Below are positions 1-64,000 of a stretch of 64,000 nt of DNA, piece after piece. How positions within the stretch are numbered: position 1 is the stretch's first letter; each line of letters begins with the position of its first letter. The notes beneath the pieces were generated by a model, which was not told the DNA's origin, did not search any database, and saw only the letters and a program-made list of their open reading frames with translations. The stretch comes from Micromonospora narathiwatensis (GTDB lineage Bacteria > Actinomycetota > Actinomycetes > Mycobacteriales > Micromonosporaceae). Made by a program: the position numbers and the translations under genes. The stretch is from assembly GCF_900089605.1 (NCBI RefSeq), contig NZ_LT594324.1, positions 4,650,001-4,714,000 of the forward strand, read 5' to 3'.

Positions 1-543
1 CTTCATCTGGCTCGGGATGGCCTCCAGCCACGCCGGGACGGTCCGCGAGCCGGCCTCACCCTGCGCCACCAGGAACGGGGTGAGTTCCTTGCTCTTCGCA
101 CGCACCTCGATGATGTCGTGCTCCTTGACCCGGAACGACGGGATGTCGACCTTCTTGCCGTTCACCGTGAAGTGACCGTGCTTGACCAGCTGACGGGCCA
201 TGTCCCGGGACTTGGCGTAGCCAGCCCGGTAGACCACGTTGTCCAGCCGCGACTCGAGGATCTGCAGGAGGACCTCACCGGTCTTGGCCTGCTTGGCCAC
301 GGCCTCCTCGTAGTAACCGCGGAACTGCTTCTCCAGCACGCCGTAGACCCGGCGAGCCTTCTGCTTCTCACGGAGCTGGAGCAGGTACTCCGTCTCCTTG
401 GTGCGGCCGCGGCCGTGCTGCCCGGGCGGGAACGGCCGGGACTCGAACGGGCACTTCGGGCCATCGCACTTGCTGCCCTTGAGGAACAGCTTCATCTTCT
501 CCCGCCGGCAACGGCGGCAGTCAGCACCGGTGTAACGAGCCAT
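1..543 (-). CDS. rpsD: 30S ribosomal protein S4 (uS4), 3' end cut by window
   Basis: Primary 16S rRNA-binding protein that starts assembly of the small-subunit body. The ATG is at 543-541; 181 codons are present and about 27 of the usual ~208 lie beyond the left edge. Cysteines at residues 9, 12, 26 and 31 have the spacing of the zinc-binding form of S4 (as in Thermus). The S4 RNA-binding fold is recognisable around the segment [18 protein letters not shown]. It lies 14 bases downstream of rpsK in the same direction, the usual infA-rpmJ-rpsM-rpsK-rpsD order; rpoA and rplQ would be expected to the left, outside the window. Confidence 0.98.
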
Positions 544-557
544 CTCTCTCTAACCTC

Positions 558-965
558 TCAGACCCGGCGACGCTTCGGCGGACGGCATCCGTTGTGCGGC
601 TGCGGGGTGACGTCGGAGATCTGGCCGACCTCGAGGCCCACGGCCTGCAGCGAGCGGATGGCGGTCTCCCGGCCGGAGCCGGGGCCCTTGACGAACACGT
701 CGACCTTGCGCATGCCGTGCTCCATGGCCCGACGCGCGGCGGCCTCGGCGGCCAGCTGCGCGGCGAACGGAGTCGACTTGCGGGAGCCCTTGAAGCCCAC
801 CTGGCCCGCGGAGGCCCAGGAGATGACCGCACCGGTCGGGTCCGTGATGGACACGATGGTGTTGTTGAAGGTGCTCTTGATGTGCGCCTGCCCGTGGGCG
901 ACGTTCTTGCGTTCCTTGCGCCGGACCTTCTTGACAGCGGCTCCGGCACGAGCCTTCGGTGGCAT
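558..965 (-). CDS. rpsK: 30S ribosomal protein S11 (uS11)
   Basis: Platform protein of the 30S subunit next to the mRNA exit channel. The frame encodes 135 residues, the normal actinobacterial length, with the family core [15 protein letters not shown] and the conserved C-terminal block [18 protein letters not shown]. The ATG is at 965-963. It sits 18 bases after rpsM and 14 bases before rpsD, so it is almost certainly co-transcribed with both. The N-terminus is a lysine/arginine-rich tail typical of the phylum. Nothing unusual is seen. Confidence 0.98.
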
Positions 966-983
966 AAGTCTGTGCGCTCCTAA

Positions 984-1364
984 TTACTTCTTGCCGGGCT
1001 TCTTCTTGCCGGCCACGGTCCGCTTCGGGCCCTTGCGGGTGCGGGCGTTGGTCCGCGTCCGCTGGCCACGCACGGGAAGACCGCGGCGGTGCCGGATGCC
1101 GGCGTAGCAGCCGATCTCGACCTTGCGGCGGATGTCAGCGGCGACCTCGCGGCGCAGGTCGCCTTCAACCTTGTAGTTGGCCTCGATGTGGTCGCGGAGC
1201 TGCACGAGCTCCTCGTCCGTGAGGTCGCGAGCGCGCTTGTCCGGCGAGATGCCGGTGGCGGCCAGAGTCTCCAGGGCGCGGGTGCGACCGACCCCGAAGA
1301 TGTAGGTGAGCGCGATCTCCATCCGCTTGTCGCGGGGGAGATCCACGCCGACTAGACGTGCCAT
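984..1364 (-). CDS. rpsM: 30S ribosomal protein S13 (uS13)
   Basis: 30S head protein that contacts the 50S subunit and P-site tRNA. The frame stays open upstream, but the real start is the ATG at 1364-1362: the family begins [14 protein letters not shown] and a GAGGAG ribosome-binding site lies about 10 bases before it. This gives 126 residues with the S13 helix-two-turn-helix region and a basic C-terminal tail ending GKKKPGKK. The 260 bases between it and rpmJ hold no gene. Confidence 0.97.
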
Positions 1365-1624
1365 GTGCGGGCGTACTCCTCGTGATGTTGTGGCGGAGGT
1401 GTGGACCCGTCCCACCCCGCTACCGACCGTCCCGTCCTTCCGACGCGTTCCGCGCCGGCGACCGGGATCGGTCGCTGCCCGAGCGGGCCCCGGCCTCCGA
1501 CCGGGGGTCAACCACGAGGGGGTACGCGCTGCGTACCGTTCGCGGCTGGGGCGAGCTGATGCAGTGTTGTCGGGATCTGCGACCCGGGCCGATCCGACCG
1601 GCCGTCACGACCGGTGGGACTGGT

Positions 1625-1738
1625 TCAGCCCTGGCGCTGCTTGTGGCGCGGGTCCGAACAAATGACCATGACCCGGCCGTGCCGGCGGATCACCCGGCAC
1701 TTGTTGCAGATCCTCTTGACGCTCGGCTTGACCTTCAC
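1625..1738 (-). CDS. rpmJ: 50S ribosomal protein L36 (bL36)
   Basis: A 37-residue zinc-ribbon protein of the large subunit. It starts with GTG at 1738-1736, with a GTAAGG ribosome-binding site 7 bases upstream, and reads [20 protein letters not shown]. The zinc ligands are the CxxC pair at residues 11 and 14, a later cysteine in MVICSDP and a histidine in PRHKQRQG, so this is the C+ form. It lies 94 bases after infA and 260 before rpsM, as in other actinobacteria. Confidence 0.97.
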
Positions 1739-1832
1739 GGTTGCCTTACTTTCCCATCTGGGCCCGGAGACACGACGATGCGCGACGCCGGACGTCGAAG
1801 ACGGACACGGGAAGCCCCGGCCGTCGTCAGGC

Positions 1833-2054
1833 TTACTTGTAGCGGTAGACGATGCGCCCGCGGGTCAGGTCGTACGGCGAGAGTTCGACGACGACCCGGT
1901 CCTCCGGCAGGATGCGGATGTAGTGCTGTCGCATCTTGCCGCTGATGTGAGCCAGCACCTTGTGGCCGTTCGCGAGCTCCACCCGGAACATGGCGTTCGG
2001 CAGGGGCTCGATGACCCGACCCTCGATCTCGATGGCTCCGTCTTTTTTCGGCAT
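1833..2054 (-). CDS. infA: Translation initiation factor IF-1
   Basis: An OB-fold protein that binds the 30S A site during initiation. 73 residues, the standard size, beginning [20 protein letters not shown] and ending in the typical [11 protein letters not shown]. The ATG is at 2054-2052 with GGAGG five bases upstream; the frame stays open further upstream but this start matches the family exactly. It is first in the infA-rpmJ-rpsM-rpsK-rpsD group; the 270 bases before it should contain the promoter. Confidence 0.98.
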
Positions 2055-2217
2055 GTCCTCCGCTGTCCTGACGTCGGTTGCTCCGGACGGCCCACAACGT
2101 CTTTCACGGGTGAACTGACCATGATCAGGAAACCCGCGCCAGCCGCGGCTCCCGGATCCCACCGAAGCGCAGGGTGGGCATGCAGGAGTGGACGCTGTGC
2201 GCCGATCAGAAAGTGTA

Positions 2218-2282
2218 CGCCCGCCTGCGGGCGGTCGCCAAACCGACCACCCATGCGATCCCCGGTCGGACGAAATTCGTCC
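2218..2282. repeat. Two short inverted repeats between infA and the DUF1707 gene
   Basis: Two palindromic stretches lie in the 270-base gap. One, at 2218-2233, pairs CGCCCGC with GCGGGCG and could act as a weak terminator for the DUF1707 gene on the minus strand. The other, at 2268-2282, is GGACGAA-A-TTCGTCC, a 7-bp-arm palindrome that looks more like a protein-binding site. Function is inferred from symmetry only. Confidence 0.3.
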
Positions 2283-2324
2283 CGCCCGGCCGGCCGTGCT
2301 GTGACACTGGCCACAGCGCGGCGG

Positions 2325-2840
2325 TCAGTGACCCCGCCGCCGCTCCCGCCGCTCCCGCCGGGAGCGATCGGTCGGGTGCCGCCGATCGCCGTCGTGCACG
2401 CCCACCGTCTTCAGCAGCAGGAGCACTCCCCACGGCCCGATCGCCCAGGCCGGCCAGTAGTAGACGACATGCCCGTAGCCGATCGACGAGATCAGCCAGA
2501 TCGCGGTGAGGATCCCGGCGACCCGCAACCACGGCGACCAGATCCTGAGCAGCGAGTCGGACCGGCGTCCGGGCTCGGCGAGCGCCGCCTCACCGTCCGC
2601 CGCCTCACCCCCCGCCACCGGAACGGGTGCCGCCGGCGCCGGCGCGGGCACCACGGCGGAACGCTCCGCCGGCCTCACTCCCGGCAGGTCCGCCACGACC
2701 TCGTCCAGTTCGGCGTACGTTTTCGCACCATACGCCCGGCCCAGTCGCTCGTCGTACTCGTGCAGGTCGAGTCGGCCCTCCTCCAGGGCCACCCGGAGCC
2801 GCTCCGCCGTCGCCTGCCGGTCGACGTCAGCCGCCCGCAT
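2325..2840 (-). CDS. DUF1707 / SHOCT-like small membrane protein
   Basis: The N-terminal ~55 residues (MRAADVDRQATAERLRVALE...) match DUF1707, a small helical domain common at the N-terminus of actinobacterial membrane proteins. A proline/alanine-rich linker follows, then two hydrophobic segments near residues 105-125 and 130-150, and a basic tail rich in R and H. The start at 2840-2838 is chosen because the family normally begins with this motif; ATGs at 2858 and 2870 have no better ribosome-binding site. It lies 74 bases downstream of map. Function unknown. Confidence 0.75.
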   Translation of the reverse strand: MRAADVDRQATAERLRVALEEGRLDLHEYDERLGRAYGAKTYAELDEVVADLPGVRPAERSAVVPAPAPAAPVPVAGGEAADGEAALAEPGRRSDSLLRIWSPWLRVAGILTAIWLISSIGYGHVVYYWPAWAIGPWGVLLLLKTVGVHDGDRRHPTDRSRRERRERRRGH

Positions 2841-2914
2841 CCTGTCCCGCCCTTCCATGGGGGCCAGCATGCCACCGACGCGCCACGGGCCGCCAAGGGG
2901 CCGATCCCCGGCGA

Positions 2915-3766
2915 TCAGACCGCCGGGGAGTCCGCCGGCTGCCGGGAGGTGACCAGGCCGCCCAGGCGTGCCCGGCCGCCGTCCTCGGCGGTCAGCACCC
3001 ACACGCCGTCGTCCAGCAGAGCCATCGTGTGCTCGACGTGCACCGCCATCGACCCGTCCCGGGTCACCACCGTCCAGCCGTCGGACAGCTCGACGGTACG
3101 CGGCGAACCCATCGTGATCATCGGCTCGATGGCCAGCGCCATGCCCCGCACCAGCCGGGGTCCCTTGCCCGGGCGGCCGTGGTTGAGCACGTGCGGGTCC
3201 TGGTGCATCTCGGTGCCGATGCCGTGCCCGCCGTACCCGTCGACGATGCCGTACCGGCCCCCCTTGCGGACCGCGTGCTCCACCGCGTGCGAGATGTCGG
3301 TGAGCCGGCCCTTCCCGCTGGCCGCGCCCCGGGCGGCGGCGGCGATCCCGGCCCACATCGAATCCTCGGCGACCGCGGCCATCTTGAGCAGGGCCGGGTC
3401 GGTCTCGCCGACCCCGACGGTGATGGCGGCGTCGCCGTGCCACCCGTTCAGCACCGCGCCGCAGTCGATCGAGATCAGGTCACCCTCGCTGAGCACCTGC
3501 TTCGACGACGGGATGGCGTGCACCACCTGCTCGTTCACGGAGGCGCAGATCGACGCCGGGTAGCCGTGGTAGCCCTTGAACGACGGGACCGCGCCGGCCT
3601 CGCGGATGGTGGCCTCGGCGATCGCGTCCAGGTCGGCGGTGCTCACGCCGGGGGCGACCGCCTCCCGCATCAGCCGCAGCGCGCGGGCGACCACCAGACC
3701 GGCGGCCCGCATCAGCTCGATCTGGTCGGGGGTCTTCAGCTGGATGTCCAGCTGGGGACGACGCAT
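2915..3766 (-). CDS. map: Methionine aminopeptidase, type I
   Basis: Removes the initiator methionine from nascent proteins in the cytoplasm. 283 residues from the ATG at 3766-3764, whose product matches the family N-terminus; an in-frame extension upstream has no support. All five metal ligands of the pita-bread fold are present: D101, D112, H181, E214 and E246, with the catalytic histidines H83 and H188 (motif GHGIGTEMH). There is no N-terminal zinc-finger extension. It follows adk by 90 bases, completing the secY-adk-map unit. Confidence 0.97.
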   Translation of the reverse strand: MRRPQLDIQLKTPDQIELMRAAGLVVARALRLMREAVAPGVSTADLDAIAEATIREAGAVPSFKGYHGYPASICASVNEQVVHAIPSSKQVLSEGDLISIDCGAVLNGWHGDAAITVGVGETDPALLKMAAVAEDSMWAGIAAAARGAASGKGRLTDISHAVEHAVRKGGRYGIVDGYGGHGIGTEMHQDPHVLNHGRPGKGPRLVRGMALAIEPMITMGSPRTVELSDGWTVVTRDGSMAVHVEHTMALLDDGVWVLTAEDGGRARLGGLVTSRQPADSPAV

Positions 3767-3856
3767 GGAGGCATTACCTTTCGTTGCGCGGGCCAGCGGG
3801 GCACGCCGCACGTACCCCGCTGTTCGCACTCTAACCGCCGGAGGACCGGCGCGACG

Positions 3857-4510
3857 TCAGCCGCCGTACGACCGCAGCGCGTCGATGGCGCGGACGGTGA
3901 CGTCCTCCACCGGCCCGGTCGCGTCGATGCCGACCAGCTTGCCCTGGGCGCCGTAGTAGTCGACCAGCGGCGCGGTCTTCTCGGCGTACTCCCGGAGCCG
4001 GGCGGCGATGGTCTCCGGCTTGTCGTCGTCCCGCTGGAACAGCTCGCCGCCGCAGCGGTCGCAGACGCCCTCCCGCGTGGTGGCGTCGAACTCGACGTGC
4101 CAGATCTTGCCGCAGCCACGGCACGTACGCCGGCCGGAGAGCCGCCGGATGACCTCGTCGTCGTCGACGACCAGCTCGAGGACCAGGTCCAGCGCGGTGC
4201 CGAGGTCGGCGAGGAGCTTGTCCAGCGCGGCGGCCTGGGGCGTCGTACGCGGAAAGCCGTCGAGAAGGAAGCCCTCGCCGGCGTCCGGCTCGGCGAGCCG
4301 GTCCCGCACCATGTTGATGGTGACCTCGTCCGGGACCAGCTTGCCGGCGTCCATGTACCGCTTGGCCTCGACCCCCAACTGCGTGCCCTGCGAGACGTTC
4401 GCCCGGAAGATGTCCCCGGTCGAGATCTTCGGCACCGACAGGTGGGCGGCGATGAACTCCGCCTGTGTGCCCTTGCCCGCCCCCGGCGGGCCAACCAGAA
4501 CGAGTCGCAT
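3857..4510 (-). CDS. adk: Adenylate kinase
   Basis: Interconverts ATP + AMP and 2 ADP in the cytoplasm. 217 residues. The P-loop GPPGAGKGT is at residues 7-15, the AMP-binding DGFPRT at 84-89, and the LID domain carries four cysteines at 130, 133, 150 and 153, so this is the long, zinc-binding form. The ATG at 4510-4508 directly abuts the secY stop codon at 4513-4511 with no gap, so translation is probably coupled to secY. Confidence 0.98.
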
Positions 4511-5839
4511 CTACCGCAGGAACCCTTCGTAGTTCCGCTGCATCAGTTGGCTCTCGATCTGCTTCACGGTCTCCAGACCGACGCCGACCATGATGAGCAC
4601 AGCGGTGCCGCCGAACGGGAAGTTCTGGAACTGCTGGTTGTCGAGCCAGATGAAGAAGAAGTTCGGCAGGATCGCGATGATGCCCAGGTAGAGCGCGCCC
4701 GGCAGGGTGATCCGGCTGAGGATGAAGTCGAGGTACTCGGCGGTCGGCTTGCCGGGGCGGATGCCCGGCACGAAGCCGCCGTACTTCTTCATGTTGTCCG
4801 CGACCTCGGTCGGGTTGAACGTGATCGACACGTAGAAGTACGTGAAGAAGATGATCAGCAGGAAGTAGATCGCGATGTGCTCCGGCGCGCTCGCCTTCAC
4901 GATGTGGTTCTGGATCCAGGCCTGGGTCTTGCCCGGGTTGTTCTGGTCGAAGAACTGGAGCGCGAGCTGCGGCAGGTAGAGCAGCGACGAGGCGAAGATG
5001 ACCGGGATCACACCGGCCTGGTTGACCTTCAGCGGGATGTAGGTGGAGGTGCCGCCGTACATCCGCCGGCCGATCATGCGCTTGGCGTACTGCACCGGGA
5101 TCCGGCGCTGGGCCTGCTCGATGAAGGTGACCGCGCAGATGACCAGCAGGACCAGGGCGATGACGAGGAGGAACATCCCCCAGCCCTTGGTGGTCTTGAT
5201 CTTCCAGCCCTCGCTGGGGAGCCGGGCGGCGATGGAGGTGAAGATCAGGACGGACATGCCGTTGCCGACGCCGCGGTCGGTGATCAGCTCACCGAGCCAC
5301 ATCACCACACCGGTGCCGGCGGTCATGGTCATGACCAGGATGCCCAGGGTCAGCCAGTCCGGGATGCCGGTGTCCCGGGGGACGATCGGCCACTGGTCGC
5401 AGCGGTTCTGGAAGAGCTGCCCGGAGCGGGCCAGCGCCACGAACGCGGAGGACTGCAGGATGCCCAGACCCAGCGTCAGGTACCGGGTGTACTGGGTGAT
5501 CTTCGCCTGGCCGGCCTGGCCCTCCTTGCGGAGCTGCTCCAGCCGCGGGATGACCACCGTCAGCAGCTGCAGGATGATCGACGCGGTGATGTAGGGCATG
5601 ATGCCCAGCGCGAAGACCGAGAGCTGCAGCAGCGCACCGCCGGAGAAGAGATCCAGCAGGTTCAGCACGCCGGTGCCGCCACCCTGGATGGCGTCGAGGC
5701 ACTTCTGCACGTTGCCGTACGAGACGCCCGGGCTGGGCAGCGTGGCGCCGAGCCGGTAGACCGCAATGATGCCTACTGTGAACAGCAGCTTCTTGCGCAG
5801 GTCAGGCGTACGGAACGCACTGAGAAAGGCGGACAGCAA
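4511..5839 (-). CDS. secY: Preprotein translocase subunit SecY
   Basis: Channel subunit of the Sec translocon in the cytoplasmic membrane. 442 residues with ten predicted membrane spans; it begins MLSAFLSAFRTPDLRKKLLF. The initiator is TTG at 5839-5837, supported by AGGAGG six bases upstream and by the conserved N-terminus. Its partner secE is at 35977-36369. A hairpin after rplO and a 235-base gap suggest that secY-adk-map has its own promoter, but I could not assign one with confidence. Confidence 0.98.
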   Translation of the reverse strand: MLSAFLSAFRTPDLRKKLLFTVGIIAVYRLGATLPSPGVSYGNVQKCLDAIQGGGTGVLNLLDLFSGGALLQLSVFALGIMPYITASIILQLLTVVIPRLEQLRKEGQAGQAKITQYTRYLTLGLGILQSSAFVALARSGQLFQNRCDQWPIVPRDTGIPDWLTLGILVMTMTAGTGVVMWLGELITDRGVGNGMSVLIFTSIAARLPSEGWKIKTTKGWGMFLLVIALVLLVICAVTFIEQAQRRIPVQYAKRMIGRRMYGGTSTYIPLKVNQAGVIPVIFASSLLYLPQLALQFFDQNNPGKTQAWIQNHIVKASAPEHIAIYFLLIIFFTYFYVSITFNPTEVADNMKKYGGFVPGIRPGKPTAEYLDFILSRITLPGALYLGIIAILPNFFFIWLDNQQFQNFPFGGTAVLIMVGVGLETVKQIESQLMQRNYEGFLR

Positions 5840-6026
5840 CTTCTTCCTCCTGCGCGAGGCGGGCCGCCGGTGATGATCCCTGGCGGGGTGGGGTGGGTGC
5901 CGGGCAGGTGCCCGATATCCATAGCTGGGAAGGGACTCTAACAGCCCGATCCCGGTCCGGGCAGATGTGCCCGGCTACATAAAACGAATCCGATGTTACC
6001 CGGCGCACATCCGCCGGGGAGACCGA

Positions 6027-6062
6027 GGCGCCCGCCCAGCCTTGGACGACTGAGCGGGCGCC
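6027..6062 (-). terminator. Hairpin terminator after rplO
   Basis: Arms at 6027-6039 and 6050-6062 pair over 13 bp with one G-T, around a 10-base loop, starting 12 bases past the rplO stop. No U-run follows, as is common for actinobacterial terminators. It would end the S10/spc transcript and separate it from secY-adk-map. Confidence 0.65.
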
Positions 6063-6074
6063 ACGGATCATGCC

Positions 6075-6518
6075 CTACAGCTCGGTGACGGAGCCACCGG
6101 CAGCGGTGATCTTCTCCTTGGCCGACGCGCTGAACGCGTGCGCCGACACCTGGAGAGCCACGCCGCCGAGGTCGCCGGTGCCGAGCACCTTGACCGGCTG
6201 GCCCTTGCGGACCGCACCGGCCTCGACCATCTCGATCGGGCCGACCTGGCCGCCGTTCGGGAAGAGCTCGGCGAGCCGGTCCAGGTTGACAACCTGGAAG
6301 ACGACCTTGAACTTGTTCTTGAAGCCCTTCATCTTCGGCAGGCGCATGTGGATGGGCATCTGCCCACCCTCGAACGCCGGCGAGATGTTCTTCCGGGCCT
6401 TGGAACCCTTGGTACCGCGACCGGCAGTCTTGCCCTTGGAGCCCTCACCGCGACCCACGCGGGTCTTCTCGGTCTTGGCCCCCGGCGCCGGGCGCAGGTG
6501 GTGGACCTTGATCGTCAT
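6075..6518 (-). CDS. rplO: 50S ribosomal protein L15 (uL15)
   Basis: Late-assembly large-subunit protein. 147 residues with the glycine/lysine-rich N-terminus ([18 protein letters not shown]) that threads into 23S rRNA. The ATG at 6518-6516 shares its first base with the rpmD stop (TAATG), a one-base overlap that implies coupled translation. It is the last gene of the long S10/spc run; a hairpin follows 12 bases after the stop. Confidence 0.98.
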
Positions 6519-6700
6519 TACTCGACCTCCTCGACCTTCACGAGGTGGTTGACCGTGAAGATCATGCCGCGGATCTCCGGCCGGTCCTCCTTGACCACCA
6601 CGTCGTTGATCCGCTTGAGACCGAGGGAACGCAGCGAGTCACGCTGGTTCTTCTTGGTCCCGATCTCGGACCGGACCTGGGTGACCTTCAGGCGTGCCAT
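6518..6700 (-). CDS. rpmD: 50S ribosomal protein L30 (uL30)
   Basis: Small large-subunit protein, 60 residues, starting [20 protein letters not shown], with the typical core [20 protein letters not shown] at 6700-6698. It overlaps the rpsE stop by one base at one end and the rplO start by one base at the other, so it is translated within a tightly coupled rpsE-rpmD-rplO block. Confidence 0.97.
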
Positions 6701-7314
6701 CAGGACGCCACCCCCGCCCGGGACGCCAGCATCGCGGCCGGCGCGACGTCCTCGACCGGCAGACCACGACGGGCCGCGACCGCCTCCGGCGACTCAAGCG
6801 CCTTCAGGGCCGCCACCGTGGCGTGCACGATGTTGATCGGGTTGGACGAGCCGAGGCTCTTGGAGAGCACGTCGTGGATGCCCGCGCACTCCAGGACGGC
6901 ACGCACCGGACCACCGGCGATGACGCCCGTACCGGCCGAGGCCGGCTTGAGCAGCACCACGCCGGCCGCGTCCTCGCCCTGCACCGGGTGCGGGATCGAG
7001 GCACCGATCCGCGGCACCTTGAAGAAGTGCTTCTTGGCCTCCTCGACGCCCTTGGCGATCGCCGCGGGCACCTCCTTGGCCTTTCCGTAGCCCACGCCGA
7101 CGGTGCCGTCGCCGTCGCCCACGATCACCAGGGCGGTGAAGCTGAAGCGACGACCACCCTTCACGACCTTGGCGACGCGGTTGATCGCGACGACCCGCTC
7201 GAGGTGCGGGGTCTTCTCGACGGGCGCGTTTCCGCGGCCGCCCTCACGGCGGTTGTCGCGGCGACCACCCTCGTTGCCACCGGACCCGCCGCCACGGCGC
7301 TGTTGACCTGGCAT
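6700..7314 (-). CDS. rpsE: 30S ribosomal protein S5 (uS5)
   Basis: 30S protein important for mRNA helicase activity and decoding accuracy. 204 residues: a glycine/arginine/asparagine-rich leader of about 35 residues (longer than in E. coli, usual in actinobacteria), then the double-stranded-RNA-binding-like domain ([20 protein letters not shown]) and the C-terminal domain ending in an alanine-rich stretch. ATG at 7314-7312, 33 bases after rplR. Its stop overlaps the rpmD start by one base. Confidence 0.98.
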
Positions 7315-7347
7315 CAGCAGCCTTCCTTCTCTCTCGTGACGGGGTTT

Positions 7348-7737
7348 CTAGAACTCGAGCCCGGCTTCGCGGGCGGCGTCGGCAAGCGCGGCGACCCGCC
7401 CCGCGTACCGGTTGCCACCGCGGTCGAAGACGACCTTCGAGACGCCGGCGGCCTTGGCCCGCTCGGCGAGCAGGGCGCCGACCTTGCCGGCCAGGGCGCT
7501 CTTGTCGCCCTCGGCACCGCGCAGCGACGCGTCCATGGTCGAGGCCGACGCCAGGGTGTGACCCTTGGTGTCGTCCACGATCTGGGCGACGATGTGCCGC
7601 AGCGAGCGGGTGACGACCAGGCGGGGACGCTCGGTGGTGCCGCTGATGTTCTTGCGGACCCGGAAGTGCCGACGCGCACGCCCGACGGCACGCTTGGCGG
7701 CGACGCCGCGGCGGCGCTTGAGCAGCGTGGCGCTCAC
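7348..7737 (-). CDS. rplR: 50S ribosomal protein L18 (uL18)
   Basis: 5S rRNA-binding protein of the central protuberance. 129 residues with the core [20 protein letters not shown] and the C-terminal [20 protein letters not shown]. It starts with GTG at 7737-7735, inside a GTGA overlap with the rplF stop (4 bases), indicating re-initiation by ribosomes that have just finished rplF. Confidence 0.97.
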
Positions 7738-8276
7738 TTCTTACCTGCCTTTCCAGCCTTGCGGCGGATGACCTCGCCCTGGTACTTCACGCCCTTGCCC
7801 TTGTACGGCTCCGGCGGGCGGATCTTCCGGATGTTGGCGGCGACCTCGCCGACCTGCTGCTTGTCGATGCCGGCCACGTGGAACAGCGTCGGCTTCTCGA
7901 CCGTGAAGGTGATGCCGTCCGGCGCCGGCACGAGGACCGGGTGCGAGAACCCGAGCGCGAACTCCAGGTCCTTGCCCTTGGCCGTGACGCGGTAACCGGT
8001 GCCGGCGATCTCCAGGCTCTTGCGGTAGCCCTCGGTCACCCCGACGATCATGTTGGCCACCAGCGTACGGCTCAGGCCGTGCAGCTCCTTGGCCTTGCGC
8101 TCGTCGTTCGGCCGGTTGACGTGCAGCGCGCCGTCCTCGCCCCGCTCCGCCGTGATCGGCTCGGCCAGCACGTGGCTCAGCTCGCCCTTGGGGCCCTTGA
8201 CCTTCACGGTCTGGCCGTCGATCGTGATATCGACGCCGGCTGGCACCGGGATCGACTTACGTCCAATACGCGACAT
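7734..8276 (-). CDS. rplF: 50S ribosomal protein L6 (uL6)
   Basis: Two-domain 23S rRNA-binding protein near the elongation-factor site. 180 residues from the ATG at 8276-8274 ([17 protein letters not shown]), which matches the family; the frame continues open upstream without support. The C-terminal signature [16 protein letters not shown] is present. It lies 16 bases after rpsH and its stop overlaps the rplR start in a GTGA tetranucleotide. Confidence 0.97.
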
Positions 8277-8292
8277 TTCTACCTGTCTCCCG

Positions 8293-8700
8293 TTACCAGA
8301 CGAAGGCGAGGACTTCCCCGCCAACGCTCCGCTTGCGGGCCTGCCGGTCGGTGAGCAGCCCCTGGGACGTCGAAATGATCGCCACGCCCAGCCCGCCGAG
8401 CACCCGCGGGAGCCCGTCCGACTTGGCGTAAACCCGCAGACCGGGCTTGGACACGCGCTTGATGCCGGCCAGGCTCCGCTCCCGGTTCTGGCCGTACTTC
8501 AGCTCGACGACCAGTCGCTTGCCGACGGCGCCCTCCTCGGGCTCCTCGACCGACCAGGTGGCGATGTAACCCTCGGCCTTGAGGACCTCGGCGATGTTCG
8601 CCTTGATCTTCGAGTACGGCATCGTCACCCGGTCGTGGTACGCCTGGTTGGCGTTACGCAGACGCGTGAGCATGTCTGCGATCGGGTCGGTCATCGTCAT
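8293..8700 (-). CDS. rpsH: 30S ribosomal protein S8 (uS8)
   Basis: Primary 16S rRNA-binding protein and, in E. coli, the spc operon repressor. 135 residues from ATG 8700-8698; the family begins [20 protein letters not shown], so this start is preferred over an in-frame TTG at 8712 and an ATG at 8694. The C-terminal signature [20 protein letters not shown] is intact. The ribosome-binding site (GAAAGG) is rather far upstream, about 12 bases. Confidence 0.97.
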
Positions 8701-8796
8701 GAAATTCGTCAACCTTTCTCGCCGCGGTTCCCCGGGCCAGGCCCGGGGCCTACGGCGAAGAGACAGTTCAGCTGACGCGCGAAGCGCGCCGGGCTA

Positions 8797-8982
8797 TTAC
8801 CAGGAAGCCTTGGACACGCCGGGCAGCTCACCGCGGTGGGCCATCTCCCGGATGCACACCCGGCAGAGACCGAACTTGCGGTAGACCGCCTTCGGACGCC
8901 CGCACCGCTGGCAGCGGGTGTACGCGCGAACCGAGAACTTCGGCTTCGCGGCCGCCTTGAGGATCAGCGCCTTCTTCGCCAT
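8797..8982 (-). CDS. rpsN: 30S ribosomal protein S14, zinc-binding type Z
   Basis: Short, 61-residue form of S14 (type Z, also called rpsZ). Two CxxC pairs, in RCQRCGRP and LCRVCIRE, bind a zinc ion. In actinobacteria this C+ paralogue sits in the spc operon, while zinc-independent paralogues, if present, lie elsewhere under Zur control. ATG at 8982-8980, one base after the rplE stop. Confidence 0.97.
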
Positions 8983-8983
8983 C

Positions 8984-9553
8984 TCAGTTCTCCTTGAACG
9001 GGAAGCCCAGGAGCTTGAGCAGCGCCCGGCCCTCGTCGTCGGTCGTGGCGGTCGTGACGACCGTGATGTCCATGCCCCGCTGGCGATCGATCTTGTCCTG
9101 GTCGATCTCGTGGAACACCGACTGCTCGGTCAGACCGAACGTGTAGTTGCCGTGCCCGTCGAGCTTGCGCCCGTCCAGGCCGCGGAAGTCGCGGATACGC
9201 GGCAGCGCGATGGAGAGCAGCCGGTCCAGGAACTCCCACATCCGGTCGCCCCGCAGGGTGACCTTCGCGCCGATCGGCATGCCCTCACGGAGCTTGAACT
9301 GCGCGATGGACTTGGTCGCCCGCCGCACCTGCGGCTTCTGGCCGGTAATGGTGGCCAGGTCGCGGACCGCACCGTCGATCAGCTTGGCGTCCCGGGCGGC
9401 CTCGCCGACACCCATGTTGACGACGATCTTGACCAACCGCGGCACCTGCATGGGGTTGCCGTAGTTGTGCTGCTTCTGCAGCTCGGCCACGATCTCGCTG
9501 CGGTACCGCTCCTTGAGGCGCGGCATGGTCTTGGTTTCGGTAGCCGTGGTCAT
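8984..9553 (-). CDS. rplE: 50S ribosomal protein L5 (uL5)
   Basis: 5S rRNA-binding protein that contacts the P-site tRNA. 189 residues from the ATG at 9553-9551. A GTG one codon earlier (9556-9554) would overlap the rplX stop by four bases, but the AAGGA ribosome-binding site is better placed for the ATG. Family landmarks include [16 protein letters not shown] and [16 protein letters not shown]. Its start overlaps the rplX stop by one base. Confidence 0.96.
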
Positions 9554-9873
9554 CACAGGTCCTTACCGGTGCTACGCGCGATGCGGACCTTCTGGCCATT
9601 GTCGTCGATCCGGTAACCGACGCGGGTCGGCTTGCCGTCGGAGTCCAGGACCATCACGTTCGAGACGTGGATCGGGGCCTCCTGGGTGACGATGCCACCG
9701 GTCTTGGCGCCACGCTGGGTGGTGCTGATGCGGGTGTGCTTCTTGACCCGGTTCACGCCCTCGACCAGGACCTTGTCCTGCCGCGGGTAGGCCGCGATGA
9801 CCTTGCCCTTGGCGCCCTTGTCCTTGCCGGCGATGACGACGACCGTGTCGCCCTTCTTGACCTTCACGGTCAC
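9553..9873 (-). CDS. rplX: 50S ribosomal protein L24 (uL24)
   Basis: Assembly-initiator protein of the large subunit with an N-terminal KOW motif ([19 protein letters not shown], residues 7-25). 106 residues. The start is GTG at 9873-9871, inside a GTGA overlap of four bases with the rplN stop. The GTG-AAG pair two codons further in is not supported. Confidence 0.97.
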
Positions 9874-10238
9874 AACACCTCCGGCGCGAGAGAGATGATC
9901 TTCATGAACCGCTTGTCCCGCAGCTCACGACCCACCGGGCCGAAGATACGGGTACCGCGCGGGTCCCCACCGTCCTTGATGATGACGGCGGCGTTCTCGT
10001 CGAAGCGGATGTACGAGCCGTCCGGCCGCCGCCGCTCCTTGGCGGTGCGAACGACGACGGCCTTGACGACGTCGCCCTTCTTCACACCGGCACCGGGGAT
10101 CGCGTCCTTGACCGTGGCCACGATGACGTCGCCGATGCTCGCGTAGCGCCGACCGGAGCCACCGAGAACGCGGATGCACAGGATCTCCCGGGCACCCGTG
10201 TTGTCGGCGACGCGCAGTCGCGACTCCTGCTGAATCAC
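9870..10238 (-). CDS. rplN: 50S ribosomal protein L14 (uL14)
   Basis: Subunit-interface protein of the 50S. 122 residues, [20 protein letters not shown] at the N-terminus and the family signature ending [10 protein letters not shown]. It starts with GTG at 10238-10236, preceded by AGGAG six bases upstream. The 99-base gap to rpsQ is the largest within this part of the operon but contains no hairpin I would call a terminator. Confidence 0.97.
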
Positions 10239-10337
10239 GTCTATCTCCTATGTCTGCCGGTTCTCCGGCCGCCGCGCGGGCGGCCGGAGCCTGGCGGAAC
10301 CTGCGCCCGACCGATGCCGGCCGAGCTCGAGCCTTCG

Positions 10338-10616
10338 CTACTTGGCCTTCTCGAGGATCTCCACGAGCCGCCACCGCTTGGTGGCGGACAGCGGCCGGGT
10401 CTCCATGATCAGGACCCGGTCGCCGATGCCGGCCGAGTTCTGCTCGTCATGCACCTTCAGCTTGCTGGTCCGGCGCATGATCTTGCCGTACAGCGCGTGC
10501 TTGACCCGGTCCTCGACCTCGACCACGACGGTCTTTTCCATCTTGTCGCTGACCACGAGGCCCTCACGCACCTTGCGGCGGGCCCGCGCGGTGGCGGCGG
10601 TGGTGTTCTCACTCAT
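10338..10616 (-). CDS. rpsQ: 30S ribosomal protein S17 (uS17)
   Basis: Primary 16S rRNA-binding protein with an OB-fold. 92 residues; a short, alanine-rich N-terminal extension precedes the core [23 protein letters not shown] at 10616-10614 lies in an ATGA overlap of four bases with the rpmC stop, so translation is coupled. Confidence 0.97.
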
Positions 10617-10849
10617 GATGCAGTCACCTCAGTCGGCGCGGCCGAGAGACCCAGCTCACGCTCACGCATGATCGTGTAGATCCGGGCGATCTCCCGACGG
10701 ATGACCTGCAGCCGCCGGTTGTTGTCAAGCTGCCCGGTTGCGGCCTGCACGCGGAGGTTGAACAGCTCCGCCTTCGCCTCACGCAGCTTCGTGACCAGCT
10801 CCTCCTCGGAGAGCTCACGCAGCTCGGAGGCCTTGACGCCCGCTGCCAT
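10613..10849 (-). CDS. rpmC: 50S ribosomal protein L29 (uL29)
   Basis: Protein near the polypeptide exit tunnel, part of the docking site for nascent-chain factors. 78 residues forming two long helices, with [20 protein letters not shown] and the signature [18 protein letters not shown] at 10849-10847 overlaps the rplP stop by one base; its own stop overlaps the rpsQ start by four. Confidence 0.97.
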
Positions 10850-11274
10850 CAGGATTCACCCACTTCGCGCGTAACAATGCGGCACTTCATCGGGAGCTTG
10901 TGGATCGCGCGACGCATCGCCTCTCGCGCGATCTGCTCGTTCGGGAAGGACATCTCGAAGAGAACCCGCCCCGGCTTGACGTTGGCGACCCACCACTCGG
11001 GCGAACCCTTACCGGAACCCATGCGGGTTTCCGCCGGCTTCTTGGTGAGCGCCTGGTCCGGGAAGATCGTGATCCAGACCTTGCCACCACGCTTGATGTG
11101 CCGGGTCATCGCGATACGCGCCGACTCGATCTGGCGGTTGGTCACGTACGCCGGCTCGAGAGCCTGGATCCCGAACTCGCCGAACACCACCCGGTTACCG
11201 CCCTTGGACGCGCCGTGGCGGTCCGGGTGGTGCGGCTTGCGGAAGCCCTTCGGGGGCTTGCGCGGCATCAGCAT
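10849..11274 (-). CDS. rplP: 50S ribosomal protein L16 (uL16)
   Basis: Late-assembly protein at the A site and peptidyl-transferase region. 141 residues, starting [20 protein letters not shown]; the leading MLxPR motif favours the ATG at 11274-11272 over one two codons later. The signature [20 protein letters not shown] is intact. It starts three bases after the rpsC stop. Confidence 0.97.
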
Positions 11275-11277
11275 CTG

Positions 11278-12162
11278 TCAGCCCTCCTGCTGCGTTTCTG
11301 CCGGCTGGGTAGCGGCCGGCTCGGACGCGGTCGCAGCGACAGCACCGGCGTCCACCGGCTCGCCGCTCGGCGTCTCGGCCTGCTGCGCGATGGTGGTCGC
11401 GGCAGCCCGGCCGGCCTCGGTGCCACCGGCGGTCGTGCCGGACGAACCCGACCGGCCACGGCGCGGCCGCTCGGGGCGGTCGCCGCGGTCACGACGCGGG
11501 CGGGACGGGCCGGCCTCGGCCGGAGCCTCCCGGCCCGGGACGGCGTCGCCCTTGTAGATCCAGACCTTCACGCCGATCCGGCCGAAGGTGGTACGGGCCT
11601 CGAAGAAGCCGTACTCGATGTTGGCCCGCAGCGTGTGCAGCGGAACCCGGCCCTCGCGGTAGAACTCGGTCCGGCTCATCTCGGCGCCGCCGAGACGGCC
11701 CGAGACCTGCACCCGGATGCCCTTGCAGACCGGGTTCTTCATCGCGGACTGCATCGCCTTGCGCATGGCCCGACGGAAGCTGACCCGGCTGGACAACTGC
11801 TCGGCGACGCCCTGGGCGACCAGCTGCGCGTCCGACTCGGGGCTCTTCACCTCGATGATGTTCAGCTGAACCTGCTTGCCGGTGAGCTTCTCCAGCTCGC
11901 CCCGGATCCGGTCGGCCTCCGCACCCTTACGGCCGATGACGATGCCCGGCCGGGCGGTGTGGATGTCGACGCGGACCCGGTCGCGGGTGCGCTCGATGTC
12001 GACCTTGGAGATGCCAGCGCGCTCCAGGCCCTTGGACATCATCCGGCGGATCTTGACGTCCTCGCCGATGTAGTCCTTGTAGAGCTTGTCCGCGAACCAG
12101 CGGGACTTCCAGTCGGTCGAGATGCCGAGCCGGAACCCGGTCGGGTGAACCTTCTGACCCAT
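11278..12162 (-). CDS. rpsC: 30S ribosomal protein S3 (uS3) with a long C-terminal tail
   Basis: 30S protein at the mRNA entry channel. 294 residues. Residues 1-210 are the normal two KH-like domains, including the KH motif [19 protein letters not shown]. After [11 protein letters not shown] comes a tail of about 80 residues, first rich in R/P/D/G and then in A/T/E/Q, that makes the protein about 60 residues longer than E. coli S3. Disordered tails are known in actinobacterial S3. ATG at 12162-12160 overlaps the rplV stop by one base. Confidence 0.97.
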
Positions 12163-12635
12163 TACTCGGCACCCTCCGTCGTGCTCTGCCCCTCAGCAGC
12201 CCCGGCTTGCGTCGCAGGCTCGGCCTTCTTCGCCGTCTCGGCCTTCTTCGCCGGCTTCTTCGGCGCGGCCGGCGCCACCGCCTCGACCGCCACGGTGATG
12301 TGGCAGGTGCGCTTGCGGATCCGGTACGCCCGGCCCTGCGCCCGCGGCTGGAACCGCTTCATGGTCGGGCCCTCGTCGACGAACGCCTCGCTGACGAGCA
12401 GCGCGTCGGGGTCCAGCCGCTCGTTGTTCTCCGCGTTGGCGATCGCGCTCGCGAGCACCTTGTAAACCTGCTCGCTCGCAGCCTGCGGCGCGAACTGCAG
12501 CACCGTGAGCGCCTCCTTCGCGGGCAGGCCGCGGACGAGGTTGACCACCCGGCGCGCCTTCATCGGCGAGATGCGCACGTGCCGCGCAACCGCCCGCGCG
12601 CCCGGAAGCACCGGAGCGTCGCCCTTTCCTGGCAT
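12162..12635 (-). CDS. rplV: 50S ribosomal protein L22 (uL22)
   Basis: Protein whose beta-hairpin lines the exit tunnel, a site of macrolide-resistance mutations. 157 residues: the normal core from [20 protein letters not shown] to [18 protein letters not shown] (about residue 117), then a tail of about 40 residues rich in A, K, E and T that is not part of the fold. The stop overlaps the rpsC start by one base. The tunnel hairpin sequence looks normal. Confidence 0.97.
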
Positions 12636-12675
12636 CGCTGTAACCCCTTGTTCCTCTATCCGTATGCCCGCGGCG

Positions 12676-12957
12676 TCAGCGCCGGCGGCTCTTCCGGTCG
12701 TCCTTCTCGTGACCCTTGAACGTACGGGTCAGCGCGAACTCGCCGAGCTTGTGCCCGACCATGGCCTCGGTCACGAACACCGGGACGTGCTTGCGTCCGT
12801 CGTGCACGGCGATCGTGTGCCCGAGCATCTCGGGAATGATCGTCGAGCGCCGCGACCAGGTCTTGATGACGTTCTTCGAGCCCTTGTCGTTCTGCGTCTC
12901 CACCTTCTTGAGCAGGTGGTCGTCGACGAACGGGCCCTTCTTCAGGCTGCGAGGCAT
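12676..12957 (-). CDS. rpsS: 30S ribosomal protein S19 (uS19)
   Basis: 30S head protein. 93 residues, [20 protein letters not shown] at the N-terminus and [20 protein letters not shown] near the end. ATG at 12957-12955, 15 bases after the rplB stop, with a ribosome-binding site (GGAG) just upstream. A 40-base gap separates it from rplV. Confidence 0.97.
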
Positions 12958-12972
12958 CTGTCAGCTCTCCTG

Positions 12973-13812
12973 TTAGCCGCGCTTGCGGGTGGCGTAGCGG
13001 CGGCGGACGATCAGCCGGTCGCTCGGCTGGCCCTTACGACGGGTGCGGCCCTCGGGCTTACCCTGCGGGTTGACCGGGTGGCGACCACCGGAGGTCTTAC
13101 CCTCACCACCACCGTGCGGGTGGTCGACCGGGTTCATCGCGACACCACGGACGGTCGGGCGCTTGCCCTTCCACCGCATCCGGCCGGCCTTACCCCAGTT
13201 GATGTTCGACTGGTCGGCGTTGCCGATCTCGCCGATGCTGGCGCGGCAGCGCACGTCGACCCGCCGGATCTCACCGGACGGCATGCGGAGGGTCGCGTAC
13301 GCGCCCTCACGGCCGAGCAGCTGGATGCCGACGCCGGCCGAACGGGCCAGCTTGGCGCCACCGCCCGGACGCAGCTCCACGTTGTGGATCGTGGTACCGA
13401 CCGGGATGTTGCGCAGCGGCAGGTTGTTGCCCGGCTTGATGTCGGCGCCCGGGCCCGACTCGACCGCGTCGCCCTGCTTCAGGTCCTTCGGCGCGATGAT
13501 GTAACGCTTCTCGCCGTCGGCGTAGTGCAGCAGCGCGATACGCGCGGTGCGGTTCGGGTCGTACTCGATGTGGGCGACCTTCGCCGGCACGCCGTCCTTG
13601 TCGACCCGCTTGAAGTCGATCAGACGGTACTGGCGCTTGTGACCGCCGCCGTGGTGCCGCGTGGTGATCCGGCCGTGGGCGTTGCGACCGCCCTTCTTCG
13701 GCAGCGGAGCCAGCAGCGACTTCTCAGGCGTCGACCGGGTGATCTCGGCGAAGTCGGCGACGCTCGAGCCACGCCGGCCCGGCGTCGTCGGCTTGTACTT
13801 ACGGATAGCCAT
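12973..13812 (-). CDS. rplB: 50S ribosomal protein L2 (uL2)
   Basis: Conserved large-subunit protein near the peptidyl-transferase centre, needed for subunit association. 279 residues. The signature [20 protein letters not shown], containing the essential histidine, is intact near residue 230. ATG at 13812-13810, 12 bases after the rplW stop. Confidence 0.98.
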
Positions 13813-13824
13813 TGTCTACACCCC

Positions 13825-14127
13825 TCAGCTGACCGGGCCGCCGAAGGCCTCGATACGGTCACCGTCAGCCAGCTTCACCATCGCCCGCTTGGTGTCCTTG
13901 CGCTTTCCGAACCCGGTCTTGGTCCGCTTGCGCTTGCCCTCGCGGTTGAGCGTGTTGACCGTCAGGACGCGGACGTTGAAGATCTGCTCGATGGCGATCT
14001 TGATCGCGGTCTTGTTCGCGTCCGGGTGCACCAGGAACGTGTACCAGTTGCGGTTCAGCTCGCTGTAGCTCTTCTCCGAGACGACCGGCGCGACGATGAT
14101 GTCGCGCGGATCGGCGATCGTGCTCAC
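13825..14127 (-). CDS. rplW: 50S ribosomal protein L23 (uL23)
   Basis: Exit-tunnel protein that recruits trigger factor and SRP. 100 residues, with the family core [20 protein letters not shown] and the basic loop [20 protein letters not shown]. It starts with GTG at 14127-14125 in a GTGA overlap of four bases with the rplD stop. Confidence 0.97.
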
Positions 14128-14774
14128 TTGCCACCCTCCTCGGTGGTCTCGGCGGGAACGCCCAGGAACTCGTCCAGGGCCTCCTTGGTGAAGACCACGT
14201 CGTCGGCCACCAGCACGTCGTACGTGTTGAGCTGGCCGGCCTCGATCAGGTGCACCCGCGGCTCGTTGCGCAGCGACACCCAGTTCAGCTCGTCGGTGCT
14301 GCCCAGCACGACCAGGACGCGCCGGGCGTCGGTCAGCTTCGCCAGCGTGGCCAGGGCGGCCTTGGTCGACGGCTTCTCGCCGGAGACGAACGCCTCGACG
14401 ACGTGCACCTGGCCGGCGCGGGCCCGGTCGGAGAGGGCGCCACGCAGGGCGGCGGCCTTCATCTTCTTCGGGGTGCGCTGGCTGTAGTCGCGCGGCACCG
14501 GGCCGTGGACCACGCCACCGCCGGCGAACTGCGGCGCGCGGGTCGAGCCCTGGCGGGCACGACCGGTGCCCTTCTGCTTGTACGGCTTCTTGCCTCCACC
14601 GGAGACCTCGCCGCGGGTCTTCGTCTTGTGCGTGCCCTGCCGGGCCGCCGCGAGCTGAGCCACCACGACCTGGTGCATCAGCGCGATGTTGGCCTGGGCG
14701 TCGAAGATGTCGGCCGGCAGCTCGACGGAGCCGCTCTTGGTGCCTTCGACGCTGAGGACGTCAACGGTGGTCAC
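14124..14774 (-). CDS. rplD: 50S ribosomal protein L4 (uL4)
   Basis: Exit-tunnel protein; in E. coli also the autogenous repressor of the S10 operon. 216 residues, with the tunnel-loop region [20 protein letters not shown] and the [14 protein letters not shown] motif. GTG start at 14774-14772, in a GTGA overlap with the rplC stop. Whether L4 controls this operon cannot be judged from the coding sequence; see the rpsJ leader entry. Confidence 0.97.
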
Positions 14775-15436
14775 TTGGCCACACCGCCCTTCTTCGCCTT
14801 GGTCTTGGCCGCGGTGCGGACCAGGACCAGCGCGCCCTTGGGGCCGGGAATGGCGCCACGGACGAGCAGGAGGTTGTTCTCGGTGTCGACCGCCTGGACG
14901 GTCAGGTTCTGGACGGTGTAGCGCACGCCACCCATCCGACCGGCCATCCGGGTGCCCTTGAAGACGCGGCCCGGGGTCGCGCAGGCGCCGATGGAGCCCG
15001 GCGAGCGGTGCTTGCGCTCGACACCGTGGCTGGCGCGCAGACCGTGGAAGCCGTGCCGCTTCATCGGGCCGGCGTAGCCCTTGCCCTTGGTCTTGCCGGT
15101 GACGTCGATCACGACGCCCGCGGGGAACTCCTCGACCGTGACCTCCTGGCCCGGCGAGTAGTCCGCGGCGTCGCTGGTGCGCAGCTCGACGATGTGCCGG
15201 CGCGGCGCGACATCCGCCTTGGCGTAGTGCCCGGCGACCGGCTTCTTGACCTTGCGCGGATTGATGGCCCCGTACGCCAGCTGGACCGCGGAGTAACCGT
15301 CCTTGTCGGCGCTACGAACCTGGCTCACGACGCACGGGCCGGCCTGAACCACGGTCACCGGAACAACGCGGTTGTTGTCCCAGACCTGGGTCATGCCGAG
15401 CTTTGCGCCCAGGATCCCCTTGACTTGCCTGTCCAT
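14771..15436 (-). CDS. rplC: 50S ribosomal protein L3 (uL3)
   Basis: Early assembly protein whose long loop reaches the peptidyl-transferase centre. 221 residues, [20 protein letters not shown] at the N-terminus and the conserved loop segment [23 protein letters not shown] at 15436-15434, 11 bases after the rpsJ stop. Its stop overlaps the rplD start by four bases. Confidence 0.98.
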
Positions 15437-15447
15437 TTGTCCGGTCC

Positions 15448-15756
15448 CTACAGCTTGATCTCGATGTCGACGCCAGCCGGCAGGTCGAGGCGCATGAGCG
15501 AGTCGACCGTCTTCGGGGTCGGGTCGATGATGTCGATCAGACGCTTGTGCGTACGCATCTCGAAGTGCTCGCGCGAGTCCTTGTACTTGTGCGGCGAGCG
15601 GATAACGCAGAAACGGTTGATCTCCGTGGGCAGCGGCACCGGGCCAGCGACCTGCGCCCCGGTACGCGTCACCGTCTCGACGATCTTCCGAGCCGAGGAG
15701 TCGACGACCTCGTGGTCATAGGCCTTGAGCCGGATGCGGATCTTCTGTCCCGCCAT
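15448..15756 (-). CDS. rpsJ: 30S ribosomal protein S10 (uS10, NusE)
   Basis: 30S head protein, also NusE, which links NusG to the ribosome and acts in antitermination. 102 residues from ATG 15756-15754 ([20 protein letters not shown]); the open frame upstream lacks family similarity. It is the first gene of the S10 run. The 353 bases before it hold the leader and promoter described separately. Confidence 0.98.
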
Positions 15757-16109
15757 GGTGGCTTCTGTTCCTTCTCTCGATGCCGCTGTGTTGCGGGCGC
15801 CTGCACCGGCTGGCACAGGCCCACTTCCGCCGACCCCCGCGGTCGGGCGTGTCGCGCCCGTGGGCCGGGCTCCGCCCCGGGACTCCGAAGCGGTATTCCG
15901 ACCACGCGGTGGGTCATGGCGCCGATCGCGTTTCCGCGACCTGAACGCCGCGCGAGGGTGGTTGACCGCCAGGGGCAGCCAACCACCCTACGCGAGACCG
16001 TCGGTCACCCGGAGGTCCAGCATCACCGGACGCAGGCGACTGACCGTCGTTACGCAACCTGACTAGTATGCCGTACGACCGACGGCGACGCTAATCGGGG
16101 TTACCCAGC
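15757..16109 (-). promoter_or_regulatory. rpsJ (S10 operon) leader and candidate promoters
   Basis: There is no gene in these 353 bases. Bases 15836-15855 are a perfect 20-base match to the rpsL leader (20660-20679); on the minus strand it contains two competing short stems, GGGCG/CGCCC and CCCG/CGGG. Two promoter candidates read towards rpsJ: ATGACC (15917-15912) with a 16-base spacer to TACCGC (15895-15890), which places the shared element about 35 bases past the -10 as at rpsL; and TTAGCG (16094-16089) with 18 bases to CATACT (16070-16065). Neither is strong. Confidence 0.4.
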
Positions 16110-17303
16110 TCACTTGACGATCTTGGTGACGCGACCCGCGCCGACCGTACGGCCACCCTCCCGGATCGCGAACTTGAGGTTCTCCTCCATCGCGATGGGC
16201 TGGATCAGCTTCACGGTCATCGTGGTGTTGTCGCCCGGCATGACCATCTCGGTGCCCTCGGGCAGCGTGACGACGCCGGTGACGTCCGTGGTCCGGAAGT
16301 AGAACTGCGGACGGTAGTTCTGGAAGAACGGGGTGTGGCGGCCACCCTCCTCCTTGGAGAGGATGTAGACCGTCGCCTCGAACTCCGTGTGCGGGGTCGT
16401 GGTGCCCGGCTTGATGACGACCATGCCGCGCTCGACGTCCTCGCGCTTGATACCGCGCAGGAGCAGACCGACGTTCTCACCGGCCCGCGCCTCGTCCAGC
16501 AGCTTGCGGAACATCTCGATGCCGGTGCAGGTGGTCTTCATCGACTTCTCGCGGATGCCGACGATCTCCACCTCCTCGTTCGGCTTGAGGATGCCACGCT
16601 CGGCGCGGCCGGTCACCACGGTGCCACGGCCGGTGATCGTGAAGACGTCCTCGATGGGCATGAGGAACGGCTTCTCGGTCTCGCGCTCCGGCTGCGGGAT
16701 CGCGGTGTCGACGGCGTTCATCAGGTCCAGGAGCTTGCCGGTCCACTCCGGGTCGCCCTCGAGGGCCTTCAGCGCCGAGACCCGGACGACCGGCAGGTCG
16801 TCACCCGGGTACTCCTGCGAGGAGAGCAGCTCGCGGACCTCGAGCTCGACGAGCTCCAGGAGCTCCTCGTCGTCGACCATGTCGCTCTTGTTGAGCGCCA
16901 CGACGATGTACGGCACACCGACCTGACGGGCCAGCAGCACGTGCTCGCGGGTCTGCGGCATCGGGCCGTCGGTCGCCGCCACCACCAGGATCGCGCCGTC
17001 CATCTGCGCGGCACCGGTGATCATGTTCTTGATGTAGTCGGCGTGACCGGGGCAGTCGACGTGCGCGTAGTGCCGGTTCTCGGTCTGGTACTCGACGTGC
17101 GCGATGGAGATCGTGATACCACGAGCCTTCTCCTCCGGCGCCTTGTCGATCTCGTCGAACGGCGTGTACGGGTTCAGGTCCGGGTACTGGTCGTGCAGGA
17201 CCTTGGTGATGGCCGCCGTCAGCGTCGTCTTACCGTGGTCGATGTGACCAATGGTGCCGATGTTGACGTGCGGCTTAGTCCGCTCGAACTTCGCCTTCGC
17301 CAC
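16110..17303 (-). CDS. tuf: Elongation factor Tu
   Basis: GTPase that delivers aminoacyl-tRNA to the ribosome. 397 residues. G motifs: [10 protein letters not shown] (G1, isoleucine where valine is usual), [12 protein letters not shown] (G3), [10 protein letters not shown] (G4, NKSD instead of NKCD). Domains 2 and 3 follow. The start is GTG at 17303-17301 with AGGAGG six bases upstream. It is separated from fusA by 223 bases that contain a terminator, so it probably also has its own promoter, as in many actinobacteria. Confidence 0.99.
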
Positions 17304-17463
17304 TGGTGTCCTCCTGTGGACTTTCTTGGTTCGTTCGCCCCGGTGCGCCGGGTCGGCGCTTAGGACTCTGTCGACAGCCTTTCCGGCCTGACGGCCGGAG
17401 AGCCTTTGTGGGTTCTGCGGCGATGAAGCCTACAGGCCCGGATTCACACAACCCGACCGAGGT

Positions 17464-17493
17464 GGCCGCGGGCGGGAGATTCCTCCCGCGGCC
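17464..17493 (-). terminator. Hairpin terminator after fusA
   Basis: Perfect 9-bp arms GGCCGCGGG (17464-17472) and CCCGCGGCC (17485-17493) enclose a loop that can itself pair GGGAG with CTCCC, giving a long compact hairpin about 33 bases after the fusA stop. No U-run. It would uncouple tuf, at least partly, from the rpsL-rpsG-fusA transcript. Confidence 0.65.
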
Positions 17494-17526
17494 GGCCCCG
17501 GATCATCGGATCAGCTCAGGCGAGCG

Positions 17527-19623
<2,097 letters not shown>

Positions 19624-19698
19624 TTCAATCCCTACTTATCGTCGTCTCGACACAACTGGCGGCGGTTCCGGCGCCTTGTGGGCGCCGGAACCTGGGTG

Positions 19699-20169
19699 TT
19701 ACCAGCGGTAGTGCGCGAAGGCCTTGTTGGACTCGGCCATCTTGTGGGTGTCCTCGCGCCGCTTGACGGCGGCACCGAGGCCGTTGCTCGCGTCCAGCAG
19801 CTCGTTCATCAGCCGCTCGACCATGGTCTTCTCGCGCCGGGCGCGGGAGTAGGTGACCAGCCAGCGCAGACCCAGGGTGGTCGCCCGGGCCGGACGGACC
19901 TCGACCGGGACCTGGTAGGTGGCGCCACCGACGCGGCGGCTGCGCACCTCGAGGGTCGGCTTGACGTTGTCCATCGCCCGCTTCAGGGTGACGACCGGGT
20001 CGGTGCCGGACTTCTCGCGGCAGCCCTCGAGGGCCGCGTACACGATGCGCTCGGCGAGCTGACGCTTGCCGCGCAGCAGGATCTTGTTCACCAACTGGGT
20101 GACCAGCGGCGAGTTGTACACCGGGTCAGCGACCAGCGGCCGCCGCGGAGCGGGTCCCTTACGCGGCAT
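19699..20169 (-). CDS. rpsG: 30S ribosomal protein S7 (uS7)
   Basis: Primary 16S rRNA-binding protein of the 30S head. 156 residues from ATG 20169-20167 ([20 protein letters not shown]); the open frame upstream overlaps rpsL and is not used. Core motifs [20 protein letters not shown] and the C-terminal [14 protein letters not shown] are present. It starts one base after the rpsL stop. Confidence 0.98.
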
Positions 20170-20170
20170 G

Positions 20171-20545
20171 TCAGCTCTTCTCCTTCTTGGCGCCGTAGCG
20201 GCTGCGCGCCTGCTTGCGGTTGCGGACACCCTGGGTGTCCAGCGAACCGCGGACGATCTTGTACCGCACACCGGGGAGGTCCTTCACCCGGCCGCCGCGG
20301 ACGAGCACGATCGAGTGCTCCTGCAGGTTGTGGCCGACGCCCGGGATGTACGCGGTCACCTCGATCTGGCTGCTGAGCTTGACACGAGCGACCTTGCGCA
20401 GCGCCGAGTTCGGCTTCTTCGGGGTGGTGGTGTACACGCGCGTGCACACGCCGCGCCGCTGAGGGGAACCCTTCAGCGCCGGGGTCTTGGTCTTGCTCGT
20501 CTTTGCCTGGCGGCCCTTGCGGACCAGCTGCTGGATCGTGGGCAC
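20171..20545 (-). CDS. rpsL: 30S ribosomal protein S12 (uS12)
   Basis: Decoding-centre protein. 124 residues. The two loops where streptomycin-resistance changes arise read [13 protein letters not shown] and [13 protein letters not shown], both wild type, so ribosomal streptomycin resistance is not predicted from this gene. The start is GTG at 20545-20543 with GGAG upstream. First gene of the str operon. Confidence 0.98.
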
Positions 20546-21062
20546 CGGGTTTCTCCGCTCCCTTCGGCCGCCGCTAAGCGACCGCGCCTTCTGCTCTAGC
20601 CGGCCTGTTGGACGGCTCTCCTACATTCCAACCGGCACCGCCTGACGACGGTCCCAGCACCCGCGGTCGGGCGTGTCGCCCGGATCACGGTCCGGGTACG
20701 CCGCTGACACGTCGTACCCGGTGTGTGTCACCGGCACACAACGTTCCACGTGCCGGATCTTTGGCTTTGATCGTGCGACCGCGCGATCACCGGCGGACCG
20801 GCTCCAGCGCACGCACGCATTGCCCGGGCTCGCCCGGGCACAAGGGGAAAGAGTACCTACCACAGCCGCGCAGGTCAAAACCGAGCGGCCCGGGAGAACC
20901 GCCTCGCGGTCCACCGGCCGATCACGTCTTGCCTGCCCGCCCCTGATGGGCACCTACAGCACCAGTGTACCGGCTTCCCCACCGGTCGACCCGGCGGCCC
21001 CGGTTCCGCCGGGGCCGCGGAACCGGGAGGTGCCGCGGGTCGCCCCCGGCGCCGTACCACCC
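20546..21062 (-). promoter_or_regulatory. rpsL leader with the shared 20-base element, and upstream spacer
   Basis: No gene is seen in these 517 bases. Bases 20660-20679 repeat exactly the 20-base element of the rpsJ leader. A promoter candidate reading towards rpsL is TTGTGT (20741-20736), 19 bases, TACGAC (20716-20711), which puts the element about 30 bases downstream of the -10 and a leader of about 160 bases before the GTG. The remaining 300 bases up to the DUF4190-type gene show nothing I can interpret. Confidence 0.4.
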
Positions 21063-21088
21063 ATTCGGGTGACCTTGGTCACCCGAAT
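21063..21088. terminator. Perfect 26-bp palindrome at the 3' end of the DUF4190-type gene
   Basis: ATTCGGGTGACC, two bases, GGTCACCCGAAT: 12-bp arms with no mismatch. It overlaps the last three codons and the stop of the minus-strand gene ending at 21079. Position suggests a terminator, symmetry also allows a protein-binding site. No U-run follows on either strand. Confidence 0.45.
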
Positions 21089-22059
21089 TGCAACGCCAGC
21101 GCCAGCGCCAGCCCGACCAGACTGAGCAGCAGCCCGACTCCCCCGCAGCTGAGGCCCGTCACCGCCAGGCCGTTCCCGGTGAACCGGACCGCCGGCGGCG
21201 GCGCCGGCCGCCGGATCTGCCGGCGGGCCAGCAGGCCGGCCACGATCGCGGCGCCGCCGGCGAGCGCACCGAGCACGGTGAACGCCCCGGCCGCCCACGC
21301 GCCGCCGGCCCTCGGCCCGGACAGGCCGAAGCAGAAGACCAGCACCGACACCAGGATCGAGGCGATCCCGCTCACCAGCGACCCGACGGCGAGCCCCGAG
21401 GTCACCGGGGGCACGTCGAGGTGGACCACGCCGAACGGGGTACCGGGCACCGGATCGACCCGCCGCGGCGGGCGCGGCGCCTCGCGCGGGGGCGCCGGCA
21501 CCGCTCCCGGTCGGGCGCCAGCGGCCGGCGGCGTCGGGGCCCAACCGCCGCCCGCCGGCGCGCTCCCCGGAGCCGCCCACCCGCCGCCGGACGCGGGCTG
21601 GCCCCCCGGGTACGCCCCGGGCGCCGCCCACCCTCCGCCGTAGGCCGGCTGCGGTCCGGGATACGGCCCCGGCTGCGCCGGCCCGGAATACCCCGGGTAC
21701 CCGGACGGGACACCGGGCGGCGAGTGCCCCGGCGAGGCGCCCGGAAACACCGGCCCCACGGGCGGGTACGGGCCGGCCGGCGGCCAGGGCTGCCCGGACG
21801 GCGGGGGCTGCGGGGTGACCGGTGGCGGGGCGTACCCCATGCCGGCGATCCCCGGCGGCGCGCTCGGCCCCCCGTCCGGCCCGGCCCCCGGCGCGGCCCA
21901 GGGCCCGGCGGGCTCGTTGCCTGACGGGTGTGCCGGGTGCGCGCCGCCCGGCGTGGCCCACGGGCCGGCGGGGGCGCTGCCCGGCGTCGACCCGGCGGGG
22001 TCCGGGCCGGTGACGGACCGGGTCGGATCGTCTCCCGGCGGCGGGGCCGGTTCCGTCAC
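21079..22059 (-). CDS. Proline-rich DUF4190-type membrane protein
   Basis: 326 residues from GTG 22059-22057, chosen for a strong AGGAGG five bases upstream. Residues 1-215 are a low-complexity region rich in P, G, A, Y and W with repeated GGGWAAPG and PYPPVGP units. The C-terminal ~100 residues hold two or three hydrophobic segments separated by a basic stretch (LLARRQIRRP), a DUF4190-like arrangement. Such proteins are widespread, unstudied actinobacterial membrane proteins. It lies between rpoC and rpsL on the same strand. Confidence 0.7.
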   Translation of the reverse strand: MTEPAPPPGDDPTRSVTGPDPAGSTPGSAPAGPWATPGGAHPAHPSGNEPAGPWAAPGAGPDGGPSAPPGIAGMGYAPPPVTPQPPPSGQPWPPAGPYPPVGPVFPGASPGHSPPGVPSGYPGYSGPAQPGPYPGPQPAYGGGWAAPGAYPGGQPASGGGWAAPGSAPAGGGWAPTPPAAGARPGAVPAPPREAPRPPRRVDPVPGTPFGVVHLDVPPVTSGLAVGSLVSGIASILVSVLVFCFGLSGPRAGGAWAAGAFTVLGALAGGAAIVAGLLARRQIRRPAPPPAVRFTGNGLAVTGLSCGGVGLLLSLVGLALALALQFG

Positions 22060-22166
22060 GAGCGCCTCCTGTCGACGTGGCTCGCCCGCCGCGCGGCGGA
22101 CACCGGCCAGGCTACCGTCGTGGGTCCCGACGGCGAGGCCGGGCGCGGGCGGCTTCCCCCGCGGGG

Positions 22167-22535
22167 TCAGTCGACGTTCGGGGCGTAGTCGTGCCCGAAG
22201 GGAGCGTCCGCCAGCCGGACCACCCCGATCACCACGGCCGCGACCACCGCGACCGCGAACAGGACCAGGCCGGTCCAGGCCAACTGCTCCCCGCGCCGCA
22301 GCCAGTCCCCGCCGGTCAGGAACCCACCCGAGGCGTACGCCTCCCGGCGGGCCTGCCGGGCGAGCCACAGGGCGATGGTCGACGGCACCACCCCGCCGAT
22401 GAAGAGCCCGGTGAACGCCCCGATCAGCCCCAGGGCGAAGACCGCACGGGCCTTCGTCGAGCGGACCGGCTCGGGGTCGAACGGATGGCGCGGCCCCTGC
22501 TGGGCGACGGGCACCTGCCCGGGCGCGGTCGTCAT
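22167..22535 (-). CDS. Small DUF4190-like membrane protein
   Basis: 122 residues from ATG 22535-22533 with a GGGGG stretch upstream; in-frame TTGs further upstream are less likely. Two hydrophobic segments (residues ~35-60 and ~85-110) flank the basic loop LWLARQARREAYASGG, the same plan as the C-terminal half of the next gene downstream, so the two are probably paralogous. It lies just beyond the rpoC terminator. Function unknown. Confidence 0.65.
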   Translation of the reverse strand: MTTAPGQVPVAQQGPRHPFDPEPVRSTKARAVFALGLIGAFTGLFIGGVVPSTIALWLARQARREAYASGGFLTGGDWLRRGEQLAWTGLVLFAVAVVAAVVIGVVRLADAPFGHDYAPNVD

Positions 22536-22613
22536 GCCCCCATCATGCCCCGACAACGTCGGCCCTGACCGTCACGTGTCGACCACCGACGGCCTCGCCC
22601 ACCGTCCGTGACG

Positions 22614-22649
22614 CGACGAGGCCCCCGGCGGGTGCCGGGGGCCTCGTCG
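22614..22649 (-). terminator. Strong hairpin terminator after rpoC
   Basis: Perfect 16-bp arms at 22614-22629 and 22634-22649 around a 4-base loop, starting 10 bases beyond the rpoC stop. It is one of the strongest hairpins in the window and should end the rpoB-rpoC transcript. Confidence 0.85.
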
Positions 22650-22659
22650 TTGCTGTTGC

Positions 22660-25600
22660 TTAGCGGTACGACCCGAAGTCGAAGTCGTCCAGCGGCACCG
22701 CCTGGCCGCTGGCCGGCCCGAAGCCGTAGTCGGTCTCCGGGTAGCCGGTCATCGAGTAGACCTTGGCCTTCGCCTCCTCGGTCGGCTCGACCCGGATGTT
22801 GCGGTACTTGCTGATGCCCGTACCGGCCGGGATGAGCTTACCGATGATCACGTTCTCCTTGAGGCCGATCAGCGAGTCGCTGCGGGCGTGGATCGCCGCG
22901 TCCGTCAGCACCCGGGTGGTCTCCTGGAAGGAGGCCGCCGACAGCCAGGAGTCCGTGGCCAGCGATGCCTTGGTGATACCCATCAGCACCGGGCGACCCG
23001 CGGCGGGCTCGCCGCCCTCGGAGACGAGTCGGCGGTTCTCCGACTCGAAGAGCGCCCGGTCGACCAGCACGCCCGGCAGGAACTCGGTCGAGCCGGAGTC
23101 GATGACCGTCACCCGCTTCAGCATCTGGCGGATGATGATCTCGATGTGCTTGTCGTGGATGAGCACACCCTGCGAACGGTAGACCTCCTGGACCTCCTGG
23201 GTCAGGTGGACCTGGACCGCGCGCGGGCCGAGGATGCGCAGCAGCTCGTGCGGGTCGATGGTGCCCTCGGTGAGCTTCTCGCCGACCTCGACGTGGTCGC
23301 CGTCGTGAGCCCGCAGCCGGACCCGCTTGGAGATCTTGTCGTAGACGATCTCGTCGCTGCCGTCGTCCGGCACCACGATGATCTTCCGCGACCGCTCGCC
23401 GTCCTCGATCCGGATCCGACCCGGGGTGTCGGCGATGGGCGCCTTACCCTTCGGGATCCGGGCCTCGAAGATCTCCTGGACACGGGGCAGACCCTGGGTG
23501 ATGTCCTCACCCGCGACACCACCGGTGTGGAAGGTACGCATCGTCAGCTGCGTACCCGGCTCACCGATCGACTGGGCGGCGATGATGCCGACCGCCTCGC
23601 CGACGTCCACGGTCTTGCCGGTCGGCAGCGAGCGGCCGTAGCACGCACCGCAGACGCCCAGCTTCGACTCGCAGGTGAGCACGCTGCGCACCCGGACGGT
23701 CTCCACCCCGGCCGCGACGATCCGGTCGACGCCGATCGAGTTGATGTCCTGACCCCGCTCGGCCACCAGGTTGCCGTCCGGCCCCTTGATGTCGTCGGCC
23801 AGGGTACGGGCGTGCACGCTGGTCTCGGCGTGCTCGTGCACGACGAGAGTGCCGTCGAGCCGCTGACCGATCTGCATCGGGATGGCCCGGTCGGTGCCGC
23901 AGTCCTCCTCGCGGATGATGACGTCCTGCGAGACGTCCACCAGACGCCGGGTCAGGTAACCCGAGTCGGCGGTACGCAGGGCGGTGTCCGCGAGACCCTT
24001 CCGGGCGCCGTGCGTGGAGATGAAGTACTCCAGCACGGACAGACCCTCCCGGTACGAGGCCTTGATGGGCCGCGGGATGATCTCACCCTTCGGGTTGGCC
24101 ACCAGACCACGGATCGCCGCGATCTGCCGGAGCTGGAGCAGGTTACCGCGGGCACCCGAGTTGATCATCTTCCACAGCGGGTTCTCCTGCGGCAGCGCGG
24201 TGTCCATCTCCTTGGCGACCTCGTTTGTCGCCTTGGTCCAGATCTCGATGAGCTCGCCGCGGCGCTCCTCGGCGGTCATCAGACCACGCTGGTACTGCTT
24301 GTCGATCCGGTCGGCTTCCTTCTCGTACCGCTCCAGGATCTCCCGCTTCCGCGGCGGAGCGATGACGTCCTCCATGCCGATGGTGACGCCGGACCAGGTG
24401 GCCCAGTGGAAACCGGCCTCCTTGAGCCCGTCCAGGGTGGCCGCGAGGGCCACCTTCGGGAAGCGCTCGGCGAGGTCGTTGACGATCGCGGAGAGCTGGC
24501 CCTTGCGGATCTCGTAGTTCACGAAGCGGTAGCCCTGCGGCAGCGTCTCGTTGAACAGGACCCGGCCCAGGGTGGTCTCCACCGTCACCGGCTCGCCCTC
24601 GACCCAGCCCTCGGGCGCGACCCACGGCTCGGCGCCGGCGCCGTTGTCGACCCCGACGATGCCGCGCAGCCGGATCCTGACCGGGGCCTGCAGGTGCAGC
24701 TCGCCGTTGTCGTACGCCATCCGGGCCTCGGCGTCCGAGCTGAACGCCCGGCCCTCGCCCACCCCACCCGGGGTGAGGTGGGTGAGGTGGTAGAGACCGA
24801 TGACCATGTCCTGGGTGGGCATGGTGACCGGCTTGCCGTCGGCCGGCTTGAGGATGTTGTTCGACGACAGCATCAGGATCCGCGCCTCGGCCTGGGCCTC
24901 GGCGGAGAGCGGCACGTGGACCGCCATCTGGTCACCGTCGAAGTCGGCGTTGAACGCGGTGCAGACCAGCGGGTGGATCTGGATGGCCTTGCCCTCGACC
25001 AGCTGCGGCTCGAAGGCCTGGATACCCAGCCGGTGCAGGGTCGGCGCCCGGTTCAGCAGCACCGGGTGCTCGCCGATGACCTCCTCCAGCACGTCCCACA
25101 CGACCGGCCGCTGCCGCTCGACCATCCGCTTGGCGGACTTGATGTTCTGCGCGTGGTTGAGGTCGACCAGCCGCTTCATCACGAACGGCTTGAACAGCTC
25201 CAGCGCCATCTGCTTGGGCAGGCCGCACTGGTGCAGCTTGAGCTTCGGGCCGACCACGATGACCGAACGGCCGGAGTAGTCGACGCGCTTGCCCAGCAGG
25301 TTCTGGCGGAACCGGCCCTGCTTGCCCTTGAGCATGTCGGAGAGCGACTTCAGCGGGCGGTTGCCCGGACCGGTGACCGGCCGACCACGGCGGCCGTTGT
25401 CGAACAGCGCGTCGACGGCCTCCTGGAGCATCCGCTTCTCGTTGTTGACGATGATCTCGGGCGCGCCGAGGTCGATCAGTCGCTTGAGGCGGTTGTTCCG
25501 GTTGATCACCCGGCGGTACAGGTCGTTCAGGTCGGAGGTCGCGAAGCGGCCACCGTCGAGCTGCACCATCGGACGCAGGTCCGGCGGGATGACCGGGACG

Positions 25601-26547
25601 CAGTCCAGCACCATGCCGAGCGGCGAGTTGCGGGTGTTCTGGAACGCCGCGACGACCTTCAGCCGCTTGAGCGCCCGGATCTTCCGCTGGCCCTTGCCGG
25701 AGCGGATGGTCTCGCGCAGGCTCTCGGCCTCGGCCTCGAGGTCCATGTTCTGCACCAGCGCCTTGATGGCCTCGGCACCCATCGCACCGGTGAAGTACTC
25801 GCCGAAACGGTCCCGCAGCTCGCGGTAGAGCAGCTCGTCGGTGACCAGCTGCTTCGGCTCCAGCTTGCGGAAGGTGTCGAGGACCTCGTCGAGGCGGTCG
25901 ATCTCGCGCTGGGCCCGGTCGCGGATCTGGCGCATCTCGCGCTCTCCGCCCTCCTTGACCTTGCGCCGGACGTCCGCCTTCGCGCCCTCGGCCTCCAGCT
26001 CGGCCAGGTCGGCCTCGAGCTTGGCGGCCCGCTTCTCGATCTCCGAGTCGCGGCTGTTCTCGGCCTGCCGCTTCTCGGCCAGGATCTCGTTCTCGATGGT
26101 CGAGAGGTCACGGTGACGCGCCTCGGCGTCCACGCTCGTCACGACGTACGAGGCGAAGTAGATGATCTTTTCGAGGTCCTTCGGGGCGAGGTCCAGCAGG
26201 TAGCCCAGCCGGCTCGGCACGCCCTTGAAGTACCAGATGTGGGTCACCGGAGCGGCCAGCTCGATGTGGCCCATCCGCTCCCGGCGAACCTTGGAGCGGG
26301 TCACCTCGACGCCGCAGCGCTCGCAGATGATGCCCTTGAAGCGGACCCGCTTGTACTTACCGCAGTAGCACTCCCAGTCCCGCTGCGGACCGAAGATCTT
26401 CTCGCAGAAGAGCCCGTCCTTCTCCGGCTTCAGGGTGCGGTAGTTGATGGTCTCGGGCTTCTTGACCTCGCCGTGGGACCACTGACGGATGTCGTCGGCG
26501 GTGGCGAGGCCGATGCGCAGCTCGTCGAAGAAGTTGACGTCGAGCAC
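22660..26547 (-). CDS. rpoC: RNA polymerase subunit beta'
   Basis: Catalytic subunit of RNA polymerase. 1295 residues, the usual actinobacterial length. The first zinc site [19 protein letters not shown] lies near residues 60-78, the active-site loop [12 protein letters not shown] near residue 535, and the second zinc site around [14 protein letters not shown] near 900. It starts with GTG at 26547-26545, with GGGGA four bases upstream. It follows rpoB by 81 bases and ends 10 bases before a strong terminator. Confidence 0.99.
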
Positions 26548-26628
26548 TATGTCCCCTATGTCGTCGTCTGTACTGCCTAGCTAACCGGCGGGGTCGGGAG
26601 CCGGCGGACCGGCTCCCGACCACTCACC

Positions 26629-30060
<3,432 letters not shown>

Positions 30061-30187
30061 GATGCGTCCTTCCGAGGACCGGTGCTGCATAACGGCTGGT
30101 ACGCGTGCACTCCAATGACCCCACCAGAAATAGCCGTAATCGGACATTTCCGAGCAGGGGTCGATTCGGAAGGCAGCGCAAACTAGC

Positions 30188-30216
30188 AGTGTAGCCGAGA
30201 GGCTAACCGCTGTCCA
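30188..30216 (-). promoter_or_regulatory. Probable rpoB promoter
   Basis: On the minus strand TGGACA (30216-30211) and TACACT (30193-30188) are separated by exactly 17 bases, close to the vegetative sigma consensus. Transcription would start near 30181, giving a leader of about 120 bases before the TTG start. The 320 bases between this promoter and the rplL terminator show no gene. Confidence 0.6.
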
Positions 30217-30543
30217 GCCCACCCCGCAGGTCGTCGCGGAACTTTGCCTCGGGACCCTGAAAACCGGGTCTACCGGGCCGCTCGGAACGCGACGTTCCTG
30301 CCGGGCCGCTCGGGTGCCGCGGGCCATGGTGCTGCCGCTGCCATTACCCGAGAGGTGGCCGTTGCAAGCGCGGAAGGTCTTGCTGGTGTCAGCGTGCCTG
30401 TCAGCCTGGTGTCGCGTCAAGGGCCGGTTACCGGTTGAGGTTGCTTTCCCCCCGACGGACTACCGACAGCCGTCGCCTCCAGGCCCCACCGCAGGCGCTG
30501 AACGCCCTGCTCACGCCGCTTACACCGAGCACCCGAACCCACA

Positions 30544-30579
30544 GCGGGCGGTGATCCGGGATCCCGGATCACCGCCCGC
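30544..30579 (-). terminator. Hairpin terminator after rplL
   Basis: Perfect 16-bp arms (30544-30559, 30564-30579) with a GATC loop, 59 bases beyond the rplL stop. It should end the rplJ-rplL transcript before rpoB, which has its own promoter. Confidence 0.8.
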
Positions 30580-30637
30580 CACGACGCGGTGTGCCCCGGC
30601 TCACGTGAGCCGGACGCGCGTCAGGTCGACCTCAAGG

Positions 30638-31021
30638 TCACTTGAGGGTGACCTTGGCGCCCTCGCCCTCGAGCTTGGCCTTGGCCTTGTCGGCGGTCTC
30701 CTTGTTGACCTTCTCCAGGACCGCCTTCGGCGCGGCCTCGACCAGGTCCTTGGCCTCCTTCAGGCCCAGGCCGGTCAGCTCGCGCACGACCTTGATGACC
30801 TGGATCTTCTTGCCACCGTCGGCGTCGAGGACGACGTCGAACTCGTCCTTCTCCGGCTCGGCCTCCGCGGCGGCGGCGGCCGGGGCACCCGCGGCCACGG
30901 CGACCGGGGCGGCGGCGGTGACCTCGAAGGTCTCCTCGAACTGCTTCACGAACTCGGAGAGCTCGATCAGCGTCATCTCCTTGAACGCGTCGAGCAGCTC
31001 GTCGGTGCTGAGCTTCGCCAT
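30638..31021 (-). CDS. rplL: 50S ribosomal protein L7/L12 (bL12)
   Basis: Stalk protein that recruits translational GTPases. 127 residues: N-terminal dimerisation helices ([20 protein letters not shown]), an alanine-rich hinge at about residues 36-53, and the globular C-terminal domain with the factor-binding helix [23 protein letters not shown] at 31021-31019, 55 bases after rplJ. Confidence 0.98.
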
Positions 31022-31076
31022 GTCTGGCGTCCTTTCCTGAATGGTTTAACTAAGAACGTGGGTGCGCCGCGGGGCC

Positions 31077-31622
31077 TCAGGCCGCCTCGGCGCCCTCCTT
31101 CTCGCGCTTGTCCTGCAGGGCGGCCGCCAGACGCGCGGTCTTGGCGAGCGGAGCCTGGAACAGGGCCGCGGCCTTGCTCAGGTTGCCCTTCATGGCGCCG
31201 GCCAGCTTCGCCAGCAGCACCTCGCGGGACTCCAGGTCGGCGAGCTTCGTGACCTCGGCCGCGGAAATGGCCTTGCCCTCGAAGACACCGCCCTTGATGA
31301 CGAGCTTCGGGTTGGCCTTCGCGAATTCGCGAAGCCCCTTCGCCGCCTCGACGACGTCGCCCGAAACGAAAGTCAGCGCGGTAGGACCGGTGAACAGCTC
31401 GTCGAGGCCGGAGATGCCCGCCTCGGTCGCCGCACGCTTGGCCAGCGTGTTCTTCGCGACCGTGTAGCTGGTCTCCTTGCCGAGCGAGCGCCGCAGCTGG
31501 GTGAGCTGGGAAACCGTGAGCCCGCGGTACTCGGTCAGCACGGTGGCCCCCGCGTTGCGGAAGCTCTCGGTCAGCTCGGCGACGGCCGTGGCCTTGTCAG
31601 CCCGGATCGGCTTGTCCGCCAT
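31077..31622 (-). CDS. rplJ: 50S ribosomal protein L10 (uL10)
   Basis: Base of the L7/L12 stalk and the regulator that, with L12, binds its own mRNA leader. 181 residues from ATG 31622-31620, with GAGGAGG just upstream. The core [20 protein letters not shown] and the C-terminal alanine-rich helix that holds L12 dimers are present. An L10-type leader and an attenuator lie upstream. Confidence 0.97.
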
Positions 31623-31702
31623 GTCCCTCCTCTCTCGTTACTCGGAGCTGGTACGCCGCAACGAGCGGACGCTCGCGACGGCGCGGAGGCATCACAACAA
31701 CG

Positions 31703-31732
31703 AGAAAAGCCCCGGCGCAGGGCGCACGGGGC
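31703..31732 (-). terminator. Attenuator hairpin in the rplJ leader
   Basis: On the minus strand GCCCCG-T-GCGC-CCT-GCGC-CGGGGC (31732-31709) is followed at once by TTTTCT (31708-31703), a textbook intrinsic terminator and the only one in the window with a real U-run. It lies between the L10-binding leader and the rplJ start, 81 bases before the ATG, so it probably acts as a regulated attenuator. Confidence 0.7.
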
Positions 31733-31791
31733 GAGGGCCGGCACAACGGACGCGGTCGGCGGACCACGTACAGCGCCGATTTTCGCTTGCC

Positions 31792-31863
31792 GCCCTGCGC
31801 GGGTCGCCCGTCATCGCGGAACCTTCGACCGTGCCGGGGCACGGTGACCAGCGGTCTCTGGGT
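31792..31863 (-). ncRNA. L10 leader (ribosomal protein leader motif)
   Basis: On the minus strand the run CCAGAGACCGCTGGTCACC, a GC-rich stem (CCGTGCC/GGCACGG), GAAGG, and later GACCCGCGCAGG reproduces the order of conserved blocks in the L10 leader family, which forms a kink-turn bound by the L10-(L12)4 complex. It lies about 7 bases past the predicted transcription start and about 60 before the attenuator, as expected for autogenous control of rplJ-rplL. Confidence 0.72.
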
Positions 31864-31877
31864 GGAACTACCTGGCA

Positions 31878-31907
31878 AGGGTACGCGACGTGACCGGGTA
31901 GCACCAA
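31878..31907 (-). promoter_or_regulatory. Probable rplJ promoter
   Basis: TTGGTG (31907-31902), an 18-base spacer and TACCCT (31883-31878) on the minus strand. Transcription would start near 31870, just before the L10 leader motif, which supports the assignment. Confidence 0.55.
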
Positions 31908-31958
31908 ATCGGCGCTGGAGTGCCATGGGTCACCCTTCGGTCGCCGACCCGAGCAGCC

Positions 31959-32648
31959 TCAGGCGCGGGTACGGCGCCCCTGGGCGTAGCCGGCGAGCGC
32001 CACCGCCGCCCAGGCCAGCGCCCAGCCGGTCAGCAGCAGGCCGGTCGGGACCGCCAGCTCGCCCGTCAGCGCCCGCGCGGTCGGCATCACCGGCGGCGCC
32101 AGCCACGGCGCCACCGAGCCGCTCAGCCCCAGAACCAGGGCGCCGACCGCACCGATCGTCAACACCGCGACGCCGTACCCGGCGCTGCGGGTGATCACCC
32201 GGCTGGCCAGTGCGCCCAGCGCCACCGCGGCGGGCAGGGCGAGCAGGTGGGCCCAGATGCCGAGGGCGATCCCGGCGGGCACCGACCGACCGCCGGGCGG
32301 ATTCTGGCCGGTCACCCCGCCGACCAGCCACGGGAAGACCACCGCCAGGACCACCGTGCCGAGCCCGGCCACCGCGGCCGCGACCAGGCCGGCAACCTGC
32401 TCGCGGGCCGGGCCGACCACCACCCGCGCCAGCCGGCGCTGCACGTCCGGCTCCACGTCCAGCAGGATCTTCGTCTGCCACGCCAGCAGCGGGAAGAGCA
32501 CAACCGCCGAGACGCCGTACGCCTCCGCCGGCTGGGCCCGGCCGCCGCCGTAGAGGACGCCGAGGGCCAGCAGGCCGGCCAGCACCGGTGCCAGCGCGTG
32601 CCCGGTACGCAGGAAGCCCGCCAGCCGCAGCCGGACCAGCGCGGTCAC
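31959..32648 (-). CDS. ABC exporter membrane subunit
   Basis: 229 residues from GTG 32648-32646, with GGGAGG seven bases upstream. About six hydrophobic segments cover most of the chain (for example ALAPVLAGLLALGVLYGGG, VAGLVAAAVAGLGTVVLAVV), consistent with an ABC-2-like permease. It begins in a GTGA overlap with the stop of the ATPase gene, so both subunits are made together. Substrate unknown. The 36 bases to its left lead into the rplJ promoter region. Confidence 0.75.
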   Translation of the reverse strand: MTALVRLRLAGFLRTGHALAPVLAGLLALGVLYGGGRAQPAEAYGVSAVVLFPLLAWQTKILLDVEPDVQRRLARVVVGPAREQVAGLVAAAVAGLGTVVLAVVFPWLVGGVTGQNPPGGRSVPAGIALGIWAHLLALPAAVALGALASRVITRSAGYGVAVLTIGAVGALVLGLSGSVAPWLAPPVMPTARALTGELAVPTGLLLTGWALAWAAVALAGYAQGRRTRA

Positions 32649-33724
32649 CGGGTCACCTCCCGAGCCGGACCGGTCAGGTCCCGCCCGGCCAGCACCCCGG
32701 CGTCCGGCGGAGCCGGAGCCGGCTCGACCGGGATCGGGGCGTCGACCGTCGGGCCACCACCCGGCCTGGGGCCGGCCGCCTGCGCAGACCCGATGCCGGG
32801 CCATGGGCCGTTCGCGGGAGACGAAACGGCATCGGCCGGCGGCACCGCGGATCGCGCCGCGGGAGGCGAGGCGGCATCGGCCAGCGGCGCCACGGCGGGA
32901 GGTGAGGCGGCGTCGGTCGGCGGTGCCGCGACGGGTCGCGGGGTGGCGTCGGGGGGCGGCCCGGGATCGGGTCGCGTGGCGGGAGGCGGGGCGGCGTGCT
33001 CGCGTACCCGGAGGACGTGGTGCCCGTCGGCGCGCAACCGGGCGACGGCGGCGGCGACCCCGGCGGCCGGGACCGCCAGTTCGACCACCGCCATGGCCGT
33101 GTCGCCCGACGACGCCTGCTCGGTCACCGTGCCGTCGGCGACCGTCCACCGCCGGGCGCCGGGCAGCCGGACGGTCTCACCACGGTGGTCGCTGACCAGG
33201 ACCGTGCCGCCGTCGGCCAGCACCTCGTCGATGAACACCGGCACCAGCTCGCGGGCGGCGGCGTCCAGACCCTCCCAGGGCTCGTCGAGGACGAGCAGGC
33301 CGGGCCGCCGCAGCAGCGCCTGGGCCAGGCCGACCTTCTGGGCGGTGCCCTTCGACAACCGGGGCAACCGGACCTCCCAGAACCGGGCCAGACCGAGCCG
33401 GTCGACCCAGTGCCGCACCGCCCGGTCCGTCGCCGGACCGGAGAGACCGGCGACCCGGCCCATCGCGGCGAGGTACTGCGCCACGGTGAACGGCTGGTCG
33501 GCGGGGAAACGCTCCGGCACCCAGCCGACGGCGGCGGGCCGGTCGACCACCCGGCCGCGGGTCGGCCGGAGCCCGCCCGCGGTGAGTTGGAGCAGCGTCG
33601 ACTTGCCCGCCCCGTTGCGCCCGAGCACCACCGCGGCCTCGCCCGGACCGATCCGCACCTCGGTCTGCCGCAACACCCACGGGCCGCGCCGGTGATAGCG
33701 CAACCAGACGTTCTCCAGCCGCAT
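32645..33724 (-). CDS. ABC transporter ATP-binding protein with a proline-rich tail
   Basis: 359 residues from ATG 33724-33722 (MRLENVWLRYHRRGPWVLRQ). Walker A GRNGAGKST at 35-43, signature LSKGT at 123-127 (shorter than LSGGQ but in place), Walker B LLVLDEPW at 143-150, H-loop SDHRGE near 180. A ferredoxin-like segment (AMAVVELAVPAAGVAAAVAR) follows, then about 110 residues rich in P, A and D with repeated DAASPPA units, an unusual low-complexity tail. It lies between rplA and rplJ with the permease gene overlapping its end. Confidence 0.85.
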   Translation of the reverse strand: MRLENVWLRYHRRGPWVLRQTEVRIGPGEAAVVLGRNGAGKSTLLQLTAGGLRPTRGRVVDRPAAVGWVPERFPADQPFTVAQYLAAMGRVAGLSGPATDRAVRHWVDRLGLARFWEVRLPRLSKGTAQKVGLAQALLRRPGLLVLDEPWEGLDAAARELVPVFIDEVLADGGTVLVSDHRGETVRLPGARRWTVADGTVTEQASSGDTAMAVVELAVPAAGVAAAVARLRADGHHVLRVREHAAPPPATRPDPGPPPDATPRPVAAPPTDAASPPAVAPLADAASPPAARSAVPPADAVSSPANGPWPGIGSAQAAGPRPGGGPTVDAPIPVEPAPAPPDAGVLAGRDLTGPAREVTR

Positions 33725-33754
33725 GCGGCAAGCCTGCCACAGCCGACAGACGAA

Positions 33755-33786
33755 CAGGGCCCCGCCACGTGGGTGGCGGGGCCCTG
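33755..33786 (-). terminator. Hairpin terminator after rplA
   Basis: Perfect 14-bp arms (33755-33768, 33773-33786) around a GTGG loop, 16 bases after the rplA stop. It separates the rplK-rplA unit from the ABC transporter genes. Confidence 0.8.
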
Positions 33787-33801
33787 TCAGGGCAGTTGTG
33801 C

Positions 33802-34518
33802 TCAGGCCTCGGCCGAGGCCTCGCTCAGGTTCTTCACCGCGTTCGGGTCGACCGGGACGCCCGGGCCCATGGTGGTGGTGAGGGTGACCTTCTTCAGGTA
33901 CTTGCCCTTGGCCGCGGACGGCTTCGAGCGCAGCACCTCGTCCAGCACCGCCGCGTAGTTGTCGATCAGCTGAGTCTCGGAGAACGAGGCCTTGCCGATG
34001 ATCAGGTGGAGGTTCGAGTGCTTGTCCACCCGGAAGGTGATCTTGCCGCCCTTGATGTCCGAGACGGCCTTGGCGACGTCCATGGTCACCGTGCCGGTCT
34101 TCGGGTTCGGCATCAGGCCGCGCGGGCCCAGGATCCGCGCGATCCGGCCGATCTTGGCCATCTGGTCCGGCGTGGCGATCGCCGCGTCGAAGTCGAGCCA
34201 ACCGCCCTGGATACGGGCGACCAGCTCGTCGGTGCCCACCTCGTCCGCACCCGCGGCGGCGGCCTCCTCGGCCTTCGCCCCGGCGGCGAAGACGATCACG
34301 CGGGCGGTCTTACCGGTGCCGTGCGGCAGGTTGACCGTGCCACGGACCATCTGGTCCGCCTTGCGGGGGTCGACGCCGAGGCGCATGGCGACCTCGACCG
34401 TGGCGTCGAACTTGACGTTGGTGGTCTCCTTGGCCAGCTTGACGGCCTCGGCGGGCGAGTAGAGCTTCGACCGGTCGATGACGTCGGCGGCCTTGCGGTA
34501 GTTCTTGCTGCGCTGCAT
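33802..34518 (-). CDS. rplA: 50S ribosomal protein L1 (uL1)
   Basis: Protein of the mobile L1 stalk involved in E-site tRNA release; in many bacteria it represses its own rplK-rplA mRNA. 238 residues, [20 protein letters not shown] at the start and the signature [23 protein letters not shown] at 34518-34516, 83 bases after rplK. Confidence 0.98.
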
Positions 34519-34601
34519 GACTTGTTACTCCTGTGGTCTTTGGCGGGCCCGCGACGTCCGCGGCCCTCCCACGAACTGATCGGATGGAGCGCTGACCGAG
34601 G

Positions 34602-35033
34602 TCAGTCGGCGACGTTCAGGCCCATCGACCGGGCGGTGCCGGCGATGATCTTCTCAGCCTGGTCGAGGTCGTTGGCGTTGAGGTCCGACATCTTCTTCTC
34701 GGCGATCTCGCGTACCTGGGCGCGGGTCACCGTGCCGACCTTCTCCTTGTGCGGGACGCCCGAGCCCTTCTGCACACCGGCGGCCTTGATCAGCAGCCGG
34801 GCGGCGGGCGGGGTCTTCAGCACGAAGGTGAAGGTGCGGTCCTCGTAGACGCTGATCTCGGCGGGGACGATGTCGCCCCGCTGCGACTCGGTCTGCGCGT
34901 TGTAGGACTTGCAGAACTCCATGATGTTCACGCCGTGCTGGCCGAGCGCGGGGCCGACCGGCGGCGCCGGGGTGGCCTGGCCCGCCGGCAGCTGAAGCGT
35001 GAACGTCTTGACGAGCTTCTTCTTCGGAGGCAT
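34602..35033 (-). CDS. rplK: 50S ribosomal protein L11 (uL11)
   Basis: GTPase-centre protein and target site for thiopeptides, needed for RelA activation. 143 residues; the proline-rich N-terminal domain ([20 protein letters not shown]) and the C-terminal rRNA-binding domain ending SMGLNVAD are normal. ATG at 35033-35031. Confidence 0.98.
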
Positions 35034-35218
35034 GTCTCTTCCTGGGGCTTGGAACTGGGATTTTCGCCGGCCCGCGGGCGCGCACGGTCAGCGCGGTGCG
35101 GACAGCCGACGTTCTAGGGTAGCGCAGCCGTCGTGCCGCCCTCGGCCGAGGTCCGGCGGGACGGCAGAACGACGCACCGGCGGCGGGCCGGAAGCCCACC
35201 GCCGGCGCGAGGCGTACG

Positions 35219-35941
35219 TCAGATCTTGGCGACCTGGTTGAAGTTCAGCTCGACCGGCGTCTCCCGGCCGAAGATCGACACCAGCACCTTGAGCTTCTGC
35301 TGGTCGGCGTTGATCTCGCTGATCGTCGCCGGCAGCGAAGCGAAGGCACCGTCGGTGACGGTGACCGAGTCGCCGACCTCGAAGTCGAGGACCCTGACCT
35401 CGGGCTTCGCCTTCTTCTCCACGGCCTCGACCGCCGGGGCCAGCCACTTCAGCACCTCGTCGAGGCTCAGCGGCGCCGGCCGGTCGGCCCGGTCGGTCGC
35501 GCCGACGAAGCCGGTGACCCCCGGGGTGTTCCGGACGCAGGAGTAGGACTCGGCGGTCAGCTCCATCCGGACCAGGATGTAGCCCGGGAAGACCTTCGCC
35601 TGGATCTGCGACCGCTTACCGTTCTTGACCTCGACCTCTTCCCGGGTCGGCACCTCGACCTGGTAGATGAAGTCCTCCATGTCGAGGGAGGTGATCCGGG
35701 TCTCGAGGTTGGTCTTGACCTTGTTCTCGTAGCCGGCGTACGAGTGCACCACGTACCAGTCGCCGGGGGCGTAGCGCAGCTTCTGGCGCAGCTCGGCGAC
35801 CGGGTCGAAGTCCTCGTCCGGGGCGGGCTCGGTGGTCGGGAATTCCGGCTCGCTGGCGGCCTCGACCGACTCGTTGTTGGCCGCCGTCGCCACCGTGGAC
35901 TGCTCGCCCGGGGTCTCGGCGGTCTCGTCGTACTCAGGCAC
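35219..35941 (-). CDS. nusG: Transcription elongation factor NusG
   Basis: RNA polymerase-associated elongation factor. 240 residues: an acidic, probably disordered N-terminal extension of about 58 residues typical of actinobacteria, the NGN domain ([20 protein letters not shown]) and a C-terminal KOW domain ([20 protein letters not shown]). It starts with GTG at 35941-35939, with GGAAG upstream, 35 bases after secE. The 185 bases down to rplK contain no gene. Confidence 0.97.
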
Positions 35942-35976
35942 GCTCGCTCACTTCCGTCACTATGGCTGGTCGCCGG

Positions 35977-36369
35977 TCAGCTGGGGTTGCCGAAGACCCA
36001 CAGCACCGCCTTCGCGAAGCCGTAGTCCAGGCCGGCCACGATCGCCAGCATCACCGCGACGAAGGTGACCACCACGGCCGTGTAGGTCAGCAGCTCCTTG
36101 CGGGTCGGCCAGATGACCTTACGCAGCTCGGCCACGACCTCGCGGAAGAACCGCGCGATACGGGCGAAGAGCCCGATCCGCTCGGTGTCCTTACGGGTCT
36201 TCCGGCCCTCGGTCGAATCGGCACGGGCCCTCTCGCGGGTGGCGGTGCCACCCCGGGTGACCGGCTCGTCCTCGCTCGTGGCGTCGTCTTCGGCCGTGTC
36301 GTCGACGACCGCGTCCTCAGGCAGACGCTCGTCGCCGGCGTCCTCGCCGCGCCGCTTGTTCTCGGCCAC
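35977..36369 (-). CDS. secE: Preprotein translocase subunit SecE
   Basis: Small Sec translocon subunit. 130 residues: an acidic, charged N-terminal region of about 65 residues, the amphipathic segment RIARFFREVVAELRKVIWPT and one membrane span (TAVVVTFVAVMLAIVAGLDY). The K-V-x-W-P motif is the family hallmark. GTG start at 36369-36367 with GGAGGG upstream. Same order secE-nusG-rplK-rplA as in most bacteria. Confidence 0.96.
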   Translation of the reverse strand: MAENKRRGEDAGDERLPEDAVVDDTAEDDATSEDEPVTRGGTATRERARADSTEGRKTRKDTERIGLFARIARFFREVVAELRKVIWPTRKELLTYTAVVVTFVAVMLAIVAGLDYGFAKAVLWVFGNPS

Positions 36370-36581
36370 TTCGCCCTCCGTGCGGGATCTCGGGTCGCAC
36401 GCCGATGGGGCGTGCGCGGCGTGCGGTCACGCCGGCCGGACCAACCGTCCCGCGACGGGCCGCGGCCGGCGGACCGACCGGGAGGGCCCGAATGCCTCGG
36501 AACCACCCCGCCGATGCCACCACCACGGGCCGGGCGCCGCCATACGGCGACGCGACCCACGGAACGGTCAGGCCTGAGGCG

Positions 36582-36654
<73 letters not shown>

Positions 36655-36781
36655 GTGCGACAACTCACCCCAACCCGAACACGCAGTGCCGGGCAGGGGT
36701 CACTTGCCCCACGGCGGACCAGTGTACGGGTAGTCGGGCGACTTTCCCAACCGGTCTACCCCTCGCGCGTCGACAGGCCGG

Positions 36782-37174
36782 TCAGCGAGGCGTCCGGACG
36801 GTCGCCCGGGCCTGCGACAGGACCTTCTCCCCGTGGCAGGTCGCGGTGACGTCGAGCCTGGTCAGGCCCGCCTCGGTGACCTCCTTGACCACCGCGCTGA
36901 CCACGATCTCGGTGCCCTCGTCGGTGTCGGGCACGACCACCGGGCGGGTGAACCGCACGCCGAAATCGACCACCGCGTCGGGGGAACCGGCCCAGGCGGC
37001 GACCGCCCGGCCGACCAGCGCCATGGTGAACATGCCGTGGGCGATGACCCCGGGCAGCCCCACCTTGGTAGCGGTGCGGTCGCTCCAGTGGATCGGGTTG
37101 AAGTCGCCCGAGGCACCCGCGTAGCGGACCAGGTCCGCACGGGTCACCCGGAACGTCTGGGTGGGCAGCTCCAC
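36782..37174 (-). CDS. MaoC-family (R)-hydratase, HadB-like
   Basis: 130 residues from GTG 37174-37172. A single hot-dog fold with the hydratase-2 catalytic motif DFNPIHWSD (Asp and His) at residues 24-32 and LPGVIAHGMFT after it. In mycobacteria the same position (rpmG-hadA-hadB-hadC-trpT-secE) holds the FAS-II 3-hydroxyacyl-ACP dehydratase. This organism group is not expected to make mycolic acids, so a role in ordinary acyl dehydration is inferred. It starts one base after the HadA-like gene. Confidence 0.88.
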   Translation of the reverse strand: MELPTQTFRVTRADLVRYAGASGDFNPIHWSDRTATKVGLPGVIAHGMFTMALVGRAVAAWAGSPDAVVDFGVRFTRPVVVPDTDEGTEIVVSAVVKEVTEAGLTRLDVTATCHGEKVLSQARATVRTPR

Positions 37175-37175
37175 G

Positions 37176-37622
37176 TCAGGCCTCCCCGCGTACGACGATC
37201 TTGGACCAGACGGCCACCACCGGCTCGCCGGCGGCGGTGGTCACGTCGGTACGGGTGGTCAGGAAGCCGTGCCCGCCCCGGTTGGTGATCTCCTCGATGG
37301 TGTTGACGCAGACCAACTCGTCACCGGCCACCACCGGCCGGGTGTACGCGAAGCGCTGGTCGCCGTGGACGACCCGGCTGTAGTCGACACCGAGCGCCGG
37401 GTCCTCGACGATCTGCCGGCTGGCGGCCATGGTCACGATCACCGGGAAGGTCGGCGGGGCGACCACGTCGGAGTGCCCGAGCGCCCGCGCGGCCTCCGGG
37501 TCGTGGTGAGCCGGGTCGGTGGCGCCGATGGCGGTGGCGAACTCGCGGATCTTTTCTCGGCCCACCTGATAGGGGGCGGTCGGCGGATACGTCCGGCCGA
37601 CGAAGGACGGGTCCAGGGACAT
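37176..37622 (-). CDS. MaoC-like N-terminal dehydratase subunit, HadA-like
   Basis: 148 residues from ATG 37622-37620. The N-terminal FAS1-like dehydratase domain is seen in REKIREFATAIGATDPAHHD and the segment VVAPPTFPVIVTM; it lacks the catalytic Asp-His motif of its neighbour, so it is probably the non-catalytic, substrate-binding half of a HadA-HadB heterodimer. It lies one base upstream of the HadB-like gene. No hadC equivalent is seen between hadB and tRNA-Trp. Confidence 0.86.
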   Translation of the reverse strand: MSLDPSFVGRTYPPTAPYQVGREKIREFATAIGATDPAHHDPEAARALGHSDVVAPPTFPVIVTMAASRQIVEDPALGVDYSRVVHGDQRFAYTRPVVAGDELVCVNTIEEITNRGGHGFLTTRTDVTTAAGEPVVAVWSKIVVRGEA

Positions 37623-37743
37623 GCCGCGAACCTACACGGAAAGCACAAACGCCGACCCGTACGGGCTGGCGGCTCGGCAGCCACCGTCCGTGCGGATCGG
37701 CGTTCGAAAGTGTGCGGAACCGGGCCCGCGGGGCCGGCCGAGG

Positions 37744-37911
37744 TCAGCGGGTCTCGCGGTGGACCGTGTGCCGGCCGTCGCGCGGGCAGAACTTCTTCAG
37801 CTCGATGCGGTCCGGGTCGTTACGACGGTTCTTGCGCGTGATGTAGTTGCGCTCCTTGCACTCCACACACGCCAAAGTGATCTTCGGCCGGACATCGGTC
37901 GCCTTCGCCAC
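37744..37911 (-). CDS. rpmG: 50S ribosomal protein L33 (bL33)
   Basis: 55 residues from GTG 37911-37909 ([20 protein letters not shown]), too short for most gene finders. Zinc-type L33 has two CxxC pairs; here the first, CVEC, is intact but the second reads CPRD, so one ligand is aspartate. The rest ([20 protein letters not shown]) is typical. It lies upstream of the hadA-like gene, in the actinobacterial order. Confidence 0.95.
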
Positions 37912-38041
37912 GGCGGAGTGCCTTCCTCGCTAACGGGTAACAACTACAGCGCATGAGCCTACGCCGTTACTGCGCAGACATGCAAAGTGGGCGCCTGCGG
38001 CGCCCAACCCACCGACCACCGGGTGACCCGGAGGACGAGAG

Positions 38042-38114
38042 TAGCGGTGGCCGGACTTGAACCGGCGACACAGCGATTATGAGCCGCTTGCTCTGCCATC
38101 TGAGCTACACCGCC
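38042..38114 (-). tRNA. tRNA-Met (CAT anticodon), elongator type
   Basis: 73 bases; acceptor GGCGGTG pairs with CACCGCT (one G-T at the first pair), anticodon loop CTCATAA, T arm GGTTCAAGTCC. The anticodon stem lacks the three G-C pairs of initiator tRNA, so it is an elongator. CCA not encoded. Confidence 0.95.
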
Positions 38115-38139
38115 GTGGCGGGTCCAGCCGGACCCTCTG

Positions 38140-38212
38140 AGCCCCCTTACGGAATCGAACCGTAGACCTTCTCCTTACCATGGAGACGCTCTGCCGACTG
38201 AGCTAAGGGGGC
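38140..38212 (-). tRNA. tRNA-Thr (GGT anticodon)
   Basis: 73 bases; acceptor GCCCCCT with AGGGGGC, D arm GCTCAGTCGGCAGAGC, anticodon loop CATGGTAAG carrying GGT, T arm GGTTCGATTCC. It lies 25 bases upstream of tRNA-Met on the same strand, so both are probably one transcript. Confidence 0.96.
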
Positions 38213-38308
38213 CTACCCGATCACCCCGTGGGGTGTCGCGCAGGGGAAACAGTACACGACCTCGCCGCCGAGGTGAAATCGGATCCCCCGTTACCGCGTC
38301 CGCGCAGC

Positions 38309-40837
38309 TCAGGGCACCACACGCAGGCGAGGCAGCTCGCCGGCGATGATCGCCTCCGGGTCGACCTGGGCACCGAACCAGGCCTCCAGCCGCTCGTACG
38401 GCAGCGGCCGGCTGAACAGGAAGCCCTGGCCGATCTCACAGCCGATGTCCTGGAGCAGCTCCAGGGTCAGCTCGCTCTCCACGCCCTCGGCCACCACGGC
38501 CAGCCCGAACTGCTGGGAGAGCGTCACCACGGCGTTCACAATGGCCAGGTCGCCCGGATCGGTCGCCATCCCCTGCACGAACGACCGGTCGACCTTCACC
38601 TCGTTCACCGGCAGCCGACGCAACTGGGCCAGGGAGGAGTTGCCGGTGCCGAAGTCGTCCACCGAGAGCCGGACGCCGAGGTCACGCAGGCGCCGCAGGG
38701 TGGGTATCGGGCGTTCCGTGCCGTCCAGCACGCCCGACTCGGTGATCTCCAGGGTGAGCCGCTGCGGCGGTACGCCGTACTCGTCGAGCAACTCCCGCAC
38801 CAGGGCCGGGAAGTGCTGGTCGATGAGCGTACGGCCGGCGAGGTTGACGGAGACGGCGAGCGAGTGCTCGCCATGGCTCCAGTCCCGGCTGCGCCGCAGG
38901 CTCTCCCGGAGCACGAACTCGGTGAGCCGACCCAACTGGCCGGTGTGCTCGGCCACCGCGACGAAGTCGTCGGGGGCCACCGTGCCGTGTGCCGGGTGCT
39001 CCCAGCGGGCCAGGCACTCCACCCCGACCAGACGCCGGTCCCGCAGCGTCACCTTGGGCTGGAAGTAGACCTCCAGCGCGCCGTCGTCCAGGGCCCGGCG
39101 CAGGTCGCCGGCCAGGCCCAGCCGGCGCAGCGACCGGGACTCCAGTGCCGGGCTGTAGAGCTGGACGCTGCCGGGGACCGACTTCGCCGCCGTCGCGGCC
39201 AGGTCCACCCGCTGGAGCAGGGACACCGCGTCGCTGCCATGATCCGGGTGTACGGCCACCCCGACGGCGGTGTCCACGTCCAGGGTGAGCGCGTCGAAGA
39301 CCATCTCGTCGCGGATCTGCTCGCGGAGCCGCCCGGCCAGCTCCAGCGCCGTCTCGGCGCTCTCCAGCCGCAGCGTCACCAGGAACTCGTCGCCGCCGGC
39401 CCGGCCGACGAGCGCCGAGGAGGGCGCACAGGCGCGCAACCGTTCGGCGACCTCGACGAGGATCTTGTCACCGGCCGCGTGGCCGAGCGACTCGTTGACC
39501 TGGCGCAGCCGGTCGACGTCGAACAGCAGCAGCGCCACCACCTCGCCCGGCGCCCCGATCTTGACCGCCTCGGCCACCGCGGCGGTCAGCCGCCGCCGGT
39601 TGGGCAGCTTGGTCAGCGCGTCGTGCTCCGCGTCGTGGCGGAGGCGGTCGACCAGCCGGGAGTTCTCCAGGGCCGCGGCGGCGTGCGCGGCGACCGTCTC
39701 CAGGACCGCCACGTCCCGCTGGGTGAAATGCGAGGGGTCGACGAGCCGATTGGTGACCTCGAGCGTCCCGATCGCGACCCGGCCGGAGTGGAGCGGGACG
39801 ATGATCGTGTCCTTGACCCCCTCCTCGGCCAGGCTGGCGCGGAACTCGGGATCGCTGCACACTCCGCGTCCGACGGTGACCGGGCGGGCCGCGCCGACCG
39901 CCTTCCGCCGCAGTTCGGGTGGGGTGGGTCCGGTGTCCAGCAGCCCCGGGTCATCGACCCGGGCGGTGAGCAGGGTCTCCGGGTGCCGGCCCTGGGCGGG
40001 CAGCCAGAGGGTGGCGTACTCGGCCTGCATGAGCGCGCGGACCCGGCCGAGGAGGGCGTCGGCGAGCGTGCCGTCCTGGCCGCTGGCCGAGATGGCGCGG
40101 CTCAGCTCGTACATCCCGGTGAGGGTGCGGTGCTGCTGGAAGAACTCGGCGTACGACCGGTAGACCACCACGAGCCCGGTGGCCAGCACCGCGAGTGGCA
40201 CCAGCGACCACCAGGACGCCTTGAGCAGGGTCAGCACGATCAGGCCGGCCGAGACGTTGATGCCGATGGTGATCGTCGCCGAGGGCAGCGCGCGAAGGGT
40301 CTCCCGGCCGGCATGCCAGCCCAGCAGCAGAGCCTGCACCGCGGCGATCGAGGTGAGGCTGACCAGGATCACCATGCTGACGGCGAGGCACAGGCCGAGC
40401 CAGGTGGCGGGACCGACGTCCCGGGACGGCGGCAGCGCGTGCAGGACGAGGACACCCAGGGACGTACCGGCAGCCGCGCGGGCGACGTTGAACCAGAGCT
40501 TGGGTGCCGCCAACCGGTGCCGCAGATGGGTGACCAGCGACGACAGGGTGTAGATAAGGACGACCGTCAGCGGTGGCAGGAAGTAGAACGCCAGCACCAG
40601 CGGCAGCTCGGTGAGCGTCATGCCCAGCGACTGCCGGCGGACGACCAAGCCGACGACCGGGGCGCTGGCCACGATCATGAGGGCCAGCAGCACCGCGGCC
40701 GGCAACCAGCCACCGATGGGCGGCTTAACGATCAGGCCGGTGAGTGTCGCGCACGCGACGGCGAGCAGGACGAGCGGTGCTGTGACGATCCAGGCGTCCT
40801 CCGACGACCTGCGCCTCGGCGTGCCTCGCCCGCTCAT
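38309..40837 (-). CDS. Membrane-anchored GAF-GGDEF-EAL cyclic-di-GMP protein
   Basis: 842 residues from ATG 40837-40835 with GGGAG upstream. Order: six or so membrane spans (residues ~15-235), a GAF-like sensor region (~250-400), a GGDEF domain with intact GRAGGDEFLV near 480, and an EAL domain. EAL catalytic motifs are present with the signature ECL instead of EAL (VECLARWEHP, ~605), LEITESG, VDDFGTGNSSL (~730) and AEGVESE. Both activities could exist; the GGDEF half may instead bind GTP to regulate the EAL half. A 40-residue peptide gene lies 67 bases upstream. Confidence 0.92.
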   Translation of the reverse strand: MSGRGTPRRRSSEDAWIVTAPLVLLAVACATLTGLIVKPPIGGWLPAAVLLALMIVASAPVVGLVVRRQSLGMTLTELPLVLAFYFLPPLTVVLIYTLSSLVTHLRHRLAAPKLWFNVARAAAGTSLGVLVLHALPPSRDVGPATWLGLCLAVSMVILVSLTSIAAVQALLLGWHAGRETLRALPSATITIGINVSAGLIVLTLLKASWWSLVPLAVLATGLVVVYRSYAEFFQQHRTLTGMYELSRAISASGQDGTLADALLGRVRALMQAEYATLWLPAQGRHPETLLTARVDDPGLLDTGPTPPELRRKAVGAARPVTVGRGVCSDPEFRASLAEEGVKDTIIVPLHSGRVAIGTLEVTNRLVDPSHFTQRDVAVLETVAAHAAAALENSRLVDRLRHDAEHDALTKLPNRRRLTAAVAEAVKIGAPGEVVALLLFDVDRLRQVNESLGHAAGDKILVEVAERLRACAPSSALVGRAGGDEFLVTLRLESAETALELAGRLREQIRDEMVFDALTLDVDTAVGVAVHPDHGSDAVSLLQRVDLAATAAKSVPGSVQLYSPALESRSLRRLGLAGDLRRALDDGALEVYFQPKVTLRDRRLVGVECLARWEHPAHGTVAPDDFVAVAEHTGQLGRLTEFVLRESLRRSRDWSHGEHSLAVSVNLAGRTLIDQHFPALVRELLDEYGVPPQRLTLEITESGVLDGTERPIPTLRRLRDLGVRLSVDDFGTGNSSLAQLRRLPVNEVKVDRSFVQGMATDPGDLAIVNAVVTLSQQFGLAVVAEGVESELTLELLQDIGCEIGQGFLFSRPLPYERLEAWFGAQVDPEAIIAGELPRLRVVP

Positions 40838-40904
40838 CCCACTCCCAACCCGGCGGGTGGCGCCCTGAAACGGCCGCCGGCCCGGCGACCGGCCCGAACG
40901 ACCG

Positions 40905-41027
40905 TCAGACCCAGACGAAGTCCAGCAAGCGGAGATCGGCCACGCCTCCGTTGGCGAGGGCGACACCGGCCATGGCGGAGAAGAGGAGGAGCGAGCCAAA
41001 CAGTCGGCCCAGTCTACGACCAGACAT
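40905..41027 (-). CDS. 40-residue signal-peptide-like protein
   Basis: ATG at 41027-41025 with AGGAG five bases upstream, one of the better ribosome-binding sites in this part. The product begins MSGRRLGRLFGSLLLFSAMA and ends GVADLRLLDFVWV: a basic N-terminus, a hydrophobic core and an ALA-N type cleavage site near residue 25, leaving a mature peptide of about 15 residues. It is 67 bases upstream of, and in line with, the GGDEF-EAL gene. No family recognised. A secreted or membrane-held signal is a possibility only. Confidence 0.6.
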   Translation of the reverse strand: MSGRRLGRLFGSLLLFSAMAGVALANGGVADLRLLDFVWV

Positions 41028-41592
41028 GATTGCTCCTGTCGAAGATGACAAGGGGATGGTGAGACTTCACGATCGTGCCACAGGGCCGGCAAGCAGGAAA
41101 GCGGCGGGACGCGGCGCGGCACGGGCGCAGGGCAGGTTTCGCCGTTCGGCCCACGGCCCTCGGCACACCCGGCCAGATCAGGGCCGTGATGAGTCGACGA
41201 AGCCCTTCATCCACTGCGGATTCCGACGTTATCCGCAAACCGATCATCTGCTCACCGTCGGTGACCACTCGCGGGCAGACCGGGCACGGGTGGTCGCCAC
41301 CTCGCACACCCGGCCATAGGTCACCATACATGTATGCGCCCGAAAGCCGCACTTTCGGTGTCGGCAATCCGTCGCTCCGCGCGCCCTGGTTCCGTGCACC
41401 GCCCCGGATCACTGTCGCCCCGGCGTCCCGGCCATCAGCGGCTCGTCGTGGCGTCGGCGTCGTGATGCCGGCCCCGGCCGGCACCCGCCCTCGGCAGACG
41501 CCGTGACCGACACGTGGAGTGCCACACCACGGCCGACTGACCGGCGGGAGTTTAGCGAGAGTTCGATCACGAACCGGGCGAGAAGTGCGCGG
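41028..41592. other. 565-base spacer with a 12-bp palindrome
   Basis: No convincing gene is seen on either strand. At 41325-41336 lies CATACATGTATG, a perfect 12-bp palindrome, directly followed on the plus strand by the small hairpin CCGAAAG-CCGCA-CTTTCGG. Either could belong to the control region of the small peptide / GGDEF-EAL unit read leftward. No clear promoter was found. Confidence 0.35.
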
Positions 41593-41878
41593 TCAGGCCC
41601 ACCACTTCGGGTACCAGCGCAGAACCTCTTCCGCAGGCTTCGGCGGCCTGGATTCCCTCTCCCGCCAGGCGGCGACAGCGGCCGGCCCGTGAAACAGGAA
41701 CAGTCCGGCGGCGAGGAGCAGCGACGCGACCCTGTCGGACCAGCCCAACCACAACCCACTGCCCGACGCGAGTCCGAGCAGGAGCCCGACGTGCTGCGGC
41801 GCCCGGAGACGCGGACGCTTGATGCGGTGAGTCTGGGTCTGATCGACAGAGGGAGGTCGGGTCCCCGAAGTTCGTCAT
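41593..41878 (-). pseudogene. Small membrane protein gene with a frame break
   Basis: The frame ending at the TGA 41595-41593 encodes a convincing protein end: a hydrophobic segment (VGLLLGLASGSGLWLGW, RVASLLLAAGLFLFHG) and a tail ending EEVLRWYPKWWA. It has no start codon. The ATG at 41878-41876 (MTNFGDPTS...) is in another frame; one extra base between about 41845 and 41865 would join the two into a ~94-residue protein. So it is either a recent pseudogene or holds a sequence error. It sits 44 bases from the original tRNA-Tyr terminator. Confidence 0.55.
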
Positions 41879-41921
41879 GTCCCCGTAGCCGCCGACGAGC
41901 ACTGCGATGGACTGGAACGAG

Positions 41922-41961
41922 AACGGCCCCGGAGTGCGTTTCCGCAGCTCACGGGGCCGTT
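41922..41961 (-). terminator. Original chromosomal terminator of tRNA-Tyr, now at attL
   Basis: Arms AACGGCCCCG and CGGGGCCGTT (10 bp) with a further inner pairing (AGTGCG/CGCAGCT) form a long hairpin just beyond the left attachment repeat. Before insertion it would have followed tRNA-Tyr. A similar hairpin carried by the element now stands at 61565-61604. Confidence 0.65.
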
Positions 41962-41964
41962 GTT

Positions 41965-42021
41965 GCACCTGGTGGCGGGTAGAGGATTCGAACCTCTGTA
42001 GCTTTCGCGACGGATTTACAG
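41965..42021. repeat. attL, left 57-bp attachment repeat
   Basis: Identical over 57 bases to 61608-61664. On the minus strand it runs from the anticodon loop (CTGTAAATCC) of tRNA-Tyr through the variable and T arms, the acceptor and CCA to four bases beyond. It is the tRNA 3' half left on the chromosome side. Confidence 0.95.
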
Positions 42022-42097
42022 GGCGTCCGCGATCACGGGCCTTTCAGCATCACTGAGCTGCTGCTTCTGTCCCACCACCCAGTGCCGACCGGCCGAC

Positions 42098-42115
42098 CGC
42101 CCACCATCTGCCCAC
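42098..42115. repeat. Candidate integrase arm site, left end
   Basis: CGCCCACCATCTGCCCAC, 17 of 18 bases identical to 61498-61515 and in the same orientation. It lies 76 bases inside attL; the other copy is 92 bases inside attR. In the circular form the two would flank the attachment core. Confidence 0.5.
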
Positions 42116-42156
42116 CGCCCTCAGACATGCCGGGCGGAAGCCGCTCCATCCGAAGA

Positions 42157-42534
42157 TCACCACATCTCATCCAAGGTGGCCAACCGCCGCCGGAACCTAC
42201 GAGCATCCCGCTTCGGGAGCACACAACACACAAGTTCGAGCAACGCCCGCACTTCGAAGGGTGCGAGGGGTTGGGCATACATCTTGTCGCCCGCCAGGTA
42301 CTCAAGATCACGGACGCGGTGAGCTGGATGCCGCACCATCTCCTCCCAGAGCAGCAACAGCTCAGCCGTCGCACCGGGCAGCAGCCGACCGCGTTCGAGC
42401 CGAGCGATCACAGACAACCCTCGGCCGGATAACCCAGGAATCACCGAGAAGCTGTAGCCCGGGCTCCAAGGCGCGGACACCAACCAGGATGCGGAAGATC
42501 GAAGCCGAAGCTCCGCAGGCCGTCTACGCGGCAT
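42157..42534 (-). CDS. Hypothetical protein downstream of integrase
   Basis: 125 residues from ATG 42534-42532 with GAAGGGA four bases upstream. The C-terminal 90 residues look protein-like: amphipathic helices such as ATAELLLLWEEMVRHPAHRV and APFEVRALLELVCCVLPKRD, ending RRFRRRLATLDEMW. No family recognised. It starts 53 bases after the integrase stop and is the last gene before attL. The first 30 residues are less convincing. Confidence 0.5.
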   Translation of the reverse strand: MPRRRPAELRLRSSASWLVSAPWSPGYSFSVIPGLSGRGLSVIARLERGRLLPGATAELLLLWEEMVRHPAHRVRDLEYLAGDKMYAQPLAPFEVRALLELVCCVLPKRDARRFRRRLATLDEMW

Positions 42535-42587
42535 GTTCCCTTCGAGAAACGGACATGACCAGATCCTCCCACAACGGCTGTTCGTGT

Positions 42588-44024
42588 TCATCCGAGCGCA
42601 TCGCCGATCTTGTCGTTCATGGTGTCGTCTCCCCCGTCGATGCAGTTGGCGTAGACGCGGAGCAGAACGGCGACGCCGTGGCCCAGGCGCCGGGCGACCT
42701 CGGTCGGCGGGACGCCGGCATTCAGCCAGAGCGAAGCTGCGGCGTGACGTAGGTCATAGGGACGACGGGCCAGCGGCGAGGCCGCCTGAGCCTCGGTCAG
42801 CGCTTTCTCCCGGGCGAGCTTCCACCACCGGTCGTAGACCGACTCGGAGAGCGGCCCGCCGTGGAGGCCCCGGAAGAACCGACCATCCGGGCCAACGCCG
42901 TGATTCTCGACGTGCGCGCACAGCAGCTCGACCAGCCGGGGCGGGATCGGAACGGTCCGAGTTTCCTGCCGCCCCCGGTGCTTGAGGCCGCGCCGCTCGT
43001 GCGAGCCGCCATGATCGGTCCAGTGCGAGCCGGCGCGGGGCGAAGTGCCGGCGAGCACCAGGCGACCCCAGCGGTATTCGATCTTCTCGTGATCGCAGGT
43101 CCCAGACGGCTTGACCGCCGCCAGGTCGTCGAAGTCGGCCCCACAGCCGACGCACCGGCCGGGCAGGTCGCAGTCGTCCCGTCGGAGGTCGGCCGCTTCC
43201 GAGGGGCGCATGCCCGCGTAGTAGAGGCAGCCGAAGAACGCGGTGACCTTGTCGGCCCGTTTGCCGAGAGATTTCACCGCCTCCAGCAGCGCGGCGACCT
43301 GGGTCGGGCTCGCCACCACCCGCCGGTCGATGGACTGGGCGACCTCCGGGGCAGTCCACTGCACCCGGTCGACCGGGTTGGAGTCGATCAACTCCAGCTC
43401 GACGGCGTACCCGAGCACGTTGTAGAAGGTGGCCCGCTTGCGCTGGACCGTGGAGGCAGCCGCGGGCTTGCCGTCGAGGCGTACGCACAGGCTGTCGAGG
43501 ACCCGGCGGACCATCGCGGGTGAGTCCAGCTCGACGACCGGCAGGGACGCGGTTTCCAGCCAGGCCAGCGCCGCCGCGTGTTCGGCCGGGATCTCTTCGG
43601 ACCAGCGACGCGGGTTGAGCCCGTAGAGGTACAGCGCCTCACGGAGCAGAGCGGCATCCGGTCGACCCCGTTTGGTGGGCCGGGCCAGGGTCACCGTGAT
43701 GGAGGTCAGCGCCTCGACGATCGACCGCCGGGTCTTGGCCGCCGCCCGTGGCCACTTCATCTCGACGTACGCGCGGCTGTGCGCGTACCAGGTGGTGGGG
43801 TTCTTGGTCCTCGCCTCGGACACCGGGCGACCGGTTGCCGGGTCGAAGGGCTCCCCCGCGTTGGCCGCCTGGACCAGCTCGGCGCGGAACGAGTGCGCCA
43901 GGGCCTTGGTACGGAACATTTCCTCAAAGCGCTGGCCAGCCACTGCCCAGCGGACCCGCCAGGGCCGAGCCTTCCGGTCGGCGCGCTTGGTGATCTCCCA
44001 GATCTGGACCTCGTAGCTCTTCAT
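42588..44024 (-). CDS. int: Tyrosine integrase of the AICE
   Basis: Site-specific recombinase for integration into and excision from tRNA-Tyr. 478 residues. Catalytic residues R273 (GMRPSEA), R426 (PYDLRH), H449 (RRLGHG) and nucleophile Y458 (VYANC); tyrosine replaces the first histidine of the HxxR box, which is usual in this group. Between box I and box II a segment CVGCGADF...TCDH (residues 291-312) could bind zinc, an insert not typical of the family. The ATG at 44024-44022 follows xis by 8 bases. Confidence 0.96.
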   Translation of the reverse strand: MKSYEVQIWEITKRADRKARPWRVRWAVAGQRFEEMFRTKALAHSFRAELVQAANAGEPFDPATGRPVSEARTKNPTTWYAHSRAYVEMKWPRAAAKTRRSIVEALTSITVTLARPTKRGRPDAALLREALYLYGLNPRRWSEEIPAEHAAALAWLETASLPVVELDSPAMVRRVLDSLCVRLDGKPAAASTVQRKRATFYNVLGYAVELELIDSNPVDRVQWTAPEVAQSIDRRVVASPTQVAALLEAVKSLGKRADKVTAFFGCLYYAGMRPSEAADLRRDDCDLPGRCVGCGADFDDLAAVKPSGTCDHEKIEYRWGRLVLAGTSPRAGSHWTDHGGSHERRGLKHRGRQETRTVPIPPRLVELLCAHVENHGVGPDGRFFRGLHGGPLSESVYDRWWKLAREKALTEAQAASPLARRPYDLRHAAASLWLNAGVPPTEVARRLGHGVAVLLRVYANCIDGGDDTMNDKIGDALG

Positions 44025-44032
44025 GCCGCGTC

Positions 44033-44206
44033 CTACTCCAGCTCACCGAGCCACCGCCCGAGCGCCGACCGGCGAACCCGTAGCTGCCCGTTCGGAAGCT
44101 TGATCACCCGTGGCCCCTTGCCGGTCTGCCGCCAGTAGAACCAGGTCGAGCGCGGTACGCGCAGCTCGGCGAGCACTTCCGGCACGGTCAAAAGCTCCTC
44201 GTTCAA
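44033..44206 (-). CDS. xis: Excisionase
   Basis: 57 residues with a MerR-like winged helix-turn-helix: LLTVPEVLAELRVPRSTWFY then WRQTGKGPRVIKLPNGQLRV. The start is TTG at 44206-44204, supported by GGAGGAGG four bases upstream; it overlaps the rep stop in a TTGA tetranucleotide. It lies 8 bases before int, as in pSAM2 (rep-xis-int). It would bend attachment-site DNA to favour excision. Confidence 0.9.
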   Translation of the reverse strand: MNEELLTVPEVLAELRVPRSTWFYWRQTGKGPRVIKLPNGQLRVRRSALGRWLGELE

Positions 44207-45979
44207 TGCGCCTCCTCCCCCATGTCCTGTGCCTCGTGCTGAGTTGCCGAAAGATCTGGTGACCCCTGGGCGGCCCGGTCCTTGGCGGCGAGCAGTTCGG
44301 CCCGCCAGCGGGCGCGTTCGCTGATCGAGCGCATGAGCCGGTGAGACAGCGGCCCCACGTCGGGGTCGTCGGGCCGGGCGAGTTCCCAGGCGTGCCGGAC
44401 CCGCTCGGCGGTGTCGCCCTGATCGTCGACGAGCTGCCCGATGCCGCCGGCTGTGGCGCTGTCGGTGGTGGCGCCAAGCAGGGCCCGGACCCAGGCCCGT
44501 ACGTCGTGCTTGTGGTCGGCGAGGGTCTTGCCGGACCAGTCGCGGGAGATGAGGATGCGCCGGCCGCCAATGCCGAGGGTGTCTCGCTGGTGGACCTTGC
44601 CCTTGCAGCGGCCGGGCTTGAGCTTGGCGTGTGCCTTGCGCGGCTGGACGCCGTAGAGCAGCCAGTTGGCGCACCGGTCGGTGCAGGGCGTTACCTGGAG
44701 TTGCTGCCAGAGCCGGTCGAGGTGCATGCGTTGCCGGTCGGTGGTCGCCTTGTGGCAGTCCCCGGTGTGCTTGGTGATGTATTTCGTGACGTACCGGATG
44801 GTCCGTTCAGCGTCCTCGGTGCCGGGCATGACGCCGCGGGCGTCGACCTGAGCGCCGAAGCGGACGACGTGTACCGGCTCGGCTTTCGGGTCGTCGTCGA
44901 TGGCGTCGAGGGCTTCCGTCCAGGTGGTCAGCGGCTCGCGGGTATCCGGGTCGACCCACGCCGCTGCCTGCTCGTCCCAGACGGGGAGCCGGTCGAGGGC
45001 GTACCGCTGGACGTCGACCGCCGGCCACCACACCTGGTGGTAGGTCGCTGCCGCCACGGTGCGCAAGACATCCCGGGGGATGGTGCCCCGGATGGCGAAG
45101 TGCGCGTGTGGGGCGAGTCGGCGTTGCGGCTCGACGCAGCCGGCGTACTGGACGTTCCAACCCTCGCAGCGGCGCAGGTTCTGCCAGAACCGGTCGAGCA
45201 GCCGGGGGAAGTGCACGGCGTCCCAGGCCGCCCGGCGGTAGTCGTACCGGTCGACGGTTGACCGGGGTGCCGTCCGGGCGGACCGGGCCGTACGAGTCGA
45301 GCGTGAGCGTGAGCCACATCGACGGCCGGTAGGTCGAGCCGTCCGGGGCGGTGTAGGTCTTGCCGACGGTACGCCGCTCGACCTTGCGTCGGGGCAGGTC
45401 GGGGGCATCCTGACGGCGCTTGGTGGAGCGCTTGCGCCGGCGACCGGGCTCGTCGTCCTGGTCCTCGTCGACGCCCGTGTGGGGTGGGCCGACGCGCCCG
45501 CGCAGGCCCTCAGCGGCGATGGCCTCTTCCACCTCGCGGATCGCCTCGTCGATGTCGGCGGCCTGGTCCCACTGGGCGGCGCGTACCGCCTCGTCACGCG
45601 AGAACTCCAGGTGTGCCCGGAAGAGGATCAGCGACTTCTGCGCCTCGGTCGCGGGTTCCGGGCCGGGTAGGGGCTCGTCGTCGCGGTGCCAACCCTCGCG
45701 GATCTGGGCCTGCCGCAGCCGGCGGTTCTTCTTGGCGCACGGCGGACACTTGTCCTCGCGCGTCGCGCCGCAGGGCAGGTCGATGACTTCGGTCAGGCCA
45801 GTGTCGAGGTCGGTGCGGCGCATGGCCAGCGGCCGGATGCAGACGCCGTACTCGGTGGCGATCTGCTTGAGCACGTCGACCGAGCGGGGCAGCGCCATGC
45901 GGGCCGCCCGCGACCCCGGCCGAGGAGCAACCGGGGCCGGGGCGGCAGGGGCGAGGCCGGGCAGGGTCGGAGCCGTCAT
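44203..45979 (-). pseudogene. RepSA-type replication initiator, frameshifted
   Basis: Rolling-circle initiator of AICEs. From ATG 45979-45977 (in an ATGA overlap with the upstream stop) the frame reads MTAPTLPGLAPAAPAPVAPR, a cysteine cluster (PCGATREDKCPPCAKKNRRL) and up to YGPVRPDGTPVNR near 45260. The continuation VDRYDYRRAAWDAVHFPRLL, with the HUH-like motif APHAHFAIRG, lies in another frame to the stop at 44203. One extra base near 45246-45262 breaks it (1777 bases, 3n+1). Joined, it would be about 591 residues. Real loss, error or programmed shift cannot be told apart here. Confidence 0.85.
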
Positions 45980-46518
45980 CGGATGATCCCCACGACCTGC
46001 GGCCGGCTGGGCTGTGCGACGCCGAGCGGAGGCAGCACCGCGGCCGGGGTCGTCGGCACCACGGGAGCCGGCGGCGCGGGCTCGACCTGTTCCGGCTCGT
46101 CGTACCAGTCGGCCTGTGGCTGGCTCGGCTCGGGTGCCGGCGGGGTGGCCGATGCGCTGGACAGGACGACCTTGACCAGGGCGAGGAAGGCCAGCGACGG
46201 CACGGCCGCGACGATCCAGCCCCAGATGGACGGTTCGGCTTCCGCGACCTGGGCGGCGAGGGAGAGCAAGGCGAACGCGACCAGGAGCACGCCGACCAGG
46301 CCGACCGGTCGACCAGCTCGACGCCGGGCGCGGATCTCCAGCCCGAGGTAGATGGCCATCAGCTCGACCGCCACCGCGTTGGCCCAGCCGATCCAGTCGG
46401 GCTGGCCGTGCGCGACGGTCAGATCGTGGACGTGGGTGAAGGCAGCGGCACCGGCCATGATCCCGACCGCGAGCAGGATCAGCAGGCGGGCGCCGGACTC
46501 GGCACGAGCGCGGATCAC
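45976..46518 (-). CDS. DUF2637 (SpdB-like) membrane protein
   Basis: 180 residues from GTG 46518-46516. Four hydrophobic segments in the first 125 residues, starting ARLLILLAVGIMAGAAAFTH and including the DUF2637 hallmark around HGQPDWIGWANAVAVELMAI, then a proline-rich cytoplasmic tail. DUF2637 proteins accompany Tra in AICEs and conjugative plasmids and are thought to help spread of DNA along mycelium. It overlaps its neighbours by GTGA and ATGA. Confidence 0.85.
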   Translation of the reverse strand: MIRARAESGARLLILLAVGIMAGAAAFTHVHDLTVAHGQPDWIGWANAVAVELMAIYLGLEIRARRRAGRPVGLVGVLLVAFALLSLAAQVAEAEPSIWGWIVAAVPSLAFLALVKVVLSSASATPPAPEPSQPQADWYDEPEQVEPAPPAPVVPTTPAAVLPPLGVAQPSRPQVVGIIR

Positions 46519-46697
46519 GGCTGCTCTCCTTCCTGACGCAGGTCACGGGCGATGCGTGCGCCCTCGACGGCCCGGAGTGCGCGGATTGCGTGGGTGGGAC
46601 AGCCCCAGGCCCGCTGGCCGGACAGGTCGACGACTTCCACGACCCCGGGCAGGGTGCAGTTCGGCTGGTCGGCGGTGGTGAGGATGCAGGCGTTCAT
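46515..46697 (-). CDS. Small AICE protein, unknown
   Basis: 60 residues from ATG 46697-46695. It has three cysteines (NACILTTADQPNCTLPGVVE, and WGCPTHAIRA) and a charged helix at the end. It overlaps the upstream gene by ATGA and the downstream one by GTGA, which is the main support that it is translated. No family recognised; similar short proteins occupy this slot between tra and rep in other AICEs. Confidence 0.7.
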   Translation of the reverse strand: MNACILTTADQPNCTLPGVVEVVDLSGQRAWGCPTHAIRALRAVEGARIARDLRQEGEQP

Positions 46698-46882
46698 CGG
46701 TCGTCCAGCCGGTCACGGACGACGATGGTGATGCGGATGCGCTGCCCGTCGAGGTCGTGGCGGCGGTGGACCATGTGGGCCAGGCCGTGCAGGGCAGCGG
46801 CGAGCCGGTCCGGGGAGCCGTTCAGGTCGATGTGCAGCGGCTTGAGTCGGTGGGTGCCGAGGAAGAAGCGCTTGAGGGACAT
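46694..46882 (-). CDS. Small AICE protein, unknown
   Basis: 62 residues from ATG 46882-46880 with a good GGAGG upstream (GGAGGTAACCCCG). The chain begins MSLKRFFLGTHRLKPLHIDL and ends in a short beta-like stretch RIRITIVVRDRLDDR. Its stop overlaps the next start by ATGA. No recognised domain. Confidence 0.7.
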   Translation of the reverse strand: MSLKRFFLGTHRLKPLHIDLNGSPDRLAAALHGLAHMVHRRHDLDGQRIRITIVVRDRLDDR

Positions 46883-46887
46883 CGGGG

Positions 46888-47142
46888 TTACCTCCGGGCC
46901 GGGGCGACGCGGGTACGAATGTGGTCGGGCGGCTCGCCGAGGGAGGCGACCGCTTCGGAGAGGCAGCGCCACAGCGCCCACGCCTCGTCGGGGGTCAGGT
47001 GCATGCGGCGCCGGCCGCCACCGACAGCGAGATAAACCGGGTACGGGTCCGGCCGGTCGGGGTCGACGCGCACGGACACGGCGGTGCTGGTCGCGCCGTC
47101 GGGGTTCGGAGCGCGGAGCCGGTAGAAGGTCGGAGCAGTCAC
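46888..47142 (-). CDS. Small AICE protein, unknown
   Basis: 84 residues from GTG 47142-47140, in a GTGA overlap with the tra stop. A beta-rich N-terminal half (FYRLRAPNPDGATSTAVSVR, PYPVYLAVGGG) is followed by one amphipathic helix (TPDEAWALWRCLSEAVASLG). Five bases separate it from the next gene. Probably an accessory transfer protein, from position only. Confidence 0.7.
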   Translation of the reverse strand: MTAPTFYRLRAPNPDGATSTAVSVRVDPDRPDPYPVYLAVGGGRRRMHLTPDEAWALWRCLSEAVASLGEPPDHIRTRVAPARR

Positions 47143-48764
47143 CGCGGCTCACCCCCGTCGCTGTCGCGGTCGAGGAAGGTGAGCAGCGAGTCCGGCAGCA
47201 GCGGCCCACGAGGTGGCCGAGGCAGCGCCGGCCGGGTCGGCTCGTCGGCGGTCTCCCGGCCGACCTGGGCGAGGATGTCCGCCGCGTCAGCCGGGGCCGG
47301 GTAGTCGGCGGCCAGCTCCCGGATGTGGTCGTCGGAGACGTACGAGAAGCGGACCCGGGCCGGTTCCGGCGTGCCGTCGAGGATCACGTACCCGACGCCC
47401 TTCGCCCACCGGGGCATCTGATCGGCCAGGGCGCCCCGGTTACGGGCACCGTCGCCCAACACGAGGTCGACCTGAGCCGCCTCGGTCAGCCCGAGCGCGA
47501 TGCGGGTCGGGAACAGGTCGCGGAACGGCAGCACCTCCTTACGCGGGTCCTGCAGCGCGGCCACCACCAGGACGCCGACCCCGGCACCCTGCGACAGCAG
47601 CAGCCCCAGCGAGGACGCGATGCGCTTACGCAGCTCGACGTCTTGGAGGTACGCGGTCAGCGCGGCCATCTCGTCGATGACGACCACGACCAGGGGGTCA
47701 GCCTCGGTCGGGGTGTGCACCCGCACCGCGCCGGCCAGGCGGGTTTGCCGCTCCCGCATCACCGCCACGGCCTCGTCGAGCAGGTCCGCCATCGCCTCGA
47801 AGGACTTGCAGGCGAACCGGGCGAACAGCGGCCGGCCCATGGCGAACTCCATGCCACCCTTGGGGTCGATCACCCACAACCGCACCAGCCCTGAGGTGAT
47901 CCCGCCGGCCAGTGCCCGCACCAACGACCACAGCACCGACCCCTTACCGGACCGGGTGGCACCCCCGATCAGCACATGCGTGGCGAGCAGGTGCAGGCAC
48001 CAGTGCCGCAGATCCTCGCGACGGGCCAGCGGCAGCGCGGTGAAGTCCGGCACCGACGGCACGTCGAACGGCTTCACGACCGTCCGCAGCGCATCCGTAC
48101 GGACCACCACCAGGTAGACCAGCGAGGGCCGGTCGCGGTACCGCAGCCGGTCCACCGCCGACAGCACCAGCGCCCAGTAGCCGGTACGCACCGGCGGCTC
48201 CCCCGGGCGCTCCGAGTAGACCCGGGCGTGTCGACGGCCGAAGGCGTACGCCAGGTTTGCGGTGACCCGCTGGAACTCCTCCGGCGTCTGGCCACGCACC
48301 ATGCGGACGGTCAGTACGTCCAGCGCCTGATCCGACCGCACCCGCAGCAACTGCGGCAGGACGACGCGATGGTCATACGTGCGGGTCAGCCCGCACAGAG
48401 TCATGGCCTCTCGCCAGGCCCGTCGGTAGACGAACACCTGACGGAACCGACCGAGCAGCGGACCCGCGCACCAGGCCCACCAGGACGCCTCGTGCTTCCA
48501 CCGCCATACCGCCGACACGAAGCCGGTCAGGACCAGCGGCACGATCAGCCCGGACCGGCCGAACTCCCGGTAGAGCAGCACGCCGGCCAGCACCAGGCCG
48601 ACGGTGACCGGGTGGCGAAGGCACCACCACAGCCCCCGGCACAGCCACCGCAGCACCAGGCCGAACGCGATCAGCCAAAGCGGCAGTTCCAGCCGGCGTG
48701 GCCGGATCACCATCAAATCCCCGGCCGTGGTCATCACGACCTCACCACGCGGCCGGCGGATCAT
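47139..48764 (-). CDS. FtsK/SpoIIIE-type conjugative translocase (TraSA-like)
   Basis: Hexameric DNA pump that moves double-stranded element DNA between hyphae. 541 residues from ATG 48764-48762. Two hydrophobic segments near residues 30-90 anchor it in the membrane; Walker A GATRSGKGS near residue 267, Walker B VVVVIDEMAAL near 361, and the downstream ALQDPRKEVLPFRDLFPTR typical of Tra. An ATG ten codons in (48734) is an alternative start. A 16-codon frame overlaps its start by ATGA. Confidence 0.94.
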   Translation of the reverse strand: MIRRPRGEVVMTTAGDLMVIRPRRLELPLWLIAFGLVLRWLCRGLWWCLRHPVTVGLVLAGVLLYREFGRSGLIVPLVLTGFVSAVWRWKHEASWWAWCAGPLLGRFRQVFVYRRAWREAMTLCGLTRTYDHRVVLPQLLRVRSDQALDVLTVRMVRGQTPEEFQRVTANLAYAFGRRHARVYSERPGEPPVRTGYWALVLSAVDRLRYRDRPSLVYLVVVRTDALRTVVKPFDVPSVPDFTALPLARREDLRHWCLHLLATHVLIGGATRSGKGSVLWSLVRALAGGITSGLVRLWVIDPKGGMEFAMGRPLFARFACKSFEAMADLLDEAVAVMRERQTRLAGAVRVHTPTEADPLVVVVIDEMAALTAYLQDVELRKRIASSLGLLLSQGAGVGVLVVAALQDPRKEVLPFRDLFPTRIALGLTEAAQVDLVLGDGARNRGALADQMPRWAKGVGYVILDGTPEPARVRFSYVSDDHIRELAADYPAPADAADILAQVGRETADEPTRPALPRPPRGPLLPDSLLTFLDRDSDGGEPR

Positions 48765-48811
48765 CGCGCACCCCGCACAGCCGCCATCAGCACCCGCCCG
48801 AAGGCAGGCAT
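48761..48811 (-). CDS. Possible 16-residue coupled peptide before tra
   Basis: ATG 48811-48809 with AAGGG just upstream, reading MPAFGRVLMAAVRGAR, ending in a TGA that overlaps the tra ATG by four bases. Every other gene boundary in this operon uses the same device, which suggests the frame is translated, perhaps only to feed ribosomes to tra. The spacing from the ribosome-binding site to the ATG is short. Confidence 0.3.
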   Translation of the reverse strand: MPAFGRVLMAAVRGAR

Positions 48812-48862
48812 ACCCTTGGACACGTCGCTACCTCTCTCGCCAGAGCAGGGGGAAGAGACAGA

Positions 48863-48902
48863 GGGCGGGGCTGCCGTCCGCCAAGACCTGACAGCCCCGC
48901 CC
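48863..48902 (-). terminator. Hairpin between pra and tra
   Basis: Perfect 11-bp arms GGGCGGGGCTG (48863-48873) and CAGCCCCGCCC (48892-48902) around an 18-base loop, 13 bases after the pra stop. It would stop or damp transcription from the pra promoter into tra. Confidence 0.6.
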
Positions 48903-48915
48903 CCACTCGAAGTGG

Positions 48916-49311
48916 CTACGCCGCCGCCTTCTTGGCCACGCCCGCCGGGGCACGCAGCCCGGTCGCGCGCAGCGAGTACGCCATCCGGTTGTTGTTGGTC
49001 ACGTAGGGCGTGACGGTCATGCCGTCGAACTCCACCGCCTCGAACGACGCACCCGTGGGCGGCACCGGCTGGTAGTCGGCGGAGATCTTCACCGTCGTCT
49101 CCCGCGACCGCTTCCCCAGCTCAGGGTCAAGGTCCATCACCCGGACCTGCCACACCCGCTGGCCGGTCACCTTGTCCTTCGCCGGGCTACGCCGGCCGGT
49201 CTTCTCGTCGTAGTCCTCGACCTCACCCAGGGACTCGGGCACCAACGCGCACCCCGCCGGAAACACGTCCTCGAACCGCACGCCGAACCGCGTGCCGCCT
49301 CGCAGAGCCAT
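48916..49311 (-). CDS. Pra-like activator of replication, integration and excision
   Basis: 131 residues from ATG 49311-49309 with GGAGG seven bases upstream. The sequence resembles proteins annotated after Pra of pSAM2: GVRFEDVFPAGCALVPESLG, then DKVTGQRVWQVRVMDLDPE, then FDGMTVTPYVTNNNRMAYSL. In pSAM2, Pra switches on rep-xis-int and is itself repressed by KorSA. The promoter region here carries repeated CACTTGGCAGACA sites, consistent with such control. Confidence 0.8.
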   Translation of the reverse strand: MALRGGTRFGVRFEDVFPAGCALVPESLGEVEDYDEKTGRRSPAKDKVTGQRVWQVRVMDLDPELGKRSRETTVKISADYQPVPPTGASFEAVEFDGMTVTPYVTNNNRMAYSLRATGLRAPAGVAKKAAA

Positions 49312-49336
49312 CGCTCAACCTCCAGCTTGTTGGCAT

Positions 49337-49385
49337 GTCTGCCAAGTGAGACTCCAAGGTAGACGGCACTTGGCAGACAAGTCAA
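49337..49385 (-). promoter_or_regulatory. pra promoter with paired GntR-type operators
   Basis: On the minus strand TTGACT (49385-49380), 18 bases, TACCTT (49361-49356). Two copies of CACTTGGCAGACA lie head to head: 49367-49379 on the plus strand, inside the spacer and reaching the -35, and 49349-49337 on the minus strand, at the expected transcription start. The first extends to the palindrome ACTTG-GCAGA-CAAGT. Binding would block polymerase, as expected for a KorSA-like repressor. Confidence 0.6.
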
Positions 49386-49606
49386 CAACCTGTTTCGCCT
49401 GGCCTCATGGGGACTTCTAGTGATTTGCCTGCAAAGGATGGATATGAAAGACCCTTAATGCGACGACAAATAAATGCGCGACACCGTGTAGCGCAATTAC
49501 CGAGGTTTGGTGTAGCGTTTGGGGATTTGCATTGTGGGCGGACCTGAGGTACGTTTTTGGCAAGCTGCGCAGCAATGGACCCTCCCCCTTTTGAAGAGAG
49601 AGAAGT

Positions 49607-49708
49607 ATGCTTTCTTTGAACGTGTCGCTGAAGGTTTCGCGGGCCACTGTCGTCTGCATTGCAATGGTTTTGATGGCTACGCTTCAGCTGATTTCCGTAG
49701 CCGGCTAA
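49607..49708 (+). CDS. 33-residue hydrophobic peptide
   Basis: ATG at 49607 preceded by the purine-rich AGAGAGAGAAGT, ending TAA 49706-49708. The product starts MLSLNVSLKVSRATVVCIAM and is hydrophobic from residue 14 to the end (VVCIAMVLMATLQLISVAG), enough for one membrane span. It lies in the most A+T-rich stretch of the element, 65 bases upstream of the plus-strand gene at 49774. Unknown; may be a membrane peptide or leader peptide. Confidence 0.4.
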   Translation: MLSLNVSLKVSRATVVCIAMVLMATLQLISVAG

Positions 49709-49713
49709 ACCCT

Positions 49714-49779
49714 AGTCATGGACTTACCCAGGGAGAACGGGTAGGGCTACCACTCCCTGGGTAAGAGCCCGACATGACT
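49714..49779 (+). promoter_or_regulatory. Long interrupted inverted repeat covering a start codon
   Basis: Outer arms AGTCATG (49714-49720) and CATGACT (49773-49779) and inner arms CTTACCCAGGGA (49723-49734) and TCCCTGGGTAAG (49754-49765) are all perfect. As RNA this folds into one long hairpin that hides the ATG at 49774 and its ribosome-binding site, so it may gate translation; as DNA it could be an operator. Confidence 0.5.
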
Positions 49780-50223
49780 GAAGGGAAGCAGGTTGCGAGC
49801 GTTGATGAAGGGCATGCCCGTCCGCGTGGACTCGACGATAAGACCGTTGAAGCCTTGGGTGAGCTGAGTAAAGCGCTGGAGACGATCCACCGGGTACGGG
49901 GGCACCTGTATTCGGCCCACCAGCTCGTCGGCGGGGCGGACCTGACCCTTGACCGGGTGGTAATGCTGCTCCGCGAGGCGGGGCACGACGAGGTGGCCGA
50001 CCGGGTCGAGCACGAGCTGTTGGGGCGCAACGTGCTACCCGGGCGGTGGACGTTCCAAATCGTGGAGGAGTTCGACGACGGCTACTACGCGGCGTTCCAG
50101 GAGATTGAGCGGGGCGCCCGGGAACGCTTGGCCGGCGGACGGCGGCACATCTACGAGGCAGAGATGAAGCAGCGGCGGCGTACCCACGGGATGCCGGGGC
50201 ACGAGGCTACGCCAGAGGCGTGA
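49774..50223 (+). CDS. Hypothetical protein, plus strand
   Basis: 149 residues from ATG 49774. A mostly helical protein: DDKTVEALGELSKALETIHR, then VVMLLREAGHDEVADRVEHE, then WTFQIVEEFDDGYYAAFQEI and a basic C-terminus. Comparable proteins occur in Micromonospora and Streptomyces accessory regions, but no function is known to me. It runs against the operon and overlaps the glycosyltransferase gene by 17 bases end to end. The start lies inside a long inverted repeat. Confidence 0.75.
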   Translation: MTEGKQVASVDEGHARPRGLDDKTVEALGELSKALETIHRVRGHLYSAHQLVGGADLTLDRVVMLLREAGHDEVADRVEHELLGRNVLPGRWTFQIVEEFDDGYYAAFQEIERGARERLAGGRRHIYEAEMKQRRRTHGMPGHEATPEA

Positions 50224-50974
50224 GCGGTAGGCCGTGCGGGAGCATTGAGGCTAGGGCGTTGGCTCTGGCCTCGACGATCCTCATGCGCGCCTGATACTCG
50301 GCTGGTTCCCGGTGTGCTGCGTGGCCGGTGACCTGACCGGGCCACTTGCGGTAGAGCAGGCCGTATTCGCGGGTGAAGTAGCCCTCGCTGACCGCGTTTG
50401 CGGCGAGCAGCAGGCCGGTATCCTCGGAGGCGGGCAGGGCCATCCAGCCGCCCAGGGCAAAGACGAGATCCCGCCGCAGGCACAGGGTCGCCGGATGCAC
50501 GGATGCCCGGTAGTCGTTGGCCTGCCAGAACGACAGGACGGCACCGCGGGCGATGAGGCCGCCGGCCGGGTCCTTGTCCCATCCGGCGGTCGACCCGTCG
50601 GGCAGCAGGTCGAGTACCCGCGAGGTGGTCCAGCCGATCTGCGGGTGCGCGTCGAACGCGGCGATGTCCCGGGCGAGCGCGCCGGGGGTCAACTGGTCGT
50701 CAGCGTCCAGGACCTTGATGAGTTCTCCGGAAACTCGGGAAAGGGCGAGGGTACGGGCAACACCAGGCCCGCCGGCGCGGCCGGAGCCGACACTGATCCG
50801 GGGATCGTCGGGCAGCACGTCGACCAGGGCGCCGGTCTGCCCGTCCTCCTGGACGAGCCACTGCCAGTCCCAGCCACCGGGCATCTCCTGCTTCACCAGC
50901 GACGCGTAGGTGTCCGCCAGATACGGGATGCTGGGCGTGTGAACCGGAGTGATCACTGAGACGAGCTGAGTCAA
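50207..50974 (-). CDS. Family 2 glycosyltransferase
   Basis: 255 residues from TTG 50974-50972, with AAGGTGG five bases upstream; the TTG overlaps the GntR stop in TTGA, so translation is coupled. GT-A fold motifs: VSVITPVHTPSIPYLADTYA at the N-terminus, WLVQEDGQTG, the metal-binding LDADDQL near residue 90, and ASEDTGLL near 180. No membrane span, so a soluble cytoplasmic transferase. Acceptor unknown. A glycosyltransferase fused by coupling to a transfer regulator is unexpected. Confidence 0.85.
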   Translation of the reverse strand: MTQLVSVITPVHTPSIPYLADTYASLVKQEMPGGWDWQWLVQEDGQTGALVDVLPDDPRISVGSGRAGGPGVARTLALSRVSGELIKVLDADDQLTPGALARDIAAFDAHPQIGWTTSRVLDLLPDGSTAGWDKDPAGGLIARGAVLSFWQANDYRASVHPATLCLRRDLVFALGGWMALPASEDTGLLLAANAVSEGYFTREYGLLYRKWPGQVTGHAAHREPAEYQARMRIVEARANALASMLPHGLPLTPLA

Positions 50975-51939
50975 GTTTTCCACCTTAGCAAGTGGTGCGA
51001 GTAGACAAGCTCCGTCCGGTCACCCGGCATCACCACGTCGGCGACCTCGACGACCCGGCCGGTGGTGTCGATCGAGGTCTTGCGCACAGTGAGCACGGAG
51101 ACGCCCGGGTCGATGTCCAACAGCTCGGCCTCATCCGGTGACGGCGGACGGGCACGGATCTCGTCTTCGATCCGGTCCAGCTCGATGCCGAGCGTATAGA
51201 GCTGATGCTGCGTGCCCCCAGGCCAGGGCTCCTTGCCCGCGTCGAGCAGGTCCGGGTTCGCGGCCACCAGGTCATAGGGCAGGTAGGAGTACGACATGGT
51301 CAACGGCGCGTTCTCGTGCCGGGAGGAGGTCCAGTAGACCCTGCGCAGCAGCGGGGTACCTGGCTCGACCCGCAGCGCCGCCGCCATGTCCGCATCCGCT
51401 TCCACGCGGGTGTACTCGGCGTGGAACTTGAGGTCATCGACGGTCAGGCCGGTGTCGTGCTCGATGGCGCCGGTCTTCAACCGCTCGGCCTCGTCGAGCA
51501 GGACCCGGTCCTTCTCCCACTGGTAGCGCTCGGCGTTGCGACGGCGTACCCGCTGGCGGGGTGCCCGCACATAGGTGCCGCGCCCCTGCTCCGCGCGGAC
51601 CAGGCCCCATTCCCGGAGCTGCCGGATCGCGTTGCGCACGCTGGTGCGAGACAGGCCGGACGACTCGGCTAGCTCCGTCTCGCTCGGCATCAGCGTGCCG
51701 GGGGCCAGCTCCCCGCTCATGATCTTCGCCCGCAACTCCTCCGCGAGTTGCAGGTAACGAGGGCGCCAGTCCCGGCCATGCACACCGGTCACCGTACCCC
51801 CTAGACGTTCCAACGTCTGCCAGGTGGTCCCCCCGGCCGGCCGCTCGGGTACCGGGGTGATGGCCGCCGCGGGCCGCTTCGTCTGCTGCCTGCTCAGCGA
51901 GGGCCTTAGGCTGGTGAGCCGCCGGTCAGTGGTGCTCAT
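50971..51939 (-). CDS. GntR/HutC-family regulator (KorSA-like)
   Basis: 322 residues from ATG 51939-51937 with GGAGAG upstream. A non-conserved N-terminal ~55 residues, a winged helix ([51 protein letters not shown]), then a UTRA ligand-binding domain (TPLLRRVYWTSSRHENAPLT, TVRKTSIDTTGRVVEVADVV). In pSAM2 the equivalent KorSA represses pra and itself. It is likely to bind the CACTTG-type sites in front of pra and of the second GntR gene. It overlaps the upstream gene by 14 bases. Confidence 0.88.
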   Translation of the reverse strand: MSTTDRRLTSLRPSLSRQQTKRPAAAITPVPERPAGGTTWQTLERLGGTVTGVHGRDWRPRYLQLAEELRAKIMSGELAPGTLMPSETELAESSGLSRTSVRNAIRQLREWGLVRAEQGRGTYVRAPRQRVRRRNAERYQWEKDRVLLDEAERLKTGAIEHDTGLTVDDLKFHAEYTRVEADADMAAALRVEPGTPLLRRVYWTSSRHENAPLTMSYSYLPYDLVAANPDLLDAGKEPWPGGTQHQLYTLGIELDRIEDEIRARPPSPDEAELLDIDPGVSVLTVRKTSIDTTGRVVEVADVVMPGDRTELVYSHHLLRWKT

Positions 51940-52264
51940 CGTCGCTCTCCAGAGGCCGACCTTTGGTCATCATCATCAGCCGGGCATAGGTCAGTTCGTA
52001 GATGAGCCGGTCCAGCTGGACCCGGGAGAGCAGGATCGATTGGGTAGCACCGTTCCTGGTCGCGTCGAGCTTCACGGCCAGGTCCCGACGCGCGAACCGG
52101 TCGAGCAGCAGTTGGAGGCTGATCCATCCGGTGCGCTCCCGCCCGATGGTGGCGGTCATGCCTCGGTGCATCGGATCATTCGGCCCGCAGCCCCGGCACC
52201 ACTTCGGGCACGTGGCCGGCGCGGCCGACGGCCTGCTCTCAGCCGCACCCCGGCGCTTACTCAT
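51926..52264 (-). CDS. DUF6907-like small protein
   Basis: 112 residues from ATG 52264-52262, overlapping the previous stop by 8 bases. An N-terminal CPKWCRGCG cluster resembles the C-P-x-W-C motif of DUF6907 proteins; the C-terminal half (GWISLQLLLDRFARRDLAVK, LSRVQLDRLIYELTYARLMM) looks like a strand-helix domain. It appears distantly related to the next gene upstream. Unknown role; such proteins cluster with AICE regulators. Confidence 0.65.
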   Translation of the reverse strand: MSKRRGAAESRPSAAPATCPKWCRGCGPNDPMHRGMTATIGRERTGWISLQLLLDRFARRDLAVKLDATRNGATQSILLSRVQLDRLIYELTYARLMMMTKGRPLESDDEHH

Positions 52265-52589
52265 CGTCGCTCCCGGCATGGCCGCCGGCCTGGGCAAGCA
52301 GACCCCGAAGCCGCTCGACCAGTTGGGCGGCCTGCGCCAGCGACAGTTCAGCCCAGGCGTTCCCGGCCCGGCACGTCGCGTGCATCGCGATCAGCGGCGC
52401 TCGGTCGTCGGCACCGATGAGGTACGTGACCACGACGCCGCCGGCCCTGGTGTCGCCGAACCGGTACATCGGGCCGCGATGACGGCGCGCCATGTGCGTC
52501 ATCAGCGGCGGCACCAGGTGGCCACAGCGGTCCGGGGCGCACCAGTTCGGGTGGCTGGTGACGCCGGCCGGCTTGCTCGTACGCGTCAT
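52257..52589 (-). CDS. DUF6907-like small protein, second copy
   Basis: 110 residues from ATG 52589-52587; a GTG three codons earlier is possible. HPNWCAPDRCGH at the N-terminus is the metal-site-like motif, followed by VVTYLIGADDRAPLIAMHAT and a helix LSLAQAAQLVERLRGLLAQA. Same plan as the downstream gene. Start overlaps the upstream stop by ATGA, stop overlaps the downstream start by 8 bases. Confidence 0.65.
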   Translation of the reverse strand: MTRTSKPAGVTSHPNWCAPDRCGHLVPPLMTHMARRHRGPMYRFGDTRAGGVVVTYLIGADDRAPLIAMHATCRAGNAWAELSLAQAAQLVERLRGLLAQAGGHAGSDDE

Positions 52590-52816
52590 CGTGGCCACCG
52601 CCCACCATTGCCCCGATAGATCTGCCCAAGGGTCATCAGCGGTGCGTTCCGCAGCACGGGCAGTTGCCGCGTCGGCCCCACCGACCACGACGGAGAGGCC
52701 GGGACGGGCACCGGGCGTGGAGCCGGTGGCATGTTGCTCCTGGCGGTCCTAGGCAGCGGACGCCTCCGAGACCACCAGGACGAGAACCAGCGGCACCGAC
52801 GATGAGAGCCAGACAT
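52586..52816 (-). CDS. Possible small basic protein
   Basis: 76 residues from ATG 52816-52814 with GGAGG four bases upstream, and a stop that overlaps the next ATG by four bases. The composition (many R, P, W, S; starting MSGSHRRCRWFSSWWSRRRP) is not typical of a folded protein, so the call rests on the ribosome-binding site and overlap. First gene of the leftward regulatory group; the ~290 bases upstream hold no clear gene. Confidence 0.4.
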   Translation of the reverse strand: MSGSHRRCRWFSSWWSRRRPLPRTARSNMPPAPRPVPVPASPSWSVGPTRQLPVLRNAPLMTLGQIYRGNGGRWPR

Positions 52817-53104
52817 CGCACCTCCACAGGTAGACGGGGACCGGTGGCCGACCACGGGGGAATGCAGCCGGCCACCGGCCCGGATGAAGGCACGGCGCAC
52901 CGTCCGACGCCGGACGGGTCGGGTAATCGCCGAGCCAACTTGTCCGCGCGGCTACCGCAACCGGTCCGACAGGACGCCGCGCGTCAGGTGCGACCAGGGC
53001 CGACACGGCACCACCCCTGATACGAGCCGTCACCATGGCCGCACATCAGGAAACGTATCTACAAGTGGATGAGTTGTCTAGTCGTCGAAACGGGTCACTT
53101 GGTT

Positions 53105-53126
53105 GGCACTTGGTAAGACAAGTGCC
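53105..53126. promoter_or_regulatory. 22-bp palindromic operator before the second GntR gene
   Basis: GGCACTTG-GTAAGA-CAAGTGCC: perfect 8-bp arms, 6-base centre, 15 bases before the GTG start. The left half shares CACTTGG with the pra operators. A partial direct copy, CACTTGGT, lies just upstream at 53096-53103. Probable autoregulatory site. Confidence 0.65.
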
Positions 53127-53141
53127 AGGTACGGTGAGCAG

Positions 53142-53564
53142 GTGCCCACCCCGCACTACGGACAGCCCCGCTATCGCGTCATCGCCGACGAACTGAGGGA
53201 ACGCATCGAGAGCGGCACCATCTCGCCCGGAACCCTTCTACCAACCGAGAGCGTGCTCACCGCCGAGTTCCGGGCAAGCCGCGGCACAGTCCGCCAAGCC
53301 ATAGCGGTTCTGCGCGACGAGCGCTTGGTCGCCACCGAGCACGGTCGCGGCACCTATGCGACTCCCCGCCGAAACGAGAGCGGATCAGACGAGAGATCCG
53401 ACACGGAAACACGACAGCGCGAAGTCGCCGCAGACCCGGAGCTTGCGGCCCTTTTCGCTGTCGAGGTGGGTACAACCCTGGTCGAACAACAGAGCGCCAC
53501 CCGAACGAACGGAGCCGTCGCAACGGTCGTCAGAACCTACCGACTGCTTCACACAAAGCAGTAG
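53142..53564 (+). CDS. Short GntR-family regulator
   Basis: 140 residues from GTG 53142-53144. The winged helix is complete (YRVIADELRERIESGTISPG, ESVLTAEFRASRGTVRQAIA, TEHGRGTYATP), but the C-terminal part (~60 residues, VEVGTTLVEQQSATRTNGAV) is only the start of a UTRA domain, so it may not sense a ligand. A TTG at 53103 is an alternative start but lies within the operator. It is read divergently from the DUF6907/GntR group and probably controls itself and the shared region. Confidence 0.82.
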   Translation: MPTPHYGQPRYRVIADELRERIESGTISPGTLLPTESVLTAEFRASRGTVRQAIAVLRDERLVATEHGRGTYATPRRNESGSDERSDTETRQREVAADPELAALFAVEVGTTLVEQQSATRTNGAVATVVRTYRLLHTKQ

Positions 53565-54130
53565 CGCCCGTTCGCACCTTCGATACGTCTTCAAGGCGGC
53601 CCTTGACGGGCCGCACGCGCCGCCGCCAGGGCGCGCGCCGGCCGCTGCCGCTGGCGCTCTGCGGCCGTCACGCCGGATGCCCGGCGACTGGCGCGGACAG
53701 CGGGAAGCCCGGAGGGCCGCCGTAGACCGACAGACCGTTGACGGGTGAGGTGGTGGGCCGGCAGCCGGCAGGGCGCGGCGGCCGTCACGCCACCGCGCCG
53801 TAGGACGAGTCACCGCCGGCCGTGGTGGGGATGCGACGCGGAGTGTGCGGGGCCACCCCTCCAAGGTCAAGGGCGCTCGCGTCGCTACGCGACGGCCCTG
53901 CGGGCCGCCCTTGACCCCGGAGCCTCTGCGACCCCTCGGGCCGGCGTTGCCGGCAGGCCAGGGGCCTGCCCGGGGTCCACGCGCCGCATCCCCACCACAG
54001 CCTCGTCGGCAGGGCCCGCGCCCCACCAAGCGATCCGTCAAGGCCCGCTTGACAGTCATCGGGCCCGCCTTGGCGCCGTGCGAAATCGCACCTACTACGG
54101 CTCCGACATCGATCGTCCGCTTGTCCCTAA
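53565..54130. repeat. Repeat-dense noncoding segment, possible origin or transfer site
   Basis: No convincing gene in 566 bases. The motif CCCTTGAC or its complement GTCAAGG occurs at about 53603, 53866, 53908 and 54035. The pair GTCAAGGGCG (53866-53875) and CGCCCTTGAC (53906-53915) encloses two smaller hairpins (GTCGC/GCGAC and GGCC/GGCC), a three-way-junction layout. AICEs need a double-strand origin and a cis transfer locus; this is the best candidate segment by structure. The IS5-family copy borders it on the right. Confidence 0.4.
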
Positions 54131-55059
54131 GAGCGTGTTTGAGATCGGGTTGATCAGGTCCAGGTGAAGGTGCGGCGGGCTTGACGGCGTGCGGGTTGGC
54201 CGCGGGTGATGCGGCGGGTCATGCCGGCGATGGCGGCCCAGCGGATGAGGGCTTCTGAGACGGAGGGGTGCCGTTCGTAGTCGCGGGCCAGCCGGCGGGA
54301 GACGGTGAGCCAGGCCAGGGTGCGTTCCACGACCCAGCGGCGTGGGTGAACGGCGAAGCCGCGCTGGCCGGCGGGTTTGCGGACGATCTCCAGCGTGGTG
54401 CGCAGGGTGTCGCGGGCCCAGTCGACCAAGCGGCCGGCGAAGCCTTGATCGGCGAAGACGTGCCGGACCGGGGTGAGCATGTAGGCACTGAGCAGGGCGG
54501 TCTTGGCGCCGTCGCGGTCCTGCCAGCTCGCGGCGAGCACCGTCACGCTGACCAGCAGGCCCAGAGTGTCGGTGACGATGAACCGCTTGCGGTTGACCTT
54601 CTTGCCCGCGTCGTAGCCCCGGCTGTCCCGGCCGACCGTGTCGGCGCCCTTCACGCTCTGGGAGTCGATGATCCCCGCCGACGGTTGCAGGTCACGGCCC
54701 TGCTGCACCCGCGCCTTGATCCGCAGCGTGGCCAGGAGTTTCTCGGTGACGCCGGCTTCTTCCCATCGTGTGAAGTACCAGTACACCGTCTGCCAGGGCG
54801 GCAGGTCAGCAGGCAGGTACCGCCACGGGCACCCCGACCGCACCACGTACAGGATCGCGTTGACGATCTCCCGCCGCGGATGCTTCTCCCGGCGGCCGTC
54901 TGTGTTCGGCTCCGGAAGCAGCGGCTCGATCAGCGCCCACTGGGCATCGGTCAGGTCGGACGGGTAGCCACGGCGTGCAGACAACGGACCACACTGCCCA
55001 TCTCGCCGGCGGAAGTCATGCCACCACGCCGTCCACAACAGGCCTTCTCAAACACGCTC
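54131..55059 (-). mobile_element. IS5-family insertion sequence, complete
   Basis: 929 bases bounded by the 14-bp inverted repeats GAGCGTGTTTGAGA and TCTCAAACACGCTC, with a 3-bp target duplication TAA on both sides (54128-54130, 55060-55062). It holds one transposase gene. Insertion took place in the last codons of the restriction-modification gene. Confidence 0.9.
54154..55038 (-). CDS. IS5-family DDE transposase
   Basis: 294 residues in one frame. The DUF4096-like N-terminal domain (YPSDLTDAQWALIEPLLPEP) and the DDE domain: first D in AGIIDSQSVKG, second in FADQGFAGRLVDW, E in RWVVERTLAWL. Start TTG 55038-55036 is the longest option; a TTG at 54984-54982 (MSARRGYPSD...) matches related transposases better. 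The frame is intact, so the copy may still be active. Confidence 0.92.
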   Translation of the reverse strand: MWTAWWHDFRRRDGQCGPLSARRGYPSDLTDAQWALIEPLLPEPNTDGRREKHPRREIVNAILYVVRSGCPWRYLPADLPPWQTVYWYFTRWEEAGVTEKLLATLRIKARVQQGRDLQPSAGIIDSQSVKGADTVGRDSRGYDAGKKVNRKRFIVTDTLGLLVSVTVLAASWQDRDGAKTALLSAYMLTPVRHVFADQGFAGRLVDWARDTLRTTLEIVRKPAGQRGFAVHPRRWVVERTLAWLTVSRRLARDYERHPSVSEALIRWAAIAGMTRRITRGQPARRQARRTFTWT

Positions 55060-58000
55060 TAAGCCGGCCCCGTACTTCTTTTCAACCCATCGCCTATCGG
55101 CGGCGTTCAGCCCGAAGAGGCTAAAAACCGCGATGTCAATGGCTGCGCGGGCTCCGGCGATCTTCCGCGCCAAGACCGTCCTTTCATGCGGAGTGGTGGC
55201 TTTCCTCATCCGCGAAAGTGCGAGCTCAATTTCCTCTCCTTGTTCAATCATGCGATCGCGGACGGACCGAGCCGCCTTCCCCTCGATAAGAGGCACTGGA
55301 AGTGCCTTCAGGTAGGGCGAACTGAACTTGCGATAGCCGCCCTGGAAAGCTGGCGAGTTTTCAGTCGCGAATACGGAGAGAGCTTTAGAATTCAACAGCG
55401 CCAGCAGATAGCGAACGTCTACAGTTCCCGGCCGGGGAGCTACGCCAGCGACGCCTGCCGTGCCAGTTGCGAATAGGTCGCCGTTCCCTCTGGCGAAGTT
55501 TGCGACGTCGCTAAGGCAGGGTGTCAGGAGATGTGACGTTTGAAAGAACCGAGCTCGTTCGACGTACATCAAGCCGTACCACTTCCCAGAAAGCTCAGCA
55601 GCAGACTTGTTGAACCAGACTCGGGTCCCGAGAGCCGCCTTGTGCCGCGACAGATAGGCCCAGGCGTTGGGGAAGTTCCTCAACTCCTCCTCGCTCATTA
55701 ACTCGAATTCGTCGCCTGCATTCCGGTACGGAAATAGCGCCAGCTTTGCGCCAGGTAGGATTTGGAATCCTCGGACGTCTCTCCCTCGAAGGAGCGGAGT
55801 GAGCAACTCGCTCTCAATGCCCTCTGCGGCAGCCTGCTCCGGTGTAAAGGTCAGCAGCTTATCTGAGCCGGTTTGAACACCAGCACCAAAGCGCTCGGTG
55901 ATCTGTTCGAGGGGAGCGCCGCCTATAGCCAATTTCTGGAGCACCTCTTTGCCTTGTGCATCCTGGAAACTCCAGGTGCGGCTTCCGAGATCACTTCGCG
56001 GAACGTTAAAACTCTCAGTTTCCAGTAAATTGGCAGTCAGGCGCGAATACGTTACGTCGGACCTTGCCTCTTTCTTGCTTACAAAAATGACGCAGGAGTA
56101 ATTGGTGGCACGCTCGAAGATCTTCTCCAGGCCAAAGTCTTTGACGGTGTGTAGGCCCGATGTTGTAAGGAGCTCTCGAAGACTCTTGGCTGCGGACGTA
56201 TGGAAAAACTTGTTGGGAATTATGAAGCCGAGCCTGCCATTCTTGGCAAGGAGCCGTAGGGCTTGCTCGACGAATACGTAGTAGAGGTCGAATTTCCCTG
56301 TGGCGCTCAGGAAGTTGTCCTTGAGGTACGGAACGGTATCGGCTACGTAGTAGCCAGCCATTAGCCATGGCGGGTTCCCGACGATCACATCGAAGCCTCG
56401 CCCGTTGGCGACTGCTGGAAACTCTAGGTCCCAGTCGAATGCATTGATGCGACGTTCGATTTCCGGAGATGGAATCAGCGCCTGGCTAGCGTGAAAGGAC
56501 GTCCCTACCAGGCTGTTTCCACACTTGATATTGTCGTCGAGATTCGGTAGTGCCCGTTCGTGGAAGAGTTCCAGCTGCGAGTCGACTGAGCGCTCAGTTT
56601 CGCCTTCTAGGACCTTCAGCAGCAATGCAAGTTTGGTGACCTCGACCGCTTGAGGGTCGATATCGACCCCGTACACATGGGCCAAAAGGATCCGCTTGCG
56701 CTCGGAGGAGGTTAGACGCCACTCGCCTCGTGCTGTCTTCTCAAGCCGTGCGGGTCGAGTCCGCGTGTACCTCTCCGGGCCACTTTTCACATAGTACTCA
56801 AGGTGCCAGTCAAGAAGGTATTGGTAGACTTCAATTAGAAAGCTTCCCGATCCGCACGACGGGTCACAGACGTAAAAACCTGACTTCGACAGCTTCTCCG
56901 GTGAGGCACCTGTCAGAGGTTCCTTCATCGCAGCGCTTACGATGTCTCGAACTACACCTGTCGGAGTGTAGAAAACCCCGCCGGCCTTGCGAACCTCCGG
57001 CTTATCTTCGACTACTGCGGCTCTGCCCGAAAGGGTAATCACCTTGCCGAGGAACTGTTCGTAGACTTGCCCTAAGATGTCGGGTGGCAGCACGGCGAAA
57101 TCGTAGGGGCCTTCTGGCCAGTAGAGGCGACGTACGAAACGTCGGAGAATCTCGGAGCCGATCTTGAGCTGCGGTGTAAGGGTGTCAGGGGTATCTTGGC
57201 GGTGCTCTTTCCTGAGATGGAAAAGGCCGCTGTTGTATTTCTCGTCGGCACGCCTGAACCTGTTGAGCAACTGTCGGTAGCTGTTTTCTTCGTTGACATC
57301 AGAAAGCAGTTGGCCGTACGGCTCCAGGCCCCGGTCCTCACAAACCCGCAGGAAAACGAGGCGGTCGATTGTTAGTTGGACCGCAAAATTCAGTTCCTCG
57401 GAGGAGAGCGGGTTGAGGGCGGCGAGCTCGCCAGCTAGGAGTACACGCCACTCTTCGAGTTCGGAAAGGAAAGCCTTGTCAACCCGCTGCCAGCCGCGGG
57501 CTGTGGATGTCCGCCCAAAGAATGCGGGAATGGAACCCGCAGCTACGGCGTCCCTGCTGAAACGCTCCTCAACATAGTCCCAGCGCTTTACGTAGTCCTC
57601 GACCGTAAGGTACTCCAGCAGGGCGACCGAAGCTCTGTCGCCAGCGGCCGGCGGCACTCGACAGTCGTATATCGACAGTTCCTGAAAGTCAGTTAGTAGA
57701 CCAACAGCGATTTGCCCCGAGTTCCACCCGTAGCGCCTTAACTGCAGTGCCGGTGCCGGATCATCGCGAAGGCGCACCGAAGGCTTCTTCGCCTCTACGA
57801 TGAACGCAGGTTCCCCGAATGCCTGGAATAGGTAGTCAGGAGCCTTTGTTTGGGCTCCCACTCTAAGCCGCGCCTCGGTGATAACCTCGCGGCTGCATTC
57901 TGGGACATTCTGATGGTTGGTGACGTCCCAACCCAGGGCTTGGAAGAAGGGGTTGAGGAAGTCGACCCGTACTCGCGCCTCCAAATAGCTCGGTGATTCG

Positions 58001-58092
58001 AATTCGGCACGACGGCCAAGGAATCGCTCAACCAATTCCTCGACGGCTGGCGGGACGGGCAAAGGATCCTCCGAGGGCGCGGAAGGGGCCAT
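55048..58092 (-). CDS. Type IIG restriction-modification enzyme (Eco57I-like)
   Basis: Single-chain endonuclease and adenine methyltransferase. 1014 residues from ATG 58092-58090. N-terminal PD-(D/E)xK-like nuclease (KAPDYLF, then FIVEAKKPSV near 100), helical region, N6-adenine methylase with motif I VCDPSCGSGSFL (~411) and motif IV VIVGNPPW (~573), and a C-terminal target-recognition region. The G+C content is clearly lower than its neighbours (about half in the lines counted), a sign of transfer. The last three codons before the stop come from the IS5-family inverted repeat. Confidence 0.92.
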   Translation of the reverse strand: MAPSAPSEDPLPVPPAVEELVERFLGRRAEFESPSYLEARVRVDFLNPFFQALGWDVTNHQNVPECSREVITEARLRVGAQTKAPDYLFQAFGEPAFIVEAKKPSVRLRDDPAPALQLRRYGWNSGQIAVGLLTDFQELSIYDCRVPPAAGDRASVALLEYLTVEDYVKRWDYVEERFSRDAVAAGSIPAFFGRTSTARGWQRVDKAFLSELEEWRVLLAGELAALNPLSSEELNFAVQLTIDRLVFLRVCEDRGLEPYGQLLSDVNEENSYRQLLNRFRRADEKYNSGLFHLRKEHRQDTPDTLTPQLKIGSEILRRFVRRLYWPEGPYDFAVLPPDILGQVYEQFLGKVITLSGRAAVVEDKPEVRKAGGVFYTPTGVVRDIVSAAMKEPLTGASPEKLSKSGFYVCDPSCGSGSFLIEVYQYLLDWHLEYYVKSGPERYTRTRPARLEKTARGEWRLTSSERKRILLAHVYGVDIDPQAVEVTKLALLLKVLEGETERSVDSQLELFHERALPNLDDNIKCGNSLVGTSFHASQALIPSPEIERRINAFDWDLEFPAVANGRGFDVIVGNPPWLMAGYYVADTVPYLKDNFLSATGKFDLYYVFVEQALRLLAKNGRLGFIIPNKFFHTSAAKSLRELLTTSGLHTVKDFGLEKIFERATNYSCVIFVSKKEARSDVTYSRLTANLLETESFNVPRSDLGSRTWSFQDAQGKEVLQKLAIGGAPLEQITERFGAGVQTGSDKLLTFTPEQAAAEGIESELLTPLLRGRDVRGFQILPGAKLALFPYRNAGDEFELMSEEELRNFPNAWAYLSRHKAALGTRVWFNKSAAELSGKWYGLMYVERARFFQTSHLLTPCLSDVANFARGNGDLFATGTAGVAGVAPRPGTVDVRYLLALLNSKALSVFATENSPAFQGGYRKFSSPYLKALPVPLIEGKAARSVRDRMIEQGEEIELALSRMRKATTPHERTVLARKIAGARAAIDIAVFSLFGLNAADRRWVEKKYGAGLERV

Positions 58093-58287
58093 GTTTTCGT
58101 TCTTGTAGGCCTCAGAGCCTATCTCGCCTTGTTACACGAGGTGACCGACGACGTCTATGGGCCGTGTGGGCACAGCCGGGGTGCCGGGCTGGTCCCGGGG
58201 GTGCGCTGGGCGCGCGTTGCAGCAGCTCCTGTCGCCAGCCTCCGGCCGGCAGGCGGGTGCTCGATGCCCGCACTCTGACCGCTGGCC

Positions 58288-58317
58288 TTGACTGTCTGGC
58301 TGTGACACACTCACAAT
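58288..58317 (+). promoter_or_regulatory. Promoter and operator-like palindrome before the RAMA gene
   Basis: TTGACT (58288-58293), 18 bases, CACAAT (58312-58317). The palindrome TGTGA-CACAC-TCACA (58301-58315) spans the spacer end and most of the -10. A ribbon-helix-helix protein such as the product of this gene would be a natural ligand, giving autorepression. Confidence 0.5.
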
Positions 58318-58350
58318 GTGATGCGTCGGGCAGTCAAGGAGGTCGACGTG

Positions 58351-58752
58351 ATGCCAACGATTCGGATCGATGATGAAGTCTACGAGCTGCTCCAGCGGAA
58401 AGCGCAGCCGTTCGTGGACACCCCGAACAGCGTGCTGCGACGGGAGCTGGGGTTGACTGATGAACCGGTGCAGGCCAGGCCGGAGCGTCGTACCAACGCG
58501 CCCGGCGAACTTGCACCCCTGCTGAAGGCGGGCCTGCTGAAGGTAGGCGAGGAACTGGTGTGGAAACGCCGCCAGTCCATGCACCGGGCCGTTGTGACAG
58601 CCGACGGCTGGCTCGAACTGGAGGACGGCCGGCCATTCGAGACGCCGTCAGGTGCCGCCCGAGCGCTCTCAGGGTATGAGGTGAATGGCTGGCGCAACTG
58701 GGGGCGAGCTCGCGACGGGGTGCGGCTCTCGTCGCTCCGCGACCAACTCTGA
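58351..58752 (+). CDS. Ribbon-helix-helix plus RAMA-domain protein
   Basis: 133 residues from ATG 58351 with AAGGAGG eight bases upstream (a GTG one codon earlier is possible). N-terminal strand and two helices (MPTIRIDDEVYELLQRKAQP, SVLRRELGL) look like a SeqA/ribbon-helix-helix DNA-binding unit. Residues ~60-133 match the RAMA domain, linked to adenine methylases and restriction systems: LLKAGLLKVGEELVWKRR, then DGRPFETPSGAARALSG, then NGWRNWGRA. It is divergent from the type IIG gene (258 bases), so a methylation-sensing controller is inferred. Confidence 0.75.
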   Translation: MPTIRIDDEVYELLQRKAQPFVDTPNSVLRRELGLTDEPVQARPERRTNAPGELAPLLKAGLLKVGEELVWKRRQSMHRAVVTADGWLELEDGRPFETPSGAARALSGYEVNGWRNWGRARDGVRLSSLRDQL

Positions 58753-58977
58753 CAGGTTGGCACCGGCTCGGCCGGCGCAGTCCATCAGGCGTAGGACTTG
58801 AGGCGATGGCGAGAGGGCCTGGGTCGGAGTGTGCGAAGTGCATGTCGGCCCAGGCCAACGGACGCGGCGCAAGGCCTTAAGGCTGCAGCGTGAGGCGCGA
58901 ATGGGTGACGGCAGATTTGTCAGTGCTGCTCCGTACCATCTCCGATGGTCTGTCACCTAGCGTCAGGAAGATCAGCC

Positions 58978-59928
58978 ATGCCCAACGCTGTCGCATTTCG
59001 TGATCAACTCATGGACTGGGTTTACGAGAAGGCACACGGAAGCGTCACGGAAAACATTCCGATCATGGAGTTCGCCGAAGGCGTGGGCCTGAATCGGGAC
59101 GGTGCGTACACGCTGCTTCGGTTCTGCCGGGACCAGGGCCTCCTGAACGACAAGGCATCGGGGATGGGCAACCCCTGCGCTCTCCTCACGTCGTACGGGA
59201 TCGCCGACGTCTTGGAGCGTCGGCGTCGGCGCGCTGACCCGGCACTGCGCGCGGGGGCGTGCCGGACTGGCCTTCTGCGATGGTTCTACCGGCAGCGCAT
59301 CGCTCAGGTTCACATGCCGATCACCGGCGAGTTCGGCGATGACGACGAGGCGCTCTGGGAAGGCACCCGCTTCTCGGACATCGAGATCGAGGACGCGGCC
59401 GAGTACCTCGCCGACAAACGGTTGATCAAAGGTGTCAATGTCGACCAGCTCCGCGGCCCGGTCCGGGCCGAGATCACGAGCGAGGGCATCGACTGCGTCA
59501 CCGACTGGGAGGGCAACGTGTCGCAATACCTGCGGGACCAGCGCGGCTACGGGCCGACGAACTACCACGGCCCGGTGATCCACGGGAACGCTCAGGGCGG
59601 GCAGTGGGCGTGGGGCAACCGCGACGTGACGCAGAACCAGACCACCCCGGCGGTTGCGCCGGGTTTCGAGCCGCTTGCGGAAGCCGTCGCCGCAATCCTC
59701 AAGCAGCTCCCGGCCTTCGGCCTCGACCCCGACGACCAGCTGGATATTGAGGCGGCTGCGAACGAGGTGCTGGCCGAGGTGCAGCAGCGGGACCCAGAAC
59801 CACGGCGAGTCCGCCGGGTGCTCGCCGCCCTCAAGGGTTTCCTCATGCCCCTCGCGCTTGACGCGGCCCGGGAAGAGGTCCGTGAGCTCGCACAGCAGGG
59901 TCTCGACCAGATCAACGCGTCGTTGTGA
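58978..59928 (+). CDS. Hypothetical protein with two winged-helix-like domains
   Basis: 316 residues from ATG 58978 with AGGAAGA six bases upstream. Residues 1-80 and 90-190 each look like a winged helix (MEFAEGVGLNRDGAYTLLRF; IEDAAEYLADKRLIKGVNVD). Then a glycine/asparagine-rich strand segment (PVIHGNAQGGQWAWGNRDVT), of the kind seen in actinobacterial proteins of unknown, often immunity-related, context, and a helical C-terminus (DQLDIEAAANEVLAEVQQRD...). Family not recognised. It is in line with the RAMA gene, 225 bases downstream. Confidence 0.75.
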   Translation: MPNAVAFRDQLMDWVYEKAHGSVTENIPIMEFAEGVGLNRDGAYTLLRFCRDQGLLNDKASGMGNPCALLTSYGIADVLERRRRRADPALRAGACRTGLLRWFYRQRIAQVHMPITGEFGDDDEALWEGTRFSDIEIEDAAEYLADKRLIKGVNVDQLRGPVRAEITSEGIDCVTDWEGNVSQYLRDQRGYGPTNYHGPVIHGNAQGGQWAWGNRDVTQNQTTPAVAPGFEPLAEAVAAILKQLPAFGLDPDDQLDIEAAANEVLAEVQQRDPEPRRVRRVLAALKGFLMPLALDAAREEVRELAQQGLDQINASL

Positions 59929-60322
59929 TGGGGGGCCGGGGTGGGTGACCCGGACAGCGCTCACCCCGCCAGAATCCCTCATCGCCGCAGGGACTCGTCC
60001 TTCCCGACTTTCCGGATGATCGCTCGGCACAGATCCGGCACAACCGAGCGCGAGTAGCGGCGGAAGAGGCCGGAAAGCGACGGAAGGCGTTTCGACAGGG
60101 CAGGAGCCCTGTCGGCGGCAGCCCGGAGGTCAGAAAACCAGGGCCCTTACTTCCAGCGGAAATGCACGGACCTGGCCTTGATCTCTGCTAGCGAGGTCCG
60201 TGTCGCCCTGAGCAGCCACGGCGAACATCAGCGGACAATCGCGGACCGAGCCGCCATGTCGGGCACGAGCACCAGGCGGTGGACGAGCACCCGGCAGCGG
60301 ACTCGTAATGAGCAGACCACGG
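59929..60322. other. 394-base spacer, nothing recognised
   Basis: Between the convergent genes ending at 59928 (plus) and 60323 (minus) I see no gene, no strong hairpin with a U-run and no repeat of note on either strand. Confidence 0.4.
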
Positions 60323-60834
60323 CTAGGACGCCGCCTGTATGACTGCCGCAACCACGCTGGCGACAGCGGCGACGCCGACACCCAGGAGCACCCAGACCTG
60401 CGACAAACGCTGATGGCGCATCTCTCGCTCGGCTCGCGCTTCCTGCGATACGAAGTCCAGCAGCGCGCGAAGGGTGTCGGCGTCTAACTCCTCCCCCCTA
60501 CCGTCCTGTGCTGGCGTGGGGTCGCTCGGCGACGACGGTCGGCCGTCGAACCCACGCGTGGCCTGCTTCACAACGCGGTGACGACGAGGCCGACGCAGCG
60601 CGTACCGCGCATGCAGCGTGTACGAATGCTGCGGTCCGGCCTCTGTCTCGTGGAGATCTCCCTTACGGAACAAGCCAGGGAACCTAGCGAGGGCAGCGGC
60701 TACCTTCGCCTCGTCGAGGCCTGGTCTCGGGCAAGGCCATGGGGTGCCCGGCTGCGCCAGCCGGTGAGGCCCATGTAGGTAATCAGAGCGAGTAGAACCT
60801 CAAGGTGTTCGCCGTACGGCTCGGATCGCCTCAT
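60323..60834 (-). pseudogene. Membrane-tailed protein gene with a frame break
   Basis: ATG 60834-60832 opens MRRSEPYGEHLEVLLALITY and runs MGLTGWRSRAPHGLARDQ; the rest, GLDEAKVAAALARFPGLFRK, then GPQHSYTLHARYALRRP, lies in another frame down to the stop at 60323. One missing base near 60716-60726 explains it (512 bases, 3n+2). The C-terminus is a helix (LRALLDFVSQEARAEREMRH) followed by one membrane span (VLLGVGVAAVASVVAAVIQA). Family not recognised. Either decayed or mis-sequenced. Confidence 0.55.
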
Positions 60835-61497
60835 CGATTCACCATGCTCGAAGAATGGTGTGACTGCAATGACCAGGCGGGTTTCGAGGCTCCTGCGCGG
60901 AGCACTGAGCAGCCGGCGGACTCGGTTCGACGTGCTAGCGATGACAGCAACGGAACCGGACGGCGACGGGCGGACACGAGCGGCGACGCACTCTATCCCG
61001 ACCTCTCGACGCGCCCTGGACGAGCGCGGACGAGATGCACAGAGCTTGTAAGCGAGATGTCTTATTCCCCTGGTCCCCCTCTCCCCACGCTACTGCCGAT
61101 TTCCTCTGTTCTGGATCAAGGCGCCGCGCTCCGCGCGGCGCGGGGCGGTGAGCCGGCCGGCGGCAAGCCGCCCCGGCTGCCTTCGGCGCCGGGGCGGAGA
61201 GCCACCGACTGCCGCCGGGACCGCCGCCCCCAACCCGCCGAGGCAACGAGCCGGCACCATCACGGCCATGCCGTACGGAAGCCGAAGGGGTCGGCCTGGT
61301 CGTCGGTCGGGGCTTCCGACTGCCGCGCCAGTCCAACCCCGGGACTGGCTTGCCCCCGGCCCATCACCCGCAGCCGGCCACGCCCACCGCGAAGCCCTCA
61401 GCCGGTCGCCACACGCACGGCCCGCGCCAGGCCAGGCAAGCCCCACCAACCCCAGCGTTCAGAGCCTCAGAAGAGCCCTCAGAGGGCAAGATCGACC
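60835..61497. other. Right-end noncoding stretch of the element
   Basis: 663 bases without a convincing gene. One GC-rich hairpin-forming run (GGCGCCGCGCTCCGCGCGGCGC) lies near 61120-61142. Promoter signals for the leftward gene at 60834 should be at its left edge, but none is clear. Confidence 0.35.
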
Positions 61498-61515
61498 CGC
61501 CCACGATCTGCCCAC
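61498..61515. repeat. Candidate integrase arm site, right end
   Basis: CGCCCACGATCTGCCCAC, 17 of 18 bases identical to 42098-42115, same orientation, 92 bases inside attR. See the left copy. Confidence 0.5.
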
Positions 61516-61564
61516 AACCAGCCGTGAATGGCTGGACGCAGCCGGACTCCGCCAGACAAACGAC

Positions 61565-61604
61565 AACGGCCCCCGATCAGCATTTCTGCTGGTCAGGGGC
61601 CGTT
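61565..61604 (-). terminator. Element-borne terminator after tRNA-Tyr
   Basis: AACGGCCCC...GGGGCCGTT (9 bp) with an inner stem GATCAGCA/TGCTGGTC and a TTTC loop, ending 9 bases beyond the tRNA CCA. Same outer arms as the chromosomal hairpin at 41922-41961 but a different inner stem, so the element supplies its own terminator. Confidence 0.7.
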
Positions 61605-61607
61605 ATC

Positions 61608-61664
61608 GCACCTGGTGGCGGGTAGAGGATTCGAACCTCTGTAGCTTTCGCGACGGATTTACAG
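61608..61664. repeat. attR, right 57-bp attachment repeat
   Basis: Identical to 41965-42021. It forms the 3' half of the complete tRNA-Tyr gene, from the anticodon loop onward, restored by the element. Confidence 0.95.
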
Positions 61665-61696
61665 TCCGCTCCCATTGGCCGCTCGGGCAACCCGCC
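61613..61696 (-). tRNA. tRNA-Tyr (GTA anticodon), CCA encoded, AICE target
   Basis: Class II tRNA: acceptor GGCGGGT with ACCCGCC, D arm TGCCCGAGCGGCCAATGGGA, anticodon loop CTGTAAA carrying GTA, a long variable arm (GTCGCGAAAGCTAC), T arm GGTTCGAATCC, then A and the encoded CCA (61615-61613). The 5' half is chromosomal and the 3' half belongs to the integrated element. Confidence 0.97.
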
Positions 61697-61843
61697 AGGG
61701 CGTGCCACCGCGTGGAACGCGGCAGCGGAAGCAAGGATAGCGGTTGCCCCCAGGACTCACGCAACCGGGTACCGTCAGGGGGTCCCACCGCTGGTCAGCG
61801 GGGGACGGAACAGGACAGACCGCCGGACAGCAGGAGCATGAGC

Positions 61844-62338
61844 ATGGCAGCGAACCCGTCGTTCGACATCGTGAGCAAGGTCGACCGGCAGGAGGTCGAC
61901 AACGCCCTCCGCCAGGCGGAGAAGGAGCTCGCGACGCGGTTCGACTTCCGCGGCACCGGCGCGGAGATCTCCTGGTCGGGCGAGGAGGCGATCAGCCTCC
62001 AGGCGGAGACCGAGGAGCGCGTCCGGGCCGCCCTGGAAGTGTTCAAGGAGAAGCTGGTCAAGCGGAACATCTCGCTCAAGTCGCTGGACGCCGGCGACCC
62101 GCGATCGTCGGGCAAGATCTTCAAGGTCGACGCCAAGGTGATTCAGGGCATCGACTCGGACAAGGCCAAGGCGATCAGCAAGAAGATCCGTGAGGAGGGC
62201 CCGAAGGGCGTCCAGGCCCAGATCCAGGGCGACCAGCTGCGGGTCACCGGCAAGAAGAAGGACGACCTTCAGGCCGTCATCGCGCTGCTGAAGGGCGAGG
62301 ACTTCGGCGTCGCCCTTCAGTTCACCAACTACAGGTAA
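61844..62338 (+). CDS. YajQ-family nucleotide-binding protein
   Basis: 164 residues from ATG 61844; the ribosome-binding site AGGAG is seven bases before it, too close to the ATG at 61838. The chain [20 protein letters not shown] to [20 protein letters not shown] matches YajQ/UPF0234 throughout. YajQ proteins bind nucleotides or RNA, and one, XC_3703 of Xanthomonas, binds cyclic di-GMP. On an element-free chromosome it would lie beside tRNA-Tyr and near the GGDEF-EAL gene. Confidence 0.95.
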
Positions 62339-62386
62339 GAGGTCACTGGTCGAGCCAGTCACGCCTCCATCTGGATAGTTGACCGA

Positions 62387-62419
62387 GCCGGGTACGCACG
62401 ATCACGGCGCGTACCCGGC
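62387..62419 (+). terminator. Hairpin terminator after the YajQ-family gene
   Basis: Perfect 11-bp arms GCCGGGTACGC (62387-62397) and GCGTACCCGGC (62409-62419), 48 bases after the stop. No U-run. It also faces the remnant gene on the other strand. Confidence 0.6.
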
Positions 62420-62499
62420 CTCGGGAACGTGCGTGACGGATCGGCATCAGGACCCGGGTGAAGAGCGGGTTTGGTCGTGGAGCAACAGCGCCTCCGGGG

Positions 62500-62800
62500 T
62501 CAGGCGCGGTCGGAAAGAACCACTCCTACCGCCCGCTGGGCTGCGGCGTACATCGTCGGGTTGGTGTCCCGGTAGTAGGTCAGGGCGCTGATGAAGGTCA
62601 GCGCCCAACCCTTGCCGCGCGCCCAGGTCGCGTCGTCGAACCCGGATCAGACCGCAGAGCCGGCCGTCCTTGACCAGCACGTTGCCCGCCAGCAGGTCAC
62701 CGTGGCTCCAGACGGGCGGACCGTCCCAGGCTGGTGCGGCCAGCGCCTCCCAGATCGCGATGACCGCGTCGACGTCGGCCAGGCGGCGGTGGTCATGCGG
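62500..62800 (-). pseudogene. Aminoglycoside-phosphotransferase-like remnant
   Basis: Only the C-terminal third of a kinase-like phosphotransferase remains. One frame reads DHRRLADVDAVIAIWEALAA and the catalytic loop SHGDLLAGNVLVKDGRLCGL; near 62640 an extra base shifts it, and the metal-site continuation FDDATWARGKGWALTFISAL and YYRDTNPTMYAAAQRAVG follow in another frame to the stop at 62502-62500. The N-terminal lobe is absent; the padR 3' end overlaps the fragment. Non-functional. Confidence 0.8.
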
Positions 62801-63134
62801 TCACCGTCCCGAAGCCGAGGGCTTGGCCGGGTCGCTTGTTCAGCTGGGTCTCGGCTGCCGTGGCATGTCGGCGTAGTCGCTCCACCTGGGCGCGCAGTGC
62901 GACCGCGCCGTGGTCGCTGAGTCGGTAGTAGCGGCGCAGCCGCCCGTCGACGGCCTCCTCGCGATCGACTTCGATCAGGCCCTGCTCGGCGAGACGGTCG
63001 AGTGCGCCGTAGAGGGTGCCGGCACCCAGCTTGACGTCGCCGGCGGACAGTTCGTCGACCGCCTGGATGATCCCGTAGCCGTGCAGCGACCGCGCGGCCA
63101 GGGCGGTGAGGATGAGAAAGGTGGGCTCCCGCAT
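62793..63134 (-). CDS. PadR-family transcriptional regulator
   Basis: 113 residues from ATG 63134-63132. A winged helix typical of PadR: FLILTALAARSLHGYGIIQA, GAGTLYGALDRLAEQGLIEV and the wing GRLRRYYRLSDHG, followed by a dimerisation helix. No ribosome-binding site precedes the ATG and the promoter places the transcription start at the ATG, so the mRNA is probably leaderless. A palindrome over the promoter suggests autorepression. Ligand unknown. Confidence 0.9.
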   Translation of the reverse strand: MREPTFLILTALAARSLHGYGIIQAVDELSAGDVKLGAGTLYGALDRLAEQGLIEVDREEAVDGRLRRYYRLSDHGAVALRAQVERLRRHATAAETQLNKRPGQALGFGTVTA

Positions 63135-63140
63135 GACAGG

Positions 63141-63169
63141 ATATTACGTTCACCGTAATATCACGTCAA
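63141..63169 (-). promoter_or_regulatory. padR promoter with a palindromic operator
   Basis: TTGACG (63169-63164), exactly 17 bases, TAATAT (63146-63141): near consensus, the best promoter in the window. The palindrome ATATTACG-TTCAC-CGTAATAT (63141-63161) covers the -10 and most of the spacer. Six bases separate the -10 from the ATG. Confidence 0.8.
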
Positions 63170-63187
63170 CCGTGCGGTCGGCCCGGC

Positions 63188-63283
63188 TCAGCGCGCGAAG
63201 ATCAGCAGCAGAATCACCGTCAGGATGGCGCTGGCCAGGATCGAGCCGAGGCAGCCGATCCGGTTCGAGAAGAAGACGAACAT
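63188..63283 (-). CDS. 31-residue conserved membrane peptide
   Basis: ATG 63283-63281. The product begins MFVFFSNRIGCLGSILASAI and continues into LTVILLLIFAR: a short N-terminus and one membrane span. Small proteins of the same form (MFxFFSNRxGCLGS...) recur in actinobacteria, which is the main reason to call it a gene. No good ribosome-binding site is seen. Function unknown. Confidence 0.6.
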   Translation of the reverse strand: MFVFFSNRIGCLGSILASAILTVILLLIFAR

Positions 63284-63382
63284 GTCGGTGCGTACCCGCC
63301 ACGGCTCGCCTTGATCCCCGAGTAACCGCGCGGCGCCCTGCGGGGTGTCTGGTGGTGGAGAGCCGGACACGGGGAGGTGGGC

Positions 63383-63889
63383 ATGACGAGGCCCGACGAA
63401 TTCGACGCCTTCTACACGGCGACCGCCCGGCGGGTCGTCCACCACGTCTACGCGCTCTGCGGCGACCTGGCCGAGGCGCAGGACGCCGTGCAGGAGGCGT
63501 ACGCCCGGGCCTGGCAGCGCTGGTCGACCGTCGGGTCGTACGAGGACCCGGAGGGCTGGGTGCGGACGGTGGCCTGGCGGCTGACCGCCAACCGGTGGCG
63601 CAGCCTGCGGCGGTGGTGGGCGGCCCGGTCGCGGCTGGGCCGGGAGACCCCGGTGCCCGGGCCGAACCCGGACCGGGTGGCGCTGCTGGCCGCGCTGCGC
63701 CGGCTGCCGGAGGCGCAGCGGCGGGTCGTCGTGCTGTACCACCTCCAGGACCTGCCGGTCGCGGAGATCGCCCGTGTCACTGGGATGCCGGTCGGGACCG
63801 TGAAGGCGTACCTCTCCCGGGCGCGGGCCGCGCTCGCCATCCTGCTGGACGACGACGAGAAGGAGGAATCCCATGTCGCACATTCGTGA
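63383..63889 (+). CDS. SigE-family ECF RNA polymerase sigma factor
   Basis: 168 residues from ATG 63383 with GGGGAGG five bases upstream. Region 2 is seen in DEFDAFYTATARRVVHHVYA and AEAQDAVQEAYARAWQRWST; region 4 in LPEAQRRVVVLYHLQDLPVA and TGMPVGTVKAYLSRARAALA. This is the actinobacterial SigE-type group of small sigma factors, usually controlled by a membrane partner encoded next to them. The following gene overlaps its end by 17 bases. Confidence 0.93.
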   Translation: MTRPDEFDAFYTATARRVVHHVYALCGDLAEAQDAVQEAYARAWQRWSTVGSYEDPEGWVRTVAWRLTANRWRSLRRWWAARSRLGRETPVPGPNPDRVALLAALRRLPEAQRRVVVLYHLQDLPVAEIARVTGMPVGTVKAYLSRARAALAILLDDDEKEESHVAHS

Positions 63890-64000
63890 GGCGCTGGTGG
63901 ATCTGGAACAGGACCTGACCGGCCTGCGGCTGGCTCCCCCGGCGCAGATCCGGGCCCGGGGCCGGGCGCGTACCCGCAGACGGGCTGCGGTCCTGGTCGG
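63873..64000 (+). CDS. Partner of the sigma factor, cut by window end
   Basis: ATG 63873 with AAGGAGG five bases upstream; 42 codons are visible, beginning MSHIREALVDLEQDLTGLRL and continuing into a basic stretch ([16 protein letters not shown]) that looks like the approach to a membrane span. Position and overlap suggest an anti-sigma or regulatory membrane protein, but too little is present to be sure. Confidence 0.7.
   Translation, partial: MSHIREALVDLEQDLTGLRLAPPAQIRARGRARTRRRAAVLV

Follow-up and report, generated by a model that had tools for sequence, protein, structure and literature searches.

The means by which mobile restriction systems spare a new host from harm have been best worked out for C proteins and for a few cases of promoter methylation. 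Ribbon-helix-helix (RHH) repressors of the Omega type are linked to toxin-antitoxin operons and, to our knowledge, lack a RAMA domain. They bind to short sites that recur within their own promoters (PMC3874152). C proteins are small products of genes adjoining a restriction gene, with repeats at their own promoter, and they bind through a helix-turn-helix (HTH), their genes sharing a transcript with that of the nuclease (PMC12707154). In CfrBI-type control the restriction-modification promoters are divergent and methylation as such stops RNA polymerase at one of them; no reader protein is named in that description (PMC12707154). SeqA of Escherichia coli comprises a short N-terminal module followed by a domain linked with adenine methylation, in its case its own C-terminal domain, which binds hemimethylated Dam sites (PMC12707154). 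Published structures show DNA contacts for the RAMA domains of CcrM and MPND, which belong to a methylase or are fused to an MPN domain (PMC9963953). The reading of 6mA by RAMA is contested for MPND (PMC9963953, PMC11037411): binding to DNA with 6mA was reported from an earlier pull-down, and in another study 6mA left the binding unchanged (PMC9963953).

The locus described here comes from Micromonospora narathiwatensis (GCF_900089605.1, NZ_LT594324.1, positions 4,650,001-4,714,000 of the forward strand). This whole stretch of 64,000 nt is called the window; all positions are given in its numbering, and the locus of interest spans 55048-58752. A gene for a 133-aa protein, combining a SeqA-N-like module with RAMA, stands divergent from a type IIG restriction-modification gene. 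By its family profile the protein appears to resemble SeqA at its N-terminus; it differs from it in having RAMA as the C-terminal part, and belongs to a set of SeqA_N-RAMA proteins that occur in defence islands. It shares the RAMA domain with CcrM and MPND, by a weak profile match, with the difference that here the domain is joined to a SeqA-N-like module. Like a C protein it is encoded beside a restriction gene and has repeats at its promoter, but neither the HTH nor the co-transcription is found, the genes being divergent as in CfrBI-type systems. The repeats are also putative counterparts of the sites of Omega-type repressors. A SeqA-like head, a candidate reader of methylated DNA, repeat-rich promoters and recurrent closeness to methylases make this small protein a concrete candidate for methylation-coupled regulation.

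The integrative element and its type IIG gene

The hallmarks of pSAM2-type elements are an integrase, RepSA, an FtsK-like gene, a GntR regulator and an attachment repeat in a tRNA gene, and the region carries all of them (Table 1). It is, as predicted from these genes and repeats, a real integrative element of pSAM2 type, 19.7 kb long and inserted in tRNA-Tyr, with the IIG and RAMA genes as cargo. The mobile setting proposed in a preliminary description of this DNA was therefore borne out, and so was the reading of the large open reading frame as a single-chain IIG enzyme. The PADLOC model REase_MTase_IIG (PDLC03604) matched it with 672.8 bits over residues 17-1000 (profile positions 10-1001 of 1011), and the PD-ExK motif, motif I (DPSCGSGSF) and motif IV (NPPW) are intact. 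Pfam matched Eco57I, N6_Mtase and HSDR_N, and TaqI_C with 27 bits, barely over the cut-off of 26.5. The product is a single chain in which regions for cleavage, N6-methylation and specificity are predicted. Translation might instead begin downstream of GGAGG at TTG 58062 (residue 11), giving a 1004-aa form, and the final codons of the gene are formed by the right terminal repeat of an IS4/5-type insertion sequence.

Table 1. Features of the element and of the divergent gene pair (window numbering)
Feature	Position	Strand	Basis
Left attachment repeat	41953-42021	+	
Phage-type integrase (PF00589)	42588-44024	-	
RepSA replication initiator	44203-45597	-	
FtsK/SpoIIIE-type protein, probably transfer gene	47139-48764	-	
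GntR-UTRA regulator	50971-51939	-	Pfam
IS4/5-type insertion sequence (transposase 54154-55038)	54127-55063	-	
Type IIG-type single-chain restriction-modification enzyme, 1014 aa	55048-58092	-	PADLOC, Pfam, motifs
Left arm of 9-nt perfect inverted repeat bracketing both palindromes	58286-58294	+	
Sigma-70-like promoter of RAMA gene, TTGACT-18-CACAAT	58288-58317	+	Promoter scan
Palindrome TGTGA-CACAC-TCACA	58301-58315	.	Word search
Second palindrome TCACA-A-TGTGA, overlapping the first	58311-58321	.	
Right arm of the same inverted repeat, overlapping the ribosome-binding site of the RAMA gene	58331-58339	+	
SeqA_N/RHH-like + RAMA protein, 133 aa	58351-58752	+	ORF from ATG 58351, Pfam, family profile
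SeqA-N-like module, residues 1-36	58351-58458	+	Family profile
RAMA domain (PF18755)	58462-58749	+	Pfam
Right attachment repeat; overlaps tRNA-Tyr (minus strand, 61613-61696)	61596-61664	+	

Domains of the 133-residue protein

The RAMA domain named in the preliminary description was confirmed by Pfam with 67.4 bits against a gathering cut-off of 35.2, and a further match of this part of the protein is to PDC-S14, a candidate defence model (59.8 bits). The RHH unit named beside it stood in part: there is a short N-terminal module of the dimerising type, but its profile match is to SeqA_N and to no standard RHH family. None of the Pfam RHH families was matched in a search at E≤1; VAPB_antitox came at 0.24, and the single sequence reached 15.1 bits with SeqA_N (PF17206), under its 23-bit cut-off. 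A family profile was made from alignment A1, comprising 34 rows from the 120 listed homologues of 238 found. Its positions 2-44 matched the N-terminal structures of SeqA (1xrx, E 2e-4; 3fmt, E 4e-4) and positions 48-125 matched CcrM; the matches to RAMA structures were weak (CcrM 6pbd, E 0.05; MPND 7ydt, E 1), and the RHH chain 4hv0 of AvtR gave only E 0.79. Judged by these matches, the N-terminal module appears to resemble the N-terminal domain of SeqA more than a standard RHH family. The C-terminal domain of SeqA (PF03925) is absent from the Pfam matches at E≤1, RAMA filling that part of the protein, and no HTH family was matched at the same threshold. The N-terminal domain of SeqA forms oligomers and is not known to bind DNA itself, so that reading of DNA may not be a function of the present module. 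The gene starts at ATG 58351, with AAGGAGG at 58336-58342, and GTG 58348 is a further possible start.

No description of a SeqA_N- or RHH-RAMA protein was recognised in the open-licence literature searched, and the architecture is little-described. A phage-borne family was considered and rejected: annotated phages gave no match at E≤0.01, and two short N-terminal matches came from viral contigs. Most of the 120 listed homologues from P0051 onward share the N-terminal part alone, often joined to Mrr_N, and two of the 120 carry PF03925. These homologues, the SeqA-N profile match, the PDC-S14 match and the fusion of RAMA elsewhere to nucleases and DUF3780 (PMC11037411, PMC12839542) would suit an accessory DNA-binding part of defence with no role in regulating transcription, whose SeqA-like multimers would cover or label DNA and assist or hold back neighbouring enzymes. 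We consider such a part unlikely; the repeat-rich promoters of the family fit autoregulation instead, and the relatives have no fixed enzyme partner.

Repeats at the promoters of the family

The two ATGs are separated by 258 bp, in agreement with the divergent arrangement noted before. Because TTGACT-18-CACAAT is the only promoter-like site found (57900-59000; 0.2 expected), the palindrome TGTGA-N5-TCACA overlaps the spacer and the -10 of the RAMA promoter, much as had been described. It occurs once in the window, where shuffling gives an expectation of 0.02, and once in the genome, where independent bases would give about 0.8 if the GC content is taken as 72 %. A 5+5 palindrome is not remarkable alone because it was chosen after the fact and inverted repeats of 5 bp with 0-15 between the arms occur about once per 80 bp, by a rough rather than computed estimate. 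The repeat statistic for this promoter alone was borderline (inverted repeats, P 0.04; direct and inverted repeats, P 0.225). A CRP-type site was also considered, the halves being like those of the CRP consensus, in which the spacer measures 6 and not, as here, 5.

For the family, 62 loci were given to the repeat test and 59 were used (L018, L111 and L189, with no start or N-terminus, were dropped); the 59 promoters were collapsed by hand to 36, groups being entered as medians. Repeats at P<0.05 were found upstream in 11/36 clustered family promoters versus 24/231 control promoters (Fisher P 0.0024), which argues for autoregulation. A palindrome due to chance only is disfavoured for the family by this difference and is a possible account of the present locus.

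Shared words were sought in four clades of 10, 6, 5 and 6 promoters (27/59), grouped by eye from the N-termini, against random sets from 83 low-GC control promoters, which replaced a whole-locus background because the latter favours AT-rich words. Near-duplicates L130, L132, L133 and L183 were omitted (the first three had belonged to a clade of 13 in the earlier whole-locus test), and the Streptomyces set stood outside the control-promoter test. ATCTCC occurred in 7/10 clade promoters (P 0.0025; the best 7-mer there was not significant, P 0.093), ACTTAAA in 5/6 and AATCTC in 6/6 (0/2000 random draws for each of the two). For AATCTC, some of this sharing may stem from common descent, since the six promoters seem to represent a single orthologous locus. 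The window's own clade was not significant (CTGTCT in 4/5, P 0.086; best 7-mer, P 0.18).

We propose with moderate confidence that the 133-aa protein is a member of a SeqA_N-RAMA family that binds its own repeat-rich promoter and limits its own synthesis. The domains, the element, the repeat-rich family promoters and the closeness to methylases are observed directly. The RHH-like module would form dimers or multimers and, together with RAMA, would bind the array of short repeats over the promoter, the module itself contacting DNA, RAMA adding further contact and the binding acting as repression. In this element the gene is carried as the divergent neighbour of the IIG gene; an effect on that gene, or dependence on methylation, is conceivable.

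Neighbourhoods of the relatives

The full-length relatives found are actinobacterial, and their neighbours vary: IIG, a BsuBI/PstI system, BREX, DUF499/DUF1156, ABC-3C, GmrSD, or no defence gene. At all 11 Streptomyces loci the relative is followed, after 24-28 bp, by an ABC-3C-type gene (Pfam on L030 only), and in Rhodococcus opacus pCP135 it is 506 bp upstream, on the same strand, of genes annotated DUF1819, DUF1788, brxC and pglX. The protein is probably an autoregulated defence-island protein, to judge from the sequences compared; within the proposal made above, its place would be in defence islands and mobile elements and not with any one enzyme.

A survey of 39 genomes (the own genome, 29 other Micromonosporaceae and 9 further) gave an N6-methylase match (PF02384 or PF07669, the families searched) within 5, 10 and 20 kb of the relative in 5, 8 and 12 genomes, with 0.15, 0.30 and 0.59 expected (at 5 kb, P 3.5e-7, or P 1.4e-5 with the own genome excluded). 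Matches separated by under 4 kb were counted as one and genome sizes rounded; G017, which lacks the N-terminal part, and RAMA-only rows were left out, and G082 and G110 match just from profile positions 25 and 21. No match to either family was found within 20 kb in 27/39 genomes; in 15 of these the contig as a whole gave none either, and some of the contigs are short. The expected co-occurrence with methylases was thus found, as an enrichment. SeqA_N-RAMA proteins might be general methylation-responsive regulators of methylation-based defence (IIG, BREX, DUF499/DUF1156, type II), adenine methylation from the nearby system setting, through RAMA, the occupancy of clade-specific repeat arrays. 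We regard this as distinctly unlikely; if true, defence would be adjusted according to the marks that self DNA already carries, for example after the element moves. In bacteria, the family could serve to test if 6mA is read by RAMA in the first place.

The specific pairing with IIG genes suggested in the preliminary description was not upheld. A RAMA-type gene was found near none of six distant IIG relatives in the flanks searched (four of about 6 kb, two of 1.5 kb), which disfavours an IIG-specific partner, and only a single further strain lends the pairing support. A BsuBI/PstI-specific partner is disfavoured as well: the gene is alongside in 1/11 genomes with a BsuBI/PstI endonuclease, a count from a match list whose first look scored only 11 candidates per genome.

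Methylation-sensing control of the IIG gene by the RAMA protein is possible. As a full model, in which the protein reads methylation and holds or releases the divergent IIG gene on entry to a new host, we find it quite improbable. The 258-bp divergent region, the integrative element, the methylase enrichment and a second divergent pairing, with a methylase and BsuBI/PstI endonuclease at L126, are in its favour, as is the second strain described below. Against it, besides the counts above, the clade's words are confined to the RAMA promoter, with the exception of a CTGTC at 58229. A distance of 209 bp separates the palindrome from the IIG start, and the repeats sit at the RAMA gene's own promoter and not at that of the IIG gene. 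The C-protein logic of timing fails because nuclease and methylase form one polypeptide, within which transcription can impose no delay. For single-chain enzymes of this kind, a proposal in PMC12707154 is that assembly provides the control. In one study 6mA left DNA binding by MPND unchanged, which also speaks against the model, although binding had been reported from the earlier pull-down (PMC9963953).

The two genes could also be chance neighbours, separate cargo of one integrated element, which is compatible with autoregulation. The varied neighbourhoods, the general clustering of defence genes and the distant IIG relatives without a RAMA gene fit this, and we give it a low probability. It is opposed by Micromonospora echinaurantiaca, which has both genes at 83-85 % identity (longest contig 216,851 bases for each), a result on co-presence and not on adjacency.

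Integrative element and the type IIG enzyme

The restriction-modification (IIG) gene and the divergent RAMA gene lie between two copies of a 69-nt repeat differing at 2 positions, the second of which overlaps tRNA-Tyr. An integrase, RepSA, an FtsK-like protein and a GntR-UTRA regulator are encoded between the repeats, and the 19.7-kb segment is a pSAM2-type integrative element in tRNA-Tyr, with the IIG/RAMA pair as cargo. The preliminary description had the element enter a new host, a scenario that is realistic since the pair sits in such an element. The GC content is approximately 54-58 % across most of the IIG gene in comparison to 64-72 % around it. For the 327-aa ORF located beyond the RAMA gene, Pfam gave nothing at E ≤ 1, while its PADLOC and NCBIfam matches are all at chance level.

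Features of the integrative element and its IIG/RAMA pair
Feature	Position	Strand	Source
pSAM2-type element, 19.7 kb	41953-61664		
69-nt repeat, first copy	41953-42021		
69-nt repeat, second copy	61596-61664		
IS4/5-type insertion sequence	54127-55063		
IIG ORF, 1014 aa	55048-58092	minus	ORF list
CTGTC, single	58229		
9-nt inverted repeat, arms	58286-58294, 58331-58339		
TTGACT-18-CACAAT	58288-58317		
TGTGA-CACAC-TCACA	58301-58315		
TCACA-A-TGTGA	58311-58321		
RAMA protein frame, 133 aa	58351-58752	plus, divergent from IIG ORF	
327-aa ORF	58945-59928		

The IIG protein matched the PADLOC type IIG model PDLC03604 over residues 17-1000 (672.8 bits) and the Pfam families Eco57I, N6_Mtase, HSDR_N and TaqI_C. 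It contains the nuclease motif PDYLF...VEAK and the methylase motifs DPSCGSGSF and NPPW; simple patterns for the three were present in 109, 114 and 120, respectively, of the 120 proteins listed, that of the window included. Its C-terminal LERV is encoded by the terminal repeat of the abutting insertion sequence, of which the genome carries one full copy. Two close homologues, P0122 and P0123, extend beyond the LERV point or stop close to it, and the enzyme is therefore probably intact. These are the closest relatives among the matches listed (84 and 83 %, respectively). P0123 and P0002, a RAMA protein of 85 % identity, are both named Micromonospora echinaurantiaca and come from records of two contigs each, the longest of 216,851 bases; the IIG and RAMA genes thus probably travel together.

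Small protein and its promoter

The ORF list gives the RAMA gene as 144 aa with a GTG start at 58318. The expected RAMA domain was recovered by profile search (67.4 bits, Pfam cut-off 35.2). As to the ribbon-helix-helix (RHH) unit proposed for the N-terminus, residues 1-36, which hold 19 of the 37 invariant or near-invariant columns of the family alignment, did not match any of the RHH families in Pfam at E ≤ 1. The 34-row family profile gave the SeqA N-terminal structures 1xrx and 3fmt as best matches, followed by the RAMA part of CcrM (E 0.05), AvtR (4hv0; E 0.79) and MPND (E 1). AvtR is an RHH repressor, and SeqA-N has an RHH-like fold and a role in oligomerisation. The N-terminal module on its own matches in many phyla (loci L032-L077); in the protein list it is frequently fused to Mrr_N, and to PF03925 in two cases. 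Two tandem same-strand RAMA-type ORFs occur at L167:7595-8447, with the SeqA_N module in the second.

TTGACT-18-CACAAT is the sole promoter-like site found in 57900-59000. It is overlapped by TGTGA-CACAC-TCACA, as the preliminary description had it; TCACA-A-TGTGA comes next, and a 9-nt perfect inverted repeat flanks both palindromes. The 6.6-Mb genome contains the first of these palindromes a single time. A short palindrome picked post hoc is weak evidence, and this promoter is borderline by the repeat statistic.

The upstream regions of 59 SeqA_N-RAMA genes, including that of the window, were compared. Short repeats exceeded those of the promoter's own shuffles (P < 0.05) in 21 of the 59 unclustered promoters and, after collapsing to 36, in 11, compared with 24/231 for control promoters taken at these loci (Fisher P 0.0024). 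ATCTCC was shared by 7/10 promoters of one clade (P 0.0025; best 7-mer P 0.093), ACTTAAA by 5/6 of another and AATCTC by 6/6 of a third, the latter two in 0/2000 control draws each. CTGTCT, present in 4/5 promoters of the window's clade, did not reach significance (P 0.086). The promoters with AATCTC belong to six genomes from four Micromonosporaceae genera (L116, L118-L122) and apparently represent one orthologous locus, therefore common descent may explain part of the sharing. The strand residues vary by clade (e.g. TIRID, RIEID, HKIEVD), as do the promoter words, which gives the impression that strand-based recognition would fit. Inverted repeats such as TTTTTCTC/GAGAAAAA span the promoter in several of the Streptomyces loci L019-L021, L023-L026, L029-L031 and L059.

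Role of the RAMA protein

Autoregulation is the best-supported role of the RAMA protein, with the chances for and against it evenly balanced. Control of the IIG gene, as originally proposed, is possible; in the window CTGTCT and TGTGA/TCACA lie at the RAMA promoter and are absent near the IIG start, with a single CTGTC at 58229, and site evidence for such control was not found. Timing of the nuclease after the methylase is ruled out for a single polypeptide, and for enzymes of this kind a review proposes control by assembly (PMC12707154). Reading of 6mA by RAMA is disputed: one study found MPND binding unaffected by 6mA and points out that the CcrM domain touches only the DNA backbone, whereas an earlier pull-down did report 6mA binding (PMC9963953). 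The strong claim of a methylation-reading controller is not established; the SeqA_N-RAMA architecture and its placement merit testing.

Neighbours of the family genes

A PF02384 or PF07669 match was located within 5, 10 and 20 kb of a family gene in 5, 8 and 12 of 39 genomes (related genomes and fragmented assemblies), against 0.15, 0.30 and 0.59 expected for a random site. The proposed co-occurrence with methylases stands to this extent, whereas none of six distant IIG relatives (29-39 % identity) had a SeqA_N-RAMA gene within the flanks searched. The BsuBI/PstI endonuclease was present in 11 of 300 genomes, with a SeqA_N-RAMA gene alongside in one. Methylase proximity shows residence in methylase-bearing islands rather than one-to-one pairing.

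ORF lists were the basis for assessing most neighbours; Pfam scans covered 19 neighbour proteins from outside the family and the ParE-like gene of L017. An Eco57I-type methylase and a BsuBI/PstI endonuclease are divergent from the family gene in L126. In all 11 Streptomyces loci, which represent nine species or strains, an ABC-3C-type gene of 313-317 aa begins 24-28 bp downstream; in L030 it encodes an ABC-3C CTD10 protein and the next gene a DUF2326 protein (Pfam), while a UvrD helicase and an N6 methylase are encoded upstream. In L028 (Streptantibioticus) the place of the ABC-3C gene is taken by an Eco57I-type methylase and a helicase, and GmrSD-type, NB-ARC/TPR and NACHT genes occur in L128, L127 and L129, respectively. 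No recognised defence gene was seen at other loci, for example L022, where an EF-G-like gene adjoins, and L116 and L118-L122, whose neighbourhood reads as purK-like from its sequence.

Among the 18 matching plasmid records, 9 show a match that covers at least 80 % of the protein. In five of them the stretch shown, with incomplete gene tables, has no annotated DNA methylase, one having an unspecified SAM-dependent methyltransferase. Two other plasmid genes adjoin DUF499 genes (DUF1156 also at one), and another lies approximately 4 kb from a class I DNA methyltransferase with a specificity subunit. In Rhodococcus opacus pCP135 (L187:6989-14390) the gene is 506 bp ahead of the BREX-type genes DUF1819, DUF1788, brxC and pglX. 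In L176 and L178 an IIG-like gene is divergent from a second ORF of 534-537 aa with an NPPY motif.
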